From Streptomyces celluloflavus (lineage in GTDB: Bacteria > Actinomycetota > Actinomycetes > Streptomycetales > Streptomycetaceae): DNA of 64,000 bases. The stretch covers positions 22,422-86,421 of the forward strand of contig JOEL01000024.1 of assembly GCA_000720995.1 (NCBI GenBank), in the 5' to 3' direction. Shown here one piece after another: positions 1-64,000 of the stretch (position 1 is the stretch's first letter; each line of letters begins with the position of its first letter). A program made the translations under genes and the position numbers. The notes under the pieces are model-generated. The model worked only from the letters and a program-made list of their open reading frames with translations. It was not told the DNA's origin and ran no database searches.

Positions 1-2
1 TC

Positions 3-752
3 TCCGGCACCTACGCACCCGGCTCCACCTGGAAGATCGTCACCACCAGCGCGCTGCTGCTCAAGGATGCCGTCAAGCCCGGCGACATCGTGGACTGCCC
101 CAAGTACCTCACCGTCGGCAAGCAGTTCCACAACGTCGAAACCTCCGAACACCGCAACGCCACGTTCCTCCAGGACTTCACCGAGTCCTGCAACACCGCC
201 TTCATCGGCCTGCGCGACAAGGTCGGCGACCGGGAACTGGGCAACGTCGCCGGCACGTACTTCGGGATCGGCCAGGAATGGCATATCGGCATTCCCTCGT
301 TCGACGGGTCGGTCCCCGCACCCCGTGACCAGACCGAGAAGGCCGCCTCGATGATCGGGCAGGGCAGGGTGCTGGCCAATCCACTGCTCATGGCGTCCGT
401 TACCGCGACCGCGGTCTCCGGCACCTTCCACCAGCCCACGATCACTCACGGCAACGAGGACACGACCACCACCACCGCGCTCCCGCAGAACGTCGTCACC
501 CGCCTGCGGGAGATGATGCGCGCCACCGTCACCGAAGGCACGGCCAAGGTCCTGGCCGACCTGCCCGGTGACGTCGGCGCCAAGACCGGCACCGCCGAGG
601 TCACCGAGGAAGACCCCAACAACGGCTGGATCGTCGCCTACCGCGGCAACATCGCCATCGCCTGCGTCGTCGAAAAGGGGCGCACCGGCGGCGCCTCCGC
701 AGGGCCCATCGTCCGCAGCCTCCTGGCCGCCGTCCCCACCGACCCCTCATGA
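3..752 (+). CDS. Class B penicillin-binding protein, C-terminal part (5' end outside window)
   Basis: This is the transpeptidase domain of a PBP2/FtsI-like D,D-transpeptidase, which cross-links peptidoglycan on the outer face of the membrane. The frame is open from base 3 and ends in TGA. The SxxK motif (STWK, bases 27-38) lies near the left edge, followed by SxN as SCN (about base 187) and KTGTAE (about 583-600), all in the expected order and spacing. The N-terminal membrane anchor and dimerisation domain lie outside the window. A second, divergent class B PBP starts 88 bases downstream, so the two probably form one transcript. No SEDS (rodA/ftsW) gene is visible between them, although pbpA-type genes often follow one. 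The family call is firm; the exact physiological role is inferred. Confidence 0.9.
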   Translation, partial: SGTYAPGSTWKIVTTSALLLKDAVKPGDIVDCPKYLTVGKQFHNVETSEHRNATFLQDFTESCNTAFIGLRDKVGDRELGNVAGTYFGIGQEWHIGIPSFDGSVPAPRDQTEKAASMIGQGRVLANPLLMASVTATAVSGTFHQPTITHGNEDTTTTTALPQNVVTRLREMMRATVTEGTAKVLADLPGDVGAKTGTAEVTEEDPNNGWIVAYRGNIAIACVVEKGRTGGASAGPIVRSLLAAVPTDPS

Positions 753-840
753 CGCAGCCGACGGTGCCCCGCCCGGTGCGGGCACATCCCGGCCCTTCCG
801 GCGTCATCAGCAACCACCGCGAGACCTCACCCGGAGAATG

Positions 841-2313
841 ATGGACAAGCCACTGCGACACATAGCCGTCTCCTGCGGGGTGCTGATGATGGCCCTGCTC
901 GTGCGGGTCACCTGGGTGCAGTTCGCCCAGAGCGACAGCCTGGCGAACGACCCGCACAACCGGCGGGTGCAGATCGAGGCATTCGCCAAGCCCCGTGGCG
1001 ACATCATCGTCGCCGGGGAATCGATCACCGGCTCCGAGCAGTCCCCCGGTTCGGACTTCAAGTACAAACGCGTCTCCAAGAACGGCCCGATGTACGCGCC
1101 GATCACCGGCTACTTCTCCCAGGCCCAGGGCGCCTCCTTCCTGGAAGGCGTGCACAACGACGTGCTCAGCGGCAAGGACAGCAGGCTCTTCACAGGGCCC
1201 CTCGACATGCTGACCGGGACGAAGCCGCGGGGCGGCGATGTCCTCACCACCATCGACCCGAAGGCCCAGAAGGCCGCCTACAAGGGGCTGACGGACCTCA
1301 ACGCCAAGGGCGCGGTGGTCGCCCTCGACCCGGGCACCGGAAAGATCCTCGCCATGGCGAGCACGCCGTCCTACGACCCCTCCGTCTTTGCCGGCATCTC
1401 CGGCAAGGAAGGAGCGGAGTTCAAGAGACTGGACCAGGACAAGGAGAAGCCGCTGAGCAACCGGGCGCTCCGGGAGACCTACCCGCCCGGCTCGACGTTC
1501 AAGATCCTCACAGCGGCGGCCGCCCTCGACCACGGCACGGTGACCGACATCAACGCCCCCTCGGGCGCCCCGGCTCCCTACCGGCTGCCGCTGAGCACGA
1601 CGGAGATCGGCAACGTGGTCCCCAACTCCCAGTGCGACAAGGTCTCGATGAAGACCGGTATGCAGTGGTCGTGCAACAACGTCTTCCTCGACGCCGCGCT
1701 CAGGACCGGCAAGGACAAGATGCGCGAGACGGCGGAGAAGTTCGGCTTCAACAAGGAGCAGTTCACCCCCGTCCGTTCGGCCGCGAGCGGCTACCCCGCC
1801 GAGCTGGACCAGCCGCAGACCGCGCTGACCGGTATGGGCCAGGGCAGCGTGACCAGCACCCCGCTCCAGATGGCCATGGTCACCGCCGGGCTCGCCAACA
1901 ACGGCAAGGTGATGAAGCCGTACATGGTGGAGGAGCTGCGCGGACCCAACCTCTCACCGATCGACAAGACCGAACCCGAGGTGCTCAACCAGGCCGTCTC
2001 CGAGGAGACCGCGAAGAAGGTGCAGGAGATGATGGAGTACACCGTGAGCGACGGCACGGGGAGCAAGGTGAAGATCGACGGCGTCACCGTCGGCGGCAAG
2101 CCGGGCACCGCCCAGCACGGTGCCGACGTCCGTGACGAGCGCCCGTACGCCTGGTTCGTCTCCTACGCCAAACAGAGCGACGGCACCTCCCCGGTCGCGG
2201 TCGCCGTCCTCGTCGACCCCGAGGACATGGACATCTCCCGCTCCGACATCGCAGGCGGCCGGCTGGGCGCCCCGATCGCCAAAGCGGTCATGGAGGCCGT
2301 CCTGAAGAAGTAA
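841..2313 (+). CDS. Class B penicillin-binding protein, PbpA-like, with altered KTG motif
   Basis: Predicted 490-residue PbpA-type transpeptidase. A membrane anchor is visible at residues 4-25, followed by the PBP dimerisation region and the transpeptidase domain. Ser218 heads SxxK (STFK) and SCN lies at 277-279. The third active-site motif reads KPGT at 420-423 instead of KTGT, because the codon is CCG where ACG is expected. ATG 841 is preferred over ATG 838 because GGAG at 833-836 is then 4 bases upstream rather than 1. The longer frame back to 568 overlaps the previous gene and lacks PBP features. In known PBPs the KTG threonine/serine helps bind substrate and beta-lactam carboxylates, so the change may affect drug affinity or activity. 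A weak hairpin (2314-2340) may end transcription. Confidence 0.9.
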   Translation: MDKPLRHIAVSCGVLMMALLVRVTWVQFAQSDSLANDPHNRRVQIEAFAKPRGDIIVAGESITGSEQSPGSDFKYKRVSKNGPMYAPITGYFSQAQGASFLEGVHNDVLSGKDSRLFTGPLDMLTGTKPRGGDVLTTIDPKAQKAAYKGLTDLNAKGAVVALDPGTGKILAMASTPSYDPSVFAGISGKEGAEFKRLDQDKEKPLSNRALRETYPPGSTFKILTAAAALDHGTVTDINAPSGAPAPYRLPLSTTEIGNVVPNSQCDKVSMKTGMQWSCNNVFLDAALRTGKDKMRETAEKFGFNKEQFTPVRSAASGYPAELDQPQTALTGMGQGSVTSTPLQMAMVTAGLANNGKVMKPYMVEELRGPNLSPIDKTEPEVLNQAVSEETAKKVQEMMEYTVSDGTGSKVKIDGVTVGGKPGTAQHGADVRDERPYAWFVSYAKQSDGTSPVAVAVLVDPEDMDISRSDIAGGRLGAPIAKAVMEAVLKK

Positions 2314-2342
2314 ACCTCCTGCGGCGGGACGGCCGGAGGTGA

Positions 2343-2573
2343 TGCGGGCGCCCCGGCCCGATCCCCGCGACCGTCGCCCCGGCCACCACCGGCGGTCGGG
2401 CGGTCTCCCGCGGCCGGGCGGTCTCCGGCGATACCCTGTACGAGATCGACGCCGGAGCCCTGGTCCACCACGACAGCCACAACCGCGAGTCCTCCACCGG
2501 CCTGTTCGTCCAGCAGACCGTCGCCCGGCTCGCGTGCAACGTCCGGGGTCCGTCCCGGCCACCGGCGGGGTGA
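2343..2573 (+). pseudogene. Possible C-terminal gene remnant, unrecognised
   Basis: This frame has no start codon but reads as protein-like with high third-position GC from about base 2424 (SGDTLYEIDAGALVHHDS, then further residues) to a TGA at 2571. Upstream it begins right after an in-frame TGA at 2340. It could be the tail of a lost gene. I do not recognise the family. The rest of the 2314-2822 gap shows no other supported gene. Confidence 0.25.
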
Positions 2574-2822
2574 CCGCCGCGCGACGCCACCGCCGGTAGC
2601 CGGCCTACGGGATGCGCCGCGAGGCGTACGGCTACCGGCCCGAGGTCCTCACGCACTGTCGGCGGGTGACTCGGACGTCCGAGCCCGGCGAAGCGTCGCC
2701 GGTCGGCCCGGCCGGCGTCGGACCCGGACGGGCACCGGATCGCGTTCGCGGTCCTTCCGGCACCCGCCACCACCGGCCGGCTCACCGCCCGGCCGTGACC
2801 GACTCATCGCAGGAGCAACGAA

Positions 2823-3875
2823 GTGCACCAGCTCACCTACGGCGACATCGAGGCCGCCTCCGAGCGGATCGCGGGGCGCATCCGCCCGGTCACCCTCGTA
2901 CCGGTCGACCCGGGCGCGGTCCCCACCTACCGCGACCCCCTGGACGACCGGGAACCCGAGCCCTGTGAGGTGTGGCTGGCGCTCGAATACATGCAGCACA
3001 CCGGCTCCTTCAAGGCCCGCGGCGCGCAGAACTTCATCCAGGCCCACCGCGACGCCGGCACCCTCCCCGACGCCGGGGTGACCATCGCCTCCGGCGGCAA
3101 CGCCGGACTCGCCTGCGCCTGGGCCGCCCAGCAGCAGGGCATCACCGCCACCGTGTTCCTCCCCACGACCGCCCCGCCGGTGAAGGTGGCCAAGCTCCGC
3201 GGCTACGGTGCCGAGGTGCGCCTGGTCGGCGCGGAGTACGCCGAAGCCCTCGCGGCCTGCGCGGACTTCGCCGCGGAGTCCGGCGCGCTCGCCTCGCACG
3301 CCTACGACCATCCGCTCATCGCGGCCGGGGCCGGCACCCTGCTGGAGGAGATCCACCGGCAGATCCCCGGCCTGGACACCGTGGTGGTCGCGGTCGGCGG
3401 CGGTGGTCTGTTCACCGGGGTGGCCACCGCCGCCCGCCACCACGGCATCCGCACCGTCGCGGTCGAACCGGAGAACTGCCGCGCGCTCAACGCCGCCATC
3501 GAGGCGGGCCACCTGGTCGACGTCACCGTCGACTCCATCGCGGCGGACTCGCTCGGCGCCCGCCGCACCTCGCAGATGGCCCTGCACGCCGCCTGGCAGG
3601 ACGGGGTGCACTCGGTGCTCGTGCCGGACACCGAGATCGTCCGCGCCCGCCAAACGCTGTGGGACGACCGCAAGGTGGTCGTCGAACACGGCACCGCCGC
3701 CGCCCTCGCCGCGCTCACCTCACCGGCCGGCCAGCTCCCCGACCGGGACCTGCCGCCCCGCCCGGCCGCACCGAGCCACGGCTACCGGCCGGGCAACGGC
3801 GAGAAGGTCGCCGTGGTCCTCTGCGGCGCCAACACCGACCCCGCTGACCTGGTCCACCGGCCGGACAACCACTGA
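2823..3875 (+). CDS. PLP-dependent serine/threonine dehydratase-like enzyme
   Basis: 350-residue fold-type II PLP enzyme of the tryptophan-synthase-beta/threonine-dehydratase superfamily. The PLP lysine sits in SFKARGA (about residue 63), the substrate loop in SGGNAGLACAW (about 90-100), and the phosphate-binding glycine loop in GGGGLFTG (about 193-200). These enzymes dehydrate and deaminate serine or threonine to 2-oxo acids; racemases and diaminopropionate lyases share the fold, so the substrate is not fixed. There is no C-terminal ACT regulatory domain, and the length fits a short catabolic-type enzyme. GTG 2823 has AGGAG at 2811-2815. The gene stands alone on the plus strand between the PBP pair and the convergent ECF41 region. 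Confidence 0.8.
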   Translation: MHQLTYGDIEAASERIAGRIRPVTLVPVDPGAVPTYRDPLDDREPEPCEVWLALEYMQHTGSFKARGAQNFIQAHRDAGTLPDAGVTIASGGNAGLACAWAAQQQGITATVFLPTTAPPVKVAKLRGYGAEVRLVGAEYAEALAACADFAAESGALASHAYDHPLIAAGAGTLLEEIHRQIPGLDTVVVAVGGGGLFTGVATAARHHGIRTVAVEPENCRALNAAIEAGHLVDVTVDSIAADSLGARRTSQMALHAAWQDGVHSVLVPDTEIVRARQTLWDDRKVVVEHGTAAALAALTSPAGQLPDRDLPPRPAAPSHGYRPGNGEKVAVVLCGANTDPADLVHRPDNH

Positions 3876-3979
3876 CGGAGCAGCCTAATCGCGGCGGGCC
3901 GGTCCCCGGCAGGACCGGCCACCGTGCCGCAGCAGCTTCCACACCCCCGGCACCGAGGACGGGACGCGGACGAGACAGG

Positions 3980-4047
3980 GGCTGACGGCTGACGGCTGAC
4001 GGCTGACGGCTGACGGCTGACGGCTGACGGCTGACAGCTGACGGCTG
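3980..4047. repeat. 7-bp tandem repeat (GGCTGAC), about 9.7 copies
   Basis: Eight perfect head-to-tail copies of GGCTGAC cover 3980-4035. They are followed by one variant copy (AGCTGAC, 4036-4042) and a partial copy. The array lies in the convergent gap between the dehydratase-like gene and the SRPBCC gene and is not coding. Period 7 is not a multiple of 3. Confidence 0.95.
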
Positions 4048-4143
4048 CCAACGACCCGACCGGCGTTGAGTACGAGCTGAGCGGCCGGCCCCGCCGGGAG
4101 TGGTCAGGCGTGATCAGGGGTGGTCAGGAATGGCCGGGGTTGG

Positions 4144-4650
4144 CTACTGCGACTCGGCCCCGTTCGTCGGCGCGTGCTCCGTCCTCATACCCGGCTTCGA
4201 CCTGACGCGCGAGCTCAGCACAGTGTTGGCCGTGTCGAGGATGTTGCGGAAGGTACGGGTGATGATCGGCCGCGCGACGTGCCGGGTGAGGAAGGTACCG
4301 AGCAGCGGGACGGGGATCTCGGCCCGGGTCGTCCAGCACACCTGGGTGCCGCCGTCGACCTCGGTGAACGTCATACGGCCGAGTTCATGCCGGGCCGACG
4401 GCAGGCTGCGCTCGACGACGTACTCGGTGGCGTACGGCGGGTCGTATCGGGTGATGCGTTCCCGGAACCAGCCGATCAGCCAGAGGTGGCTACGGATCGC
4501 GCCGACACCGTAGGGCGCGGTCTCGCCGTGCCGGGTCAGCCGGCAGCGCAGGATCAGGGGCGAGTTCGTGTAGTTGGTGGTCGTGGTGAGCCAGGCGAAA
4601 ACCTCCTCGATCGGTGCGGCGATGACACGTTCAACGGTCATGGTTTCCAT
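4144..4650 (-). CDS. SRPBCC (polyketide cyclase/START-like) family protein
   Basis: 168-residue protein with the SRPBCC start signature, METMTVERVIAAPIEEVFAWL, in which a conserved strand precedes the P-x-E-x-V-F/W-x-W helix. It continues with a middle strand (TEVDGGTQVCWTTRAEIPVP) and a long C-terminal helix. Such proteins form a hydrophobic ligand cavity, but members differ too much to assign a ligand. The start overlaps the end of the ECF41 sigma factor by 13 bases on the same strand, so the two are co-transcribed and probably translationally coupled. AGGAGG lies about 9 bases upstream. ECF41 sigma factors are usually found beside carboxymuconolactone-decarboxylase, oxidoreductase or epimerase genes, so an SRPBCC partner is less usual. 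Confidence 0.8.
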   Translation of the reverse strand: METMTVERVIAAPIEEVFAWLTTTTNYTNSPLILRCRLTRHGETAPYGVGAIRSHLWLIGWFRERITRYDPPYATEYVVERSLPSARHELGRMTFTEVDGGTQVCWTTRAEIPVPLLGTFLTRHVARPIITRTFRNILDTANTVLSSRVRSKPGMRTEHAPTNGAESQ

Positions 4651-5534
4651 GGCTGATGACCTCCTCTGTCGAGTGGGAGCACCGTCTCCGCGCGGTGCAG
4701 CTTGTCCGGATTGCGAACACCGTAGAGGCCGGTGATCCGTCCGTCGTGGATCTCGAAGGCGACCAGCCAGTCGAGCCGGCCATCGCTGACGAACCGTGCC
4801 GCAGGCATGCCGTTGTACGTGGCGTGCTCGACGCGGGTCGCCGCGGTGGCGGTCCGCACCACGCCGAGGACGAACCGGGCGACGTCGTCGCGGCCGTTGA
4901 TCGGGCGGCGGGCGGCGACAACCTTCCCGCCGCCGTCGGAGAACTGGACGACATCGGGCGCCAGCAGCTCCATCAGCTCCCGGACCTCACCGGTCGTCAC
5001 CGCGAGCAGGAACCGCTGGACGATCGCCCGGCCGGTATCGGAGTCGGGCTCGAAACGCCGCCGCCGCGCGTGGACGTGCCGGCGTGCGCGGTGGGCGATC
5101 TGCCGGACGGTGACGTCGGTCTTGCCGATCGAGGCGGCGATCTCGCCGTGGGTGTAGCCGAACACGTCGTGCAGCACGAACACCGCGCGCTCGGTGGGGT
5201 TCAGCGTCTCCAGGACGAGCATCATGGCCATCGACACCGACTCGGCCAGGATCGCGTCCTCGCTCACGTCGGGCGCGGTACGGATCGGCTCGGGCAGCCA
5301 CGTACCGACGTACTCCTCGCGCCGTGCCTTGACCGCACGCAGGTGGTTGAGGGCCTGCCGGGTCACCGTGCGGACCAGGTAGGCGCGCGGGTGCTCGACC
5401 GTGGCCGGATCGACCGCGCGCCACCGCAGATAGCTCTCCTGCAGCACGTCCTCGGCGTCGGCGGCGCTGCCCAGCATCTCGTAGGCGATGGTGAACAGCA
5501 GCGGACGGTGCTCGGTGAAGGCGTCCTCAGCCAC
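4638..5534 (-). CDS. ECF41-family RNA polymerase sigma factor with SnoaL-like C-terminal domain
   Basis: 298-residue ECF sigma factor. Residues 1-70 form region 2 (LLFTIAYEMLGSAADAEDVLQES). Residues 105-160 form region 4 with a clear helix-turn-helix (GYTHGEIAASIGKTDVTVRQ). A C-terminal SnoaL/NTF2-like domain follows. All three ECF41 hallmarks are present: the WLPEP linker (about residue 74), DGGGK (about 202) and the terminal NPDKL (about 276). In studied ECF41 members the C-terminal extension controls the sigma factor in place of a classical anti-sigma factor. The GTG start at 5534 has a G-rich Shine-Dalgarno region. A CRP-type palindrome lies 110 bases upstream. No convincing autoregulatory ECF41 promoter was found. 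Confidence 0.93.
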   Translation of the reverse strand: MAEDAFTEHRPLLFTIAYEMLGSAADAEDVLQESYLRWRAVDPATVEHPRAYLVRTVTRQALNHLRAVKARREEYVGTWLPEPIRTAPDVSEDAILAESVSMAMMLVLETLNPTERAVFVLHDVFGYTHGEIAASIGKTDVTVRQIAHRARRHVHARRRRFEPDSDTGRAIVQRFLLAVTTGEVRELMELLAPDVVQFSDGGGKVVAARRPINGRDDVARFVLGVVRTATAATRVEHATYNGMPAARFVSDGRLDWLVAFEIHDGRITGLYGVRNPDKLHRAETVLPLDRGGHQPWKP

Positions 5535-5643
5535 AGCCCGCCCCCACCACGAGCATGTGTGGGTACCTCGGCATCACGACCGGCTCCTCTCCTCGGACGC
5601 CCATCGAGACACCCTGCACCGGCAATCCGTGACAGCCCATGCC

Positions 5644-5659
5644 TGTGATTCACTTCACA
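5644..5659. promoter_or_regulatory. Exact TGTGA-N6-TCACA palindrome (CRP/FNR-type operator candidate)
   Basis: The 16-mer TGTGATTCACTTCACA matches the symmetric CRP consensus in both half-sites. It lies about 110 bases upstream of the ECF41 start codon and 145 bases beyond the end of the asparagine-synthetase-like gene. Streptomycetes encode a Crp homologue, but its reported site is not identical to the E. coli consensus, so binding is inference. Confidence 0.45.
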
Positions 5660-5803
5660 ACGTGGGGTCAGTGGGGGCTGATTGGCCGGAACTCCGGAGC
5701 GTTCCCTTCCCGACGCCGGCGCCCCGCCCCGTCACACCCCCGAAGTCCGCGCAGCCCCCGCAGGACTACCGGGCACCCACCCGCTCGGGCGCAGCCGGCT
5801 CCT

Positions 5804-7591
5804 TCAACGGTGGGCGACCGGGGGGATGCCTTCGCGTTCCAGCCAGGTGGAGAGGCTGAAGAGGCGCCACAGCAGGCGCCAGTCGAACTTCTCCAGGTCG
5901 GTGAGGGCGTCGTCGCGCAGGATGCCCAGGCCGTTCAAGGGGCCTCGGGTGATGGTGGCGGAGAAGTCGGGCCAGTTGTCGGTCATCCAGTCCGAGTAGG
6001 AGAAATGGTCGTCGAAGCCCACCTTGGGCTCGGTGAACTCCTCGGCGAGCGGAGTGCCGTGGAAGACGTTCCGGAGCAGGTGTTTGGGGGCGCCGGGCCG
6101 GATGCGCCGTTCCACCGGCAGGCTGAAGACGCCCGCTACGAGATCGATGTCGAAGAACGGGGAGCGGACCTCCACGCCGCGCGCGATGCCGTTCTCGTCC
6201 GTCGCGCGGAAGTTGTCGTACGTCATGAGCCGGAAGAGGTCGAGGGCCTGCCCGAAGAGCACCGGGTCGGTGTCTTCGGCCGTCGAGTAGGGGAAGGGGC
6301 GGTCCAAGGCGTCGGCGAGTGCCGCGGCATGGGGGGCGACGGCGTCGCTGCCGAAGGCCGTCACGAACCTGCTCCAGCCGGCGGTGCGGTTCCAGCGTTC
6401 CCACCGTGACGTGGACATCCACTCCTCGGTGGTGGAACCCGCGGCGTCCGCGCGCAGTGCGGCGTAGCGGACGTAGCCGCCGAACACCTCGTCCGCGCCG
6501 TGGCCGCCCAGGAGCACGGCGGAGTGGTCGCGGGCGGCGCGGTGCAGGGCGTCGTTGTGGAGTACCAGCGGCTCCGCGGCGGGTGCGTCGAGTGTGCTGT
6601 TCAGCAGTTCCACCGCGGCGTCGAGGGAGGGGATCCGGAACGGCACCTCGTGCAGGTCCACGCCGAACTTCCCGGCCAGGGCGCGGGCCCGCTTCAGGTT
6701 CTCGTCCTCGTCGGGGTGCCGGGCCGAGAACACGGTGACGGCCGCCGCGGGCTCCGCGTGTTCCAGCGCGGCCTTGAGGACCGCGGAGGAGTCGATACCG
6801 CCGGAGAAGCCGACCGCGACCGGCCGGTCCGCCACCAGGGCGCGGCGCTGCGCCTGGTCGATGAGGTGCGTGATCTCGGTCTCGTCGGCGGGTGCGTCGC
6901 GCAGGCCGGACACCGGGGTGAGTGCGGTCGTCAGCCGCGGACCGGCGTCGCCGGGGCCGGTCCGGAGCACCCCGCCCGCCGGGACGGACCGGATGTCCCG
7001 GTAGAGGGTCCGGTTTCCCGTCAGACGGCCCAGGCCCAGGAACGCCAGTGCGTTGACCGGGTCGAGGGGGAGGTTCTCGCCGCGCAGGCACGCGGTGAGG
7101 CAGCGCATCTCCGAGGCGAAGGCGAAGAGTTCGGGAGAGTCGTAGTAGTAGAGGGGGCGTTCCCCGAGCCGGTCCCGGACCAGGGTCAGTTGGTGTGCCG
7201 TGGTGTCCCACAGGGCCAGCGCGAACGGTCCGCGCAGTTCCTCGAAGGCCGCGGTGCCGCGTTCGGCGCAGAGTTCCAGGGCCACTTGGAGGTCACCGGG
7301 CGGCATGCGGCGGCGCCTGTCCGCAGGCAACTGCCGCCTGAGTTGCCGGTAGTTGAGCACTTCGCCGTTGCCCACCATCACCAGTGCGTGTTCGCGGTCG
7401 AACATCGGCTGGCGGGCGTCGTCGACGGCGATGACGGCGTGCCGGGCCGAGTGGAGGGAGATCCATTCGTCGTCGAACGATCCCGTTCCGTCCCGCCCCC
7501 GGTGCGCCAGGGAGGCAGCGAGCGGCCCGGCCATGGATCGGTGGTCGACGGAGGGGTGCCGCTTCTTCAGAAGGCCACCGATACCGCACAT
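5804..7591 (-). CDS. Glutamine-dependent asparagine-synthetase-like amidotransferase
   Basis: 595-residue class II (Ntn) glutamine amidotransferase fused to an ATP-pyrophosphatase synthetase domain. ATG 7591 gives MCGIGG, placing the nucleophilic cysteine directly after Met; AAGGAG ends 6 bases upstream. The ATG at 7597 is in frame but abuts the Shine-Dalgarno and would bury the cysteine. Glutamine-pocket motifs are mostly present (HRGRDG, NGEVLNY), with RGRD in place of the usual RGPD. The C-terminal domain has the PP-loop SGGIDSS (about 263-269) and GGHGADEVFGGY. The enzyme should activate a carboxylate as an acyl-adenylate and amidate it with glutamine-derived ammonia. As the last gene of the operon it may amidate or condense a pathway intermediate. 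A beta-lactam synthetase is less likely because the glutaminase cysteine is retained. Confidence 0.9.
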   Translation of the reverse strand: MCGIGGLLKKRHPSVDHRSMAGPLAASLAHRGRDGTGSFDDEWISLHSARHAVIAVDDARQPMFDREHALVMVGNGEVLNYRQLRRQLPADRRRRMPPGDLQVALELCAERGTAAFEELRGPFALALWDTTAHQLTLVRDRLGERPLYYYDSPELFAFASEMRCLTACLRGENLPLDPVNALAFLGLGRLTGNRTLYRDIRSVPAGGVLRTGPGDAGPRLTTALTPVSGLRDAPADETEITHLIDQAQRRALVADRPVAVGFSGGIDSSAVLKAALEHAEPAAAVTVFSARHPDEDENLKRARALAGKFGVDLHEVPFRIPSLDAAVELLNSTLDAPAAEPLVLHNDALHRAARDHSAVLLGGHGADEVFGGYVRYAALRADAAGSTTEEWMSTSRWERWNRTAGWSRFVTAFGSDAVAPHAAALADALDRPFPYSTAEDTDPVLFGQALDLFRLMTYDNFRATDENGIARGVEVRSPFFDIDLVAGVFSLPVERRIRPGAPKHLLRNVFHGTPLAEEFTEPKVGFDDHFSYSDWMTDNWPDFSATITRGPLNGLGILRDDALTDLEKFDWRLLWRLFSLSTWLEREGIPPVAHR

Positions 7592-7675
7592 AGTCATCTC
7601 CTTGTCAGTCCGTCAGCACGGCTTTCTTCGTGGGCCGCAACGCCTTCTGGGGGCGAAGGGGCGGACCGCTCCTGG

Positions 7676-9025
7676 TCAGGCGTACTGCCCGAGGTCCCCG
7701 TCCGCCCCGAGCCGGCCCGCCGCCGCGACCAGGGCGGGCCACCGGCGGGTCAGTGCGGCGAACTCCCGGATGGCATCGGCCACGTACTGCTCCACCGTGT
7801 CCGCCTCCGCTTCCAGGGCCGCGACGCGGACGTCGAGCCGGCGCCGGACGTCGCCGGACGCGGTGGCCGCGGCCTCGCGGTAGACCGCGACGAAGGCGGA
7901 CGGGATGGCTGCCGCACGCTCCGCCCCGCGCTCCAGGGTGTCGAGGAGGAACTCCGCGTAGGCGCGCGTGTCGAAGTGCTGCCCGTCGGAGAGGAGGAGA
8001 TCCCGCTGGGTCATCAGGGCCTCGTTGAAGGCGTTCCAGTGCTTGCGCAGCACCGCGTAGCGCAGTTCGGCGCGGGCGTACCAGCTGAGGTGTTCGGCGC
8101 TGCTCTGCTCGGCCCGCCACGGCTCGTAGTGGTGGCCGGCGGTCATGCCGTGGTGCCAGACGGGGAGTTCGAGCTGGTAGAGCAGTCCCTTCTGGAAGTA
8201 GTCGCTGCCGAGCACCCCGACCGCGGGCATCTCCGGGATCCACTCGTGGACGCGTCGCACGGCGGCGATGCCCATCTCCACCGTGCCCGTGTGGTCGCGG
8301 CGGGCTGTCACCCCACCGTGGGCGGTGGTCTCCTCCGGCCGGGCCGGCACAGCGGGCCGGGCCACCCGGGTCTCGGCCGGGGAGAGCCGGCTCAGGGCGT
8401 CGATGCGGTGGACGTACTCCTCGGAGCGGTGCAGCAGGTCCCGGCGGTCGCGGGTGGGCCGGCCGGTGAGGGACGAGCCGACGCAGTACGCGCCCTTGCC
8501 GCCGGCCGCGGCGCCCCTGTCCAGCAGTTCTGCTTCGATGCGCAGGGGGGAGGCGCCGGAGGCGGGGTCCACCTGGGTGATCTGGTCGCTGTCGCGGCGG
8601 TGCAGGGTGTGCGCGCCCACGTATGCGGCCACCAGTGCGGCCTTGTTGGGGCCGGCGCCGTAGGACCCGGTGGGTTTGCACAGGGCGTGCCGGACCAGGG
8701 TGTGCTCGGCCGGCGGGAGCGCGGCGGTGGCGAGGACGTCGTGCGCGAGCCGTCGCCATCCGTCCACGCCCAGCACATGGACCCGCACACCGCCGGCCGC
8801 GGCGGCTGCCTCGGCGGCCTGCCGGTTGGCCCGGGACACCTGCGGTGGGCAGTCGTCCACCACCAGGAGCGTCACCTGGTGACGCGCCTCCTCGGGCAGG
8901 GCCGCCACCTCGGCGGCGACGGAGCGGAACGCCGCCTCGAAGGGACGGTTGGTGGGCATGTACACGAGCCGCCGGACGGGGCGCCCGCCCGCTTCTTCGG
9001 TCCTCGGTGCCGGTGGTGTGGGCAT
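7676..9025 (-). CDS. GT-A-like glycosyltransferase-type protein (DUF6271-like)
   Basis: 449-residue cytoplasmic protein with no signal peptide or membrane segment. The N-terminus has a Rossmann-like start (RRLVYMPTNRPFE), then VTLLVVDDCP, as in GT-A family 2 glycosyltransferases. A later RRDSDQITQVDP could serve as the DxD-type metal/nucleotide-sugar site. The C-terminal 150 residues are helical and charged (TLERGAERAAAIPS and following). I recall a streptomycete family of this type named DUF6271 but could not verify it. The gene lies 84 bases upstream of the asparagine-synthetase homologue and 52 bases downstream of a small unknown gene. It probably transfers a sugar or related group in this pathway; donor and acceptor are unknown. 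Confidence 0.65.
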   Translation of the reverse strand: MPTPPAPRTEEAGGRPVRRLVYMPTNRPFEAAFRSVAAEVAALPEEARHQVTLLVVDDCPPQVSRANRQAAEAAAAAGGVRVHVLGVDGWRRLAHDVLATAALPPAEHTLVRHALCKPTGSYGAGPNKAALVAAYVGAHTLHRRDSDQITQVDPASGASPLRIEAELLDRGAAAGGKGAYCVGSSLTGRPTRDRRDLLHRSEEYVHRIDALSRLSPAETRVARPAVPARPEETTAHGGVTARRDHTGTVEMGIAAVRRVHEWIPEMPAVGVLGSDYFQKGLLYQLELPVWHHGMTAGHHYEPWRAEQSSAEHLSWYARAELRYAVLRKHWNAFNEALMTQRDLLLSDGQHFDTRAYAEFLLDTLERGAERAAAIPSAFVAVYREAAATASGDVRRRLDVRVAALEAEADTVEQYVADAIREFAALTRRWPALVAAAGRLGADGDLGQYA

Positions 9026-9077
9026 GGTGGCTGACGCAACCTCTCAGGACGTGACGGGGAAGGGGGCTGCGGGCGGC

Positions 9078-9317
9078 TCACCCGCCGGAGGCCGGCTGGG
9101 GGGAACCGTCCGGCGCGCGGGCGGCATGCTCGCACCGCACGGCGGTGTCCACCCGCGCCTCCGCTGCCGGGGCGGCCGGATCGATGGCGGGCGCGCACAT
9201 CTCCTGGAGCCGCACCGCGGGCTCGGGGTGCTTGCGGAGGAGATGCGTGAGATTCTCCCGCCATTCACGTCCCCCGGTTGGCGCCGCCACCGGCGACGGC
9301 GGTACCGGTTCACGCAC
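9078..9317 (-). CDS. Small unknown protein (79 aa) coupled to the LOG-type gene
   Basis: This frame starts at GTG 9317 and overlaps the end of the LOG-type gene by 8 bases. It encodes 79 residues with strongly G/C-ending codons, including WRENLTHLLRKHPEPAVRLQ and EMCAPAIDPAAPAAEARVDT. It ends at TGA 9078, and the next gene starts 52 bases on. The position fits a translationally coupled small protein. I do not recognise a family; two cysteines are present and no membrane segment. An alternative GTG at 9313 in another frame gives an arginine-rich product with poorer codon use and is rejected. Confidence 0.6.
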   Translation of the reverse strand: MREPVPPSPVAAPTGGREWRENLTHLLRKHPEPAVRLQEMCAPAIDPAAPAAEARVDTAVRCEHAARAPDGSPQPASGG

Positions 9318-10050
9318 TCCGCCATTCAGCGCCGAGATCGGCGGGTCGGTTCGTCGCCGCGACGGCCTCCGCTGCCGGTGCGGTCGCCGGTGCGCGCACG
9401 GCCACGGCTGCCAGTGCCGCCTCCACCGACTCGGCGACGACGAGTTCCTCGACCACGGCGGGGCTGGCGAGCCCCTCCTCCACCAGGTGCCGCTGGACGA
9501 AGTGCACGAGTGCCTCCCACAGGCCGGTGCCCTCGGGCTGGACGAGTACCACCGGGAAGCGGTCGAGTCGCGCCGTGTCGTGGTGGACCAGGACCTCGAA
9601 GAGCTCGTCGAACGTGCCGACACCCCCGGGGAAGACGAACAGCGCGTCGATGTCGTGGGTGAGGAGGAGTTTGCGCAGGGCGAAGGTGCCGACGGTGAGT
9701 GAGCGGTGCTCGTCCAGGACGGTGTCGGGTACTTCGCCGGGGATCTCGATGCGCACCGCCCGGGACAGCGTCGCACCGCTGCCGTCCCGGACGGCCTGCA
9801 TGATCCCGGGGCCGCCGCCGGTCACGGTCGTCCACCGGTGGGCGGCGAGAGCCGCGCCCAGTTCCCGGGCCATCTCGTAGGCCGGCTCGCCCCGTATGGC
9901 GCGGGCCGAGCCGAACACGGTGGCGACGCGTGCCGGTGACAGGGCCCGGGAGGTCTGGCTCCAGGTCCGTGCCCCGTCGACTTCGCCGGCGATCGAGTGC
10001 AGCGTGCTCAGGAGTGCGGATGCGGTGTGTGTCGTGGTCGGTTCGCTCAT
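9310..10050 (-). CDS. LOG-family nucleoside 5'-monophosphate phosphoribohydrolase
   Basis: 246-residue LOG (lonely-guy, formerly lysine-decarboxylase-like) protein. The signatures GGGPGIM (residues 78-84) and PGGVGTFDE (141-149) bind the phosphoribosyl group and carry the catalytic glutamate. LOG enzymes cleave the N-glycosidic bond of nucleoside 5'-monophosphates, giving free base and ribose 5-phosphate. In nucleoside-antibiotic pathways, base-releasing hydrolases supply the nucleobase. ATG 10050 has GGAGG 10 bases upstream and overlaps the glycosyltransferase stop by 4 bases. Its place inside a biosynthetic operon suggests a pathway role rather than housekeeping cytokinin or nucleotide turnover. 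Substrate unknown. Confidence 0.88.
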   Translation of the reverse strand: MSEPTTTHTASALLSTLHSIAGEVDGARTWSQTSRALSPARVATVFGSARAIRGEPAYEMARELGAALAAHRWTTVTGGGPGIMQAVRDGSGATLSRAVRIEIPGEVPDTVLDEHRSLTVGTFALRKLLLTHDIDALFVFPGGVGTFDELFEVLVHHDTARLDRFPVVLVQPEGTGLWEALVHFVQRHLVEEGLASPAVVEELVVAESVEAALAAVAVRAPATAPAAEAVAATNRPADLGAEWRSA

Positions 10051-11225
10051 GATGCCGTTGCCTCCGTCGTCAGCTCGTCCGCGCTGCGACGAGCGGCCAG
10101 GTCCGCGGCCACCACCGCGGCCACCTCGTGCGCCCCGCCGAACGGGGCGCCCACGTCCGGCGTCCGGGGGTTCCCCACCGCGTGCCGGGCCAGTTGCGCG
10201 TAGCGCGTCAGGTATCCGTCGTCCCGGCCGAGCCGTCGGTTGATCTCCTGTACGGCCACGGCCTTCTCCGCCTCGGGCGCCGCCTCGGCGATGTGGTCGT
10301 ACGGCCCCGTGAGGAACGGCCACAGGCTCTGTTCCGAGCGGCCGGCCAGGTGTCGGCAGATGAGGACCTGGCTCCAGTTCTGCGGGGGCAGCGGCACATA
10401 GGGCCGCCCGGCCTGCGACGCCTCGACGAGGGTGGTCATCCCGGGGGAACTGAGCACCACGTCGCAGTGCCCCAGTGCCGTCCGGAAGTCCGCGGCGGAC
10501 AGTTGGTGCACCGGCATCCCGGCGTGGAGGGTGAACGCGCCGTTGGCGTGGTTCATGGCCACGTTCATCTCGACCGAGTCGTTCCGTACCGCCGCCAGCA
10601 GGCGTTCCACCAGCGCCAGATAGACCCGCCCCGAGGTGTGCCCGGCCGGATTTCCCAGGCCGCCCAGCTGCACCAGCACCCGGGTGCGGTCCGGCGCCCG
10701 GACGCCGGCGCCCTCGGGCGGGGCCGCGGGTGTGGGGATCGCCGGGGGCGGGGCGACGATCCCGGAGACCGGGATCACGCCGCGCAGGCCGAGCCGGGCC
10801 AGGTGGGCCGCGCTGCCGAAGAGGTCCTGGGCGAGGTAGGCGCGGACCTGGTGGAGCGGGCTGTCGGGCGGCACGTCCGCCGCTCCCCACATGAAGCCGA
10901 GACTGTCCACGTAGTAGGTGCGGGCGGCCAGCTCGCCGGTTCCGATGAGCTCCGGGGCCAGCACGTTGACCACGGCGTCCGCGGAGCGCAGCGCCGGCGG
11001 CCCCTGCCCCGGATAGGGGTCGTCCAAAGGCCGGACGTGGATACCCGGTTGGGCGGTGAAGAAGTCGAGCGCGGAGTCGGTGCCGTAGTACGCCACGTCC
11101 AGGCCGTGGTGCCGGGCCAGCACCTGGCCGATGCTGTATGCCTTCGAGGCCGGTCCGAAGCCGAAGGGCGTGGCCACCACTGCCACCCGGGCCCGCCCGT
11201 CGGCGGTGGGTGCGGGCAAGGTCAT
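10047..11225 (-). CDS. GT-B (UGT/GT1-like) glycosyltransferase
   Basis: 392-residue two-domain GT-B protein. The N-terminal acceptor domain starts with RVAVVATPFGFGPASKAYSIG, a UGT-like nucleotide-fold start with a glycine-rich turn. The C-terminal donor domain has RVLVQLGGLGNPAG and the donor-site motif DVVLSSPGMTTLVEASQAGRP with PQNWSQ downstream, typical of UDP/dTDP-sugar transferases. The long upstream extension of the open frame (to 11522) is antisense-like and arginine-rich, so ATG 11225 was chosen. That start overlaps the upstream kinase/phosphatase stop as ATGA, and its own stop overlaps the LOG-type start the same way. The protein probably glycosylates or ribosylates a pathway intermediate; donor unknown. 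Confidence 0.82.
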   Translation of the reverse strand: MTLPAPTADGRARVAVVATPFGFGPASKAYSIGQVLARHHGLDVAYYGTDSALDFFTAQPGIHVRPLDDPYPGQGPPALRSADAVVNVLAPELIGTGELAARTYYVDSLGFMWGAADVPPDSPLHQVRAYLAQDLFGSAAHLARLGLRGVIPVSGIVAPPPAIPTPAAPPEGAGVRAPDRTRVLVQLGGLGNPAGHTSGRVYLALVERLLAAVRNDSVEMNVAMNHANGAFTLHAGMPVHQLSAADFRTALGHCDVVLSSPGMTTLVEASQAGRPYVPLPPQNWSQVLICRHLAGRSEQSLWPFLTGPYDHIAEAAPEAEKAVAVQEINRRLGRDDGYLTRYAQLARHAVGNPRTPDVGAPFGGAHEVAAVVAADLAARRSADELTTEATAS

Positions 11226-12388
11226 GGAGACTCCTTGGCGGGTTGCGGGCTGCGGGCGATGTCCTCGGGGGACCGGTTGACGAAGTCCACCGACACCGCG
11301 TCCGCGCCGATCCGGAAGCGGGAGAAGTGGCCGGTGTCCCAGCGCAGCGCGCGGACTCCGCGGAGTTCCGTGCCCAGTGCCCGCTCCAGCAGCCAGTGGT
11401 GCGGTCCGCCGTGTCCCACCACCAGCACCCGGCGGCCGGGGTGGCGGGCGGCCAGCGTGGTGAAGAACTCCAGGACCCGGTCGCGGGCCTGTTCGTAGCT
11501 CTCCTCGCCGTCGACCGTGCACAGGTCGCTGTTGCCCGTCAGGACCCGGTCGGCCTCCGGTCCGAGGCGCCGCCGCACCTCGTCCAGGGCGACCCCGGCG
11601 AAGGTGTGGAAGACGCGTTCTTGCAGTGCGGCCTCCTCGCGTACTTCGACGCCGAGCGAGGCGGTCGCGAGTGCGGCCGTTTCCCGGGCGCGCAGGAAGT
11701 CCGAGGTGTATACCGCCTCCGGGGCGAAGCGTGCGACGGCCGCCCGTGCGGCTCGCGCCTCGTCCCGTCCGCGGGGGGACAGTCCCATGGCGTACGGGTC
11801 GGGGTAGGTGTCGCCCGGATAGTCCGGGGCGCCGTGCCGCAGGAACAGTATTTCCACGGCCTCGGTGGCCGGGGGTTCGGTCTCCGCCTCCTGCGCGGTG
11901 AGTTCGAGGAGGTCCAGGACGTCGTCGGCGACCTCCTCGGGCTGCTTGTCGTGGATGCCGAGCAGCAGGCCGGCGGGGCGGAACTGCCGGTGCAGTTCGC
12001 GGACGCGGTCCTCGTCCATGCGGGCCAGCGGATCGCGGGCGTTGTTGCGGTCCAGCAGATCGGTCAGCGTGCCGTCCAGCGTGATCGTCACCAGGCGCAT
12101 TCCCTTGCGCCGGAAGCGCAGCTCCTGGGCGGCCAGGAAGTCGACGTCCTCGAAGACTCCGTCGATCACGGGGGTGAAGCCGCTGTCCAGGTAGGACAGG
12201 GCGAGGTCGAGGCAGCCCAGTTCGGATGCCACGAGGGTGAAGTCGCTGAAGTCCCGGGGCCGGGCCATGTACCGGACGGAGTCGTTGGAGATCCGGACGG
12301 CCGGGACCAGGGAGTCCCGCAGCAGGGCGGCGGTGGTGGTCTTGCCGGAGCCCGGCAGACCGCGCAGCAGCAGCGCGATGCGGTTCAT
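11222..12388 (-). CDS. Bifunctional P-loop kinase / histidine phosphatase fusion
   Basis: 388-residue two-domain protein. Residues 1-165 form a P-loop kinase with Walker A GLPGSGKT (10-17), resembling AAA_33/zeta-type small-molecule kinases. Residues 178-388 form a histidine-phosphatase (phosphoglycerate-mutase) domain with the phosphohistidine motif LRHGAP (RHG about 184-186) and a second histidine in VVGHGGPHHW. The architecture parallels eukaryotic PFK-2/FBPase-2, which makes and removes one phosphate, but the kinase half is a different type. In this operon it may phosphorylate an intermediate, for protection or activation, and later dephosphorylate it. Its stop overlaps the downstream glycosyltransferase start by 4 bases. 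The aminotransferase gene ends 7 bases upstream. Confidence 0.85.
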   Translation of the reverse strand: MNRIALLLRGLPGSGKTTTAALLRDSLVPAVRISNDSVRYMARPRDFSDFTLVASELGCLDLALSYLDSGFTPVIDGVFEDVDFLAAQELRFRRKGMRLVTITLDGTLTDLLDRNNARDPLARMDEDRVRELHRQFRPAGLLLGIHDKQPEEVADDVLDLLELTAQEAETEPPATEAVEILFLRHGAPDYPGDTYPDPYAMGLSPRGRDEARAARAAVARFAPEAVYTSDFLRARETAALATASLGVEVREEAALQERVFHTFAGVALDEVRRRLGPEADRVLTGNSDLCTVDGEESYEQARDRVLEFFTTLAARHPGRRVLVVGHGGPHHWLLERALGTELRGVRALRWDTGHFSRFRIGADAVSVDFVNRSPEDIARSPQPAKESP

Positions 12389-12395
12389 GGGGTGG

Positions 12396-13556
12396 TTACC
12401 TTTCCTGTACCAAATGGTGTCGGAGCGCCACGACGGTCTCGGCCACCCGGGAGACGGCTGCGTCCGTCAGGTATTTCGAGGTCGGCACGCTGAGGATCCT
12501 GGGCGCCAGCGCCGCTGCCTTCTCGGGCCGTGGATGTGCCTCACTCGACAGCACGCGCCGGAACAGTCCGTGTTCAGGGTAGGTCTTCTTCCAGACCACA
12601 CGGGCGAGGACACCGCGGGCCGCGAGCCCGGTGCAGAACTCCGCGGCGTCGCCGGCGCTACGAGCCACGAACAGGGTGTGGGATGCCGCGTCCCCTTCCG
12701 GGTGTGAGCTGTCCAAGGCCGGGGTGTCGGCGCCGAGTTGTTCGCGCAGCCGGGTGCGCCGGTCCCGCTGCCGGGCCAGCGTCTGTTCCAGTGTCAGGGC
12801 CTGGTCCATCACCAGGGAAGCCTGGAGTTCGGTCATCCGGAGGTTGTCGCCGACGAGCGCCCGTTCGTCGTCCCAGTCGGGCAGTCCGCCGTCGTGGCGG
12901 ACGGCGCCCAAATCCGCCATCCGGTAGACCCGCTCGACGAGTTCGGCACCGCCGGCGACCAGCCCGCCCTCACCGGAGGAGATCTGCTTGGACTGCTGGA
13001 AGCTGGTGACGGCGACATCGGCGAGCTCACCGGCCCGGCCGTCCGCCGACGCGGCGCCGAGCGCCTGGCAGACGTCCTCGATCAGCGGGACACCCAGCCG
13101 GTCGCAGAGCTCCCGCAGCCGCCCCGCGGGGACCGCGTGTCCCTGCACATGAACGATCAGCACCGCGGCGACGGGCCCATCGGGCGATTCCAGCGCCGCC
13201 GTGTCGGGGGTGAGGGCGGTGTCCATGTCCAAGGGGACGGGTACGGCGCCCACCGCGGAGACGGCCATCGCGCAGGCGATGAAGGAATAGGCGCTGACCA
13301 GGACGCGGTCACCGGGGCCGATCCCCAGGGCGCTCAGCGCCAGGCGCAGTCCGACGGTGCCGTTGGCCACCGCCGTGGCGGCCTCCTTGCGGAAATACCC
13401 GGCGAAGTGGCGTTCGATGAGCGTGTTGGCGGACTCCCGGTCCCCCTCGACGTAGCGGAAGAGCTGGCCGTCGGCGAGGGTCGTGCGGAAGTGGGTGAGG
13501 GACTGCGGATCCTCCCGCGACAGGTCGAAGAACTGATGGGGGTTGAGCACCGTCAT
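12396..13556 (-). CDS. DegT/DnrJ/EryC1/StrS aminotransferase, full-length
   Basis: 386-residue fold-type I PLP aminotransferase of the DegT family, which usually aminates keto-sugars or cyclitols. Asp161 in IEDVCQALGA contacts the PLP nitrogen. Lys190 in SFQQSKQISSGEGG is the Schiff-base lysine. Length and motif spacing are normal. It lies 6 bases downstream of a shorter, divergent DegT gene and 7 bases upstream of the kinase/phosphatase. The pathway therefore probably contains at least one amino-sugar or amino-cyclitol step; no dTDP-sugar biosynthesis genes are in the window, so the keto substrate must come from elsewhere. Confidence 0.9.
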   Translation of the reverse strand: MTVLNPHQFFDLSREDPQSLTHFRTTLADGQLFRYVEGDRESANTLIERHFAGYFRKEAATAVANGTVGLRLALSALGIGPGDRVLVSAYSFIACAMAVSAVGAVPVPLDMDTALTPDTAALESPDGPVAAVLIVHVQGHAVPAGRLRELCDRLGVPLIEDVCQALGAASADGRAGELADVAVTSFQQSKQISSGEGGLVAGGAELVERVYRMADLGAVRHDGGLPDWDDERALVGDNLRMTELQASLVMDQALTLEQTLARQRDRRTRLREQLGADTPALDSSHPEGDAASHTLFVARSAGDAAEFCTGLAARGVLARVVWKKTYPEHGLFRRVLSSEAHPRPEKAAALAPRILSVPTSKYLTDAAVSRVAETVVALRHHLVQER

Positions 13557-13562
13557 GTGCAG

Positions 13563-14489
13563 TCATCCAATCGTGACGAGAAGGGGTTCCACGGGCCGCC
13601 TGCCGCCGGTCATGACGCGCTTCGCACAGCGGTGGAACATCGGCAGCGCGGACGGCGGCTGCGGATGCATCCGCTGTACGGGTCCGAGGTCGTCCGCCAG
13701 CTGTTCGATGTGGCGGGGGGTGGCGGACGGCGCCGGGTAGAGCGGCAGCCGGGTCCAGCCCGCGCGGGACCCTGGCAGCAGGCGGGGAAGACGGAAGTGG
13801 TGCGCCAGGTCACTGTCGAGGAAGCGGTCAACTGCCGCTCTACGACGGGTGAGTTGACGGTCGGCGCGGGCGATGGCGTCCGCGAGCAGGGGCAGCAGCG
13901 GGGCGGGGAAGCGCGCGGGTGACGGGGGCCGCGGCCGGTGCCGGTCCGTGGTGTCGCCCCGGGCGACGGCACCGGAGATCATGTCGGCCGCGCCGAGGAG
14001 CGCGCCCCCGGCGCCGAGCGACACCGGTTTGGACGGTCCGAACGAGGTGACGGTGAGGGTCCCGGTGGAGCCGGCCGGCACGCCCCGTGTCGTCGACCCC
14101 CAGGTCTGGGCCACGTCCTCGATCACCGCCACCCCTGGAGGCAGCGCCTCGGCGATGTCGGCCACATCGCACGGCAACCCGTACTGGTGCACGGCGATGA
14201 CCGCGCGGGTCCGTTCGGAGCACGCCAGGGCCACGTCCGCCGGGCGCAGGGTCAGCTCCTCGCCGACGCCGACGAACACCGGCACCGCATCGGCGCGGAC
14301 GACGGCGGCGGCGACGGAGTGGCAGCCGGCGTCGGGCACCACCACCTCGGCGCCCGCGCCCACCTCCAGTACCTCCAGGGCGACTTCCAGCGCCGCGGCG
14401 CCCGAGGCGCAGAACTCCGCGGCGGGCCGGCCGAGACGGTGCAGCAGGTCCTGGACGGCGGCGTCCACACGAGGGTCAGCCGAAGGCAT
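13563..14489 (-). CDS. Short DegT-family aminotransferase paralogue
   Basis: 308-residue DegT-like protein with Asp125 (IEDVAQTWGS) and Lys154 (TSFGPSKPVSLGAGG), so the PLP site looks complete. It is about 70-80 residues shorter than usual and lacks much of the N-terminal arm and part of the C-terminal domain. The canonical GEGG after the lysine is GAGG. The sequence differs greatly from the adjacent full-length DegT, so it is not a recent duplication. Options are a second aminotransferase, a dehydratase-type relative, or a subunit forming a heterodimer with its neighbour. The stop is 6 bases before the next gene and the start overlaps the upstream GNAT gene by 14 bases. Confidence 0.8.
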   Translation of the reverse strand: MPSADPRVDAAVQDLLHRLGRPAAEFCASGAAALEVALEVLEVGAGAEVVVPDAGCHSVAAAVVRADAVPVFVGVGEELTLRPADVALACSERTRAVIAVHQYGLPCDVADIAEALPPGVAVIEDVAQTWGSTTRGVPAGSTGTLTVTSFGPSKPVSLGAGGALLGAADMISGAVARGDTTDRHRPRPPSPARFPAPLLPLLADAIARADRQLTRRRAAVDRFLDSDLAHHFRLPRLLPGSRAGWTRLPLYPAPSATPRHIEQLADDLGPVQRMHPQPPSALPMFHRCAKRVMTGGRRPVEPLLVTIG

Positions 14490-15594
14490 GCCGCAGCCCC
14501 TTCCCCGCCTGGTGGGCGCGGGTCACCCGGGCGTCCAGCGCCGCGCGCTCCCGTGCTCGGAGCGCTCCCGGTTCCGCCGCGCCGCACCACACGTCCGCCC
14601 GCGGCACGCGCTCGCTGTAGAGCAGGTTCTTCAGCGTGTCGGGGCTGCCGTGCAGGTCCACCGTGCGCACACCGCGGCCCGCCCACTCCTGCCGCAGTCC
14701 CTCCGTCAGCAGGTGGAGACCGGGCGAGTAGCGTCGGTAGGTCTCGTCATAGGACCATTTCAGGCTCGTCAGCCGGTCGTTCACCCGGGCGTCCAGCCGG
14801 AAGGCCACGGGCCGCTCGCCGTCGAAGAGGATCGCGGCCGTGACCTCGCCCGTGCCGACCAGCCGGCCGTAGAGCGCGTCCTGTCCGCCGCGCAGCCGCA
14901 TGCTCTGTCCGTGCTCGGCCTTCCACGAATGGTCGTCGACCGCGAGGACGTGCGCGAAGGCGTGCGCACCGGACTGCCCCGGCCGGACCGTCAGGCCGTC
15001 GCGCTCTACCAGGAGTCGTTTGCGGCGGAGTTGGGAGGTGCCGCGTTCCAGGGCACGCCCCCACAGGTCGGCGCCGTCGCGGGACCAGTCGATCAGGGAG
15101 TTGGGCGGTCGTCGCCAGGTCGTGCACCCGGCTCGGGCGCACGCCCCGGCGTGGGCGGCGTCCACGAGGGGGAGGTAGACCGACGCTCCGGTGGCCCGGC
15201 GGACGGACGTCACGAGGTGTGCCAGTCGCTCGGCGTGGCCGTGCTCGGTCAGTACGGGCTCGTCGCCACCGACCGCCGTGAGGACTTCCCCCTCCCGAGT
15301 GAAGGCGACGATGCCGAGGGGAGCGAGGGCGACCACCACGCGTTGCCCGGCGGCGCGTACCGCGCGGGCGTACCCCGGGGACTGCTGCAGCCGCGTGCCG
15401 TACCGCCGGTACGCGGTCGCCCACGCGTCCTCCTGGGCTCGGGTGAGGGTGTCGAGGTCGACGAGCCTCAGGTCGTGGACCGGTCCGGGTTCCGGTGCGC
15501 TGCGGCCGGCCGGGCGCCGGTGCGGCGCCGCGAGGTCCGCGGTCGGCGGGCCGGCGTCGAGGCCGGGTTCGGCGGGAGGGCCGGTGGCGGTCAT
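14476..15594 (-). CDS. CelD/BioF2/FemX-type GNAT acyl- or aminoacyltransferase A
   Basis: 372-residue protein of the Acetyltransf_6/FemX-like group, with a double GNAT fold. A proline-rich, probably unstructured N-terminus (1-45) precedes VHDLRLVDLDTL. The C-terminal GNAT core contains LYGRLVGTGEVTAAILF, then PVAFRLDARVNDRL and YRRYSPGLHLLTEGL. Such proteins transfer acyl groups from CoA, or amino acids from charged tRNA, onto amines. ATG 15594 overlaps the stop of the upstream GNAT gene as ATGA; the open frame to 15903 is an artefact. Two such genes in tandem suggest two successive amide-forming steps. Confidence 0.78.
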   Translation of the reverse strand: MTATGPPAEPGLDAGPPTADLAAPHRRPAGRSAPEPGPVHDLRLVDLDTLTRAQEDAWATAYRRYGTRLQQSPGYARAVRAAGQRVVVALAPLGIVAFTREGEVLTAVGGDEPVLTEHGHAERLAHLVTSVRRATGASVYLPLVDAAHAGACARAGCTTWRRPPNSLIDWSRDGADLWGRALERGTSQLRRKRLLVERDGLTVRPGQSGAHAFAHVLAVDDHSWKAEHGQSMRLRGGQDALYGRLVGTGEVTAAILFDGERPVAFRLDARVNDRLTSLKWSYDETYRRYSPGLHLLTEGLRQEWAGRGVRTVDLHGSPDTLKNLLYSERVPRADVWCGAAEPGALRARERAALDARVTRAHQAGKGLRHAFG

Positions 15595-16502
15595 CCGAAC
15601 TCCCCCGCCCCCGGGCCCGGTTCGTCCGACCGGAGCCACCGTAGTTGCGGATAGGCACGGGCACGGGCGCCGAACCCGGTCATGAACCGGTCGACGCCGG
15701 GCAGCACACTGCCTTCGAAGTCGAAGACGTCGGTCCCGGGCTGCCGCCGTGCCCAGGCGATCGCCTCGTCCACCAGCAGGCTCGGTACCCCGCGCGCGCC
15801 CGTGCGGTCGAACCAGGAGTGCATCAGGACCGCGGCGCCGTCGCAAAGCAGCACGAACACCTGGCCCCGGCAGACCCCGTCGGGGTCCGTCGCGGCGAGG
15901 CACAACGCCGGTTCCGCACGCCCGATGCGCAGTCCGGATGCGCGCCGCGCGGCCACGGCGGCGGCCGGCTGGCCGACCACCGCGCGGGAGAAGTCGAACG
16001 TGTCGAGCGGGGCGCTGCGCACGGTGTGCTGCCGGGCCGCGACCCGGATGTGGTTCCGGGCGGTGGCCACGTACCCGTTACGGGGATCGAGGCCGTCGCG
16101 CAACGTCAGTGTGCGGGTGTGCCGGCAGAGCAGCTCGGCGCCCGCTTCGGACAGGGCGGCCACCTCGCCGAAGCGCGGATCCATCGGGATCTCCGCCGAC
16201 GCCACGCGGGCCATGAGCGCTTCGGTCATCGAGAGGACGGCGCGGTGGCGGTCCACGGGGTGCAGCCCCGGGTCGACCCACGGTGAGGCGTAGGGCAGGA
16301 GGCGGAAGGGACGGCGGGCGGCCGTTCCGCCGCCGTCCAGGGGGACCGCCCAGACGCCGGCGGTGCGGCCGCCGCGGGTCCGGCACACGAGGTTGAGGGT
16401 CTTGCCGTAGAGCTCGGCCGCCGTCGGTGAGTTCCACACCTGCACGGGCAGGCCGGCGGCGGCCTTGGCGAGCTCGTCGGGGGAAACGGTGTCACTGTGC
16501 AT
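15591..16502 (-). CDS. CelD/FemX-type GNAT acyl- or aminoacyltransferase B
   Basis: 303-residue protein of the same superfamily as the next gene but clearly diverged. The N-terminal half contains RPFRLLPYASPWVDPGLHPV. The C-terminal GNAT region ends with the family signature DVFDFEGSVLPGVDRFMTGFGA, seen in FemX/CelD-like proteins near the acceptor site. ATG 16502 has GGAAGG four to ten bases upstream; the frame continues to 16775 but without family sequence. It overlaps the downstream GNAT gene by 4 bases. It could be acetyl-CoA or aminoacyl-tRNA dependent; motifs alone do not decide. Confidence 0.78.
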   Translation of the reverse strand: MHSDTVSPDELAKAAAGLPVQVWNSPTAAELYGKTLNLVCRTRGGRTAGVWAVPLDGGGTAARRPFRLLPYASPWVDPGLHPVDRHRAVLSMTEALMARVASAEIPMDPRFGEVAALSEAGAELLCRHTRTLTLRDGLDPRNGYVATARNHIRVAARQHTVRSAPLDTFDFSRAVVGQPAAAVAARRASGLRIGRAEPALCLAATDPDGVCRGQVFVLLCDGAAVLMHSWFDRTGARGVPSLLVDEAIAWARRQPGTDVFDFEGSVLPGVDRFMTGFGARARAYPQLRWLRSDEPGPGAGEFG

Positions 16503-16557
16503 GGGGCCCCTTCCGGACGGGCGGGGCCGGCCGGCCCGGCGCCCTGCGAGACGTGGC

Positions 16558-17367
16558 CTACATCGCGTCGAGCAGTGCGAAGGTCTCCTGGAGGCTGGTG
16601 GGGACCTGGCCGCCGGTGGCCGCCATTTCCCGGGCCATCCGCAGTTCGGACGTCGTCCGGTCGCGTACGACGGGCGGTGCGCCCTGCCCGGTGATGATGG
16701 CCTCGTCGAGGTCCGAGTAGTGCGCGAGTGCCCAACTGGAGCCGGTCGAGGCGGCCAGTGCACCGCGCAGGACATCGGGGTCGACGCCGAGTGCCCGTCC
16801 GGTGCCGAGCGCTTGGAGCGCGGCGTGCCGGTTGCTGTAGAGGAGCCAGTTGTTGCAGAGCTTCACGGTCATCCCGGCGCCGGTCGGTCCGGCGTGTACC
16901 ACGTTGTCGGCGTAGCGTTCCAGGACCGGCCGCACGGCGGTGAGTTCCTCCGTGGTACCGCCGACGAACAGGGACAGCGAGCCGTCGCGGACCAGGCCGT
17001 CCCGGCGGCTGAGGGCGGCGTCCAGCAGGGTGTGCCCCTGCTGCCGTACTCCGTCGGCCAGTTCCCGGACGGTCTGCGGGGTGAGGGTGGTGTGCAGCAC
17101 CACGTGGGAGCCGGGGGGCGCGGCGGCGCAGAGCCCGTCGGCGCCGAAGAGCAGGGCGCGTACGTCGTCCGGGCGCTTCACTACGACGAGGTGGATAGCG
17201 GCGGCGCGGGCGGCTTCCGCGGCCGTCGCGCAGCGGTGGAAGTTGTCCGCTGCCGTCGGCACGTCGGCCACGGGGTCGTACGCGTGCACTTCGGCTCCGC
17301 GCGTCACCAGGCAGGACGCGATGTCCGCCCCCATTTCCCCGAGCCCGTACAAGGCGAGGTTGGCCAC
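16558..17367 (-). CDS. NAD(P)-dependent beta-hydroxyacid dehydrogenase (6PGDH/HIBADH-like)
   Basis: 269-residue protein starting at GTG 17367 with AAGGAA about 8 bases upstream. The N-terminal Rossmann domain has GLGEMG (8-13). The C-terminal helical domain has the HIBADH-type catalytic signature GPTGAGMTVKLCNN, with the conserved Lys and Asn. Relatives oxidise 3-hydroxyisobutyrate, tartronate semialdehyde or 6-phosphogluconate, or act as imine reductases. Retention of the Lys-x-x-Asn pair argues for a hydroxyacid dehydrogenase rather than an imine reductase. It is the second gene of the operon, 74 bases after the exporter, and may make a carbonyl for one of the aminotransferases. Confidence 0.85.
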   Translation of the reverse strand: MANLALYGLGEMGADIASCLVTRGAEVHAYDPVADVPTAADNFHRCATAAEAARAAAIHLVVVKRPDDVRALLFGADGLCAAAPPGSHVVLHTTLTPQTVRELADGVRQQGHTLLDAALSRRDGLVRDGSLSLFVGGTTEELTAVRPVLERYADNVVHAGPTGAGMTVKLCNNWLLYSNRHAALQALGTGRALGVDPDVLRGALAASTGSSWALAHYSDLDEAIITGQGAPPVVRDRTTSELRMAREMAATGGQVPTSLQETFALLDAM

Positions 17368-17441
17368 GTCGTGGTTCCTTTCATGAGTTCCATCGGGTAT
17401 CGGCGGCCGGTCCGGGGAGCGGAACCGGAGGCAGCGAGATC

Positions 17442-18749
17442 TCAAACGGGGGCTTCGACGTGCGGCGAGCGGACCCCGGCCCGGGTTCTGGCCAGCACCA
17501 GCACCAGTCCCGATCCCAGTCCGAGCGTCATGATGATGCCGAGGTAGACCGTCCCTACGGACAAACAGGTCAGCAGTCCGGCGACCAGGAGCGATCCGAC
17601 CAGTTGCGACGGGCCCTGCACCGCGCCGAAGACGGCGAACGCCTGCGCCGAGCCGGCCGGGCGCCAGCGGTCCTGGACTTCGCTCTGCAGCGCCGCGTCG
17701 CCCCCGCTGAGCAGGCCCACCACGGTGTAGAGGCAGATCGCCCGGACCGGATGTGCGGCATTCAGACCGAACACGGTCTGGACGCAGAATCCGGCGAGGA
17801 CGATGTGCGGTACCCAGGACCTGGTCCACCGCCCCAACGTGCCGCCGGAGACGAGCACTCCGCTGATCATCGCCGCGAGGGCGAAGCAGGCATTCGCCGT
17901 ACCGGCGATCCAGGACCTGTCGGCGGCACCGCCGGTCAGCAGCGGAACGAACATGCTGAAGCCGAGGGTGTGACTGAGTTCCATGAGGAGCAGCGAGGCG
18001 GTGAACAGCCCCAAGCGCCGCGGCGAGAACACCTCCCGCCACACGCCGGCGGTTCCGTCCGGTTCCACCGGCCCGGCGGCAACGGTCCGCCACGCGACCG
18101 CGGACTTGCGAAAGGACGCCCGGTTGATCACCACGAACACCACGAGCTGAAGCACGAGGCCGACCAGGTACGACAGCGCGCACAGCCCCAGAGATGCCTG
18201 GAAACCGATCGACGAAGCCAGCACTCCGCCGAGCGCCCAGCCGATCACCACGGATGCCTGGGCGGCGACGGCCAGCATCGCGTTCAGCCACGTCAGCTGT
18301 TCCAGGCCGGTGGTCTGGCCGGCGACCCAGCCGCGCATGGCGGGGAGGTAGAAGGCGCCGAAGCCGGCGAAGAGGAACATGCCGACGTAGATCTGCCACG
18401 CCTGTAGCCCCCCGGCGCGCACCAGCAGCCAGAGCGTCACGGTCACGGCGAACGCTCCGGCGTCCGACGACAGCATCACCCAGCGGTGGTCGACGAGTTG
18501 GTTGACGATCCGGACCGCCCGGACCAGCAGCAGTGCGGGCAGCGCACCGGCCGCCACGACCAGGGGCGCGCTCGCGGCCGAACCCGTCACCCGCAGCGCG
18601 AGAAGGGAAAGCAACAGCAGCAGCAGTGCGGAGGTGCTCTGGCTCTGGAAGGTCGACACGATTACCGTGCCGACTTCCCGCCTTTCGACCGCGCCGAACC
18701 CTTGCCAAATCTCTGATCGGGTACGGGTTTGCACCGACGCCTGCCCCAT
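17442..18749 (-). CDS. MFS transporter, probable product exporter
   Basis: 435-residue polytopic membrane protein with about 12 hydrophobic segments, in the MFS_3/enterobactin-exporter-like style. The charged N-terminus GQASVQTRTRSEIWQGFG precedes the first segment, and a long central loop (about residues 205-235) separates the halves. ATG 18749 is chosen because GGGAGG lies 8 bases upstream; a longer start at 18791 has no such site. It is the first gene of the minus-strand operon, so its upstream region should hold the operon promoter. The likely role is export of, and self-protection against, the pathway product. Confidence 0.85.
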   Translation of the reverse strand: MGQASVQTRTRSEIWQGFGAVERREVGTVIVSTFQSQSTSALLLLLLSLLALRVTGSAASAPLVVAAGALPALLLVRAVRIVNQLVDHRWVMLSSDAGAFAVTVTLWLLVRAGGLQAWQIYVGMFLFAGFGAFYLPAMRGWVAGQTTGLEQLTWLNAMLAVAAQASVVIGWALGGVLASSIGFQASLGLCALSYLVGLVLQLVVFVVINRASFRKSAVAWRTVAAGPVEPDGTAGVWREVFSPRRLGLFTASLLLMELSHTLGFSMFVPLLTGGAADRSWIAGTANACFALAAMISGVLVSGGTLGRWTRSWVPHIVLAGFCVQTVFGLNAAHPVRAICLYTVVGLLSGGDAALQSEVQDRWRPAGSAQAFAVFGAVQGPSQLVGSLLVAGLLTCLSVGTVYLGIIMTLGLGSGLVLVLARTRAGVRSPHVEAPV

Positions 18750-19591
18750 TCGCCTCACCTCCCGAATTTCGCATTTCTTTTCGAATCGCACCGCGGCCTC
18801 TAACGGGTCAAGCAGCCCGCGACGACATCACTTCTTCGACCCCTGCCGGGAGAGTTTCTCCGGGCGGCGATTCCCGGAAACCCAAGCACGATTACTCGGA
18901 CATGGTCAACCAAATCCGTTCCGTACCTTGGGCTTTGGCCAGAAGGCCGCCGCCTGCTCCTCGCCGGGAATATCACCGGGAACAATGCCCCGAACCCATA
19001 CCCGGATAACCCTCCGAGCTCCTCCCCACTCGACAAAACAGCGATCGGAGTACCGCGAGCAACGCCTGTATGACACCGTCATGACGCCGCATCGGGAACA
19101 CGATCCCCGGGACTTCCTTTTCCTGAACGCCACCTCTCGTTCACATCCGGACGACCAGAACAGGTCAGCGCGACAACCCACACACCCATCCATGGCGGTT
19201 ATTCATACATTCACAAGAAGAGCGAAAGTATCGCGCCTTCCCGAAAGGCAAGAAAATATCGGCATCGTCGCCTCGCTCCCTTGGCGCGGCCCGGCACGGG
19301 GGCTCGGAGCTGCCCTCCGCCGCCGGGAAAGAGGCCCCATCGCTGGCCGATTTCCCGCGGCGCACCCCGTAGCCGCAACAGGCCAACGGGTAGCGCGGTG
19401 ACCCGTGGGCAGCCTGTGTGGACCTCTCCCACCGCTATCCGATTCCGTCCGGCGTCGCATCCAGGCGGCACGGGGCTCGGACAACGCCCTGGGAACCAGC
19501 GGGGCCGGACCGTCCCGGCGCCGGCAGTCATACGCCCCACCGAGCCGCCGCTCCCCCGTCGGTCGCCCTACACCACAAGGAGCCCTGCCGA
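18750..19591. other. Long divergent intergenic region, lower GC, probable operon control region
   Basis: This 842-base stretch separates the minus-strand biosynthetic operon from the plus-strand methyltransferase. Its GC content looks visibly lower than its flanks between about 18760 and 19260. No open frame here shows coherent family sequence; the short frames on both strands look random. Promoters for both directions must lie here, but I cannot assign a -35/-10 pair with confidence. A TTGACC occurs on the minus strand near 18810, with no good -10 at 17 bases. Confidence 0.5.
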
Positions 19592-20311
19592 GTGAATCCC
19601 GCGCAGTGGGAGGCTTTGCTCTACGACTGGCACAACACCCACCGGCTACGCCGTCAACGCAACGACACGGCCTACTGGACCCGCGTCACCGAGCAACACG
19701 AAACCGTGCTGGTCCTCGGGGCCGGCACCGGACGGGTGGCAAGCGCACTGGCACAGCGCGCAAGACGCCGAGTGACCGCCATCGACCTCAGCCGGGAACG
19801 GCTCGCCAGGATGCCCCGCACGCCCGGTCTGCACCCCGTCTGCGGGGACATGCGCAGCCTCCCGCTACGGGGACTTCACTCAATCGCCGTCATCCCCTAT
19901 TCGACGCTGCAATTGCTGTTGACACCATCCGACCGGGAACGGGCCCTGACAGAGGCCGCCCGCGTTCTCGCACCGGGTGGTTCGATCCACATCGACGTCA
20001 GCGAGAGTTTCGACTCACGCACGGAGAGCGACTGGCAACTCAGCCTCGCCGAAACCTGCCTAGAGGCCGGTGGCCACGTGGAGGAGTGGGAGCGGCGCCG
20101 CCTGCGAACCGACCACGTGCTGATCGAAAAGCAATTCCGTCGAGCCGGCCGCATACTTACCCAGGTAACGGAACGCTGGGTCTTCCACCGCGCACTCCAT
20201 CTCGCGGCAGCACTCGCCCACGCAGGCTTCGAACTCGTCGGAATCGACCGCGGATACGGTCAGGGACTGTCGCCCCATCGGCTCATCTACCACGGTCGCC
20301 GCACAGACTGA
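19592..20311 (+). CDS. Class I SAM-dependent methyltransferase
   Basis: 239-residue protein with SAM motif I ETVLVLGAGTGRVASAL (about residues 37-53), an acidic post-I residue in VTAIDLSRER, and motif II/III around RVLAPGGSIHIDVSES. GTG 19592 follows AAGGAG by 8 bases; the open frame upstream lacks family sequence. Neighbouring bases and codons are slightly less GC-biased than in the operon. The substrate is unknown. It is divergent from the biosynthetic operon and could be a tailoring enzyme of it, or unrelated. Confidence 0.82.
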   Translation: MNPAQWEALLYDWHNTHRLRRQRNDTAYWTRVTEQHETVLVLGAGTGRVASALAQRARRRVTAIDLSRERLARMPRTPGLHPVCGDMRSLPLRGLHSIAVIPYSTLQLLLTPSDRERALTEAARVLAPGGSIHIDVSESFDSRTESDWQLSLAETCLEAGGHVEEWERRRLRTDHVLIEKQFRRAGRILTQVTERWVFHRALHLAAALAHAGFELVGIDRGYGQGLSPHRLIYHGRRTD

Positions 20312-20604
20312 TCCGGTTCCCCACCGCCCCGCCACCCTTTCGCTCTCCGCCATCACCGCCAAACGGAGAAACGGACGGGATTCGGGCGTGACTGCGAGCT
20401 TGTTGCCACCCTCGAACCGGCGCACCTCTCCGCCCAGGGCGATCACATTCGAACTCAACTTGTCTTTTACGTACGGCAGTTCGACATCAAAGCGGCTTCA
20501 TCGCACCCCTTGGCGTTCTCTTGTTCCGAGTTCCCCGGTGACGGTGGCGGCTTCCGCCAGGATGGCGCGCGACAGTGCGTATCGCGAGGCAAGGAAGCTC
20601 CAGA

Positions 20605-21678
20605 ATGAGAATGACGGATATATCGCTGGATTGGCTGGTTCCGGCAGCGCTGCTGCTCGCCGGCGTCCTGGCGGCCGCGGCGCTGGTCCTGCGCGGCAGG
20701 CGCGCGGCCGCCCGGTCCACCGGCGATGACTCCTGGGAGCGCAGCGAGGAACGGCGCCGCCGCAAGGAGGCCCTGTTCGCCTCGGCCTCGTATCTGCTGC
20801 TGTTCTGCTGTGCGGCGGTCGCCGCCGCGCTGTCCTTCCACGGCCTGGTCGGCTTCGGCGTGCAGAACCTCAACCTCACCGGAGGCTGGGAGTACTTGGT
20901 GCCCTTCGGGCTCGACGGTGCGGCGATGTTCTGCTCCGTGCTCGCCGTGCGCGAGGCCAGCCACGGGGACGCGGCGCTCGGTTCGCGCATGCTGGTGTGG
21001 ACGTTCGCGGGCGCGGCGGCCTGGTTCAACTGGGTGCACGCGCCGCGCGGCTTGGACCACGCGGGCGCGCCGCAGTTCTTCGCCGGGATGTCGCTGTCGG
21101 CCGCGGTGCTCTTCGACCGGGCGCTGAAGCAGACCCGCCGGGCGGCGCTGCGCGAGCAGGGCCTGGTGCCCCGCCCGCTGCCGCAGATCCGGATCGTGCG
21201 CTGGCTGCGCGCCCCCCGGGAGACCTTCGCGGCCTGGTCGCTGATGCTGCTGGAGGGTGTGCGGACGCTGGACGAGGCCGTCGAGGAGGTCCGGGAGGAC
21301 CGCCGCGAGAAGGAGCGGAACCGGCAACGCAGGCGCGAGCAGGGCAAGTTCGACCGGGCCCGGATCAAGGCCATCAACCGGCAGCACCGCTCGTGGGGCC
21401 TCGGCCGGAGCGGGCGGCGGCTGGCCGTACCGCAGGGCGCCGCGGCCACCGCGGAGATGGCCGGCCCGGACCCCGTCATAACCGGCGACCCGGAACCACT
21501 GCCCTCGGGAGAGCCACCGGTGCGCTCCCGCCCGGCCCTGAAAGCGGTGTCGGACGCTGAGAGCACCGCCCCGCGGCGGCCGGCCGTGGATCTCACCGCC
21601 GAGGACGACACCCAGACCATCCCCCGACTGGACTCACTGGAGGAAAAACTGGCCGAGATCGAACGGCATTTCGGCTGA
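20605..21678 (+). CDS. DUF2637 (SpdB-like) membrane protein
   Basis: 357-residue protein with one N-terminal membrane segment (residues 5-27), three or four more between 55 and 165, then a charged cytoplasmic tail. The membrane block matches DUF2637: LSFHGLVGFGVQNL, then VPFGLDGAAMFCSV and AAAWFNWVHAPRG. Family members occur in Streptomyces chromosomes and as spread (Spd) proteins of conjugative elements. The tail has a basic helix (DRREKERNRQRRREQGKFDR) and an acidic end. ATG 20605 is used because AAGGAAG lies 8 bases upstream. No other plasmid-transfer gene is nearby, so this is probably a chromosomal, not mobile, member. The 20312-20604 gap shows nothing else. Confidence 0.82.
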   Translation: MRMTDISLDWLVPAALLLAGVLAAAALVLRGRRAAARSTGDDSWERSEERRRRKEALFASASYLLLFCCAAVAAALSFHGLVGFGVQNLNLTGGWEYLVPFGLDGAAMFCSVLAVREASHGDAALGSRMLVWTFAGAAAWFNWVHAPRGLDHAGAPQFFAGMSLSAAVLFDRALKQTRRAALREQGLVPRPLPQIRIVRWLRAPRETFAAWSLMLLEGVRTLDEAVEEVREDRREKERNRQRRREQGKFDRARIKAINRQHRSWGLGRSGRRLAVPQGAAATAEMAGPDPVITGDPEPLPSGEPPVRSRPALKAVSDAESTAPRRPAVDLTAEDDTQTIPRLDSLEEKLAEIERHFG

Positions 21679-21740
21679 CCGGCGGCGGATCGCACTGGCG
21701 CCTCCGACGCTCCGCCAGACCCGGTCCGCCGCCCAGCCCG

Positions 21741-22214
21741 TCAGCCCGCGCCGCCACCCAGCTCGAACCAGACGCATTTGCCTGCCGCGTGGGTCCGCAC
21801 CCCCCAGGCGTCCGCGAGCGAGCGCACCAGCATCAGACCTCTGCCGGAGGTACCGTCGACGCCCGGCGCGCGCGGTTCGGGGCGCCGGGGTGCGAAGTCC
21901 CGCACCTCCACCCGCAGCCGGTCGGTGACCGCGGCGGTGACGACCGCGCCGCCCTTCGTATGAACGAGGGCATTGGTGACCAACTCGCTGGTGAGCAGCG
22001 CCGCCACCTCTATCAGGCCGTCGTCCGGCGACGGTGGCCAGCGGCTCAGCAGCTGGCGTAACTCGGCACGCACCTCGGCCACCGCGGCGAGGTCCGCGGG
22101 CCGGACCTTCCGCTCCAGCATCCGCGGCGCCCGCGCGACGACCGCCCCGCCTCCGTCCCCCTCGGCCGCATCCCCCCGGCCGTCCCGTTTCTGCTGCCGC
22201 ACAGGCTGACGCAT
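21741..22214 (-). CDS. RsbW-like anti-sigma/ATP-binding (HATPase_c_2) protein
   Basis: 157-residue single-domain GHKL ATPase. The N box LTSELVTNALVHT (about 73-85) and G box GTSGRGLMLV (about 121-130) are intact; the D-box region is VRDFAPRRP rather than the usual D-x-G. Streptomycetes carry dozens of such kinases, which phosphorylate or bind anti-sigma antagonists. No partner sigma or STAS gene is adjacent. ATG 22214 is chosen over an in-frame TTG at 22232; the GGGAG is close (about 3 bases), so the start is uncertain. The gene converges with the DUF2637 gene. Confidence 0.82.
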   Translation of the reverse strand: MRQPVRQQKRDGRGDAAEGDGGGAVVARAPRMLERKVRPADLAAVAEVRAELRQLLSRWPPSPDDGLIEVAALLTSELVTNALVHTKGGAVVTAAVTDRLRVEVRDFAPRRPEPRAPGVDGTSGRGLMLVRSLADAWGVRTHAAGKCVWFELGGGAG

Positions 22215-22489
22215 GTCTCCCCCGCCCCCCAACGAACCGTAGGCCCGCTCCCTCGAACAGCCTCACGGTCAGCATGCCCATCCGATCAGGCGCCATGCTT
22301 GGGCCCGCGGCGGGCGCGCGGCGACCGGCGCACCGGCGGGGCGTACGCGTCACGGACGCACGGCGCCCGGAAGCGCCGCGCTCGGGCGCGTACGGTCCGG
22401 GCGTGTGACGCGGGAGGCGCTCCCTCTCACGTGTCACATCCGTCGCAGGCCCGTCCGCCACGTCCGCACGATGTTGCGCAGGCCCCGCG

Positions 22490-24232
22490 TCACATCCGCG
22501 GGATGTTCCGCAGGTTGGAGCGGGCCATCTGGAGCATCCGGCCGACGCCGCCGTCCAGCACGATCTTGCCGGCCGACAGCGCGAAGCCGGACACCATCTC
22601 CGCGCTGATCTTCGGGGGGATGGACAGGGCGTTGGGGTCGGTGACGATGTCGACGAGTGCGGGGCCCTTGTGCTTGAAGGCGTCGTGCAGCGCGCCGCGC
22701 AGCTGGCGGGGCTTCTCCACCCGTACGCCGTGCGCACCGGCCGCGCGGGCGATGGCCGCGAAGTCCGGGTTGCGGTTGGTGGTGCCGTACGACGGCAGTC
22801 CGGCGACCAGCATCTCCAACTCCACCATGCCCAGCGAGGAGTTGTTGAAGAGCACCACCTTCACCGGCAGGTCGTACTGGACCAGGGTGAGGAAGTCGCC
22901 CATCAGCATGGTGAATCCGCCGTCGCCCGACATGGAGACGACCTGCCGGTCACGGTCGATGAACTGGGCGCCGATCGCCTGCGGCAGCGCGTTCGCCATC
23001 GAACCGTGGGTGAACGAACCGATCACCCGGCGGCGGCCGTTGGGGGTGAGGTAGCGGGCGGCCCAGACGTTGCACATGCCCGTGTCGACCGTGAAGACCG
23101 CGTCGTCGGCGGCCTCCTCGTCGAGGACGGAAGCGACGTACTCGGGGTGGATCGGGACGTGCTTCTCGACCTTGCGGGTGTAGGCGCTGACGACGCCTTC
23201 CAGCGCGTCGGCGTGCTTCTTCAGCATCCGGTCCAGGAACCTGCGGTCGTTCTTGACCTGCACCCTGGGCGTCAGGCAGCGCAGTGTCTCCCGGACGTCG
23301 CCCCATACGGCGAGGTCGAGTTTGGAGCGGCGGCCCAGGTGCTCGGGCCGGACATCGACCTGGACGATCTTGACGTCGTCGGGCAGGAACGCGTTGTACG
23401 GGAAGTCCGTGCCGAGCATGATCAGCAGATCGCATCCGTGGGTGGCCTCGTACGCCGCGCCGTATCCGAGCAGCCCGCTCATGCCGACGTCGTAAGGGTT
23501 GTCGTACTGGATCCATTCCTTGCCGCGCAGCGCGTGCCCGACCGGGGACTTCACGCGCTCGGCGAACTCCATCACCTCGGCGTGCGCGCCGGCCGTCCCG
23601 CTGCCGCAGAACAGCGTGATCTTGTCGGCCTCGTCGATCATCCGGGCCAGCCGGTCGATCTCGGCGTCACCGGGGCGCACCGACGGACGCGCGGTGACCA
23701 GGGCGTGCTCGATGGCACGGTCGGGTGCCTGCTCGGCGGCGATATCGCCGGGCAGCGAGACGACCGAGACGCCGCTCTGCCCGATGGCGTGCTGGATCGC
23801 CGTCTGGAGTACGCGCGGCATCTGCCGGGGACTGGAGATCAGCTCGCTGTAATGGCTGCATTCGGCGAACAGCCGGTCGGGGTGGGTCTCCTGGAAGTAG
23901 CTGGTGCCGATTTCGCTGGAGGGGATGTGTGAGGCGAGGGCGAGTACCGGGGCCATGGAACGGTGGGCGTCGTACAGGCCGTTGATGAGGTGCAGGTTGC
24001 CGGGGCCGCAGGAGCCGGCGCAGGCGGCGAGCTTGCCGGTGAGCTGGGCTTCCGCGCCGGCGGCGAAGGCCGCGACCTCTTCGTGCCGGACCTGGATCCA
24101 GTCGATCGCGGAGTTCCGGCGGATGGCGTCCACCACCGGGTTGAGGCTGTCGCCGACGACGCCGTAGAGCCGTTGCACCCCGGCGCGCACCAGGATGTTC
24201 ACGAACTGCTCGGCCACGGTCTGCTTCGCCAT
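22490..24232 (-). CDS. poxB: TPP-dependent pyruvate oxidase/dehydrogenase (PoxB-type)
   Basis: 580-residue TPP enzyme with the three domains of the family. The N-terminal pyrimidine-binding domain has the catalytic glutamate in VRHEEVAAFAAGAEAQLTG. The central domain follows, then the C-terminal pyrophosphate domain with SGDGGFTMLMGDFLTLVQYD and the metal ligand N in FNNSSLGMVELE. Sequence style (GDSLNPVVDAIRR, GSCGPGNLHLINGLYDA) matches pyruvate:quinone oxidoreductase rather than acetolactate synthase. It would convert pyruvate to acetate and CO2 at the membrane. It is a single gene. The 347-base gap upstream (24233-24579) is degenerate GC-rich repeat sequence with no gene. Confidence 0.85.
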   Translation of the reverse strand: MAKQTVAEQFVNILVRAGVQRLYGVVGDSLNPVVDAIRRNSAIDWIQVRHEEVAAFAAGAEAQLTGKLAACAGSCGPGNLHLINGLYDAHRSMAPVLALASHIPSSEIGTSYFQETHPDRLFAECSHYSELISSPRQMPRVLQTAIQHAIGQSGVSVVSLPGDIAAEQAPDRAIEHALVTARPSVRPGDAEIDRLARMIDEADKITLFCGSGTAGAHAEVMEFAERVKSPVGHALRGKEWIQYDNPYDVGMSGLLGYGAAYEATHGCDLLIMLGTDFPYNAFLPDDVKIVQVDVRPEHLGRRSKLDLAVWGDVRETLRCLTPRVQVKNDRRFLDRMLKKHADALEGVVSAYTRKVEKHVPIHPEYVASVLDEEAADDAVFTVDTGMCNVWAARYLTPNGRRRVIGSFTHGSMANALPQAIGAQFIDRDRQVVSMSGDGGFTMLMGDFLTLVQYDLPVKVVLFNNSSLGMVELEMLVAGLPSYGTTNRNPDFAAIARAAGAHGVRVEKPRQLRGALHDAFKHKGPALVDIVTDPNALSIPPKISAEMVSGFALSAGKIVLDGGVGRMLQMARSNLRNIPRM

Positions 24233-24579
24233 GTCGCTTTCGCTCCTCTGACGGGGATCGATGGGGCGCGTGGGCCGGTGGCCCCTGGGCGGGCGGACTC
24301 ACCGGCCGGTGGCTCGTGGACCGGTGGGCCATGGACCGGTGAGCCATGGGCCGCGGTCCGACGGACGTTGCTCCCTCCCATGAACCCACGTGCGGCGCCG
24401 ATCCGCCTCCGCTGCCCTGGGCGGCGCGGCCCGCCCCGTCCGCCCCGCCCCTTCCGGCTCCGGTCGGGCTCCGTCCGTCTCCGTCCATCTCCGTCCGGTC
24501 GGCTTTCGCTCCGGTGGCCTTCGCTCCGTTTCCGGGCCGGGTCCGGTTCGGCGGCCGTCCCCCGGTCCGGTGTCCGGTG
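24233..24579. other. Gap upstream of poxB filled with degenerate GC-rich repeats
   Basis: Imperfect repeats such as GGACCGGTGGGCCATGG, and TCCGTC-type triplet-like runs, fill this gap between the PP2C-like gene and poxB, both on the minus strand. No coherent coding sequence or clear promoter was seen. Confidence 0.5.
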
Positions 24580-26370
24580 CTACGTCTCCCAGACCGCCAC
24601 GGCCGTGCGGTCCCGCGCATGCCCCTTGACGCGCAGTTGCGCGGCGGCAAGGAAGGAGACCAGGCCGGGCGGCTCGGCGCGGGACCACTGGGCGGCCAGC
24701 CGGTCCGCGAACTCGGGCTCTTCGGTCAGCGGCTCGGCCAGCCCGGCGCTGCACAGCAGCAGGGCGTCACCCGGACGGGTGGCCAAGACCTGGAAGAGGA
24801 ACGGTGCCGGCTCCGCTCCGTTCTCGGACGGTTCCGGGGCCTGCGGCCGGTCGGGGGCGGAGTGGCCCGGGAGCGGGGCGGGAGCGGGTATGGCAGGGCC
24901 CGGGGTGGGAGAAGCGGCCGGGCCGGGGGTGGTGAGCGCCGAGACGTCGGCGGTCCGGGGGGCGGTGGGGGCGGCAGCGGGCCGGAGGTCGATGGGCGGG
25001 CCGTCGGGCCCGTTCCCGGACGGTCCCGCGCCATGGCCGGGGTCCGGTGCGGGGCGCGGGCCGTCGTCCGGCGGGGTGTGCCCGGAGCCGGACTGCGGCG
25101 CACCGCCCGGTCCGGCGACCGGCTCGTGGCCCGGCCCGGTCACCGCGTCGCGGCCCGGCGGGGTGGGTTCGAGGTCCTGCCAGGCGTCGTCGCGGAGCCG
25201 GAAGAGGCCGCCCTCGCCGACGCCGAAGAACACCCGGGTGCGGCATTCCGGGTCGGCGGGCAGCAGCAGACAGCGCAGCGCGGCCGTGTACTCCTCCGGT
25301 TCGGCACCCAGTTCCGCCGCCCGGCCGCGGAGTCTGCCGTAGGTGCGGGCGGTGAGCCGTTGCAGTCCGGCCTTGAGGGCGCCGCGATTGTCCGTACGGA
25401 TGTCCTCCGCCAGTCGGGTGTGGCCGCGACCGACCGCACCGCCGATCCAGGCGCAGGCGTCGCGGGCGGCGAGGTGGGCGCGCTCACCGACGGGCGCGCC
25501 GGTCGCGAGGGCGACCAGGATGAGGGTGTGCCGGCCGGTGCCGAAGCGGGCGGTGAGGAGTGCGTCCCGGCGCGGTTCGCCCCGATAGCGCGCGGAGTCG
25601 CCGCGCAACGAGGCCGCCCGGAGCGTCAGCGACCCGTACCGGGCGCCCTCCAGCGCGGTATCGGGCACCAACTCGTCGAGGGCGGCGGGGTCGGCGGCGG
25701 GCAGTGCGACCGGCTCGGGGTCGTACGTGGGCGGCCGGTCCCCCACGTAGTCGACGGCGAGGGGTGCGCAGGGCGGGGAGGCCGATGTGGCGGGTGGGGA
25801 GAGCTGGGACGGAGGCAAGGAGGGCGGAGAGGGTGGGGCGGACGGGAGCGGCGACGGGTGCGGGTGCGGTCCCGGACCCGGACCCGGCTCCATGACCTGG
25901 AGCGGGATCCCGGCCGAGGGCGCGGACGGTACGGGCTCGGGCGGTACGGACGAGGGCGGGGACGGTACGGGCTCAGGCAGTACGGCCGAGGCAGCCGGCG
26001 GAGCAGACAGCCCGGCAGACGCCCCAGCAGACGGCGGTAACAGCTCCACCAGAGACGCCTCCGGCGCCTCCGCCACCGACCCCGCCACGTCCTCCCCCGG
26101 CTCCCCCGGCTCCGCCGCCTCCTCCCGCCGCACCACGGTCGCCGGACCCACCGCCCGCAGCACCGATTCGACCCGGTCGTCGAGCGTGTCCGACACATCG
26201 GACGGTCCCGCGTCCCGCGCCCCGCCGTGCCGCGTGCCGCCTTCCCTCGCGCCGCCGCCGGCACGTCCCCCGTCGGCGCCGCCGTCGCGACCGCCGTCGC
26301 CGTCGCCGTCGCCGTACAACTGCCGCCACCAGTCGTCCTCGTGGCCGCGTCGTGCCCCCTGCTGGTTCAT
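24580..26370 (-). CDS. PP2C-like phosphatase-fold protein with long disordered linkers
   Basis: 596-residue protein. The start MNQQGARRGHEDDWWRQLY is followed by about 200 residues rich in Pro, Ala, Gly and Ser. A PP2C-like (PPM) core begins at GARYGSLTLRAASLRGDSAR and continues with LLTARFGTGRHTLILVALAT. A second Pro/Gly-rich insert follows, then PGDALLLCSAGLAEPL and the terminal ARDRTAVAVWE. The order matches PP2C phosphatases, but the first motif reads RGDSARYRG, and the metal aspartates are only partly recognisable, so activity is uncertain. ATG 26370 is preferred over the longer frame to 26439. The gene ends 347 bases before poxB and starts 103 bases downstream of the subtilase. Confidence 0.7.
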   Translation of the reverse strand: MNQQGARRGHEDDWWRQLYGDGDGDGGRDGGADGGRAGGGAREGGTRHGGARDAGPSDVSDTLDDRVESVLRAVGPATVVRREEAAEPGEPGEDVAGSVAEAPEASLVELLPPSAGASAGLSAPPAASAVLPEPVPSPPSSVPPEPVPSAPSAGIPLQVMEPGPGPGPHPHPSPLPSAPPSPPSLPPSQLSPPATSASPPCAPLAVDYVGDRPPTYDPEPVALPAADPAALDELVPDTALEGARYGSLTLRAASLRGDSARYRGEPRRDALLTARFGTGRHTLILVALATGAPVGERAHLAARDACAWIGGAVGRGHTRLAEDIRTDNRGALKAGLQRLTARTYGRLRGRAAELGAEPEEYTAALRCLLLPADPECRTRVFFGVGEGGLFRLRDDAWQDLEPTPPGRDAVTGPGHEPVAGPGGAPQSGSGHTPPDDGPRPAPDPGHGAGPSGNGPDGPPIDLRPAAAPTAPRTADVSALTTPGPAASPTPGPAIPAPAPLPGHSAPDRPQAPEPSENGAEPAPFLFQVLATRPGDALLLCSAGLAEPLTEEPEFADRLAAQWSRAEPPGLVSFLAAAQLRVKGHARDRTAVAVWET

Positions 26371-26473
26371 GGGCGGTATCTTCCATGGCCGGGCGCGCCG
26401 GAAACAGGGCGCGGACCCGGGACGCCGCCGGGCGGCCACCCACGAAGGGTGACCGCCCGGCGGAGTTCAGAGG

Positions 26474-29400
26474 TCAGCGCACGTCATAGGCGCGGGCCAC
26501 GGTCTGGCTGACCGAATTCCCCTTCGTGTCGGTCAGTTCGGACTTCAGTGTGACCTGTTCACCGGCGGCTCCGGCGTGGTCGACGGTCGCCGTCCACGTC
26601 CCGCCCGTGTGCGCGGTCCTGGCGGACCGCCAGGTCTTCCCGCCGTCGTACGAATAGGACAGCGCCGCCTTGGCGATGGCTCCCGGGGTGTACCCGGCGT
26701 GGCCGGATACGGCCAGGGTGATGCGCTGGCCGTCCTTGGCGGGGAGGGTGTTCATGCCGTCCACCGGCACCCCGTAGTCGGGGAAGAGGATCGGCAGGCC
26801 GCGGGAGTACACCTCCGGCTCCAGATGGGAGCGGAAGGTCCAGGTCGTCGAAGTCGACGCGGAACGCAGCCAGTTGCGGTCGGAGGAGGGGATCTTCTCC
26901 GTATCGCGCTGGAGTTGGTACGTCGCCTCGTCCGCCGGGACGTCGAACACCCCGGACGGGTAGGCGCTGTCGCCGATCTGCTCCCCGTTGCGGCGCAGCC
27001 GGAGGTTGCCGATATCGCCGAACGAGCCGCCCTGGGACCAGTGTTCGCCGGAGCTGTCGTTCCAGAAGCCGGCGCTGAAGCCGATCTGGTTGCCCTGCCG
27101 CTCGGCGACCAGCTGCGGGGTGCCGTCCTCGTTCTGCGGGGCGGTGGGCCGCAGTACGCCGCGGTACCACTCCTCGGTGCGCCGCTCGCCCGCCCGGTAG
27201 CTGCGGTTGCGGTCGGTCAGCAGCGCCGCGAACGGCATGGTGGTGAGGGCCGAATGCTGCCAGACGACGCCGCCGGGCGTGTAGTACTCGGTGCGGACGC
27301 CGGGCGCGTGGACCGCGTCGAAGGAGCCGACGTCCACGTAGCTCTGCGGATTCCAGGACGGCCGGATGGCGAGCAGGTCCAGGTAGTCGGCCTCCTTGCC
27401 GACGGCGTGCCAGTCGGCGCGTACGGCGGCCAGGTCCTTGTCGCGCACCCGGTAGGAGCGGTCGGCGCCGACCGGGCCGTCCTCGGGGAAGGCCAGGTTG
27501 TAGACGTACGGGCCGGACCCGGGATCCGTGCCGTACGCGCGCCAGTCGCTGCTGAATTCGTAGCCGCCGTCGTGCGCCCGGCCCTCGACCGAGGCGTAGA
27601 TCTGCGTCCCCGGGGTCGCGGTCGTCGCCGTACCCGCCATCAGCCAGGTGTCGTCCCACCAGCGGCCGTAGGTGAGTACGGTGCGCCGTACCTCGGCGTT
27701 GCGGTCGGTGCGGACGGTCAGGCGGTGTGCCCGGCGGGCGTCCAGGAGGAGGGTGGTGTCCTTGGTCAGGCGGAATTCGGGGTGCCCGAGATAGCTCAGC
27801 GAGTCGTCGCCGGTCGTGACGAACCCGCTGATGAGGTAGGCGCCGGGGCGGACGTGGAAGAGCTGTTCCTTGGCGCCGTCGTTGACCCGGCGCTCCCCGG
27901 TGGCGGTGTCGGTGGACACCACGTCGAGGGCGGAACTCCCGGTGGCCGGGGCGCCGGTCCGGTCGGTCATCTTGATCTTCAGGGTGACGGTCTGCGGTTC
28001 GACGTGGAGGGAGAACGGTACGGACACCCGTACGCCGCCCACGCCGGTACCCAGCACCCGCCCGGTGATGTCGCCGTACTGCCCCTTCGCGAGGTGCGCG
28101 TCGGGGGTGAGGGCCAGCGGTACCCGGACGGTGCCCCCGGCCGGTACGGTCACCGTGCGCTTGCCGATCCGGGCGATCGGCGAGGTCACGGCGGTGCCGT
28201 CGTTGCCGCGCACCCCGCTGACGGTGAGGGTCAGCCGCACCTCGTGGGCGGTGGTGTTGGTGTAGGGGACGTCGACGCTCGTGCGGTCCGCGGGGCTCTG
28301 CGGCCAGCTGAAGTCGCCGCCCTGGACGGCGGGGACGGCCAGCACCTGCTGGTGGACGGCGGCCGCCACGTCGAGCCGGCCGGCCCCGATCTCGTCGGCG
28401 CCGCCGAAGGCGCCCGCGGCCGCGGTGCCCGTCCCGGTCTGCGCGGAGGCCACCAGGGCGGACTTGACCTGCTGGGCCGTCCAGTCGGGGTGTGCCTGGC
28501 GGACGACGGCCGCGGCACCGGCGACATGCGGTGCGGCCATCGACGTACCGGACATCGAGCGGTAGGCGTAGACGCCGCGGCCCCCGGCGGACGCGGCGGA
28601 GATCCCGACGCCCGGGGCGGCGATCTCCGGCTTGAGGGTGTGGGTGGTGAGCACCGGGCCGCGGCTGGAGAACTGGGCGGTGCTCTCGTCGCGGTCCACC
28701 GCTCCGACAGTCAGCACACCGGGCGCGCAACCGGGCGACGAGACGGTCGACTTGGCCGGTCCGGTGTTGCCCGCGGCGACGACGAACAGGGTCCTGGTGT
28801 TCTTGGACAGTTCCTCGGCCGCCAGCCCCAGCGGGTCCGTGCAGTCCGTGGGCTCGGGCGTGCCGAGGCTCATCGACACCACGTCGGCCCGCTGCTCGAC
28901 GGCCCACTGCATACCGGCGATGATCCACGACGTGGCCCCGGAGCCGCTGTCGTTGAGGACCTTCCCGATCAGCAGCCCGGTGCCCGGCGCGACGCCCTTC
29001 TTCTTACCGCCGCTGGCGGCGCCGCTGCCGCCGACGGTCGAGGCGGTGTGCGTACCGTGCCCCTGGACGTCCTCGACGCCCGCCGCGTCGGTGAAGTTCT
29101 TCGTACCGGCGATCCGGCCCTGGAGGTCCGGGTGTCCGGTGTCGGCGCCGGTGTCCAGGACGGCGACCTGGGTGCCCTTGCCGTCGAAGCCCGCGGCCCA
29201 CGCCTGCACCGCGTTCACCTGCTTCGTCGACCGGTCCAGCGTGGCCTTCACCTTCCGGTCCAGCCACAGCTTCTTCGGTGCGGCGGCGGCGCGGGACCGG
29301 CCGTCGCCGATGTCCTGCCAGAAGTCCCGCGCCTGCTTCTTGTCCGCGGCCAGCGCGACCCCGTCGATGGCGCCGAGCACCGTGCCGCGCCGGGCCCCGC

Positions 29401-30055
29401 GCGGGGTGACCGGTACGGAACGGGCGACGTCGACCGAGGAGTCGTACGTGGCGATCAGCGGCAGCGTGGCGCTGTGCGCGTCGTCGTAGCCCTGCCGGAT
29501 CAGCCCGGTGACGTTGAACAGCTCCTCGTCCACCCGTCCGCGGGCCAGCGCACCGGCCGCCGTGGCCGGGTACACGTACAGATCCTTGCCCAACTGCCGT
29601 GTCTGGACGTCCGGTTGGCTGCCGTCCGCCCGCGGCAGCACGGCCGCCGTACTGTGCCCCGTGGCGTCGGTGAGCACCTGCACCCGGTCGCCGGTGACGA
29701 GGGTGACCGTCGCGCTCGTCCCGCCCTGGCCGGCCGCCGCCGCGGCACTGCCCACGATCGGCCGCGCCCCCGGTTTACCCGCGGAAACCCCGGGCCCCGC
29801 GGCGCCCGCAGCCGGCTGCGCCTGGGACGGTACGGCGAGGGCGACACCCAGCACGGCGGCGAGGGCGGCGCCGAGCCCGGTACGCGCCGTACGTATCTGC
29901 CGGGCCGTGCGTATCCGGCGGGCCGTATATATCTGGCGGGCCGGCGGGCGGGGCGGCTCCGCGCCCGGCACGGCCGACGTATCCGCCGTCCCCCTCCTGC
30001 CGATACGAGGTCTTCGTGCCCTTCGTGCACTGCTGCTGTCCGAGCCGGAACGCAT
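26474..30055 (-). CDS. Large secreted S8 subtilisin-like serine protease
   Basis: 1193-residue secreted subtilase. The catalytic triad is intact: Asp about 301 (AVLDTGAD), His about 333 (GHGTHTAS), Ser about 505 (GTSMAAPH), with oxyanion Asn in VVAAGNTGPA. A long basic n-region (about 60 residues) precedes the hydrophobic signal core (GLGAALAAVLGVALAVPSQAQ). A propeptide, catalytic domain and about 600 residues of beta-rich C-terminal domains follow. The n-region contains three copies of a six-residue unit encoded by an 18-bp repeat (29889-29942). Start choice is uncertain: ATG 30055, GTG 30058 and ATG 30067 share one GGAG. It is divergent from a LuxR-type regulator, its likely controller. 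Confidence 0.92.
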   Translation of the reverse strand: MRSGSDSSSARRARRPRIGRRGTADTSAVPGAEPPRPPARQIYTARRIRTARQIRTARTGLGAALAAVLGVALAVPSQAQPAAGAAGPGVSAGKPGARPIVGSAAAAAGQGGTSATVTLVTGDRVQVLTDATGHSTAAVLPRADGSQPDVQTRQLGKDLYVYPATAAGALARGRVDEELFNVTGLIRQGYDDAHSATLPLIATYDSSVDVARSVPVTPRGARRGTVLGAIDGVALAADKKQARDFWQDIGDGRSRAAAAPKKLWLDRKVKATLDRSTKQVNAVQAWAAGFDGKGTQVAVLDTGADTGHPDLQGRIAGTKNFTDAAGVEDVQGHGTHTASTVGGSGAASGGKKKGVAPGTGLLIGKVLNDSGSGATSWIIAGMQWAVEQRADVVSMSLGTPEPTDCTDPLGLAAEELSKNTRTLFVVAAGNTGPAKSTVSSPGCAPGVLTVGAVDRDESTAQFSSRGPVLTTHTLKPEIAAPGVGISAASAGGRGVYAYRSMSGTSMAAPHVAGAAAVVRQAHPDWTAQQVKSALVASAQTGTGTAAAGAFGGADEIGAGRLDVAAAVHQQVLAVPAVQGGDFSWPQSPADRTSVDVPYTNTTAHEVRLTLTVSGVRGNDGTAVTSPIARIGKRTVTVPAGGTVRVPLALTPDAHLAKGQYGDITGRVLGTGVGGVRVSVPFSLHVEPQTVTLKIKMTDRTGAPATGSSALDVVSTDTATGERRVNDGAKEQLFHVRPGAYLISGFVTTGDDSLSYLGHPEFRLTKDTTLLLDARRAHRLTVRTDRNAEVRRTVLTYGRWWDDTWLMAGTATTATPGTQIYASVEGRAHDGGYEFSSDWRAYGTDPGSGPYVYNLAFPEDGPVGADRSYRVRDKDLAAVRADWHAVGKEADYLDLLAIRPSWNPQSYVDVGSFDAVHAPGVRTEYYTPGGVVWQHSALTTMPFAALLTDRNRSYRAGERRTEEWYRGVLRPTAPQNEDGTPQLVAERQGNQIGFSAGFWNDSSGEHWSQGGSFGDIGNLRLRRNGEQIGDSAYPSGVFDVPADEATYQLQRDTEKIPSSDRNWLRSASTSTTWTFRSHLEPEVYSRGLPILFPDYGVPVDGMNTLPAKDGQRITLAVSGHAGYTPGAIAKAALSYSYDGGKTWRSARTAHTGGTWTATVDHAGAAGEQVTLKSELTDTKGNSVSQTVARAYDVR
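29889..29942. repeat. 18-bp in-frame tandem repeat inside the subtilase signal region
   Basis: Three units (GTACGTATCTGCCGGGCC and two variants) run head to tail. On the minus strand they encode ARQIYT/ARRIRT/ARQIRT, extending the positively charged n-region of the signal peptide without shifting the frame. Confidence 0.85.
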
Positions 30056-30206
30056 CACACACCCCATCTCCACCTGTGCCAACTGGTGCCGCGGTGCCGA
30101 CACCTTGGCAGAGCACGGGGTGGTGCGGGGATGATGCCGATGGCGGGTTCACGCCGTGGCCCCTTCCCGCCACGGCTCGCGGTCCGGCGGCCGGAGGAGA
30201 GACGAA

Positions 30207-31226
30207 ATGCTCGGTGCCATAGGTCTGGACGAGGCGCAGGAAGCGGCCTATCGGACGCTGGTCGGCCTGGGCGCCGCCGAAGTCCCTTATCTGGCCAATC
30301 AGTTGACGCTGCCCGAGGACGACACCGTACGTGCCCTGCGTCACCTGGAGCGGCAGGGGCTGGCCGCCCGGTCCTCCACCCGGCCCGGCCGCTGGGTCGC
30401 CGCGCCGCCCGCGGTCGCGCTCGGCGCGCTGCTTACCCAGCAGCGGCACGAACTCGACCGGGCGGAGATGGCGGCGGCGGTGCTGGCCGAGGAGTTCCGG
30501 GGCCGGGCCGCCGAGCCCGCCGTCCACGATCTGGTCGAGGTGGTGACCGGCACCGGCGCCGTCGCGCACCGGTTCCGCCAGCTCCAGCTCGGCGCCGCGG
30601 AGGAGGTGTGCGCCCTGGTGACGACCACGCCCGCCGCGGTGACCAACGCCGAGAACGAGGCCGAGGACCGGGCCGCCGAGCGCGGTGTCGACTACCGCGT
30701 GGTGATCGAGCGGGGAGTGCTGGCCACGCCCGGCGCACTGCTCGGGCTGTCCGAGGCGCTGGGCCGCCGGGAGCGGGTCCGGGTGGTCGACAAGGTGCCC
30801 ACGAAGCTGGTGATCGCGGACCGTACGCTCGCACTGGTGCCGCTGAGCGCGCGCGGCGCGGCGGCCGCTGAGCCCGCGGCGCTGGTGGTGCACGACAGCG
30901 GACTGCTGGAATCGCTCCGGGCCCTGTTCGAGGCCGTCTGGCGGCAGGCCGTACCGCTCCGGCTGGCGGCCGACGGCACCGCGCACGAAACGCGCACGGG
31001 CGACCCGGACGACGCCGACCTCGAAGTGCTCTCGCTGCTGCTGGCGGGCCTGACGGATGCGAGCGTCGCCAAGCAGCTCGGTCTGGGCCTGCGCACCGTC
31101 CAGCGCCGGGTCAGCCATCTGATGGCGCTGGCCGGTGTGACCACCCGCCTCCAGCTGGGCTGGCGCGCCTACGAACGGGGGTGGGTGGCGCGCGAGGGGC
31201 GGGAGAGACACGACGGACAGGACTGA
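30207..31226 (+). CDS. TrmB/LuxR-type transcriptional regulator divergent from the subtilase
   Basis: 339-residue regulator. An N-terminal winged-helix TrmB-like domain (about 5-70; EVPYLANQLTLPEDDTVRALRHL) is followed by a central phospholipase-D-like/sensor region and a C-terminal LuxR helix-turn-helix (about 285-330; AGLTDASVAKQLGLGLRTVQ). ATG 30207 is set by GGAGGAG 6-12 bases upstream. The 151-base gap to the subtilase start must carry both promoters, so this protein is the likely regulator of the protease. That is inference from position; no operator was recognised. Confidence 0.85.
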   Translation: MLGAIGLDEAQEAAYRTLVGLGAAEVPYLANQLTLPEDDTVRALRHLERQGLAARSSTRPGRWVAAPPAVALGALLTQQRHELDRAEMAAAVLAEEFRGRAAEPAVHDLVEVVTGTGAVAHRFRQLQLGAAEEVCALVTTTPAAVTNAENEAEDRAAERGVDYRVVIERGVLATPGALLGLSEALGRRERVRVVDKVPTKLVIADRTLALVPLSARGAAAAEPAALVVHDSGLLESLRALFEAVWRQAVPLRLAADGTAHETRTGDPDDADLEVLSLLLAGLTDASVAKQLGLGLRTVQRRVSHLMALAGVTTRLQLGWRAYERGWVAREGRERHDGQD

Positions 31227-31497
31227 CAGGACGGATGGCGGCCGCGGTCCGGCGGCTCCCGGGCCTGCGGGGCGATGGAGCGCCGCGCCGGGAAGCGCGT
31301 CCGCCCCGTGTCCGGCAGGCTTGGGCCATGAGAGAGCACGGCGTACGAGTCACCCGCCGGACCGGACCGCGCCGGACGCCTCCCCCGTCCGGGCCCGCGG
31401 CCGGACCGTCGGACGGACCCGCCGTGGGGCTCGTGGCCGAGAGCGGCGGGCGCGCACCCACCGGGCGAAGAGGCGCCGGGCGGAGTGAGGCCGGCGC

Positions 31498-31980
31498 ATG
31501 AACGGGTGGCAGCTGGTCGCGGTCGGCCTCGTCATGCTGCTCGGTCTGCTCGGGGTGCTGATTCCCGGCATCCCCGGTCCGCTGATCGTCTGGGCGGGCG
31601 TGCTGTGGTGGGCCACGGCCGGCCGGTCCTCGCTCGCCTGGCAGATCCTGATCGGCGCCACGCTCGTCCTGCTGCTCGGCCAGGCCCTGAAATGGCTGCT
31701 GCCGGCCCGCGACCTCCGCGCGGCCGGCACCCCGTACCGCACCCTGTTCACGGCCGGGGCCGCCGGCATCGTGGGCTTCTTCGTGATCCCGGTCATCGGC
31801 TGCCCCCTGGGCGGCGTCGGCGGGCTCTACCTCCTGGAACGGGACCGGCTGGGCAGCCACGGCGACGCCTGGGCCGCGACCCGCAGGGTGATGCGCGCCA
31901 TCGGCCTGAGCGTGCTGGTCGAACAGTTCGCCTGCCTGCTGGTCGTGGGCGCCTGGGCCTGGGTTGTCCTCACCGGCTGA
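31498..31980 (+). CDS. DUF456 membrane protein
   Basis: 160-residue integral membrane protein with about four hydrophobic segments. It has the DUF456 pattern: GLLGVLIPGIPGPLIVWAGV, then VGFFVIPVIGCPLGGVGGLY with a positive loop after it. Function unknown; it is common in actinobacteria as a single gene. ATG 31498 has a GGAG/GAGG region upstream. It converges with rsgA across a G-rich gap. Confidence 0.85.
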   Translation: MNGWQLVAVGLVMLLGLLGVLIPGIPGPLIVWAGVLWWATAGRSSLAWQILIGATLVLLLGQALKWLLPARDLRAAGTPYRTLFTAGAAGIVGFFVIPVIGCPLGGVGGLYLLERDRLGSHGDAWAATRRVMRAIGLSVLVEQFACLLVVGAWAWVVLTG

Positions 31981-32012
31981 GCCGATGCGTCGAGGGGGCA
32001 CGGGGCGCCGCC

Positions 32013-32058
32013 GGGGTCGGGGGCGGGGTCGGGGGCACCGTCGGGGTCGGGGTCGGGG
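32013..32058 (+). repeat. G-quadruplex-forming G-tract array between convergent genes
   Basis: Seven runs of four or five G occur in 46 bases, with loops of 1-2 bases in the first four (GGGG TC GGGGG C GGGG TC GGGGG) and TC loops in the last three. It lies 33 bases after the DUF456 stop and about 90 bases beyond the rsgA stop. It could act as a structural block or terminator for either gene. Confidence 0.75.
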
Positions 32059-32146
32059 AAGCCCACCCGAGGTGGCACCGGCCCCGCGCCGGGCTTCGCG
32101 GCCGGCTGCCGCCGCACCCGGCGCACGGCCGGATGCGGCGGCGTGC

Positions 32147-33391
32147 TCACCCCCGCGGTCCCCGCTTCCGCTCCATCATGTGCCGCCCCAGCGCCTGCTG
32201 CTGCTTCCAGCCCCGCCGGATCTCCGCGCGCATCCGCGCATCCGTCTTCGCGGCGATGCGCTGGTTCTCCCGCAGCAGCTTCCGGTAACTGGCGAGCCGG
32301 CGCTCGGGCAACTCCCCGCTGTCGATGGCCTCCTGGACGGCACAGCCGGGCTCCGCCTCGTGGGCGCAGTCGTGAAAGCGGCACTCCCCGGCCAGCGTCT
32401 CGACGTCCGAGAACGCGCGGGTCAGCCCGGACTCCGCATCCCACATCCCGACGCCCCGCAGACCGGGTGTGTCGATCAGCCCGCCGCCCCAGGGCAGCGG
32501 CAGCAGATTCCGCGTCGTCGTCGTGTGCCGCCCCTTGCCGTCCCGGTCCCGGGCGGCCTGCACCCCCTGCACCTGCTCCCCCAGCAGGGCGTTGGCCAGC
32601 GTCGACTTCCCCGCGCCGGACTGCCCCAGCAGTACGGACGTCCCCCCGGCGAGCACCGCGGCCAGCACTTCCAGCCCGTCCCCCGTCTCCGCGCTGACCG
32701 CCAGTACCTGCACACCGGGGGCCGCGCTCTCCACATCCGCAACGAGATACGCCAGCGTCGCCGGATCGCCGACCAGATCCGCCTTGGTCAGCACCACCAA
32801 CGGCTGCGCACCGCCCGCCGCGGCGGGTGCCGCCTCGTGCAGCAGCGCATCGCCACCGGAACTGGACATGGCGAGCGCGAGGAACCGCTCGATGCGCCCG
32901 GGGTCGAGTTCGACCGCGAGCGACACACAGATGACGATCTGGTCGATATTCGTGGCCAGTACCTGGCCCTCGGAACGCTGCGACGACGTCGACCGCACGA
33001 ACGCGGTACGGCGCGGCAACAGCGTCCGCACGTACCGCGGATCACCGGCCGCGTCGACGGCGACCCAGTCCCCGGTGCACACGATCCGCATCGGGTCGCG
33101 CGGTACGACGAACTCGGTGTCGGCCCGCACGGTGCCGTCCGCGGTGACGACATCGCACTGGCCGCGATCGACCCGCACCACCCGGCCGGGCAGCAGCCCC
33201 TGCGCGGCGTACGGAGCGAACTCGGCGGCCCAGCCGTCGTCCCAGCCGTACGCGACGAGAGCGTGCGGGGCTTCGGTGGCGAGCTGGGCCTGAGTGGCGG
33301 TCCGAGCTTCGGAAGCGAAAGACGCGGTCGGCGCGAAATCCTCGGAAGACTTCGAAAACGCCGAAGACGTGTGGCGCGAAGCGTGAATCAA
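32147..33391 (-). CDS. rsgA: Ribosome small-subunit-dependent GTPase A
   Basis: 414-residue circularly permuted GTPase that helps late 30S maturation. An N-terminal OB-fold region (about 60-140) precedes the permuted GTPase motifs: G4 LTKADL, then G1 GQSGAGKST, then G3 DTPGLRG. The C-terminal zinc-binding motif is CRFHDCAHEAEPGC. The first 45 residues are a Ser/Ala/Thr-rich extension. The start is TTG 33391; no nearer ATG or GTG fits. The Shine-Dalgarno (GAAGGG) lies inside a perfect palindrome just upstream, which may limit initiation. A 23-codon open frame precedes it by about 60 bases. Confidence 0.93.
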   Translation of the reverse strand: MIHASRHTSSAFSKSSEDFAPTASFASEARTATQAQLATEAPHALVAYGWDDGWAAEFAPYAAQGLLPGRVVRVDRGQCDVVTADGTVRADTEFVVPRDPMRIVCTGDWVAVDAAGDPRYVRTLLPRRTAFVRSTSSQRSEGQVLATNIDQIVICVSLAVELDPGRIERFLALAMSSSGGDALLHEAAPAAAGGAQPLVVLTKADLVGDPATLAYLVADVESAAPGVQVLAVSAETGDGLEVLAAVLAGGTSVLLGQSGAGKSTLANALLGEQVQGVQAARDRDGKGRHTTTTRNLLPLPWGGGLIDTPGLRGVGMWDAESGLTRAFSDVETLAGECRFHDCAHEAEPGCAVQEAIDSGELPERRLASYRKLLRENQRIAAKTDARMRAEIRRGWKQQQALGRHMMERKRGPRG

Positions 33392-33396
33392 GGGGA

Positions 33397-33410
33397 ACCC
33401 TTCGAAGGGT
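33397..33410. promoter_or_regulatory. Perfect 14-bp palindrome covering the rsgA Shine-Dalgarno
   Basis: ACCCTTCGAAGGGT is a perfect palindrome. On the minus strand its right half (GAAGGG) is the rsgA ribosome-binding site, 6 bases from the TTG start. A hairpin or a bound protein here could limit translation or transcription. Confidence 0.5.
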
Positions 33411-33451
33411 GGCCCCGGCGGCGCGCTGGGCGCGCGGAAGTGGTGTGGGTG

Positions 33452-33523
33452 TCAGCCGGAGGCCACGGAGGTGAAAGCGATGAACTTCTGAATGCGGGCC
33501 GCGCCCGTCACCATGACCGTCAT
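33452..33523 (-). CDS. Possible 23-aa upstream open reading frame of rsgA
   Basis: ATG 33523 opens a 23-codon frame (MTVMVTGAARIQKFIAFTSV plus three residues) ending in TGA at 33452. It has GGGAGG about 12 bases upstream. It lies 61 bases ahead of rsgA on the same strand and could be a leader peptide or chance. The rest of the 33392-33699 gap shows no gene. Confidence 0.35.
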   Translation of the reverse strand: MTVMVTGAARIQKFIAFTSVASG

Positions 33524-33699
33524 CAATGCCCCCACCTCCCACTCTTCTCCGCGGCGAACCACGTACCCCGACGCGCTCCCTTGCACCGCTGCCTGCCTGC
33601 GTACCTGTGCACCCGAGAGCGACACATCGACACATCGATATACGTCGCGGCTCGGAACGGGGGAACCATAGCCCCCGCTCCGAACCGGACGCCAGCGAT

Positions 33700-34452
33700 T
33701 TACGACTGCTTCCGCCCCTGCGCGTGGGCGCCGAAGGCGACGGACAGGACGCTGGTGATGTGGGCTTCGACGGCCGCCTTCTCAAGACCGAGGTCGGCGA
33801 GCACGCCCGTGCCGTTCTCCAGTTCCAGCAGCGCGAGCAGGATGTGCTCGGTGCCGATGTAGTTGTGGCCCATCCGCAGGGCCTCCCGGAAGGTGAGTTC
33901 CAGTGCCTTGCGCGCCTGCGCGTCGTACGGGATGAGTTCGGGCACCTCACCGGCCGCCGGCGGCAGCGCCGCGGTGGCGGCCTGCCGGACGGCGTCCAGC
34001 GACACATCCCGCGCGATCATGGCGATCGCGGCGAGGCCCTCCGGCTCGTGCAGGAGCCCGAGCACCAGGTGGACGGTGCCGATCTCGCCGTTGTTCGCCG
34101 CCCGCGCCTCGCTCTGGGCCGCCACGACGACATTTCGGGCCCGCGGGGTGAACCGGCTGAACCCCTGGTTGGGATCGAGGTCCGACGGCTCGCCCGGATT
34201 CTTCGGGACGAAGCGCTTCTGCGCCGCCTGCTTGCTCACCCCCATACTCCGGCCGATGTCCGTCCAGGACGCGCCCGAACGTCGTGCCTGATCGACGAAG
34301 TGGCCGATCAGGTGGTCGGCGATGTCGCCTAGGTGATCCGCGGCCAGGACCGCGTCGGAAAGCTGCTCAAGAGCGTCGGAATGAACCTTCTTGATGGCCT
34401 CGATCAGGTCGTCGAGACGGATCGAGTTCGTCACGTGCACCGGTTTCTCCAT
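33700..34452 (-). CDS. HTH protein with C-terminal Clp N-terminal-type domains
   Basis: 250-residue protein. The N-terminal 75 residues include a helix-turn-helix (SGASWTDIGRSMGVSKQAAQ). From about residue 97 there are two Clp-N repeats: FTPRARNVVVAAQSEARAAN with GTVHLVLGLLHE, and ALELTFREALRMGHNYIGTE with HILLALLELENG. No AAA+ module is present, so it is not a ClpC unfoldase. It may be a regulator that senses protein stress through the Clp-N fold. ATG 34452 has no Shine-Dalgarno; the promoter geometry places transcription start at this A, so it is probably a leaderless message. Two identical-arm operators overlap the promoter, suggesting autoregulation. Confidence 0.87.
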   Translation of the reverse strand: MEKPVHVTNSIRLDDLIEAIKKVHSDALEQLSDAVLAADHLGDIADHLIGHFVDQARRSGASWTDIGRSMGVSKQAAQKRFVPKNPGEPSDLDPNQGFSRFTPRARNVVVAAQSEARAANNGEIGTVHLVLGLLHEPEGLAAIAMIARDVSLDAVRQAATAALPPAAGEVPELIPYDAQARKALELTFREALRMGHNYIGTEHILLALLELENGTGVLADLGLEKAAVEAHITSVLSVAFGAHAQGRKQS

Positions 34453-34499
34453 GCGTCAACCATAGGTTGACGATCGCGGATCGTCAACCCTGGGTTGAC
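34453..34499 (-). promoter_or_regulatory. Promoter with twin 17-bp operators for the Clp-N/HTH gene
   Basis: On the minus strand, TTGACG (34487-34482) is separated by exactly 17 bases from TATGGT (34464-34459). The ATG begins 7 bases after the -10, as in a leaderless transcript. Two palindromes of form GTCAACC-N3-GGTTGAC (34455-34471 and 34483-34499), 28 bases centre to centre, cover the -10 and the -35. A repressor bound here would block polymerase directly. Confidence 0.75.
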
Positions 34500-34847
34500 G
34501 ATCTACCGGCCGCGCCGCCACCCACCCCGACCGTCGGACCCGGACCGCCCGCCACCTCCCCGCCGCATTTCACTCGCCCCAAAAACCACGCCTTTCGATC
34601 ACATCACCCCCATATCGGCTCACAAATATTCTCACCAACCGCAATGGCGAAAGTTACGCACCTAACTCAGGGGCCGCACGAAGCCCGCCGGCCCCCACCC
34701 TCTTTCCCTCCCCGCCCCACACCCTTCTCGCCATCCCACCGTCCCCCTATCCCACGGCCTGCTATCTCACGGTCCGCTATCCCGCCGCCCGTCGCCCCAT
34801 CGCGCAGCTCACCTCGCCCCGCATTCCCGCCCCCGCAAACAAAAAGA

Positions 34848-34870
34848 AGCCCCTCGGAAGCCGAGGGGCT
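34848..34870 (-). terminator. Rho-independent terminator after lsr2
   Basis: A 10-bp perfect stem (AGCCCCTCGG/CCGAGGGGCT) with a 3-base loop lies 15 bases beyond the lsr2 stop. On the minus strand it is followed by a T-rich run. The rest of 34500-34847 shows no gene. Confidence 0.9.
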
Positions 34871-34885
34871 CTCACCGTTCGATTC

Positions 34886-35212
34886 TTACTTGTTGGCCTT
34901 CTCGTAGGCTTCCCGCACAGGGGCCGGGACGCGGCCGCGGTCGTTGACCTCGTATCCGTTCTCCTTGGCCCAGGCCCTGATGGCAGCGGTGTCGCCGCCG
35001 CCGGAAGCGGCCTTGGACACCTTCCGGGCCTTCCCGGTCTTACGCCCCACCTGGATGAAGGGCCCAACGGCCTCCAGCAGCTGGTCGTAGCTGTCCGGAC
35101 CCAAGTCGATCTCATATGTCACACCGTCGAGGGAGAGGGTGTGAGTTGCGGCCTCCGAGGACTCTTCGCCCGTGAGGTCGTCTGTGTAGATGGTGATTAC
35201 CTTCTGTGCCAT
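34886..35212 (-). CDS. lsr2: Lsr2 nucleoid-associated protein
   Basis: 108-residue H-NS-like xenogeneic silencer of actinobacteria. The N-terminal dimerisation domain runs from MAQKVITIYTDDLTGEE to about 55. The C-terminal AT-hook-like DNA-binding domain contains AIRAWAKENGYEVNDRGRVP with the RGR minor-groove motif. The length is normal. ATG 35212 has no Shine-Dalgarno; a TACAAT -10 begins 12 bases upstream, so the message is probably leaderless. A strong terminator follows. Streptomycetes typically have two Lsr2 paralogues; which one this is cannot be told here. Confidence 0.95.
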   Translation of the reverse strand: MAQKVITIYTDDLTGEESSEAATHTLSLDGVTYEIDLGPDSYDQLLEAVGPFIQVGRKTGKARKVSKAASGGGDTAAIRAWAKENGYEVNDRGRVPAPVREAYEKANK

Positions 35213-35218
35213 ACGGTG

Positions 35219-35246
35219 ATTGTACGGCCATTTGGAGGCTTCACAA
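35219..35246 (-). promoter_or_regulatory. Candidate leaderless promoter of lsr2
   Basis: On the minus strand TTGTGA (35246-35241), a 16-base spacer and TACAAT (35224-35219) precede the ATG by 6 bases. The AT-richness and absence of a Shine-Dalgarno support transcription starting at the ATG. The remainder of the gap to 35601 shows no gene. Confidence 0.55.
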
Positions 35247-35601
35247 CACCGAAGAACCCTCCCGCGGAAACCGGGGCACGGCATGCGAAAGTATGCCGAC
35301 GGCAGCCTCCGAGCTCCACCCCATTCGAGGGGGAGCGCTTCTCCACCCGGATATTGATACAACGCGACCGCGGAAATCCTTCGCCGTACCGGAGGAATCC
35401 CGGGACATCCTCGCCCGGCACCCGCCCTCGAAGAAAACAACTCGGCGCTTCGGCTCCTCGACTCCTCGGCCCGGGTACGGCACCCCCGGGCCGCCGGCTC
35501 CCCGCCCGCCTCTGCCGCGCGGCGCACCAAGGCGTACCAAGCATCACCGCCGGCCGGTGTGGCCGGCATAAAGCCGGTGCGGCCGGCGTGAGCAGGGGCG
35601 T

Positions 35602-36930
35602 TCACCGCCCCGCGCCCCGTACGCCGCCAGCCGGCCGGGCCCCACCGGGTCGCCGTACGCCCCGGGCCGGCAGGCCGCCGAGGAGTCCGGCGGCCAGCCC
35701 GCAGACGGCGCCCGCACCGGCCAGCCGGAGGAGTTCCGGACGCAGGACGAACTCTCCGCCCAGCCCGCTGAGGTTCCCGACGCCGATCAGGGCGAGCCCG
35801 TAGTGCGCGGAGATCCGGGTGAGCAGCCCGACGACGAGCAGGGTGAGCGCCAGGGACCCGGCCATGGCGAGGGCGTGCCGCCAGAGCGGTGCGGGGGCCG
35901 GGCGGCGGACCGCCGCGGCGTACGAGGCGGCGAGCAGGACCACGACCGCCACGGCCACCAGCAGCCAGGCCCGGCCGTCGTACGCGGTGAGCGCGCCGAG
36001 ATCGAGGGTCCGGTCCCCGTCGCGGGTCCGCAGCACCTGGTCGAGTACCTGGGGAAGGGGCAGTCCGGGGACTCCGGTGAGATGGCCGTGCCAGGCGCCG
36101 CCGATGCCGGTGCCCAGCGCGAGCCAGGCCAGGTTCGGCAGCCCGAGGAGCATCGTCCCGGCGGTCTCGGCCGGCTGCCCCCGGGTGGCGAGCACGACCA
36201 CGCCGACCACCGCGCCGATCGCCACATAGGCGAGCAGCACCAGCACCATCGCATAGGCATACGGCCGGACGGAGCGGTGGACCCGCCGCGGCCCGGGGGC
36301 GAGCGGCAACCGGCGCGAGACGAGACAGGCGAGCGCCAGCACGGCCAGTACCCAGAGCAGGCCGGTGCCGAGTGTGGCGGGCAGTTCGGCGCGGAAGGCG
36401 ACGACGGGTGTCGCACCGAGCGCCGCACCGAGTTCGTCGGCGAGGCCGCTGCCGACGGAGACGCGGAAGCTGTGGCGGGCCGCGAGGCCGAGGAGCAGCA
36501 GAAGCACCAGCCAGCACACGGCCGTTCCGGCGGCGCGGACGAGCAGTCCGCGGCCGGTGGCGGCCGCCCGGCGGCGCAGCGGCAGCAGGAAGACGGCGGC
36601 GGTCACCAGGGCTCCGGCCAGCGTCACCGACAGGGGTACGGCGTCGACGGTGGCCGCTGCCCGCGCGAGGGCCCCGGTGCTGCCCGAGACCGCGACCGAG
36701 CCGCCGGCCGCCATGACGACGACGGCCGCGACCACCCGGAGGAACGCCCCGCCGGGCAGGTCCCCGGCGCCCGCCGCCCACAGTCCGAGCGCGGCGACCA
36801 CGGCCATGGCGATAATGCCCGCCGCGGCCGCGCCGAGGGCTTCGGCGGCATTCCGGACGATCGCCGCGACACCGCCCGGACGCGCCGGGTTCCGGGGGCC
36901 GTTGGATGTGGGGTCTCGCATCTGGCTCAC
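35602..36930 (-). CDS. Streptophobe-type polytopic membrane protein (DUF6350-like)
   Basis: 442-residue protein with about ten hydrophobic segments, an Ala/Val/Leu-rich composition and a short basic N- and C-terminus. The overall pattern fits the actinobacterial streptophobe group; I use the name by recollection. No catalytic motif is visible. GTG 36930 is preceded by AGGAG at 5 bases. It is a single gene on the minus strand, divergent from the L,D-transpeptidase gene; the 308-base gap (36931-37238) should hold both promoters and contains a weak TGTCC-N8-GGACA repeat near 37100. Confidence 0.72.
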   Translation of the reverse strand: MSQMRDPTSNGPRNPARPGGVAAIVRNAAEALGAAAAGIIAMAVVAALGLWAAGAGDLPGGAFLRVVAAVVVMAAGGSVAVSGSTGALARAAATVDAVPLSVTLAGALVTAAVFLLPLRRRAAATGRGLLVRAAGTAVCWLVLLLLLGLAARHSFRVSVGSGLADELGAALGATPVVAFRAELPATLGTGLLWVLAVLALACLVSRRLPLAPGPRRVHRSVRPYAYAMVLVLLAYVAIGAVVGVVVLATRGQPAETAGTMLLGLPNLAWLALGTGIGGAWHGHLTGVPGLPLPQVLDQVLRTRDGDRTLDLGALTAYDGRAWLLVAVAVVVLLAASYAAAVRRPAPAPLWRHALAMAGSLALTLLVVGLLTRISAHYGLALIGVGNLSGLGGEFVLRPELLRLAGAGAVCGLAAGLLGGLPARGVRRPGGARPAGGVRGAGR

Positions 36931-37238
36931 GCTGACTCCTGTGGACAGGGGACCGAACTGGTGGGAATTGGCGCAATTCGCCAGCTATGCCCGTTCCGTC
37001 GCATTCGACACCGCGGCCGCGGAGACTTCAGCCCGCTCAGCGCATTACCGGCCACCGGCGCCGGAGACGAGACAGAGTCCGAGACCGAATCGTGTCATAA
37101 GTGTCCAGTTTGCCGGACAACCAAATAAGCGGATGAAGCCTCTGTATATCTGGGGGGGTGCGATACGGCCTTGGCGGTTCACGCAGCCGCGGGCCGGGAC
37201 CCCGCCACTGACAGTTGTTCTGCTTTGGAGGGATCCTC

Positions 37239-38417
37239 GTGCACGCCGGACCACGCCGTCACCCCGCCCGGTTGATACCTGCCCTGATAGCGACGGCCAC
37301 CGTGCTGACCGCCTGCGGTGGCGGAGGCGGCTCGACGCAGGCGGCCGACAAGCCGGAGACCAAGGTGACCGTCGCCCCGGCCGGAGGCGGCGCGGCGGCG
37401 AAGCTCGGCTCCGACATATCCGTACGCGCCGACGGCGGGAAGCTCACCTCGGTCGAGGTCAAGGACGACAAGGGCGCCAAGGTCGACGGCCAGCTGGCCG
37501 GTGACGGCGCGTCATGGAAGTCGGACGGCAAGGTCAAGCCGAAGACCACGTACACCGTGCAGGCGAAGGCCAAGTCGACGGGCGGCAAGGAATCCTCCGC
37601 CACCTCGACCTTCACCACGGAAGCGGCCGACAAGGTCAACAAGCTCACCAACCAGCCGGGGAACGGCGACAAGGTCGGCACGGGCATGCCGATCTCGATC
37701 CTCTTCGACAACTCCGTCGCCAAGGATCAGCGCGCCGAGATCGAGAAGGCCCTCAAGGTCACCACCCAGCCGAAGGTCGAGGGCGCCTGGGGCTGGGTCA
37801 AGGACTGGTCGGGCAAGGACCGGATCGACTGGCGCCCCAAGACCTACTGGCCGTCGGGCACGAAGGTCTCCGTCAAGGGCGGACTCTCCGGCATCAACTC
37901 GGGCAAGGGCGGCTGGTTCGCCCGCGACTACGACTTCGACTTCAGCATCGGCGTGGACCACAAGGCCGTCATCGACGTACCGGCGCACACCCTGACCATG
38001 TACGAGAACGGCAAGCCCGTCGGCACCATCACGGGCTCCGCGGGCTCGCCCGCCGACCCCACCCGCGGCGGCATCCACACCGTACGCAGCAAGAACGCCG
38101 CGGAGACCATGAAGTCCGAGACCATCGGGTTCGGCAACCAGTGGTCGCTGGACTCGAAGTGGGTCACCCACCTCACCGCCTCGGGCACCTTCCTGCACTC
38201 CGCCCCGTGGAACCAGTCCCTCGGCGTGGTGAACAACAGCCACGGCTGCTTCGGCATGAGCACCAGCGACGCCAAGAGGATCTACGACTTCCTGCCGATC
38301 GGCTCCACCGTCGAGGTCAAGGGCACCACCAGCACGAAGAAGACCGACGTCGGCAACGGCCTGGAGGTCTGGCAGGAGAACTGGCAGCAGTGGCAGCAGC
38401 GCAGCGCGCTGAAGTAG
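37239..38417 (+). CDS. L,D-transpeptidase lipoprotein with Ig-like domains
   Basis: 392-residue lipoprotein. The signal peptide ends in the lipobox LTAC (Cys about 25), followed by a Gly/Ser/Thr linker. Two Ig-like (Big_10-type) domains cover about 45-240. The YkuD catalytic domain (about 245-370) has the motif HSAPWN then SHGCFGM, with catalytic Cys in SHGC. It forms 3-3 cross-links in peptidoglycan. The residue after SHGC is Phe rather than the usual Val/Ile. GTG 37239 has GGAGGG 6 bases upstream; the start at 37215 lacks one. A strong hairpin terminator follows at 38482. Confidence 0.93.
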   Translation: MHAGPRRHPARLIPALIATATVLTACGGGGGSTQAADKPETKVTVAPAGGGAAAKLGSDISVRADGGKLTSVEVKDDKGAKVDGQLAGDGASWKSDGKVKPKTTYTVQAKAKSTGGKESSATSTFTTEAADKVNKLTNQPGNGDKVGTGMPISILFDNSVAKDQRAEIEKALKVTTQPKVEGAWGWVKDWSGKDRIDWRPKTYWPSGTKVSVKGGLSGINSGKGGWFARDYDFDFSIGVDHKAVIDVPAHTLTMYENGKPVGTITGSAGSPADPTRGGIHTVRSKNAAETMKSETIGFGNQWSLDSKWVTHLTASGTFLHSAPWNQSLGVVNNSHGCFGMSTSDAKRIYDFLPIGSTVEVKGTTSTKKTDVGNGLEVWQENWQQWQQRSALK

Positions 38418-38481
38418 CACGGCGGTACGGCGCGGAACAGCCCGGCTGACGTAGCGCGGCACGGCACCCCACGGGGGGACG

Positions 38482-38511
38482 GTGCGCCACAGGACGATTC
38501 CTGTGGCGCAC
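38482..38511 (+). terminator. Hairpin terminator after the L,D-transpeptidase gene
   Basis: A perfect 12-bp stem (GTGCGCCACAGG/CCTGTGGCGCAC) with loop ACGATT lies 65 bases after the stop. It has no T-run, as is common in GC-rich actinomycetes. Nothing else is seen in 38418-38850. Confidence 0.75.
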
Positions 38512-38850
38512 TTGGCGTATCCGGGGCGGGTGGGGCGGGTGACTCACGTGGAGCGGCTGGCGTATCCGGTGCTCTTGGGGCGGGACGCCGCTACCGCGCA
38601 CGCCCCCTGCACGTAGGCGCCCGCTCCCCCGGCCCGCTCGAACTGGCCCAGGAGGAATGAGGTCCGGCGTCATTCCGGCGGGCAGCCCCGCACAGCTGTG
38701 CCGCCTTCGCGCGGGACGGATCGAGGTGGCCGGGTCTTCTCCTGCGGCTTCACGGTCACCCGCGCCTCCGGTTCGCCGGCGCCGCGACCACGTACGCCCG
38801 GGACCGGACCGGACCCGCCGCCGGTGCGCGGCAGGTGGCGGAGCCGGACG

Positions 38851-39723
38851 TCAGGGGGCCGGGTCCGGTGCTCCCGCCGCGCGGTGTCCGGGGGCCAGTA
38901 CCGGCGGGGACGTGGTGTCGGGCGGTGGCGGGAAGTCCGCGAGCACGAGTCGGACCTGTTCCGCGCAGTCGGCCCGTCCGCATTCGCAGGAGAACTCCAG
39001 GACGGCCGACCGGGCATCCCCGGGGGACCACGGGCGGGCGAAGAACCCCAGATACTGCGTCACGGTGGCCCGGTTGGCGTACCGGAGCAGCCGGGCCCGC
39101 TCCGGCGCGGTCGCGGCCACCGGGCCCGCCGCGAGGGGCGCCGCGAAGTACGCCTCGACCTCGGCGACCGTGTCGGCCACGGTCATACCGCCGTCGATGG
39201 TCAGCGAACCGGCGCCGCACGCAGCCACCTGCGCCTCGATCTCCCGGGTCAGCAGCCGGAAGAGCTCCAACGGGCCCGGGGCCAGCTTCCGTTCCGCAAG
39301 CCGTGCCCGCTGCACCTCGGGCGTCGGCAGCAGCCACAGGGCGTGGCTGCCGGGGCCGGCGACCTCCGGTGTGACGGGGGTGCCCTCGGCGATCGTCAGT
39401 GGCGCCGCCGGCAATACCCGCAGATCGTCGACGATCATCGGCCCGCGCTCGTGGTGCAGGGACATCGCCAGCATCTCGTCCGGCGGCGCCGACCAGCGCG
39501 CCGTACCGGGCAGCGCCTCCCAGGTGATCGCGGCCCGGTTCCCGGCGGCGATGGCCCGGTCACGGTGCTCCCAGGTGTGGGCGTCCGCGTGGTACTGACG
39601 CAGTCCGTGCCGACGGGCGAGCAGCCGGGCGACGGTCGTCTTGCCCGCGCCGGGCGGCCCCCCGATCCACAGCACCGCGGGCAGCCCGCGGTCCGCCGCG
39701 CGGGCGGTTGTATCCGGGTTCAT
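38851..39723 (-). CDS. P-loop kinase-like ATP-binding protein with C-terminal Cys cluster
   Basis: 290-residue soluble protein. A Walker A motif, GGPPGAGKTT (about 21-30), heads a small-molecule-kinase fold of the AAA_17/zeta type. HADAHTWEHRDR and MIVDDLRVLP follow in place of classical kinase motifs. Near the C-terminus (about residues 250-265) FSCECGRADCAEQV gives a CxC-x4-C cluster that could bind zinc. Substrate unknown. The architecture is seen in streptomycetes as stand-alone genes. ATG 39723 lacks an obvious Shine-Dalgarno. Confidence 0.65.
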   Translation of the reverse strand: MNPDTTARAADRGLPAVLWIGGPPGAGKTTVARLLARRHGLRQYHADAHTWEHRDRAIAAGNRAAITWEALPGTARWSAPPDEMLAMSLHHERGPMIVDDLRVLPAAPLTIAEGTPVTPEVAGPGSHALWLLPTPEVQRARLAERKLAPGPLELFRLLTREIEAQVAACGAGSLTIDGGMTVADTVAEVEAYFAAPLAAGPVAATAPERARLLRYANRATVTQYLGFFARPWSPGDARSAVLEFSCECGRADCAEQVRLVLADFPPPPDTTSPPVLAPGHRAAGAPDPAP

Positions 39724-39940
39724 GTGCGGGAGTCGCGGAAGCCGCGGGGTGGACGGGACTTGTGGGGGTTCCGGGCCATGCGAGGGTTACGGGCCGTGCG
39801 GGGGATACGGGGGTTGCAGGGGCGGCGGGGATCCGGTGGGCGAAGGGGCACCCTCGCACGATATACAGCCGGGGAAGTCATGCGGCTGGGCGAAGACTTG
39901 CGGCCGGGGAGGCCGGGAGATACGGCTGGGGAAGCCGGCC

Positions 39941-39985
39941 GACCGGGAGTCGACGGACCGGAAGTCGGCGGACCGGGAGTCGCCA
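39941..39985. repeat. 15-bp tandem repeat, three copies, in a repeat-rich gap
   Basis: Three units of the form GACCGGGAGTCGNCG lie head to tail within the gene-free gap 39724-40186. The gap also has near-repeats of CACCNNCGAAACGGTCA around 40100-40170. No gene was seen in this gap. Confidence 0.8.
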
Positions 39986-40186
39986 GCCGCCGCCCCGCTG
40001 TCCCCCGCACCGCTGTCCCCGCCCTGCTGTTCCCCGCCCCCGTCGAGCGGGCTGTGGCGTCCACAGCCGCGCTGCCAGCTGATCGACACGCCCACCGCCC
40101 ACCGAGGTGATCACCGCCCATCGAAACGGTCACCACCTATCGGAGTGGGTACCACCCGTCGAAACAGTCATCGCCGCGAACGCGGT

Positions 40187-40861
40187 TCAGCGCGGGACGG
40201 AACGCGCGATGCGGAACCCTACGTCGTCGATCCGGAAGTCCGGGTGGCCGCGGCGCCGCACCGAGGCCCGGCAGCTCCAGTGCTCGTCGAACCAGCCGCC
40301 GCCCCGCAGCACCCGATAGGCGCCGTAGACCTCGGCGTCGTAGACATCCCAGCTCCACTCCCACACATTGCCCAACATGTCGTACAGGCCCCATGCGTTG
40401 GGCTGCTTGCCGCCCACGTCGTGTATCCGCTCGCGCGAGTTGTCGCGATACCAGGCGATCTCGTCGAGCCGCCCGTACCGCGCCTCGGCCGTACCGGCGC
40501 GGCAGGCGTGCTCCCACTCGGCCTCGGTCGGGAGCCGGTACCCGTCGGCGGAGGGGTCCCACTCGGCGTCCCCGGTGTCGTCCCGGCGGCGATAGGCGGG
40601 CGCCAGCCCCGCGCGCCGGGACAGGGCGTTGCAGAATCGGACCGCGTCCCACCAGGACACGCCCTCGACGGGCAGTTGGTCGCCCCGCGCGCTGCTCGGC
40701 CGCTCACCGGTGACCTCGGCGAACTGCGCCTGGGTGACCGGGAACGCCGCCAGCCGGTACGGCGCGAGATCGACCGGCCAGCTCTGCCGCGTCCGCCGGT
40801 CCGACAGCGTCACGCGTCCCGCCGGGATGGCGATCGTCCCGTCTCCTGTGTGCACGTCCAT
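40187..40861 (-). CDS. SUMF1/FGE-sulfatase-domain protein lacking one catalytic cysteine
   Basis: 224-residue C-type-lectin-like SUMF1 protein. Family landmarks are PVTQAQFAEVTG, LPVEGVSWWDAVRFCNALSR, YRLPTEAEWEHACRAGT, GLYDMLGNVWEWSWD and RVLRGGGWFDEHWSCRAS. Formylglycine-generating enzymes use two cysteines in this last segment; here the first position is Asp (FDEH) and only the second (SC) remains. It is therefore probably not a sulfatase activator, and may be related to other SUMF1-fold proteins such as EgtB- or PvdO-like ones. The protein lacks a signal peptide. No sulfatase gene is in the window. Confidence 0.78.
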   Translation of the reverse strand: MDVHTGDGTIAIPAGRVTLSDRRTRQSWPVDLAPYRLAAFPVTQAQFAEVTGERPSSARGDQLPVEGVSWWDAVRFCNALSRRAGLAPAYRRRDDTGDAEWDPSADGYRLPTEAEWEHACRAGTAEARYGRLDEIAWYRDNSRERIHDVGGKQPNAWGLYDMLGNVWEWSWDVYDAEVYGAYRVLRGGGWFDEHWSCRASVRRRGHPDFRIDDVGFRIARSVPR

Positions 40862-41284
40862 GGGAAACAGAGCGTAATGGCGGCGCGGCCCGGATATACC
40901 GGGAGAAAACCGCCATTGGGTGATCTTGCGGCTGATCGCCCTGCCCGGACTTCATCCGTTCTTCACACTCGGACGGGACGACGTCCCGTCCCCCTGCTCA
41001 CCGCGGCACATCCCGCCGGACGTCATCGCCGAACGTCACCACTGAACGTCACCACCGGGCGCGGCCTCGATGCGCGGACCGCCCGTCGGTCCGCCTTCAC
41101 CTGGCCGAAGATCGCCGAGACCGTCACGACCGGCCACCCACGCGAGGTGCGTCCCAGCGCCCCCAGTACTCGCTTCCCCACGCGTCCCGAGCACCGCCCC
41201 TGCCGCACTCCCGCACCCGAGCCCTGCGCCATCGCCATCGACGCCACCGCCATCGACGCCATCAGCGTCCGGCATCATGCTCCG
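40862..41284. other. Gap without a recognisable gene
   Basis: About 420 bases between the divergent SUMF1-like and GNAT genes. A partial direct repeat (GCCATCGACGCCA, near 41234-41268) lies close to the GNAT start. No operator or promoter was assigned. Confidence 0.4.
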
Positions 41285-41890
41285 ATGACCTCCCCGATAC
41301 CTCCCGTGGTACCCGCCGGCCGGATGAGCCGCGACGCACAACCCGTGTTCCCGGCGGCCGGCGGCCGGCAACTGCGCCCGTGGCGGGCGGCGGACGCCGA
41401 GGCGCTCGCCGAAGCCACGCGCGATCCGGAGATCCAGCAGTGGAACCGTCCCGGGCAGCTGACGCCGGACGCCGCGCGAGCACGGATCGCAAGCTGGCGG
41501 GAACGCTGGGCGAGCGAGCAGTCGGCACTCTGGGCGCTCGCCGGACCCGGCGAGGGCCCGGCCCTGGGCCTGATCGGGGTGGCGGACTTCGATCTCGCGG
41601 GCGGCAGCGCCGAGTTGCTCTACTGGCTGCTGCCCGCCGCCCGCGGCACCGGCGCCATGGCCGACGCGGTGCTCCGCGTCAGCCGCTGGGCCCTGGACGA
41701 CCTGGGCCTGCACCGGCTGCGCCTGACGCACTCCGTGGCGAACCCCGCCTCCTGCCGGGTGGCGACGAAGGCCGGATTCAAGCTGGAAGGCACCATGCGC
41801 AGCGCCCTGCTGCACGCCGACGGCTGGCACGACGAGCATCTGCACGCCCGCATCCGGGGCGACGCCTGGCCCACGCTTGCGACGGGGTGA
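41285..41890 (+). CDS. GNAT (RimJ/RimL-type) N-acetyltransferase
   Basis: 201-residue acetyltransferase. The N-terminal strand LRPWRAADAEALAEATRDPE is characteristic of the RimJ/L group. Motif A appears in LYWLLPAARGTGAMADAVLR, where the usual Q/R-x-x-G-x-G/A acetyl-CoA loop reads ARGTGAM. It continues with LTHSVANPASCRVATKAGFKLEG. Substrate unknown; relatives act on ribosomal proteins or drugs. ATG 41285 is weakly supported; ATG 41324 is a possible later start. Confidence 0.82.
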   Translation: MTSPIPPVVPAGRMSRDAQPVFPAAGGRQLRPWRAADAEALAEATRDPEIQQWNRPGQLTPDAARARIASWRERWASEQSALWALAGPGEGPALGLIGVADFDLAGGSAELLYWLLPAARGTGAMADAVLRVSRWALDDLGLHRLRLTHSVANPASCRVATKAGFKLEGTMRSALLHADGWHDEHLHARIRGDAWPTLATG

Positions 41891-41939
41891 GCGGGGCCGA
41901 CACCCGGACGACGGAGTGAGCGGGGCCGACACCCGGACG
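41887..41939. repeat. 24-bp direct repeat starting in the GNAT stop codon
   Basis: The sequence GTGAGCGGGGCCGACACCCG plus GACG occurs twice, at 41887-41910 and 41916-41939, with a 29-base period. The first copy contains the GNAT TGA stop. Recent local duplication is likely. Nothing else is seen up to 42277. Confidence 0.9.
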
Positions 41940-42277
41940 CTGCCCGGTACCGGCCACGGCGCAGGACCACACCCTGCCGTTCAGATCACCGGGCGGACCA
42001 GAGAAAGATGCCCCACTTCAAGGGATCGGCTCTCTTCACGGGAAAGGGCAGCGGACGTTCAGCAGCCTGAGCAGCGGTCAAGGCGGCCCGTAAACGAACA
42101 AGGCATGCGGGGCCCGGGCAGCTCCGCGCTCCGCGCTCCTGGACCGCGGCGATCAGCGCTTCTGACCGCCGCGGGGGGCCGCCCGGCCGTCTGCGGTGCC
42201 GGGTGTGTCGAGCGGAGGCCGATCCCATCGGTGATAGATGTGCATTGATCACTGTTTGTCTCCGAGGGAGGGTGGCC

Positions 42278-43696
42278 ATGACCCACCTGCGTGACGCCGG
42301 GCTGACGGGCAACGAGACGATCGAGACGTCGTTCGGCACGCTCCGCCTGGAGCACACCTTCCCGACCGACGAGTCATCCGAGCTGCTGTTCGACCAGCTG
42401 GACGTGCAGCGCGCCGCCCAGGCGTATCTGTGGTCCCTGCCGCTGGTCGGGTTCCTGACCTGGCGTGAGCGCGCGGCCGAGGTCTTCGGCGCCACGCGGT
42501 TCGGCGACTTCGTCGTCTACGACTCGCTGCGGGAGAAGCGGGGCATCGTCACCGCGAATCTGACGACGCCGTACGTCATCAACTTCACCAGCCTCGCGGA
42601 CGGCCCGCTCCTGATCGACTACCCGGCCGGGCCCACCGCGGGCGGTGTCCTGGACTTCTGGCAGCGGCCGGTCGTGGACCTTGGCCAGACCGGCCCCGAC
42701 CGGGGCGACGGCGGCGGCTACGTCGTGCTCGGGCCGCACCACGACGACACGCCCTTCCAGGGCTCCGGGCGGTACGTCGTGCGCTCGCAGACGGTGAACC
42801 TCTTCATCGCGTTCCGCGTGCTGACCCAGGATCCGCGGCTCATGGCGGCGGCGAAGGCCGGCCTCAAGCTCTCCCTCGCCGGCTCCGGTCCCGCCCCAGT
42901 GCGCTTCATCGAGGGCGTCGACCGCGAATGGAGCGCCACCCCGGCCCGCGGCATGCGGTACTGGCGGGACCTCGCCACCGTGCTGGCGGAGGAGCCGGTC
43001 CGCGAGGTCGACAAAGCCTTGATGGCCATGGTCGAACCCCTCGGCCTCGTCAAGGGGCGGGAGTTCGTCCCGGATGCGCGTCAGCGGCGCATCCTTCAGG
43101 AGGGCGCCGCGCTCGGCGAGTTGCTGGTGCGCAACCTCCAGGTCAACCCCCGCTACACCGAGCCGTACTGGACGGGCACGAGCTGGTTCAAGAGCTTCGA
43201 CTTCGAGGTCGAGCAGGAGACCGACACCGTCCTGCAGCTCGACCAGCGCGCCACCTGGTTCTACGAGGCCGTCACCAGCACCCAGGGCATGGTCCACCCC
43301 ACCCCGGGCGCCGGACAGGTCTACCTGACCTCCAAACGCGACAGCCGGGCCCGCCTCGTCCGCGCCGACCGGACCTACCGGCTGCACGTGCCCGCCGACG
43401 TGCCCGTCGCCCAGTTCTGGTCGCTCACTCTCTACAGCGAGGACACCCGCCGCCCCTATGACAACGGCGGCACCGAGATCCGCAGCGTCAGCCTCGACAG
43501 CCGCGACGAACAGCTGAAGTTCAACGACGACGGCGGCATCGACCTCTATATCGGCCCCACCGCCCCGGCCGGCGCCAGAAGTAACTGGGTGAAGACGGTC
43601 GCTCCTGACGGTTGGTTCGTCTACTTCCGCCTTTACGCGCCCAGTCAGCCGTTCTTCGACAAGACCTGGACCCTCCCGGACTTCGAGGCCGTCTGA
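42278..43696 (+). CDS. DUF1254/DUF1214-domain protein
   Basis: 472-residue soluble protein. The N-terminal DUF1254 region contains AAQAYLWSLPLVGFLTWRE, then VYDSLREKRGIVTANLTTPY. The C-terminal DUF1214 region contains YRLHVPADVPVAQFWSLTLY, then NGGTEIRSVSLDSRD and a terminal NWVKTVAPDGWFVYFRLY. No signal peptide is visible although many relatives are secreted. Function is unknown. ATG 42278 has a GAGGGAGG Shine-Dalgarno about 7 bases upstream. The gene is single. Confidence 0.85.
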   Translation: MTHLRDAGLTGNETIETSFGTLRLEHTFPTDESSELLFDQLDVQRAAQAYLWSLPLVGFLTWRERAAEVFGATRFGDFVVYDSLREKRGIVTANLTTPYVINFTSLADGPLLIDYPAGPTAGGVLDFWQRPVVDLGQTGPDRGDGGGYVVLGPHHDDTPFQGSGRYVVRSQTVNLFIAFRVLTQDPRLMAAAKAGLKLSLAGSGPAPVRFIEGVDREWSATPARGMRYWRDLATVLAEEPVREVDKALMAMVEPLGLVKGREFVPDARQRRILQEGAALGELLVRNLQVNPRYTEPYWTGTSWFKSFDFEVEQETDTVLQLDQRATWFYEAVTSTQGMVHPTPGAGQVYLTSKRDSRARLVRADRTYRLHVPADVPVAQFWSLTLYSEDTRRPYDNGGTEIRSVSLDSRDEQLKFNDDGGIDLYIGPTAPAGARSNWVKTVAPDGWFVYFRLYAPSQPFFDKTWTLPDFEAV

Positions 43697-43844
43697 GCAA
43701 CCGCCCTCGACGGCTGCGAGGCGCTGCCATCGTCATGGCGGCGGTGTCGCTGAGCCGGCGCTGTCACTTCTCGGGATCTGGCTCACTTTCCGTGGAGGGC
43801 TGACTGAGTGTGATGTCAGCTGTGCGTGGTGAGATGTCCGGACT

Positions 43845-43976
43845 ATGCGGTCTGTCGTGAACAACTCCGATCGAGTGCAGTGGAACTACACCCTCTTCGA
43901 GAGCGTGGGCCCGCTCCGATTCGGCATGAGTCACGAGGAAGCCGGCGCCGCGATGAAGAGTGTGCGCGTGGAGGGG
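43845..43976 (+). pseudogene. N-terminal fragment of an unrecognised protein, cut at a junction
   Basis: From ATG 43845 the frame reads convincingly (NNSDRVQWNYTLFESVGPLR, then FGMSHEEAGAAMKSVRV) for about 43 residues. It then loses protein character where it meets the 3' end of the inverted amidohydrolase fragment at 43982. The open frame runs on to 44063 only in sequence antisense to that gene. This looks like a 5' gene fragment left by a rearrangement. Confidence 0.55.
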
Positions 43977-43981
43977 CCCGG

Positions 43982-44491
43982 TCAGCGGGCGAGGCGGGGG
44001 AAGAGGGCCTCGGCGTTGCCGCGGTCGATGGCCTGGGCCTGGCCCGGGGTGAAGTCGGGGTAGGTCTCCAGGAAGTTGTTGTAGTAGGTGCCGGCCTCCT
44101 GGGGGGCGAAGGGCCAGTCGCTGCCGTAGAGGACGTGGCCGGGCTCGGCGAAGGCGAGGAGGGCCGGCAGGGCGGAGGGGCTGGCGGACAGGGCGGTGTC
44201 GAAGTAGAAGCGCTTCAGGTCGCGCAGGATGTCGTCGGCCTTGCGGGTCCGGTCGACGACGGTGGAGGTCAGGCCGGAGAAGCGGTAGGCGGCGTAGGGG
44301 AGGAAGCCGCCTCCATGGGAGAGGATCACGCGCACGTTGCGGTAGCGGTCCATGACGCCGTTGAGCACCATGTTCAGCGCGGTGCGGGTGGTGTCGAAGA
44401 CGTAGTCCGCGAGCGGGGCGGGGGTGCCGGGCAGCAGCGTCATCGGGGGCTGGGCGGGGTGGACGAAGACGTTCGCGGCGCGGCGGTCCAA
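43982..44491 (-). pseudogene. C-terminal fragment of an amidohydrolase-2 family enzyme
   Basis: 169 codons match the C-terminal half of an ACMSD/amidohydrolase_2 enzyme: NVFVHPAQPP, RNVRVILSHGGGFLPYAAYR with a metal-ligand His, and VLYGSDWPFAP with the catalytic Asp. Full-length relatives are about 300-340 residues. The N-terminal barrel half, with the HxH metal site, is missing. Upstream on the same strand (44500-44606) a different protein-like sequence is fused to it (QGRHIGAFIQYIAHLEHTGE), which I do not recognise. The fragment is probably non-functional. Confidence 0.75.
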
Positions 44492-44694
44492 TGAAGCGGA
44501 AGACCGTAATGCAGCGGAAGGCGCTGATCTCGCCGGTGTGCTCCAGGTGGGCGATGTACTGGATGAACGCTCCGATGTGCCGCCCTTGCGCGAACACGCT
44601 CGACATCGCTTTCGCCTTGCGTTTGTGAGGATGCCGTGAGTGACAGGAGAGAGGGCTTCCGGCTTCCGGGGCCCCTCTCTACGCTCCGGTGCTC

Positions 44695-46530
44695 ATGACG
44701 ACGGAATACGCACAGCAGTCGGAGGGGCGCCACGGACACAGCCGCAGACGCTTCCTGGCGGCGACCGGGGCAGCGGTCGCGGGAGTCGCCGGCGAGGTAG
44801 CGGTCGGTGCCTCGGGGGCTGCCGACAGCGCAGCTGCGGCCTCCGCCGGCAAGCGCGTCGCCGTCCTCGGCGGCGGAGTCTCCGGCCTCAGCGCCGCCCA
44901 CGAACTTGCCGAACGCGGCTACGCGGTCACGGTCTACGAGTACTACGACACTCTCGGCGGCAAGGCTCGCTCGATGGACGTCCCCGGGACCGCGACGGGC
45001 AGCCGCAAACCGCTTCCCGGCGAGCACGGCTTCCGCTTCTTCCCCGGCTTCTACCGGAATCTGCCGGACACCATGCGCCGTATCCCCTTCCCCGGCAATG
45101 CGAACGGCGTCCACGGCAATCTCCGCAGCAGTACGGAGGCGTTGTTCGCGCGCGGCTCGGGCCGCCCGGACCTGCATTTCCCGCTCCGCCGGGTCACCAC
45201 GCCGCCCGCCCTCGACGAACTCACCCCGTCCTGGATCCGCGACCAGATCCTGTCGGTGCTGGACCTCGCCACCCACCTGCCCGCCCATGAGGCCGCCTAC
45301 TTCGCCAACCGCCTCCTGGTCCACCTCACCAGCTGCGACGCCCGCCGCGAGGGCCAGTGGGAGAAGGTCACCTGGTGGGACTTCATCCGGGCCGGCGAGA
45401 TGAGCCGCGAGTACCAGGTACTCCTCGGCATCGGCCAGACCCGCAACCTCGTCGCCACCCGCGCCGAGATCGCTTCCACCCGCACCGTCGGCCGCGTCAT
45501 CATCGAGGCCCTCCTCCTGTGGGGCCTGCTCGGCCGCGGCATGGACGGCGACGCGGACATCGACCGGGTGCTGAACGCCCCCACCAGCGAGGCATGGATC
45601 GACCCCTGGGAGACGCACCTGCGCTCCCGGGGCGTCGAGTTCGTGCTCGGCACCGAGGTCCGGGAGGTGGTGTACGGCGGCGGCCGGGTGACCGGCGTAC
45701 GCGTGGCGGCGCGCGACGGCAGCCGGCGGCGCACCGTCACCGCCGACCACTACGTCTGTGCTCTCCCCGTCGAGCACGCGCGCGCGACCTGGGGCCCGGC
45801 CCTGCGCGCCGCCGACCCGCAACTCGGGCGGTGCGACGCGCTGAAGACGGACTGGATGACCGGCGTGATGTTCTACCTCCGCACGCCCACCCCCGTCGTG
45901 CGCGGCCACATCAACTGCCTCGACTCCCCCTGGGCGGTCACCGGAATCGGCCAGGCACAGTTCTGGGACGGCCGGGACTTCGCCCGCGACTACGGGGACG
46001 GCCAGGCTCGCGAATGCCTGTCCACGATCATCTCCGAGTGGGACAAGCCCGGCAACCTCTACGGCAAGACGGCCCGTGAGTGCACCAAGGACGAGATCGT
46101 CGCCGAACTGTGGGCCCAGCTGAAGGACGGGCTGAACGACTCCGGCAAGACGACACTCAGGGACGAGGACCGGCTCGGCTGGTTCATGGACCCGGCGGTG
46201 ACGGGTCTCGGCGGCCCCGCCCCGCAAAACCGCGAACAGCTCCTCATCCACCCCACCGAAACCCTCTACCACCGCCCGTCGGCGAAGACCGCGGTGCCGA
46301 ACTTCTTCCTCGCCGGCGACTACGTCCGTACGGATGTGGACCTGGCAACCATGGAGGGCGCCAACGAGTCCGCGCGACGCGCCGTCAACGCCCTGCTGGA
46401 CGCAGACAATTCGGGCTCCGAACGGTGTCACATCTGGGAGTTGTACCGCCCGCCGGAGATGGAGCCCCTGAAGCGGGTCGACGAAGTGCGCTATCGACTG
46501 GGGCTACCCAACACCTTCGACCTCGGGTAG
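44695..46530 (+). CDS. Tat-exported FAD-dependent amine-oxidase/desaturase-like oxidoreductase
   Basis: 611-residue protein with a twin-arginine signal (SRRRFLAATGAAVAGVAG, about residues 14-31). The FAD-binding GxGxxG follows as RVAVLGGGVSGLSAAHEL. The flavin C-terminal motif is FFLAGDYVRTDVDLATMEGA. The overall pattern (phytoene-desaturase/hydroxysqualene-dehydroxylase-like, with EHGFRFFPGFYRNL) suggests oxidation of a lipid or isoprenoid. Reaction unknown. ATG 44695 is used; an upstream GTG 44689 is in frame. The gene is flanked by decayed sequence on both sides. There is no carotenoid or hopanoid gene nearby. Confidence 0.83.
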   Translation: MTTEYAQQSEGRHGHSRRRFLAATGAAVAGVAGEVAVGASGAADSAAAASAGKRVAVLGGGVSGLSAAHELAERGYAVTVYEYYDTLGGKARSMDVPGTATGSRKPLPGEHGFRFFPGFYRNLPDTMRRIPFPGNANGVHGNLRSSTEALFARGSGRPDLHFPLRRVTTPPALDELTPSWIRDQILSVLDLATHLPAHEAAYFANRLLVHLTSCDARREGQWEKVTWWDFIRAGEMSREYQVLLGIGQTRNLVATRAEIASTRTVGRVIIEALLLWGLLGRGMDGDADIDRVLNAPTSEAWIDPWETHLRSRGVEFVLGTEVREVVYGGGRVTGVRVAARDGSRRRTVTADHYVCALPVEHARATWGPALRAADPQLGRCDALKTDWMTGVMFYLRTPTPVVRGHINCLDSPWAVTGIGQAQFWDGRDFARDYGDGQARECLSTIISEWDKPGNLYGKTARECTKDEIVAELWAQLKDGLNDSGKTTLRDEDRLGWFMDPAVTGLGGPAPQNREQLLIHPTETLYHRPSAKTAVPNFFLAGDYVRTDVDLATMEGANESARRAVNALLDADNSGSERCHIWELYRPPEMEPLKRVDEVRYRLGLPNTFDLG

Positions 46531-46995
46531 CACCCGGCACCAGGATCCGGCGGAGTGGATGCCGCCGGCCGCCGAGGCCCGCTGCACCACCTCGGCGACC
46601 GGGTCTCCACCAAACTCCGCCGGTCCCTGACCGTGGACGGCGCCGAGCGTGACGCCCTGCGCGGGGCGCAGCGTCTGCCGACAAGAAGGGCGAGCAGGTG
46701 ATACGCGGTGGTGGCCCCCCTCGGGGGAAGCGGCACGTCGTACCGGGCCATCCGCCGGCCGCCCGCCGCTTCGCGGCCCGCCTGGTACGGTCCGGGACGT
46801 CTCACCATCGGCCTGCTTCAGGTTGCCGGACAGGCTCCGTCCAGGCACCAGTCGCCGCCTGCTGATACTGCACACGTTCCGGGGCAGCAAGGGCGTGCGG
46901 GTCCTCCTGCCGCCCGAGCACACATCCTGGCCGAACGCACCCGTAGCCAAGGCGACTCGACCGGCTGCTACCAGCAACGTCAGGGCCGACAACAC
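46531..46995 (-). pseudogene. Gene debris, possibly a remnant of a membrane protein downstream of ArsR
   Basis: On the minus strand just after the ArsR remnant, GTG 46992 opens VLSALTLLVAAGRVALATGA, reminiscent of the first segment of an MFS protein; the sequence then degenerates. On the plus strand a short stretch near 46565-46680 also reads as protein-like. No intact gene is supported in this block. Confidence 0.3.
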
Positions 46996-47270
46996 CTAAT
47001 TGCCGACGACCTGGGTGACGGCCGGGTCATCGGCCGCCGCGGCGAGGATGCCGTCGAGTACGCCGGGGAAGCGGGCGTCGAGTTCTGCTCGGCGCAGGTA
47101 CAGCAGCAGTCGGCGGCCGTCGCGGTGCTGATGGACGACGCCGCTTTCGCGCAGCACGCGCCAGTGGTGGCTGGCGGTGGATTTCGAGATCTCGGGCACC
47201 CCCACCGCGCCGGTGAGCTCCTCGGCAGGTACATCCACTCCACGCCCGGCACAACACCGCCCGGGTCGGC
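46996..47270 (-). pseudogene. ArsR-type regulator remnant, N-terminus decayed
   Basis: The frame ending at 46996 holds a clear ArsR/SmtB winged helix: VDVPAEELTGAVGVPEISKS, then TASHHWRVLRESGVVHQHRD and GRRLLLYLRRAELDARFPGV. Upstream of about 47250 the frame loses family sequence and becomes arginine-rich with no proper start. Related genes are about 100 residues long with an N-terminal helix region that is missing here. A deletion or frameshift is likely. The plus-strand open frame across the same bases is a shadow. Confidence 0.6.
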
Positions 47271-47580
47271 GTCGACGATGGCGGACCATGATCACGTCGC
47301 TGGCCCGTGCCACGGCGGCGGGCGAGGCCACCGGGGAGGGGACGTCGGCGAGACCGTCGGCGGCGTCGGGGAGGAGGCTGGTGGAGACAGTATCCCGCCG
47401 CCGGCCGCCTCGCCGCCCGAGTGCATCCAGCGTGAAGCTGCCCACCTGGTCGTCGACACCTTGCAGTGCGGCTTGGCGGGCACGTAGCACCCCTGAAGAG
47501 TGTCCTCGGGCGGGAGCAGTTGCTGCATTTGCTGGACTTCGCTGCTGTACAGCAGGATTTGTTGGTGAGTTCGTGTCCGT

Positions 47581-47638
47581 GGACAGCGAAGTCAGTCGAC
47601 GGCGGTCCTGTGACGTGCGGCGACTGACTTCATTGTCC
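47581..47638. repeat. Large imperfect inverted repeat (18-bp arms, 22-base centre)
   Basis: Left arm GGACAGCGAAGTCAGTCG (47581-47598) and right arm CGACTGACTTCATTGTCC (47621-47638) match in 16 of 18 positions when inverted; the inner 11 are perfect. It lies between the ArsR remnant and the tetR gene. It could be a transposon end pair, a recombination site, or a terminator-like hairpin. Confidence 0.8.
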
Positions 47639-47727
47639 AAGCGGGTGGGCCTTGATGGCCGGCGATGCCGGTGTGGGTGCGGTTCCTCGCTTTCGAGGTT
47701 GCGACACGCTCCTGCGGGCGCCGGCTG

Positions 47728-48336
47728 TCAGACGGGTGGCCAGTTTCGCAGCGCCGCGTCGGCCACCTGCTGGAGTTCGGAGCGGCCGGCGCCGCCGGCG
47801 GCCTGGACGGCGATGCCGTTCGCCACGGTCATGACGTATCGGGCGAGCAGTTCCGGGTCCGCGCCCGAGGGCAGATCACCCTCGTCGACGGCCTGCTGGA
47901 ACCGGCGGCGGAGGCGGGTACGGCCGTCCTCGCGCCAGGCGATCAGGGCGTCCTGGGCGGCCCGTCCGGAGTCACCGGCGGCCAGCGAGCCCTGCACGCC
48001 CAGGCATCCGCTGGGGCGGCCGGGGTGGGTGGTCGTGCTGACCGAGCCGGCGAGAAACGCCGTGGCCACCTCCCGGGCGCTCGGCTTCTCCAGCGCGCGG
48101 GCCGCATAGGCGGCGGGGCCTTCGGTGTAGCGCTCCAGGGCCTTGTGGAACAGCGTCTCCTTGTTGCCGAAGGCCGCGTACATGCTCTTGCGGGTGATGC
48201 CCATGGCGCTGGTCAGGTCGGTCAGGCTGGCGCCTTCGTAGCCCTGCTCCCAGAAGACCATCATCGCCCGCTCCAGGGCCTCGTCGGTGTCGAATCCTCT
48301 CGGCCGGCCGATCGGCGCTCTCCGGGTGATCTCCAT
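47728..48336 (-). CDS. TetR/AcrR-family repressor
   Basis: 202-residue regulator. The N-terminal HTH spans about residues 13-58 (GRPRGFDTDEALERAMMVFW, then TDLTSAMGITRKSMYAAFGN). The C-terminal ligand/dimer domain is of the TetR_C type. It is divergently transcribed from an SDR gene. The 91-base gap holds a mirrored pair of ACCGATCGGT operators, so it probably represses both itself and the SDR gene. Ligand unknown. Confidence 0.92.
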   Translation of the reverse strand: MEITRRAPIGRPRGFDTDEALERAMMVFWEQGYEGASLTDLTSAMGITRKSMYAAFGNKETLFHKALERYTEGPAAYAARALEKPSAREVATAFLAGSVSTTTHPGRPSGCLGVQGSLAAGDSGRAAQDALIAWREDGRTRLRRRFQQAVDEGDLPSGADPELLARYVMTVANGIAVQAAGGAGRSELQQVADAALRNWPPV

Positions 48337-48355
48337 GAGCCCACCCTACCGCCTC

Positions 48356-48406
48356 GATACCGATCGGTGCAGAAGTGCTACGTTCCTTTCTGCACCGATC
48401 GGTATC
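48356..48406. promoter_or_regulatory. Mirrored TetR operator pair between tetR and the SDR gene
   Basis: GATACCGATCGGTGCAGA (48356-48373) is repeated as its exact reverse complement at 48389-48406, with a 15-base spacer. Each arm contains the 10-bp palindrome ACCGATCGGT, 35 bases centre to centre. Both promoters must overlap this element. Confidence 0.85.
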
Positions 48407-48427
48407 TAAGTTTTGGGAGTTCAAGCA

Positions 48428-49171
48428 ATGGGACAGCTGCAAGGCAAGACCGCCGTCGTCACCGGCGGCAGCACCGGAATCGGCATGGCCACCGCCGCGC
48501 GGCTGGCGTCCGATGGTGCCCATGTGTTCATCACCGGCCGACGCAAGGACGCGCTCGACAGGGCCGTCGAGTCGATCGGTTCCGCGGTCACCGCGGTGCC
48601 GGGCGACATATCGGCGCCGGCCGACCTGGACCGGCTGTACGACGCGATCCGTGACCGAGGCCGGGGTCTGGACGTGCTCTTCGCCAACGCGGGCATCGCC
48701 ACACTCGCACCGCTGGCGCAGGCCACCCAGGAACAGTTCGACCAGCTTTTCGGCGTCAACGTCCGGGGCACACTGCTCACCGTGCAGAAGGCATTGCCGC
48801 TGCTCAACGAAGGCGCCTCGGTGATCTTGAACGACTCCATCCGCGCCGATGACGGCCGGGAGACCTTCGGCCTGTACGCGGCGTCGAAGGCCGCGATCCG
48901 GTCCCTCGCGCGGACCTGGGCCAACGAGCTGAAGGGCCGGGGCATCCGAGTCAACACGGTCGCGCCGGGCGCGATCGACACCCCCGGAGTCGACGCCATC
49001 GGCGGGGAGAACGCTGCCGCCCTCAAGGTGGAACTCGCGGCGGGAGTGCCGATCGGCCGGAGGGGGCGCCCGGAGGAGGTCGCCGCCGCCGTGGCCTTTC
49101 TCGCCTCCGCGGACAGCAGCTTCATGCTCGGCACCACCCTGCACGTCAATGGCGGCGAGAACCAGTTCTGA
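48428..49171 (+). CDS. Short-chain dehydrogenase/reductase (SDR)
   Basis: 247-residue classical SDR. The cofactor motif TGGSTGIG (about 13-20) is followed by NAG (about 87-89), and the catalytic Tyr-x-x-x-Lys in YAASK (about 147-151). The usual catalytic Ser is in NDSIRAD. The C-terminus has RPEEVAAAVAFLASADSSFM. ATG 48428 is set by GGGAG 8 bases upstream. It is the probable target of the divergent TetR repressor and may detoxify or modify the inducer; substrate unknown. A strong hairpin follows 25 bases downstream. Confidence 0.93.
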   Translation: MGQLQGKTAVVTGGSTGIGMATAARLASDGAHVFITGRRKDALDRAVESIGSAVTAVPGDISAPADLDRLYDAIRDRGRGLDVLFANAGIATLAPLAQATQEQFDQLFGVNVRGTLLTVQKALPLLNEGASVILNDSIRADDGRETFGLYAASKAAIRSLARTWANELKGRGIRVNTVAPGAIDTPGVDAIGGENAAALKVELAAGVPIGRRGRPEEVAAAVAFLASADSSFMLGTTLHVNGGENQF

Positions 49172-49195
49172 CCCCGCCACGTGGAGCCCCGACCT

Positions 49196-49221
49196 GCCGC
49201 GGGCGGTTCCTCGCCCGCGGC
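49196..49221 (+). terminator. Hairpin terminator after the SDR gene
   Basis: A perfect 10-bp stem (GCCGCGGGCG/CGCCCGCGGC) with loop GTTCCT lies 24 bases after the SDR stop. Confidence 0.8.
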
Positions 49222-49533
49222 ATTCCGCCTGGCCCACACGAGCATCCGCGCAGCACGCCCGGACCGGACACGGAGCACAAGATCCCCCCCGCCCGGCAGG
49301 GCCACCCAGCGCCCCGAGCGTCACCTCGTACGACCAGGTTCGCCGGCGAGGAAGCCGAAGCGACTGGGTTCGCTTCAGCTCCTGGACATGGCGCCGGCGC
49401 TCGCGCAGGTCCTCGGTCTCACGGTGCGGGACGAGTAGGCGCGGTCGCGTCGATCGTCTCCCGCCGGGGAAGCGATGTGTACGACGCGGCGCAGGACCCC
49501 ACGCTGGAGCACCTGCGGCGCGGCGCGTCGTAA
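49222..49533 (+). pseudogene. C-terminal gene debris in two frames
   Basis: One frame ends at 49438 with SLQLLDMAPALAQVLGLTVR, resembling the C-terminus of an alkaline-phosphatase-superfamily enzyme. Another ends at 49533 with AVASIVSRRGSDVYDAAQDP and THLRRGAS-like residues (read as TLEHLRRGAS). Neither has an intact upstream part. They look like remnants of two lost genes. Confidence 0.35.
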
Positions 49534-49578
49534 CGGCCCCCCGGCGGGCCGGGTCCCCCGGTCGGTGCGGTCGGCGGC

Positions 49579-49613
49579 GGGAACGGGCCCCGCGCGCGGC
49601 GGGCCCCGTTCCC
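49579..49613 (-). terminator. Hairpin terminator after the phospholipase C gene
   Basis: A 15-bp stem with one mismatch (GGGAACGGGCCCCGC/GCGGGCCCCGTTCCC) and a 5-base loop lies 9 bases beyond the phospholipase stop on the minus strand. Confidence 0.8.
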
Positions 49614-49621
49614 GGGGCGCG

Positions 49622-51679
49622 TCAGCCGGTGATGATCGCCGGGTCGCTCACGCCCGGACGGCCGTTCTCGACGTGGCCGGCGAACCGCCGCAGGAAGGCG
49701 GGGTCCGTGTCGGACACCACGGTCAGGTCGTACCAGCGCTTGCCCGCGCGCAGGTCCACCGGCTTCCGCACGGTGGCGCCCGCACGCACCGTGTAGGTGT
49801 GGTTCTTGCCCCCGTAGGCGTCGGTGACGGTGAGGCGGCAGGCGGTGGTGCCCCGGTTCGTCAGGGTGAGTTCGACCCGGCCGTCGGTGGCGTCGTGGCG
49901 GGCGGTCACCTCGGGGCCCGTGGTGGCGCCGGGGCCCCGGAAGGTACGCAGGAAGCCGTTCGGGCCATGGACCGTCAGGTCGTAAACGCCCTGGGAGTAG
50001 GCCGTGTTCCAGGTGTCGGAGAGCTGCTTACCGGCCTCCGTGGTGTACGTCCACGGGCCGTCGGTGCGGTTCGCGGAGGTGACGGTGAAGCACACCCCGG
50101 CCCGGTCGCCGCCGCTGAAGGTGAGGGTGAAGCGGCCGGTGGCGGGCGTCGCGGACCCGTCAACCCACGGTGCGTACGGCAGCGGGCGGGTGGGCCGGGA
50201 GCCGGCTTCCTGCCGCGGCAGCGCGGGCTGGGCGGGCGGCTTGGGCAGGTAGCTGTCGTGCCGCTTGCGGTCCGGCGGCCGGAAGCCGTCGGTGTCGGGG
50301 AGCGCGGCGGGCCCGGTGTCCCTGAGGCCGAAGTCGAAGGCCGAGGTGAGGTCGCCGCAGATGGCGCGCCGCCAGGGCGAGATGTTCGGTTCGTGCACGC
50401 CGAAGCGGCGTTCCAGGAAGCGGAGGATGGAGGTGTGGTCGAAGACCTCCGAGCAGACGTAACCGCCGGTGCTCCAGGGGGACACGACGAGCATGGGGAC
50501 GCGCTGGCCGAGGCCGTAGGGCCCGGCGGCGTAGCGGATGTCGCCGGGGAAGTGGTCGAGTGCGGTGTCGACGGTGGAGGCGCCCCGGTCGGCGGAGGCC
50601 GGCGGGAAGGGCGGGGTGAGGTGGTCGAAGTAGCCGTCGTTCTCGTCGTAGGTGAGGAAGAGGGCGGTGCGGCTCCACACCTCGGGGTTGGCGGTGAGCG
50701 CGTCCAGCACCTGGGATATGTACCAGGCGCCGTAGTTCGCGGGCCAGTTGGGGTGTTCGGAGAACGCCTCGGGCGCGGCGATCCAGGAGACCTGCGGGAG
50801 CTTGCCCGCCGCCACATCGGCCTTGAGGTGATCGAAGTAGCCGTCGCCCTGCTTGGCGTTGGTGCCGGTGCGGGCCTTGTCGTAAAGGGGGTCGCCGGGT
50901 TTGGCGTTGCGGTAGGCGTTGAAGTAGAGCAGCGAGTTGTCGCCGTAGTTGCCGCGGTACGCGTCGTCGATCCAGCCCCAGTGTCCGGCCGCGTCCAGGC
51001 CGTCGCCGGTGTCCTGGTAGATCTTCCAGGAGACGCCGGCCTGCTCCAGCCGCTCGGGGTACGTCGTCCAGCCGTAGCCGGCTTCGTCGTTGCCGAGGAC
51101 GGGCCCGCCGCCCTTGCCGTCGTTGCCCGTGTGGCCGGACCACAGGTAGTAGCGGTTGGGGTCGGTGGCCCCGATGAGGGAGCAGTGGTAGGCGTCGCAG
51201 ACGGTGAACGCGTCGGCGAGCGCGTAGTGGAACGGGATGTCCTCGCGGGTCAGATAGGCCATCGTCCGCGCGGACTTGGCGGGGATCCAGCGGTCGTACT
51301 TGCCGTCGTGCCACGCCTGGTGGCCGCCCGCCCAGTCGTGGTTGAGGCCCTCGATGAACTGCATACCGAGGTTCTCGGCGTCCGGGTGGTAGGGCAGTAC
51401 GTCCTTGGTGCCGTCCGACTGGTGCCAGACCGGCTTGCCGCTGTCCAGCGTCACCGGGCGCGGGTCACCGAATCCGCGTACGCCCTTCAGCGCGCCGAAG
51501 TAGTGGTCGAAGGAACGGTTCTCCTGCATCAGCACGACGACATGTTCGACGTCCTTGATGGAGCCGGAGCGACGGGCGGCGGGTATGGCCGCGGCGCGGG
51601 CGATGCTGTTCGACAGGGCCGAGAAGCCCGCGGTCGCGCCGGCGATCTGGAGGAAGCGCCGCCTATTGAGTTCAGGCAT
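49622..51679 (-). CDS. Tat-exported phosphocholine-specific phospholipase C
   Basis: 685-residue secreted phospholipase C of the phosphoesterase/acid-phosphatase-like family. The twin-arginine signal is NRRRFLQIAGATAGF (about residues 5-19). The catalytic signature VVVLMQENRSFDHYFG (about 47-62) is followed by HSDGTKD-like and HDWAGGHQAWHDGKYDRW regions. SLLYFNAYRNAKPGDPLYDK and LFLTYDENDGYFDHLTPP belong to the catalytic domain. Two C-terminal DUF756 (bacterial PLC C-terminal) domains lie at about 500-590 and 595-685. It would cleave phosphatidylcholine or related lipids outside the cell. The upstream gap (51680-52302) is repeat-rich. Confidence 0.92.
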   Translation of the reverse strand: MPELNRRRFLQIAGATAGFSALSNSIARAAAIPAARRSGSIKDVEHVVVLMQENRSFDHYFGALKGVRGFGDPRPVTLDSGKPVWHQSDGTKDVLPYHPDAENLGMQFIEGLNHDWAGGHQAWHDGKYDRWIPAKSARTMAYLTREDIPFHYALADAFTVCDAYHCSLIGATDPNRYYLWSGHTGNDGKGGGPVLGNDEAGYGWTTYPERLEQAGVSWKIYQDTGDGLDAAGHWGWIDDAYRGNYGDNSLLYFNAYRNAKPGDPLYDKARTGTNAKQGDGYFDHLKADVAAGKLPQVSWIAAPEAFSEHPNWPANYGAWYISQVLDALTANPEVWSRTALFLTYDENDGYFDHLTPPFPPASADRGASTVDTALDHFPGDIRYAAGPYGLGQRVPMLVVSPWSTGGYVCSEVFDHTSILRFLERRFGVHEPNISPWRRAICGDLTSAFDFGLRDTGPAALPDTDGFRPPDRKRHDSYLPKPPAQPALPRQEAGSRPTRPLPYAPWVDGSATPATGRFTLTFSGGDRAGVCFTVTSANRTDGPWTYTTEAGKQLSDTWNTAYSQGVYDLTVHGPNGFLRTFRGPGATTGPEVTARHDATDGRVELTLTNRGTTACRLTVTDAYGGKNHTYTVRAGATVRKPVDLRAGKRWYDLTVVSDTDPAFLRRFAGHVENGRPGVSDPAIITG

Positions 51680-51757
51680 GAGTCTGAGGACCTCGTGGTG
51701 TGGGGGAGTTCGCGGACGGGGAGGTGCGGATGGTCGGACGGGAGGTGCTGAACGGAC

Positions 51758-51820
51758 GTGCCTGTGCCTGTGCCTGTGCCTGTGCGTGCTGCGTGCTGCG
51801 TGCTGCGTGCTGCGTGCTGC
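51758..51820. repeat. Compound microsatellite: (GTGCCT)4.7 then (GTGCTGC)5
   Basis: Four perfect GTGCCT units (51758-51781) plus GTGC run directly into five perfect GTGCTGC units (51786-51820). The array is non-coding and lies about 80-140 bases upstream of the phospholipase start, so copy number could alter promoter spacing. Confidence 0.95.
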
Positions 51821-51996
51821 GCGGATGTAGCGGTCCGCCGGTGGAAACCGGGGCCGGCGGAGTGTTCCGAAGAATGTTCCAAGAGGAACGAGCGTCAGGG
51901 AAGGGGTGGTGTCGTCAGCGTGACGGAATGCGGTACGCGCGACGAACAGCCCCGGCCGGGGCGCGCGAAACCGTCGGGCCGGCCGTCATCGGCGCG

Positions 51997-52031
51997 GCGT
52001 ACGGCCTGGCGTACGGCCTGGCGTACGGCCC
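51997..52031. repeat. 12-bp tandem repeat (GCGTACGGCCTG), about 3 copies
   Basis: Two perfect copies and a third that diverges at its last base lie in the same gene-free gap between the phospholipase and the molybdenum hydroxylase operon. Nothing else is seen in 51680-52302. Confidence 0.9.
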
Positions 52032-52302
52032 GGCCGGTCCCGTGCCCAGCTGCGGCCCCGTCCCCCACCTGCTCCGTCCGCCCCGCTCTCCCATTCCCTC
52101 CCCCGCGTCAGGCGAGTGTCGCGGCGGCCCGCCCCTCCCCGTTTCCCGCCGACTCCCCCGGTCCGGGGGCCGGCCGCGCCTCCGTGCCCGGCACACTGCG
52201 CAGCGGCGGTCGCGTCACCACGGGCATGCCAAGCGCACGCGGGAGCTCGCCGGCGCCGAGGGCCCGCGATACGTGATCGGTCACGACGGGCGGACGGGGC
52301 TC

Positions 52303-54456
52303 CTAGGACAGCCGGGCCAGATGGGGCAGGAGCTTGTCCGGGGTGAGGGGGAGGTCGCGCAGGCGTACGCCGGTGGCGTGCCGTACGGCGTTGGCGATGG
52401 CTGCCGCGGTGCCGACGATGCCGATCTCACCGATGCCCTTGGTGCCCATGGGGTTGAGGTGCGGATCGTCCTCGTCGATCCAGTACGCCTCGATGGCGGG
52501 GACGTCGGCGCAGACCGGTACGTGGTAGCCGGCCAGGTCGTTCGGGGTGAAGTCGCCGAAGGCGGGGTCCAGGGTGCTGCCCTCCGTCAGCGCCATGCCC
52601 AGCCCCATGGTCATACCGCCGATGAACTGGGAGCGCGCGGTGCGGGGGTTGAGGATGTGGCCGGCCGCGAACACGCCCAGCAGGCGGTGTACCCGGACGG
52701 TGCCGGTGACGGTGTCGACCCGGACCTCGGCGAAGTGGGCGCCGAAGGCGTGCCGGGCGTAGGGGGACGGTTCGGCGTTCTCCTGCCGGGTGTCCGCGGT
52801 CTCCGTCACGCCGTCGGCCGGGAGCGGGCCGTCGAGGTCGCGCAGCCGCCCGGCGAGTGCCGTACACGCCTTGTGGACGGCCCAGCCCCAGGAGCCGGTG
52901 CCCGCGGAGCCGCCCGCCACGGGGGCGTCCGGCAGGTCGCTGCTGCCGATCTCGATGCGGATCCGGCTCTCGGGCACGCCGAGCGCGGCGGCGGCGATCT
53001 GGGTGAGGACGGTGCGGGCCCCGGTGCCGATGTCGGTGGCGTTCACCCGCACGCGGTAGCCGCCGTCGGCGTCGGCGTGTGCCTCGGCGTCGGAGCCGCC
53101 GAGGTAGACGGGGTAGGTGGCCGCGGCGACACCGGTCCCCACCAGCAGGCCGCCCGCGCGGCGGACGGCCGGGCGCGGGTCGCGGGGCAGCCAGCCGAAG
53201 CGGCGGGCGCCGTCCTGGAGGCAGTCGACGAGATGCCGGCTGCTGAAGGGCCGGCCGCTGTCCGGCTCGGTGCCGGGTTCATTGCGTACCCGCAGGTCGA
53301 TGGGGTCGATGTCCAGGAGGACGGCGAGTTCGTCGACGGCCGACTCCAGGGCGAACATCCCGGGGGCCTCCCCCGGTGCGCGCATCCACGACGGGCTCGG
53401 CACGTCCAGGGCGACGACGCGGTGCCCGGTGCGGCTGTGCGGCGCGGCGTACATCACGCGGGCGGGGACGGCGGCCTGCTCGACGAACTCCTTGACGGTG
53501 GAGGTGTGGGTGGCGACCTCGTGCGCCAGGGCGGTGAGGACGCCGTCGTGGGTCGCGCCCAGCCGTACCCGCTGGAGGGTGGGCGCGCGGTGGCCGACGA
53601 CCGCCGCGAGCTGGCGGCGCGGCAGGGCCAGCTTGACGGGCCGCCCGGTGTACCGCGCGGCCATCGCGGCCAGTACGGCCTGCGGGCGGGGCGTCCCCTT
53701 GCAGCCGAAACCGCCGCCGACGTGCTCGGAGACGACGGTGACCTCGTCCTTCCCGAGCCCGAACAGGGCGGCGAGTTCGTCACGTACGAGGGTCGCGCCC
53801 TGGCTGGAGTCGTGGACGGTCAGGTGGCCGTCCTTCCAGCGGGCGGTGGCGGCGTGCGGTTCCATCGGGTGGTTGTGCAGCGGGGGCACGGCGTACGTCG
53901 CGTCGAGGGTGGCGGGCGCTGCGGCGAACGCCCCCTCGAAGTCGCCGCGTTCGCTGATGGCGGGGTAGCCGCCGTTGACGCTCTCCGGGGTGTAGAGGTG
54001 CGGATGCCCCGCGGTGAGCCGTACGTCGTGCGTCTCGGTCTCGTACGTGACGCGGACGGCCGCGGCGACGGCGCGGGCGGCTTCGAGGGTGTCGGCGACG
54101 GCGAGCGCGACGTACCAGCCGTGGTGCGGGACGCGGTCGTTCTGGAGGAGTTCCAGTGCCGGATCGTCGGGTGGTGCCAGGCAGGGCGCGTTCTCGTGGG
54201 TCAGCACCGTGCACGCGCCGGGCAGGGCGAGCGCCGCCCGGGTGTCGAAGGCGAGAACCCGGCCGCGGCAGATGGTGGCGGGCACCGGCCAGGCGTAGGC
54301 GCAGCCCGGCGGGGTGTGTTCGGCCGCGTAGCGGGCGGTACCGGTGACCTTCTCCCGGCCTTCCCGGCGGGCGACCGAGGCACCCGCCGGGGAGGCCGGG
54401 GCGCTCCGGGTGGCCGTCGGGCCCGGGTTCGCCGACGGGAGTGGATCTTGGCTCAT
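52303..54456 (-). CDS. Molybdenum hydroxylase large subunit (xanthine dehydrogenase/aldehyde oxidoreductase type)
   Basis: 717-residue molybdopterin-cytosine-dinucleotide-binding subunit. An N-terminal Ald_Xan_dh_C domain (from ARREGREKVTGTARYAAEH) precedes the MoCo-binding domain with VSEHVGGGFGCKG and GTGSWGWAVHKA. The catalytic glutamate is in GTKGIGEIG near the C-terminus. It is the last gene of a three-gene operon (iron-sulfur, FAD, Mo subunits). The architecture resembles E. coli PaoABC, a periplasmic aldehyde oxidoreductase; substrate is unknown. No dedicated chaperone gene (PaoD/XdhC-like) is in the window. Confidence 0.92.
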   Translation of the reverse strand: MSQDPLPSANPGPTATRSAPASPAGASVARREGREKVTGTARYAAEHTPPGCAYAWPVPATICRGRVLAFDTRAALALPGACTVLTHENAPCLAPPDDPALELLQNDRVPHHGWYVALAVADTLEAARAVAAAVRVTYETETHDVRLTAGHPHLYTPESVNGGYPAISERGDFEGAFAAAPATLDATYAVPPLHNHPMEPHAATARWKDGHLTVHDSSQGATLVRDELAALFGLGKDEVTVVSEHVGGGFGCKGTPRPQAVLAAMAARYTGRPVKLALPRRQLAAVVGHRAPTLQRVRLGATHDGVLTALAHEVATHTSTVKEFVEQAAVPARVMYAAPHSRTGHRVVALDVPSPSWMRAPGEAPGMFALESAVDELAVLLDIDPIDLRVRNEPGTEPDSGRPFSSRHLVDCLQDGARRFGWLPRDPRPAVRRAGGLLVGTGVAAATYPVYLGGSDAEAHADADGGYRVRVNATDIGTGARTVLTQIAAAALGVPESRIRIEIGSSDLPDAPVAGGSAGTGSWGWAVHKACTALAGRLRDLDGPLPADGVTETADTRQENAEPSPYARHAFGAHFAEVRVDTVTGTVRVHRLLGVFAAGHILNPRTARSQFIGGMTMGLGMALTEGSTLDPAFGDFTPNDLAGYHVPVCADVPAIEAYWIDEDDPHLNPMGTKGIGEIGIVGTAAAIANAVRHATGVRLRDLPLTPDKLLPHLARLS

Positions 54457-54535
54457 GGCGGGCGTCCTTGGGTCGTCCTGCGGGCGGTGGCGACGGGGAC
54501 GTACGGAGGGGACGTACGTGCCGCGCCGCGTCGGG

Positions 54536-55522
54536 TCAGGTGCGGGCCGCGAGGTCGGTCAGCGCGTCGATGGCGAGGTTGCGGGCGAGGGTGATCTTGA
54601 AACCGTTCTCGCGCAGTGGCCGGGCGGCGGCGAGTTCGGCGTCGGCGGCGCGGGCGAAGGTGTCCGCGGTGGCGGGGGCGCCGCGCAGCACCTCTTCCGC
54701 GGCACGGGCCCGCCACGGCCGGTGCGCGAGCCCGCCGAACGCCAGCGCCGCGTACCGGACCGCGCCGCCCCGCACCTCCAGTACGGCGCCGACGGAGACC
54801 AGGGCGAAGGCGAACGAGGCGCGGTCGCGGGCCTTGCGGTAGCGGGAGTGCGCACCGGGGCGGTCCGGTGGCAGCCGGACCGCGGTGATCAGTTCGCCCG
54901 GCCGGAGCACGGTGTCCTGTTCGGGGTGCTCACCGGGCAGCCGGTGGAACTCGGTCACCGGCACCTCGCGTTCCCCGTCGGGGCCGTGCAGGTGAGCGGT
55001 GGCGTCGAGGGCGGCGAGGGCGACGGCCAGGTCCGACGGCTGGGTGGCGACGCAGTGCGCGGAGTGGCCCAGTACGGCGAGATCGCGATGGGCACCGTCG
55101 CGGGCGGGGCAACCGGTGCCCGGCGCACGTTTGTTGCACGGTTTGGAGATGTCCTGGAAGTAGGTGCAGCGGGTCCGCTGCACCAGGTTCCCGCCGGTGG
55201 TGGCGGTGTTCCGCAGCTGCCCGGAGGCACCGGACAGCAACGCCTGCGACAGGACGGGGTAGCGCTCGCGCACCGCGACGGCCGCCGCCAGCTCGCTGTT
55301 GCGGACGGTCGCGCCGATCCGCAGCCCGCCGTCCGGCAGCTCCTCGATCCGGTCGAGCGGCAGCCCGCTCACGTCGACGAGCAGCGGCGGCTCCTCCACC
55401 CCGAGCTTCATCAGATCGACGAGATTGGTGCCGCCGCCGAGGAACTTGGCCCCGGGCTGCGCGGCGCCGGCCCGGACGGCCTCCTCGACGCTCGCGGCCC
55501 GCAGATAGCCGAACGGTTTCAC
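54536..55522 (-). CDS. Molybdenum hydroxylase FAD subunit with extra [4Fe-4S]-type cysteines
   Basis: 328-residue FAD-binding subunit (FAD_binding_5/CO_deh_flav_C). FAD contacts are in KFLGGGTNLVDLMK and LRNTATTGGNLVQRTR. An inserted segment RCTYFQDISKPCNKRAPGTG, with a further Cys and a later HSAHC, matches the extra [4Fe-4S] site described in PaoB-type subunits. It passes electrons between the FeS and Mo subunits. GTG 55522 overlaps the upstream gene's stop by 4 bases. The gap to the large-subunit gene is 79 bases. Confidence 0.92.
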   Translation of the reverse strand: MKPFGYLRAASVEEAVRAGAAQPGAKFLGGGTNLVDLMKLGVEEPPLLVDVSGLPLDRIEELPDGGLRIGATVRNSELAAAVAVRERYPVLSQALLSGASGQLRNTATTGGNLVQRTRCTYFQDISKPCNKRAPGTGCPARDGAHRDLAVLGHSAHCVATQPSDLAVALAALDATAHLHGPDGEREVPVTEFHRLPGEHPEQDTVLRPGELITAVRLPPDRPGAHSRYRKARDRASFAFALVSVGAVLEVRGGAVRYAALAFGGLAHRPWRARAAEEVLRGAPATADTFARAADAELAAARPLRENGFKITLARNLAIDALTDLAART

Positions 55523-56118
55523 GACGCCACGTCCTGACCGGTCCGGATGCCGCCGTCCCGGACGTCGCCGACCGCGTCGACGATGCGGGGGTAGGCGCCG
55601 CATCGGCAGAGATTGCCGCTCATCCGCTCCCGGATCTCGTCCGCGGTGAGCGGCACCGGCGCGCCGGGGGCCGCGGTGTCCGGTGTGACGGACGACGGGA
55701 AGCCGTCCGCCGCCTCCGCCAGCAGTCCGACGGCCGAGCAGAGCTGCCCCGGGGTGCAGTAACCGCACTGGAAGGCGTCCCGGTCGAGGAAGGCTTCCTG
55801 CAGCGGATGCAGCCGGTCGCCCTCGGCGAGGCCCTCGACGGTGGTGATCCGACGGCCGTTCTGCGCCACGGCCAGCAGCAGGCAGCTGTTGGCCCGCCGG
55901 CCGTCGACGAGCACCGTGCAGGCGCCGCACTGGCCGTGGTCGCAGCCCTTCTTGGCGCCGGTGAGATCGAGGTGTTCACGCAGCGCGTCCAGGACCGTCG
56001 TCCGATGGTCCAGGGTCAGCGGGTACGGCACGCCGTTGACGTGCAGAACCATGTCGGAGCGCTCGGCGGTCGCCGCGGTCGTTCGGGCGGCGGCCGCCGG
56101 CTGGGGGGAGGACTCCAC
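55519..56118 (-). CDS. Molybdenum hydroxylase [2Fe-2S] subunit
   Basis: 199-residue iron-sulfur subunit. The plant-ferredoxin-type cluster cysteines are in GCDHGQCGACTVLVDG and SCLLL. The second cluster is in CGYCTPGQ and NLCRCGAYPRIVDAV. The 22-residue N-terminus is Ala/Thr-rich; it lacks a clear twin-arginine signal, unlike PaoA. GTG 56118 is the apparent start, with AAAGG about 9 bases upstream. It is the first gene of the operon. The upstream gap (56119-56331) consists of degenerate GGTTCGGGTCG-type repeats. Confidence 0.9.
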   Translation of the reverse strand: MESSPQPAAAARTTAATAERSDMVLHVNGVPYPLTLDHRTTVLDALREHLDLTGAKKGCDHGQCGACTVLVDGRRANSCLLLAVAQNGRRITTVEGLAEGDRLHPLQEAFLDRDAFQCGYCTPGQLCSAVGLLAEAADGFPSSVTPDTAAPGAPVPLTADEIRERMSGNLCRCGAYPRIVDAVGDVRDGGIRTGQDVAS

Positions 56119-56331
56119 TCGCTCACGCCTTTCGGTTCGGTGTGGGGCGGGGTTCGGGTCGAGGTGGGGCGGCTCGGTTCGGGTCGACTCGGTCCGGATC
56201 GCTCGGTTCGGTGTGGGGCGGTCGCTGTCGGTCTGTGGGGCGGCCCTGTGGGGCCCTTCGCCCCGGTCGGCGGCGGCCGGCCGGTCGCGCCGACCGAGGC
56301 GAGATCGACTCGGGACTGCCGCCCGCCCCGG

Positions 56332-56718
56332 CTACCGGGTCTCCAGCAGCAGCTGGACCTCCTCCTCCTGGTCGCCGGCGGCCGTGCCGAGCACCCGCAC
56401 CGCGAACGCGGTCCGCAGGCTTTCGCACAGCCGGTCCACGGCCCAGTAGCCGCCCTGGAGATTGACGGTCAGCGGTGCGGTCAGCGGCCGCGGCTCGGCC
56501 GCCGCCCGTACGTCGGTCACGTCGAAGGTCGAGGTCCACACGGTGGCCCGCGGCCCGGCCATCTCCTCGGGCACGTCGTCCGCCGCCCGGTCGGAGACGA
56601 AGGAGGTGCGCAACGCGCTGAAGACGGCGTGCGCATCCGCCGTCGCGCAGCCGCTGACCTCCACCACGACCTCGGCCGACGCGTGCCGCTCATGTGCCGC
56701 CTCTTCCGCGCTGTTCAC
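56332..56718 (-). CDS. Small conserved-looking unknown protein (128 aa)
   Basis: From GTG 56718 the frame encodes 128 residues. It has mixed alpha/beta character, including SAEVVVEVSGCATADAHAVF, then VWTSTFDVTDVRAAAEP and LTVNLQGGYWAVDRLCESLR. It ends with an acidic run before LLLETR. No signal peptide or membrane segment is visible. The longer frame to 57285 is a shadow. I do not recognise the family. It lies 213 bases upstream of the molybdenum hydroxylase operon on the same strand. Confidence 0.6.
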   Translation of the reverse strand: MNSAEEAAHERHASAEVVVEVSGCATADAHAVFSALRTSFVSDRAADDVPEEMAGPRATVWTSTFDVTDVRAAAEPRPLTAPLTVNLQGGYWAVDRLCESLRTAFAVRVLGTAAGDQEEEVQLLLETR

Positions 56719-56825
56719 TGTGGGGCCTGCCTTTCGGAGCCCCACTGCGGGGCCCTGCCACTCGGAGCCGGTCGGTTCCAGGCTCTCCCCGCGGCCCGTC
56801 GCGTGCGACCCGAGGCCCGGACGAG

Positions 56826-56852
56826 TGGGGCGAATGGGGCGAATGGGGCGAA
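56826..56852. repeat. 9-bp tandem repeat (TGGGGCGAA), 3 copies
   Basis: Three perfect head-to-tail units lie in the 208-base gap between the isochorismatase-family gene and the small unknown gene; no gene is seen there. Confidence 0.9.
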
Positions 56853-56926
56853 CGGGCGCATCGGAACGGCCCGGCACCGGGCGGCTGCCGCGGGTTGGCC
56901 GGGTATCGCGCACCGGGCGGCCCGGA

Positions 56927-57643
56927 TCAGGCAAACGGCGCAGGGCGGCTCCCGTCCGGCAGACCGGACCGGCGGGACGCATCGGCGGCGGGCGACGGCA
57001 GCGTCGGCGCGGGCTGCTCGGGCGGGACGGGAGAAGCGACATCGGCAAAGGTGACCTCGGCGGACCGGGCCACGATCTCGATCTCGTCGCCGAGGGCCCA
57101 TTCGGCGGCCCGTGACGACATGGCGGCCGGGACCACCTCGCTGATACCGGGCGCGGCCGGAATGTCGTAGGTGGCGTGCGCGTGATGCGGCAGGACGACC
57201 CGGAAACCGCGTACCAGAGCGGCGCGGGCAGTCGCGCTGACGCACATCTCTGAGAGCACACCGCAGACGGCGAGCGCCTCGACACCGGCCCCGGTCAGCA
57301 GGTCGCCCAGCGGTGTGTCCACGAAGCCGTCGTCGTCCGTCTTGCGCACCACCTTCTCCCGGGGGCCGGGCACGACGGGCAGCCGGAGTTCCCAGCCGGG
57401 CGTCCCCGGTTCGTCGACGGCTCCGGGCGGCCCGTCGTTCTGGAGGTGGACGATCAGGGCCCCGGCGGCACGGGCCCGGTCGAGCAGATCGCGGCTCCGG
57501 TCGAGCACCCGCGCCGCATGCGGCACCGCCTCGTCACCGGAGACGAAGGCCACCTGGACATCGACGACGAGGAGAGCTTCGACGGGGTGTATCGGGTGCC
57601 TGGGGCTGATCGAATTCTCAGGGTGGATCGATTTCTCGGTCAT
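56927..57643 (-). CDS. Isochorismatase-family cysteine hydrolase
   Basis: 238-residue hydrolase from ATG 57643 (an ATG at 57652 is also possible; neither has a strong Shine-Dalgarno). The catalytic triad is visible: Asp in ALLVVDVQVAF, Lys in REKVVRKTDDDGF, and Cys in GVLSEMCVSATARAAL with the preceding cis-peptide region. Relatives hydrolyse isochorismate, nicotinamide or amides. The C-terminal 45 residues are Pro/Ser-rich and probably disordered. Two and a half copies of a 14-bp element lie just upstream, and a MarR-type regulator gene lies 170 bases upstream on the same strand. Confidence 0.88.
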   Translation of the reverse strand: MTEKSIHPENSISPRHPIHPVEALLVVDVQVAFVSGDEAVPHAARVLDRSRDLLDRARAAGALIVHLQNDGPPGAVDEPGTPGWELRLPVVPGPREKVVRKTDDDGFVDTPLGDLLTGAGVEALAVCGVLSEMCVSATARAALVRGFRVVLPHHAHATYDIPAAPGISEVVPAAMSSRAAEWALGDEIEIVARSAEVTFADVASPVPPEQPAPTLPSPAADASRRSGLPDGSRPAPFA

Positions 57644-57657
57644 GCCCACCATTTTGC

Positions 57658-57690
57658 GTACGAGATCTTGTGTACGAGATCTCGCGTACG
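57658..57690. promoter_or_regulatory. 14-bp direct repeats in the isochorismatase promoter
   Basis: GTACGAGATCTTGT (57658-57671), GTACGAGATCTCGC (57672-57685) and GTACG follow head to tail 15 bases upstream of the ATG at 57643. Each contains AGATCT; the second contains the palindrome CGAGATCTCG. This is a plausible binding site for the neighbouring MarR-type regulator. Confidence 0.6.
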
Positions 57691-57812
57691 GGACCTTCCG
57701 CACGAACGCCCGCTGGTCACCGCCCGCGACGGATTCCGGCCATGCGGGATGGGCGCGGGGTACAGCAGGACAGAAACCGTCTCAGGGGACGATCCGGCTG
57801 CCGCCGCTGCCG

Positions 57813-58352
57813 CTACGGTGCGGTCTTCTCGGGCGGGGGTGGCGGGCTCGGGCCGATGGCGGGTTCGCCCGCGGCGTCGGTGAGCGCGCGGAGCGAGGCG
57901 ACGAGTCCGGCGCGCTGTTCGACCGGCAACCGGGACACGACCGCGGCGATCTCGGCGTGCCGGTGGTCGAGCACCGTGTCGACGAGGCGGCGGCCCTTCG
58001 CCGTCAGCCGCAGGACGACCTCCCGGCGGTTGTCGGGGTTGGCCTGCCGGTCGACCTTGCCGACGGCCTCCAGCCGGTCGACCATCCGCATCGCGGTGGA
58101 CGGGTTGACGCCCAACGCCGTGGCCAGCGCGACGAGTTTGACCGGCCCCTGGCTCTCCAGCACCACGAGGGCCCGGAGTTGGGGCAGCGTGAGGGTGGGA
58201 TCGCTGTCGGCGAGGGCGCGGGCCGATATGGCGACCAGCAGTCGGGAGGCGGTCAGCACGGCGGCGATGACCTCCTCGACGTCGTGGTCGAGATTCTCGC
58301 CGGGGACGACCGTCCCGGACGGCCGTGGACGGCGGTTCGCATCGTGCCCCAT
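57813..58352 (-). CDS. MarR-family transcriptional regulator
   Basis: 179-residue winged-helix regulator. DNA-binding helices are in LTLPQLRALVVLESQGPVKL and ALATALGVNPSTAMRMVDRL; the wing contains NRREVVLRLTAKGR. The C-terminus ends in a Pro-rich tail (PSPPPPPEK). It is upstream of and on the same strand as the isochorismatase-family gene, which it may control, as MarR proteins commonly regulate adjacent detoxification enzymes. Confidence 0.93.
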   Translation of the reverse strand: MGHDANRRPRPSGTVVPGENLDHDVEEVIAAVLTASRLLVAISARALADSDPTLTLPQLRALVVLESQGPVKLVALATALGVNPSTAMRMVDRLEAVGKVDRQANPDNRREVVLRLTAKGRRLVDTVLDHRHAEIAAVVSRLPVEQRAGLVASLRALTDAAGEPAIGPSPPPPPEKTAP

Positions 58353-58549
58353 GCCGCCCTTTATACCTGGCGGCCGAATTACCCCTGGTGGCGGGCCCGG
58401 TCGTTAGGGATCACCGCCGCCGTACGACGCCGCGCACCCCGTACTTCACGCCCGCGCACCACCGGCGGTATCGATGGCGCGGTGGGATACTGGAAGTGCG
58501 GCACGGATCTGGTCCCGGCGCGGATACGTCGGGCCCCGGTGGAGAGCTG

Positions 58550-58807
58550 GTGACCATGAACAGGGACACCGAGACCGTTCACGAGGCGTATGCGTTCGTC
58601 TGTCTGCACTGCGGGCACGGGTGGGAAGAGGAGTACGAGATCCGCCACTCCACGGATCTGTCGGGGCACCGGAAGGCCGACTACTACGCCCACGGCGTCC
58701 GGGTCGCCTCCCCGCTGACCCGTGCCGATTGCCCCGCCTGCAACCGCGGCCCGATCCGTATTCTGCGCCCCGGCCGGGTAAACGTGGCCCACGCCCATCT
58801 GCCCTGA
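58550..58807 (+). CDS. Small zinc-ribbon-like protein (85 aa)
   Basis: 85-residue protein starting at GTG 58550, with GGAG 5 bases upstream; ATG 58556 is also possible. Two CxxC pairs, in FVCLHCGHGWEEEYEI and DCPACNRGP, would form a zinc ribbon. A His-rich C-terminal segment (NVAHAHLP) follows. Similar short zinc-ribbon proteins are common in streptomycetes; role unknown. Confidence 0.7.
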   Translation: MTMNRDTETVHEAYAFVCLHCGHGWEEEYEIRHSTDLSGHRKADYYAHGVRVASPLTRADCPACNRGPIRILRPGRVNVAHAHLP

Positions 58808-59381
58808 CTCACGGGTGCTCCTCCGAGACTCGCGGGTACTCCTCCGACCCACCGGCTCCTTCCTGACCCACCCGTTCTCACGCGAGCTACCGGCGCTCCC
58901 GACCTACCGGCCCGTGCGCTCCGCCACAGCGACGACCGCTCCGGCGCCGCGACGACCTCTCCGGCTGGCGCCGCGGCGGCCGGCGGCCCGGCGAATCCGG
59001 CACCGTCGGTGAGCCGTACGCAGGCGGATAACCGGTGACGTAGCCGGATACCGGACCGCTCTCCGGCCGGCGCCTCGGACGCCGTGACATGGGTCCGCAG
59101 AGATCAGCGGCGAGCGCCGCGGCCTGCCGCACCCCACTGCGATTCGGTAACAACGACGCAATCGAGGTAATTCGACCCGGCGGCTGTTGCCTATGCTCGG
59201 ACCGGGGCCGACGGCGGGCGCGCGCACCGACAGCCGACGGCCCCGTTACCCGCCGGCTCGCCCGACCGCCCCTTCGGCCGGCCTCCGCCCCGTCCGACCG
59301 CCGCCTCACCGGCCCCCGCTCCGTCCGCCCGCCCGCCCGCGAATTGCCCGATCACCCCTCGCGACACCGACGGAGTACACC
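58808..59381. other. Gene-free gap
   Basis: 574 bases between two plus-strand genes with no coherent open frame. GC-rich, with short inverted repeats but no clear promoter that I can assign. Confidence 0.4.
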
Positions 59382-60467
59382 TTGGCCGTGGAGAACGGGG
59401 AGCGGCGTACCGGCTCCCGTGTGCTGTCCGCGTTTCCGTACACGGTCATGGCCGTGGTCAGCGCCGTGGACCTGACCGCCGGACCGGGTGTCGGCTTTCT
59501 GCCGCTGGTGTCCCTGGGGCCCGCGTTCGCCGGACTGGTCGGCGGCTGGCGGCGGACGGCCATGATCGGGCTGGCCGCGTGCCTGCTCTGCGTCGGCCTG
59601 GGGATGTACAACGACCTGTTCGAGAGCCGCCGCGGACTGACCGCACTGCTGTCGGTGGTCGGGGTCACCGTGGCCGGTGTGGCGGCCGCGGTGATGCGGC
59701 AGCGGCGCGAGGCGGAGCTGGCCAGTGTCCGGTCCATCGCCGAGGTCGCCCAGCGTGTGCTGCTGCGCCCGGTGCCACGCGGCATGGGGCCGCTGCGGAT
59801 CGCGGTCTCGTACACCTCCGCGGTGGCCGAGGCCCGGATCGGCGGTGATCTGTGCGAGGTGGTGACCTCGCCCAGCGGGGTACGGATCATCGTCGGGGAC
59901 GTCCAGGGCAAGGGCCTGGAGGCGGTGGAGAGCGCCGCGGTGGTGCTGGGCGCCTTCCGGGAGGCGGCGCACGACGAGCCGGATCTGTCGGCGGTCGGCG
60001 AGCGGGTGGAGCGGGCGCTGAGCCGGCATCTGTCCGGGGAGCGGTTCGTGACGGCCGTACTCGCCGAGATCGGGGACGGCCCGTTCGCGACGATGCTGAA
60101 CTTCGGCCATCCGGCGCCCCTGATCGTCCGGCCCACCGGCGCGGTCGGCTTCGCGGCCCCGCCCGACCGTTCGCTGCCGCTCGGCCTCACCGTCCACGGC
60201 ACCGAGCCGCCCCTCCCCTACAAGGTCCCGTTCGCCCACGGCGACCAGCTGCTCTTCTACACCGACGGCGTCACCGAGACGCGCGACGCGGCGGGCCGCT
60301 TCTATCCACTCGACGATCGCGCGAGCCTGCTCAAGGACCCCGACCCGGAGGCCGCGCTCCGCTCGGTACGCGAAGACCTGGTCGAGCATGCCGACGGGCC
60401 GCTGCACGACGACGCGGCGATGCTGCTGGTCCGCTACCGGACGGTGTACGGGAGGGCGCGCCGCTGA
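59382..60467 (+). CDS. Membrane-anchored SpoIIE/PP2C-type serine phosphatase
   Basis: 361-residue protein. Three or four N-terminal hydrophobic segments (about residues 15-110) precede a cytosolic PP2C-like SpoIIE domain. Metal-binding motifs are present: ARIGGDLCEVV, GDVQGKGLEA, then FYTDGVTETRD and HDDAAMLLVRY. It should dephosphorylate an anti-sigma-factor antagonist (STAS protein). No partner is adjacent. TTG 59382 has GGAG 6 bases upstream; GTG 59388 would place it 12 bases away. The 345-base gap downstream (60468-60812) is degenerate TGGCCTGGC-type repeat sequence. Confidence 0.9.
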   Translation: MAVENGERRTGSRVLSAFPYTVMAVVSAVDLTAGPGVGFLPLVSLGPAFAGLVGGWRRTAMIGLAACLLCVGLGMYNDLFESRRGLTALLSVVGVTVAGVAAAVMRQRREAELASVRSIAEVAQRVLLRPVPRGMGPLRIAVSYTSAVAEARIGGDLCEVVTSPSGVRIIVGDVQGKGLEAVESAAVVLGAFREAAHDEPDLSAVGERVERALSRHLSGERFVTAVLAEIGDGPFATMLNFGHPAPLIVRPTGAVGFAAPPDRSLPLGLTVHGTEPPLPYKVPFAHGDQLLFYTDGVTETRDAAGRFYPLDDRASLLKDPDPEAALRSVREDLVEHADGPLHDDAAMLLVRYRTVYGRARR

Positions 60468-60812
60468 ACCGCTGGCCTGGGCTGGTCTGACCTGACGCGG
60501 TCTGACCTGGCCTGGCCTCGCATGGCCTGGCATGGCTTCGGTCCCGGTGGGGCGGTGGGGTGCCGGTAGGCCGGTGGGTGGGTAAGTGAGTGGGGCGATC
60601 GGCCGATTGGTCGATGGGTCGGCTCAGGGATCCACCGGGTGGCACCCCCCTGGGAACGGGGGATTTCCCTATGGTCTCGCCGAAGCGGCTTGTCATAGCC
60701 TCGTCACCGCGTCCACCGTGTCACCGCATCACCGTCACCTCATCACCGTCGGGCGCCGGTTCCCGAGGTGACGGGGCCCAGAGTCACCGCAGCATCCCTC
60801 GGGGGGACATTC

Positions 60813-61544
60813 ATGCACAGGCATCTCCGGCTTATCGGGGTCGCGACGCTGACCGTGATCGGTGCGAGCGGGCTCACCGCATGCGGCGCGTGGGCGGGGA
60901 CCGTCCTCAAGGACGACACGGTGGTGTCCCAGAAGATCACGTCCGTACGGCTGGACACCGGCTCCGGCGGCCTGAAGCTGCGCGGCGACAAGAACGTCAC
61001 GAAGGTGTCCGTACACCGCGAGGTCACCTACCGGGGCGACCGGCCGGAAGGAGCGACGCAGCACGTCGACGACGGCGTCCTGGTACTCGGCGGCTGTGGC
61101 CGGGACTGCTCGGTGACCTATACGGTCGACCTGCCGGCGGGCGTCCCGGTGACGGGGAAGACCTCCGCCGGCGCGGTCAGCCTGTCCCAGGTGGGCGCCG
61201 TACACGTCACCACCAGCTCCGGGCGCATCGAGCTGGACGGCGTCACCGGCACGGTCGACGTGCGGACCTCCAACGGCGAGATCACCGGACGCGGGCTGAC
61301 GGGCGGGCCCATCCAGGCACAGACCACCAACGGCGCCATCGCTCTCACCCCGGCCACTCCGCAGGACGTCCGCGCGCAGACCACCAACGGCTCCATCGCC
61401 CTCACCATGCCGTCCGGCCGGTACCAGGTCTCCGCGAAGTCCGGCCTCGGCCACAAGGACATCGACATCCCCCACGACCCGGCCGGCCCCCACCGCCTCG
61501 ACCTGACCACCGGCAACGGAGGCATCACGGCCAAGTCCGCATGA
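60813..61544 (+). CDS. DUF4097-like beta-helical lipoprotein
   Basis: 243-residue lipoprotein. The signal peptide ends in LTAC (Cys about 24). The mature part is a repetitive beta fold with TTSSGRIEL, RTSNGEITG, QTTNGAIAL and QTTNGSIAL, spaced about 20-30 residues apart, as in DUF4097 (adhesin-like) proteins. ATG 60813 has a G-rich Shine-Dalgarno. Role unknown; many relatives are secreted or cell-envelope associated. It overlaps a possible small gene at its 3' end. Confidence 0.85.
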   Translation: MHRHLRLIGVATLTVIGASGLTACGAWAGTVLKDDTVVSQKITSVRLDTGSGGLKLRGDKNVTKVSVHREVTYRGDRPEGATQHVDDGVLVLGGCGRDCSVTYTVDLPAGVPVTGKTSAGAVSLSQVGAVHVTTSSGRIELDGVTGTVDVRTSNGEITGRGLTGGPIQAQTTNGAIALTPATPQDVRAQTTNGSIALTMPSGRYQVSAKSGLGHKDIDIPHDPAGPHRLDLTTGNGGITAKSA

Positions 61545-61690
61545 CATCGGGGCAATTGCTGCGGCAGGTACGGGAACATCGGCGCAAGGTGCTGCCTCGC
61601 GTACCGCAGCCATCGCGCTTCGGAGCGGAACGCCGTCAGTGGCAGCGCGGCCACGAGCGTGACTGGCTCGGCGCCGGTGAGCGCTGGTGA
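61541..61690 (+). CDS. Possible small gene (49 aa) overlapping the lipoprotein stop
   Basis: ATG 61541 overlaps the lipoprotein TGA as ATGA and opens a 49-codon frame (MTSGQLLRQVREHRRKVLPR and onward) ending in TGA 61690. It is rich in Arg. The coupling geometry is typical, but the sequence may be chance. Confidence 0.3.
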   Translation: MTSGQLLRQVREHRRKVLPRVPQPSRFGAERRQWQRGHERDWLGAGERW

Positions 61691-61778
61691 GCTTCGGTGG
61701 CCTGGGCCTCTGCCGGTTGGGCTCCGGTCGTCGTCGATCTCCACGTACGGCGCGGGCGGGCGGCCAGGCGGAGGTGCT

Positions 61779-61842
61779 CGGGCGGTCGGGCGGTCGGGCG
61801 GTCGGGCGGTCAGTCGGTCAGTCGGTCAGTCGGTCAGTCGGT
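61779..61842. repeat. Compound 8-bp microsatellite: (CGGGCGGT)4 then (CAGTCGGT)4
   Basis: Four perfect CGGGCGGT units (61779-61810) run directly into four perfect CAGTCGGT units (61811-61842). The array lies in the convergent gap between the small possible gene and the DUF3995 gene. Confidence 0.95.
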
Positions 61843-61932
61843 CAGCAGGATGTCCTGCTCGTCGTTCACGCCGCGGCCTCGGATCTGCCGTTCCCCGTCC
61901 CCTTCCCCCATCCCCTTCCCCCTGGCTCACCA

Positions 61933-62442
61933 TCAGACGACGACTCCGCCACTCCGGCCCTCCGCCCGTCCCAACTCCCGTGCGGCCAGACCGAAGACGA
62001 GTCCACCGATCAGGAACCAGGGATTCCATAGCAGCAGCGTCCATAGCCGCTGCTCCGGGCTGACAGCTATCTCCTGGCCCGCGGTGTCGGTCAGCAGCAG
62101 CCCCTCGACGGCGATACCACGCACCAGCAGCACGACGCAGACACACCAGCCGAGGACCTTGACCACCCGCCCTGCCGGGCCACGCGGCCACGGCCTGCCG
62201 AGAAGCCACCCCAGCCCACCGCCGACCAGGCACAGCAACCCCACGCCCCACAAGCCCACCGCCACGAACCACCCGGGGCGCTCCGCGGCCAGGGGCCCCG
62301 CCGAAACACTCAGACCCCAACTACCGCCCAGCGCCCAGTAAAAATGAAGCCCGGCAAAAGCAACCGCCCAAGCACTCGCGATACGCCCCCACCACCCCGA
62401 CGCCGCCCTGTCCCGCCGCTCTTCATCCATAGCGAGGAGCAT
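61933..62442 (-). CDS. DUF3995 membrane protein
   Basis: 169-residue protein with four hydrophobic segments. The DUF3995 signature is AFAGLHFYWALGGSWG, and the terminal part has LWNPWFLIGGLVFGLAAREL. Function unknown. The start may be ATG 62442 or ATG 62430; no clear Shine-Dalgarno decides. It is a single gene. Confidence 0.83.
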   Translation of the reverse strand: MLLAMDEERRDRAASGWWGRIASAWAVAFAGLHFYWALGGSWGLSVSAGPLAAERPGWFVAVGLWGVGLLCLVGGGLGWLLGRPWPRGPAGRVVKVLGWCVCVVLLVRGIAVEGLLLTDTAGQEIAVSPEQRLWTLLLWNPWFLIGGLVFGLAARELGRAEGRSGGVVV

Positions 62443-63136
62443 GCCACTGCCGTGGCACCCAGCCGCCGGCTCCGCCGAGAAACCGGATCGCGCACTCAGC
62501 CGGACACCTCACCTCGCCACCTGCCAAGCGTTGACCTCGTCAGTACGCCCGGAAGCAACTGCTCGACACCCTCCACGCACCGCCTGACTCCGTCAGACGC
62601 AGCCCACCTCGGGAGCCGGCGACAACTCCCACTCGCGAGCCCAAACGGCTCCGGCGAGCCTGCTCGCAGCAGAGCGAATTGCGGCCCTGACATGCGCAGG
62701 CGCCCTTCCGAGATCGCTCATGCCCCAGATTCACACGCTGCTCACACAGAAGCCGTTGTGCTGATCCGGGCGACGGAGGGCCGGTAGCACCGCCTATCGC
62801 CGAGATCACGTCTGCACTCCCGCAGCCGCAAGAGCTTCGGCAGCAGCCAGAGCGCGAACCCGCCGCTGTGCGGATGTCTTCGTCCTCGTCGCAGGTGGCT
62901 CTCTCCCGCAGCGCTTTGGAGATCATGGGCCCATGGGTGCTGAACCGTGGGCGGACTCACCCCGAGCGATCAGCCGGCCCAGAATCGCCGGCCTCCACCA
63001 ACCACCATGCACAGTCCAGGAGTTGGCTCGGTTGGATTGTCAGTGGCGGCCGGTACCGTCGAATGTTGCGTCGAGGAACACCCGACCCCGCCCGGGGGTA
63101 CCGCACCCGCCCCCCTTCTCCATTCAGCGAGGACCT
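62443..63136. other. Long gap without a supported gene
   Basis: About 690 bases between divergent genes. Short protein-like stretches occur on the plus strand near 62540-62786 and on the minus strand near 62790-62930, but none has a coherent start, domain or length. These could be fragments. Confidence 0.4.
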
Positions 63137-63520
63137 GTGACCTACGTTCGTCCCCACGTCCGCCGCGACGGCACGACCGTCAAGGGCCACTACCGCCGGA
63201 ACCGCCCCCACACCGCCATCCCGCGGACGGCACCCCGGCCCACCGCCCCGCGCCGCACTCCCGCACCAAGGCCCCGCCCGATCCACAACGGACCCACGAC
63301 CTACGTCGGCCCCTACTACCGAGCCGACGGCACCCGCGTACGCGGGCACCGACGAGCCATCAGCCCGCGCACCGCCGCCGTGGCGGCCGGCACCGGCACC
63401 GGTCTCGGAGTCTTCGTCATCATCCTGCTGGCCCTGCTCAGCGGTTCCGGCGACGCCGACACGACGCCAACCAGCACGCCCCCGTCCCACTCGGCTTCCG
63501 CCCCGGCCCAGCACAGCTAA
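63137..63520 (+). CDS. Two-repeat basic protein with a C-terminal membrane segment
   Basis: 127-residue protein from GTG 63137 (GAGGA about 6 bases upstream). It carries two copies of a Tyr-Val-x-Pro-x-x-Arg-x-Asp-Gly-Thr-x-Val-x-Gly-His motif: TYVRPHVRRDGTTVKGHYRR near the start and TYVGPYYRADGTRVRGHRR about 53 residues later. A Pro/Arg-rich linker joins them. A single hydrophobic segment (AAVAAGTGTGLGVFVIILLA) and a Ser/Thr/Pro tail follow. I recognise the motif as recurring in actinobacterial proteins but know of no function. A terminator hairpin follows. Confidence 0.7.
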   Translation: MTYVRPHVRRDGTTVKGHYRRNRPHTAIPRTAPRPTAPRRTPAPRPRPIHNGPTTYVGPYYRADGTRVRGHRRAISPRTAAVAAGTGTGLGVFVIILLALLSGSGDADTTPTSTPPSHSASAPAQHS

Positions 63521-63539
63521 CCGCGACACGCACGTCAAA

Positions 63540-63561
63540 GGCCCCCGGCTGTCCGGGGGCC
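63540..63561 (+). terminator. Hairpin terminator after the two-repeat protein gene
   Basis: A perfect 9-bp stem (GGCCCCCGG/CCGGGGGCC) with loop CTGT lies 19 bases after the stop. Confidence 0.8.
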
Positions 63562-63686
63562 TGCCGCCGTCCGCTGCGACGTACCCACCGGTCCACAAGC
63601 CCTCAAGGTGGTCTCGCGCCCCGTCGGCCCGTCATGCCGGACCTCCAACGCCAGTTTGTGCGACGTCCCGCGAGGAGGACTTCGAG

Positions 63687-63798
63687 ATGACCTACGAGGA
63701 GTTCGCCTTCCTCCAGGTCGGCCCCGCCGGGCGGAGGCCGCTACGACCACGGGGACGCCGGCTCGGAGTACCGGAGCCTGGCCATCGACCTGACCTGA
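63687..63798 (+). pseudogene. Small gene with an apparent frameshift
   Basis: From ATG 63687 (GAGGAGG about 10 bases upstream) the frame reads MTYEEFAFLQVGPAG and then loses character. In the next frame GGRYDHGDAGSEYRSLAIDL continues naturally to a TGA at 63796. The switch occurs near a G/C run around 63721-63740. Either a small gene is broken by a frameshift, or the sequence has an error there. Confidence 0.4.
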
Positions 63799-63806
63799 CC
63801 GGGGCC

Positions 63807-64000
63807 TCAGCGCTCCTCGTACTCCTCGACCAGTTACCGGTACTCCTCGTGATTCAAGAGGTGCCGCAGTACGAAGTAGCAGTCGTCACAGCAGGTCTTG
63901 ACGCAATACCGGTGACTTTGGTGGTTTGGGGTCGTTGGGTGGGGTGTGCCAAGGCCCGGACAGGTGAAGTCGTCAGCGGACGAGCGGCTTTCGGATCGGA
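63807..64000 (-). pseudogene. Cysteine-rich small gene, partial at right edge, with in-frame stop
   Basis: On the minus strand the frame is open from the right edge and reads SSADDFTCPGLGTP, then HRYCVKTCCDDCYFVLRHLL and NHEEYR, and meets TAA at 63836-63834. The same frame then continues LVEEYEER to TGA at 63807. A single base change (TAC to TAA) would explain this, so the natural C-terminus may be nine codons further. The N-terminus is outside the window. Family not recognised. Confidence 0.4.

Follow-up and report, generated by a model that had tools for sequence, protein, structure and literature searches.

Genes of the operon

The DNA analysed here (the window) is a stretch of 64,000 nucleotides from Streptomyces celluloflavus contig JOEL01000024.1. 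It carries 11 full-length minus-strand genes at positions 5804–18749, none of which has an internal stop (Table 1). With the starts chosen, four gene junctions overlap by 4–14 bases, and two are spaced by 6–7 bases. The operon is real and intact except for one gene. The families of nine of the 11 genes were confirmed by Pfam or NCBIfam. Seven were matched directly (asparagine synthase, DUF6271, LOG, kinase/phosphatase, two DegT and hydroxyacid dehydrogenase), and the other two are the first FemX-type transferase (FemX1; Acetyltransf_6) and the exporter (MFS_1). Apart from DUF6271, these are the families that an earlier note on this DNA had named; the second FemX-type protein (FemX2), also named there, is borne out by comparison of its model with FemX structures.

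Table 1. Positions of the features within the window and the evidence for each.
Feature	Position	Strand	Evidence
Asparagine-synthetase-type amidotransferase, 595 aa; proposed gouB counterpart	5804..7591	-	PF00733 E 2.6e-46 and GATase_7; MCG and FSGG.DSS motifs
DUF6271 protein, 449 aa; proposed gouC position	7676..9025	-	PF19787 E 1.6e-28
3' remnant of gouD-position glycosyltransferase, out of frame	9117..9269	-	Similarity to S. microflavus and S. noursei proteins; nucleotide breakpoints
LOG-family protein, 246 aa; proposed gouE position	9310..10050	-	TIGR00730 100.8 bits (cut-off 96.35); PGGVGTFDE motif
Cytosylglucuronate-synthase-like GT-B, 392 aa; proposed GouF counterpart	10047..11225	-	TIGR04467 E 1.6e-20; tree
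P-loop kinase/histidine phosphatase fusion, 388 aa; proposed gouG position	11222..12388	-	AAA_33 E 2.3e-8; His_Phos_1 E 8.3e-36
DegT aminotransferase 1, 386 aa; proposed gouH (4'-amination)	12396..13556	-	PF01041 E 2.1e-61
DegT aminotransferase 2, short, 308 aa; proposed gouI position	13563..14489	-	PF01041 E 4.6e-32 over residues 22-165; SFGPSK motif
FemX-type GNAT transferase 1, 372 aa; proposed gouJ	14476..15594	-	Acetyltransf_6 E 8.8e-12
FemX-type transferase 2, 303 aa; proposed gouK	15591..16502	-	Model pLDDT 75.8; best Foldseek match Weissella FemX 1ne9, E 1.9e-10
Beta-hydroxyacid dehydrogenase, 269 aa; proposed gouL position	16558..17367	-	PF03446 E 7.4e-28
MFS exporter, 435 aa; proposed GouM counterpart	17442..18749	-	MFS_1 E 1.1e-12
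Intergenic region, exporter/methyltransferase	18750..19591	.	Blocks conserved when aligned to the two relatives S. noursei and S. diastatochromogenes
Class I SAM methyltransferase, 239 aa, divergent; proposed GouN counterpart	19592..20311	+	Methyltransf_25 E 1.3e-14

The amidotransferase is 89.7% identical to its S. noursei counterpart, and its proposed role is amidation of a sugar carboxylate. The LOG protein scores above the 96.35 bits of TIGR00730 and carries the PGGxGTxxE motif of the family. Its top PDB match is 5wq3, a cytokinin-riboside-5'-P phosphoribohydrolase (E 3.1e-27), and it reaches 70.5 bits with NF058542 (cytokinin riboside 5'-monophosphate phosphoribohydrolase), below the cut-off of 300. 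We propose that it may free a base from its nucleotide.

The GT-B and GT-A-like transferases of the earlier note fared differently. The sole NCBIfam match of the GT-B protein is cytosylglucuronate (CGA) synthase (TIGR04467, an equivalog) at 73.6 bits, under the 300-bit cut-off, so this score does not settle its substrate and base. It has no Pfam match and no PDB sequence match at E≤0.01. In the tree, it groups in one clade with five syntenic rows; L113 was excluded as too short (215 aa), G890 is not among the rows, and a long-branch warning applies to L116, L058, L110 and others. The GT-A-like label may apply to the DUF6271 protein, for which the predicted model is of low confidence (pLDDT 57) and gave no fold match at E≤0.001, the best being mannosyl-3-phosphoglycerate synthase at E 0.11.

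The kinase/phosphatase fusion has the motifs GLPGSGKT, RHG and GHG. A search of 394 class genomes with this protein gave matches in 179. Among the matches listed, its own genome aside, these cover the phosphatase half, save for one 30% match over residues 5–359 that has an internal stop. The lysine in SFQQSK of DegT1 aligns with the lysine of AHBA synthase (1b9h), and VKLCNN of the beta-hydroxyacid dehydrogenase aligns with AKVCNN of 3q3c. FemX2 has no match in Pfam or NCBIfam. A GGGAGG lies immediately 5' of the exporter ATG at 18749. The exporter is 86.4% identical to the S. noursei protein, which is its only match in that genome at E≤1e-5.

Deletion in the operon and collinear loci

In S. 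noursei, a 321-aa family-2 glycosyltransferase is encoded between the LOG and DUF6271 genes. In the window, about 766 bases of this gene are replaced by 48. The start codon and a 3' remnant are left, in different frames. The remnant matches the S. microflavus protein at 53% over 51 aa, and residues 251–318 of the S. noursei protein at 76%. The earlier note had counted twelve tightly packed minus-strand genes; eleven stand, and the twelfth, a "small unknown" (ORF 9044–9325), consists of the remnant and out-of-frame debris of the glycosyltransferase gene. The deletion breakpoints and the frame-shifted remnant rule it out as a gene of its own. An intact copy was sought in the S. celluloflavus genome and was not found. 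In contrast, the gene is open without stops in all five syntenic loci that cover this stretch. Gene order suggests that this is the gouD position of the gougerotin (gou) cluster. With the intact gene lost from that position, the pathway here may fail to run to completion.

Collinear counterparts of these genes were found in S. noursei A-2-1 (L054), S. pyxinae LP05-1 (L055), S. californicus NRRL B-2098 (L056, also G223), G890 (L124) and on a linear plasmid of S. microflavus NA06532 (L053). These five loci hold the whole 13-gene set. S. diastatochromogenes NRRL B-1698 (L057) is collinear up to the contig end inside the GT-B gene. The co-conservation for which the earlier note had looked to other genomes is thus present in six further loci. 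A counterpart of the divergent methyltransferase, overlooked at first, occurs in all six at 59–83% identity. The operon does lie at 5804–18749, but the unit is wider, and the methyltransferase belongs to it. The window genes are 83–92% identical per gene to those of S. noursei A-2-1, and dN/dS against that strain is 0.16–0.35 across 12 window cluster genes. The G890 exporter has one in-frame stop within the aligned range.

Comparison of the seven collinear loci reduces the gougerotin-type unit to 13 genes, and no neighbour is common to them in the flanks compared. In these flanks, no conserved counterpart of gouA or gouR was seen. No TetR domain was found in the four flanking genes of the window that were scanned (a PALP enzyme, a Polyketide_cyc2 protein, a sigma factor and a DUF2637 protein). 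The asparagine synthetase (AsnB), hydroxyacid dehydrogenase, exporter and methyltransferase gave no tblastn match (E≤1e-6) in 59 other loci, some of which are short contigs. Together with the collinearity, this excludes a chance assembly of the set. The GT-B was found in none of 60 other genomes in the search of relatives (E≤1e-20), and in three of 392 genus genomes, its own included (E≤1e-30). With the kinase/phosphatase or the GT-B as query, protein searches of a plasmid collection each returned one record, the S. microflavus plasmid. As the unit lies on a linear plasmid there, it may be able to move between strains.

Separately, we observed 16 uncultured Firmicutes-type loci with a blasticidin- or gougerotin-like gene set. 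A literature search of titles and abstract starts found no report of a gut or Firmicutes peptidyl-nucleoside cluster, and these related gene sets deserve a separate study.

Relation to the gougerotin cluster and predicted pathway

Gougerotin is a protein-synthesis inhibitor. A table in PMC5350119 names S. coelicolor as the expression host of its gene cluster. In the part of the gou account available (PMC12835213), the cluster consists of gouA–L and gouN, the exporter gene gouM and the regulator gene gouR. There, gouA, gouF and gouH make 4-amino-CGA, and gouB amidates the sugar carboxyl. GouJ is described as an N-acetyltransferase, GouK as having an acetyl-CoA-binding domain, GouN as an N-methyltransferase and GouM as an MFS exporter; gouC and gouD are assigned to sarcosine, and gouG, gouI and gouL to D-serine; none of these descriptions concerns gouE. 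According to the same account, GouM of S. albulus CK-15 has 442 aa and shares 80.32% identity with a protein of S. noursei A-2-1 (PMC12835213). The exporter of the S. noursei cluster, with the start chosen, also has 442 aa; its computed mass is 45.76 kDa against the 46.87 kDa reported for GouM.

Matching the gou order to the window from L to B gives 11 genes if the lost one is counted; fitting families are found for B, F, H, J, K, M and N. The gouL-to-gouB run is said, in an abstract, to be an 11-gene operon. By family and motif, the GouB counterpart has PF00733 and GATase domains, and the GouH counterpart is of the DegT family with its lysine; their substrates are predicted. By family or fold, GouJ and GouK are represented by Acetyltransf_6 and a FemX-like model, GouN by Methyltransf_25 and GouM by MFS_1. 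Compared by gene roles, not by sequence, the set of genes and its arrangement fit the gougerotin cluster as published, which is a known type of antibiotic cluster. The novel pathway of the earlier note, a combination unlike any described, is rejected on this fit, as far as the available gou account extends (PMC12835213). Its own refuting condition, a close match of the whole set to a characterised cluster, holds in part, for the roles of seven gou genes. We infer orthology from the reported roles, the reported length and identity of GouM and the operon description.

Our preferred reading, with a probability of about 0.8, is that the locus is a gougerotin-family (peptidyl nucleoside) operon, orthologous to gouB–gouN, from which the gouD-position glycosyltransferase was lost by internal deletion. 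Since the nearest family of the GT-B is CGA synthase, an aminated and amidated glucuronyl nucleoside is the most likely product, with amino acids attached by the two FemX-type enzymes. The nucleoside-like amino-sugar scaffold with amide-forming enzymes, as suggested earlier, is well supported by the GT-B match and its LOG, DegT, amidotransferase and FemX-type neighbours.

In the predicted pathway, the LOG protein would free cytosine from CMP, and the CGA-synthase-like GT-B would join it to glucuronate from UDP-glucuronate. A dehydrogenase would then oxidise C4'; a beta-hydroxyacid dehydrogenase would suit this step because the C4' hydroxyl is beta to the carboxylate. DegT1 would aminate the oxidised C4', and the asparagine-synthetase-type enzyme would convert the carboxylate to the amide. 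The two FemX-type transferases would attach two amino acids to the 4'-amine, with aminoacyl-tRNA as the probable donor. The methyltransferase would N-methylate glycine (sarcosine), and the MFS protein would export the product. The scheme places no step on the DUF6271 protein, DegT2 or the kinase/phosphatase.

Alternative readings and comparison with known systems

With the gouD-position gene gone, the cluster could yield a different congener or an intermediate of the same family. We hold this tentatively, as a refinement that is rather unlikely but does not exclude the preferred reading. The open gene in the five syntenic loci, against an out-of-frame remnant and no intact copy here, points this way, as do the other 12 genes, with no internal stops and dN/dS of 0.16–0.35. 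However, the pairwise dN/dS against S. noursei is largely a record of the time that preceded the deletion and does not thereby show that the pathway still functions. To our knowledge, gougerotin has no second sugar, so the lost gene may be dispensable. S. noursei xinao-4 produces peptidyl nucleosides named xinaomycins, a point in favour of the preferred reading; deletion of one of its glycosyltransferase genes, not necessarily the counterpart of the lost one, did not visibly change their production (PMC4139839).

Decay of an inactive, horizontally acquired gougerotin-type copy is unlikely. The deletion, the sparse distribution of the GT-B and the plasmid location in S. microflavus would be consistent with it, but the 12 genes without internal stops and the conserved blocks between exporter and methyltransferase argue against it. 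Quite unlikely, too, is a naturally gouD-less operon that still works and makes an undescribed congener, with two tRNA-dependent FemX transferases, a LOG-supplied base and a kinase/phosphatase fusion that protects the nucleoside by phosphorylation and later removes the phosphate.

A cluster of the same origin with a base other than cytosine is very doubtful. The named PDB matches of the LOG protein are mostly cytokinin-riboside phosphoribohydrolases, and the GT-B is far under the CGA-synthase cut-off. BlsM and MilB release the base in the blasticidin S and mildiomycin pathways, and the base-releasing enzyme of the window (LOG) is presumably not of this type. Yet CGA synthase is still the sole family match of the GT-B, and an S. 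antibioticus CGA synthase above the cut-off (358 bits) also adjoins a LOG homologue. A surface-polysaccharide (sugar amination) operon is extremely improbable and was rejected: such operons also carry DegT, GNAT and glycosyltransferase genes, and DegT1 matches PseC and LegC-family models under their cut-offs, but the CGA-synthase-like transferase together with LOG, amidotransferase and exporter, the sparse distribution and the fit to gou roles all speak against it.

What is new in the preferred gougerotin-type reading is a natural deletion in the gouD position within a known type of cluster. The 13-gene unit lets several points be tested directly: the need for gouA, as against 4'-ketone formation by the beta-hydroxyacid dehydrogenase; tRNA or CoA as the source of the amino acids; base release by a LOG protein; and the role of the lost glycosyltransferase.

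Compared with known systems, the blasticidin S and mildiomycin clusters would share the CGA-synthase step. The accessible part of PMC3715490 describes BlsE as a radical SAM enzyme whose substrate is cytosylglucuronic acid. Neither a BlsE-type radical SAM family nor the nucleoside-deoxyribosyltransferase family of a BlsM/MilB-type CMP hydrolase is among the Pfam matches of the twelve window cluster proteins, and a cluster of this type was rejected. GNAT-fold aminoacyl-tRNA-dependent transferases include BD-12 Orf11, PacB, VlmA and DhpH/DhpK (PMC12945691, as far as available). The FemX2 model resembles Weissella FemX (E 1.9e-10) and, among synthases, Sbb17 (1.9e-8) and Sba18 (4.1e-8). A tandem GNAT of the clavulanic acid pathway (2wpw, E 3.1e-9) ranks in between, and the fold by itself thus does not discriminate between tRNA and CoA; CoA-activated amino acids have been proposed in the gou literature available.

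The six syntenic clusters are like the window in genes, order and divergent methyltransferase, and differ in the open glycosyltransferase gene. The gou cluster (S. graminearus JQ307220.1; S. albulus CK-15) differs from the window in its gouD, and no counterpart of its gouA or gouR was seen beside the window operon. A promoter region is shared between gouL and gouM, whereas the window exporter is co-directional with the operon. By order, the dehydrogenase would be gouL, a D-serine gene in the available gou account, and not the C4' oxidase. The roles given there to gouC and gouD (sarcosine) and to gouG, gouI and gouL (D-serine) do not obviously fit the DUF6271, family-2 glycosyltransferase, kinase/phosphatase and DegT proteins. 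The 11-gene run from L to B is alike, provided that the operon description is correct. By the roles in the available account (PMC12835213), the gou cluster and the window would share the CGA synthase, and they share the aminotransferase, the carboxyl amidation enzyme, two amino-acid-attachment proteins, the N-methyltransferase and the MFS exporter.

Gene content of the operon and a lost glycosyltransferase

The window (G000:C24:22422-86421) comes from a draft genome that totals 8.68 Mb in 193 contigs. A codon-usage gene caller, ORF lists and scans against Pfam and NCBIfam revealed eleven closely packed minus-strand genes in the operon. The earlier note had counted twelve; eleven of these stand, and the remaining one, a "small unknown", proved to be the debris of a deleted glycosyltransferase. 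A divergent methyltransferase gene was overlooked by the gene caller. Its start and those of the DUF6271, DegT2 and MFS genes were reset from the caller's choice to the start common to the relatives. The motifs sought were found in seven proteins; for the cytosylglucuronate-synthase-like glycosyltransferase (GT-B), the pattern was its own sequence. Two lysines, one in the beta-hydroxyacid dehydrogenase and one in DegT1, align with lysines of solved structures, where we take them to be catalytic. The 12 cluster genes checked contain no TTA codon.

Coordinates of the operon and of features in related loci
Feature	Coordinates	Strand
Operon: asparagine-synthetase-type amidotransferase (AsnB), DUF6271, LOG, GT-B, kinase/phosphatase, two DegT, two FemX-type transferases, beta-hydroxyacid dehydrogenase, MFS exporter	5804-18749	-
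AsnB	5804-7591	-
GT-B	10047-11225	-
Methyltransferase	19592-20311	+
Locus L053, Streptomyces microflavus NA06532 plasmid	NZ_CP054927.1 249581-282720	
Tryptophanyl-tRNA synthetase gene, Oscillospiraceae locus	L087:12844-13935	
Adjoining GT, DUF6271 and phosphatase matches, Acidimicrobiaceae locus	L110:7073-10012	

In each of the five syntenic loci whose sequence spans this site, a family-2 glycosyltransferase gene separates LOG from DUF6271; it is stop-free across the whole match (PF00535, E 5.1e-25 in S. noursei). The nucleotide alignment of the window with S. noursei is continuous until at most 8 bases from the LOG stop codon. At that point approximately 766 S. noursei bases give way to 48 in the window (a draft assembly, in which an error at this site is possible), and the alignment restarts within the glycosyltransferase gene, whose start codon lies in another frame than its 3' remnant. 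An intact copy was not found in the window's own genome, where seven matches to the N-terminal part (25–38%) were seen besides the remnant. None of the other 12 genes is interrupted by a stop, and their dN/dS against S. noursei is 0.16–0.35, which mostly speaks for selection predating the deletion.

Syntenic loci and extent of the conserved unit

At E≤1e-10, GT-B has matches in 16 of 394 genomes of the family; the only close ones are in its own genome and in S. californicus (61%), the others lying at 29–36%. At E≤1e-30, three of 392 genus genomes remain (the own genome, S. californicus and G890), and at E≤1e-20 only the own genome matched in a set of 61 (itself and 60 others from the genus, order and class). 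A profile search of genome contigs with a 17-protein GT-B alignment gave 63 loci. Four of these (L054–L057) are syntenic with the window, as are the S. microflavus plasmid and G890 (L124); the S. californicus genome hit and L056 are one contig, counted once.

Identity of syntenic loci to the window
Locus	Identity (%)	Genes
S. noursei A-2-1	83.1–92.2	12
S. diastatochromogenes NRRL B-1698	80.5–92.0	9, up to or at its contig end
S. pyxinae	64.0–76.7	12
G890	57.3–76.8	12
S. californicus	52.9–71.4	12
S. microflavus	52.5–72.0	12

A 64-row GT-B tree, built without G890, unites the window and the five other syntenic loci in it in one clade (support 98/99). The divergent methyltransferase is present in 6/6 syntenic loci at 59–83% identity. 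ORFs of at least 100 residues in the flanks of seven loci showed no homologue common to any two loci at E≤1e-8; this comparison is blind to genes in one locus only or farther out. It covered window positions 1–40000 and, for the other loci, the flanking sequence available, which in S. noursei and S. pyxinae amounts to under 1 kb beyond the methyltransferase and approximately 5 kb at the opposite end. Four scanned window flank genes encode a PALP enzyme, a Polyketide_cyc2 protein, a sigma factor (weak SnoaL_2 match) and a DUF2637 protein. Because the flanks share no homologue and the methyltransferase is in all syntenic loci, the conserved unit, within the sequence compared, comprises 13 genes from methyltransferase to AsnB.

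The entire S. microflavus cluster is carried by a linear plasmid of 608 kb that was typed as mobilizable. An IS256 transposase is found upstream of the cluster, and downstream of it an integrase-core gene; the sole gene annotated inside its FemX2 frame is a 98-residue hypothetical protein.

Related loci outside the syntenic set

In the 59 other loci, no match at E≤1e-6 was found to AsnB, dehydrogenase, exporter, methyltransferase or the extra glycosyltransferase; absence is weak evidence in those loci that are short contigs. At the same threshold, matches were found for DUF6271 (1), LOG (1), kinase/phosphatase (5, phosphatase half), FemX1 (7), FemX2 (11), DegT2 (18) and DegT1 (41).

By record title, 16 of the 63 loci are from uncultured Firmicutes, one being titled Tenericutes (L059, L060, L062, L066, L071, L072, L073, L075, L076, L080, L083, L085, L087, L088, L091 and L108). 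In the tree their GT-B proteins group as a single clade (100/99), and the three scanned match TIGR04467 with E 7e-51 to 8e-63, under the cut-off. Single-linkage grouping gave eight gene families, named from one to three scanned members each: f1 (15/16 loci; nucleoside-deoxyribosyltransferase matches under cut-off in two members), f2 (12/16; radical SAM), f3 (11/16; PHP), f4 (11/16; FemX2-like), f5 (10/16; DegT), f6 (9/16; double-ATPase ABC protein), f7 (8/16; APH phosphotransferase) and f8 (6/16; UDP-sugar dehydrogenase). NCBIfam scans of three f2 members gave the BlsE family TIGR04466 as best match, under cut-off, for two of them and a peptide-maturase family for the other. The combination resembles a gene set for a nucleoside antibiotic, possibly of a blasticidin- or gougerotin-like pathway beyond Actinomycetota; a limited literature search found no published report of it.

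At the Oscillospiraceae locus, a gene for tryptophanyl-tRNA synthetase (TIGR00233, 234.2 bits, over cut-off) follows the final small ORF of the cluster at a distance of approximately 120 bases; it could serve self-resistance or be a mere neighbour. In an uncultured Coleofasciculus (L058, a cyanobacterium), a cytosylglucuronate (CGA)-synthase-like GT stands in a row with an NRPS condensation domain, a split carbamoyltransferase, a histidine phosphatase, FemX1-like, two DegT, FemX2-like and APH kinase genes. Loci of Nocardiopsis sp. CNR-923, S. natalensis and S. griseofuscus (L104, L106, L115) combine such a GT with DegT, FemX1-like and a phosphatase resembling the second half of the window fusion protein, and probably represent another, related cluster type. 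In the Acidimicrobiaceae locus (L110) the GT is likewise CGA-synthase-like, and a stop falls within the DUF6271 match range. In S. antibioticus DSM 40234 (L064, same contig as L022), a CGA synthase (358 bits, over curated cut-off) adjoins a 32% LOG homologue, an independent LOG/CGA pairing.

Proposed pathway and comparison with the gougerotin cluster

GT-B has no Pfam match and a single NCBIfam match at E≤0.05, to TIGR04467, hydroxymethylcytosylglucuronate/cytosylglucuronate synthase (E 1.6e-20; 73.6 bits, cut-off 300). Enzymes of this type couple cytosine and glucuronate on the route to blasticidin-, mildiomycin- and gougerotin-type nucleosides, and given this role we regard the match as the key to the cluster. 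The coupling is also given for gougerotin in PMC12835213.

In the most likely order of reactions, LOG would release cytosine, which GT-B would couple with UDP-glucuronate. C4' oxidation would precede formation of the 4'-amine by DegT1. The amidotransferase would then give the uronamide, FemX1 and FemX2 would attach two amino acids, the methyltransferase would yield sarcosine, and the MFS protein would export the product. The beta-hydroxyacid dehydrogenase, the sole dehydrogenase within the conserved unit, may perform the C4' oxidation, since the C4' hydroxyl is beta to the carboxylate. A kinase and a histidine phosphatase are present again in L058 as separate genes, a recurrence that suggested the idea of protective phosphorylation.

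The FemX2 model (pLDDT 75.8) matches Weissella FemX (E 1.9e-10) and the aminoacyl-tRNA-dependent synthases Sbb17 and Sba18 (structures with bound streptothrisamine). The fold is indecisive between tRNA and CoA because a tandem GNAT from clavulanic acid biosynthesis falls between FemX and these synthases in the ranking. FemX-like GNAT transferases use aminoacyl-tRNA in several natural-product pathways, according to PMC12945691.

Ningnanmycin is made by S. noursei and gougerotin by a S. microflavus strain; the review passages found in our literature search did not contain the latter link. Xinaomycins are peptidyl nucleosides from S. noursei xinao-4 (PMC4139839).

The gougerotin cluster, as described in PMC12835213, comprises gouA–gouL and gouN, the exporter gouM and the regulator gouR. 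There, A, F and H lead to 4-amino-CGA, B amidates the sugar carboxyl, C and D give sarcosine, G, I and L give D-serine, J and K are responsible for activating and attaching the amino acids, N for methylating glycine and M for export; E has no role described in the passages used. By these reported roles, the window unit offers suitable candidates for B, F, H, J, K, M and N. The families found show no obvious fit to C, D, G, I and L, and no candidate was seen for A and R. By order, the letters L to B correspond to 11 window genes, the lost glycosyltransferase counted. In 2014, Wei et al. reportedly described gouL to gouB as an 11-gene operon. GouM of S. albulus CK-15 (442 residues, 1,329 bp, 46.87 kDa) shares 80.32% identity with QRX95245 of S. 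noursei A-2-1 (PMC12835213). The S. noursei cluster exporter, putatively QRX95245, has 442 residues and 45.76 kDa with the chosen start; no other protein matching the window exporter was found in that genome at E≤1e-5. Two proposed assignments would differ from the published scheme: the dehydrogenase, a candidate for the C4' oxidation, would by order be gouL, which PMC12835213 places in D-serine formation, and the FemX-type reading would depart from the proposed activation of amino acids with CoA.
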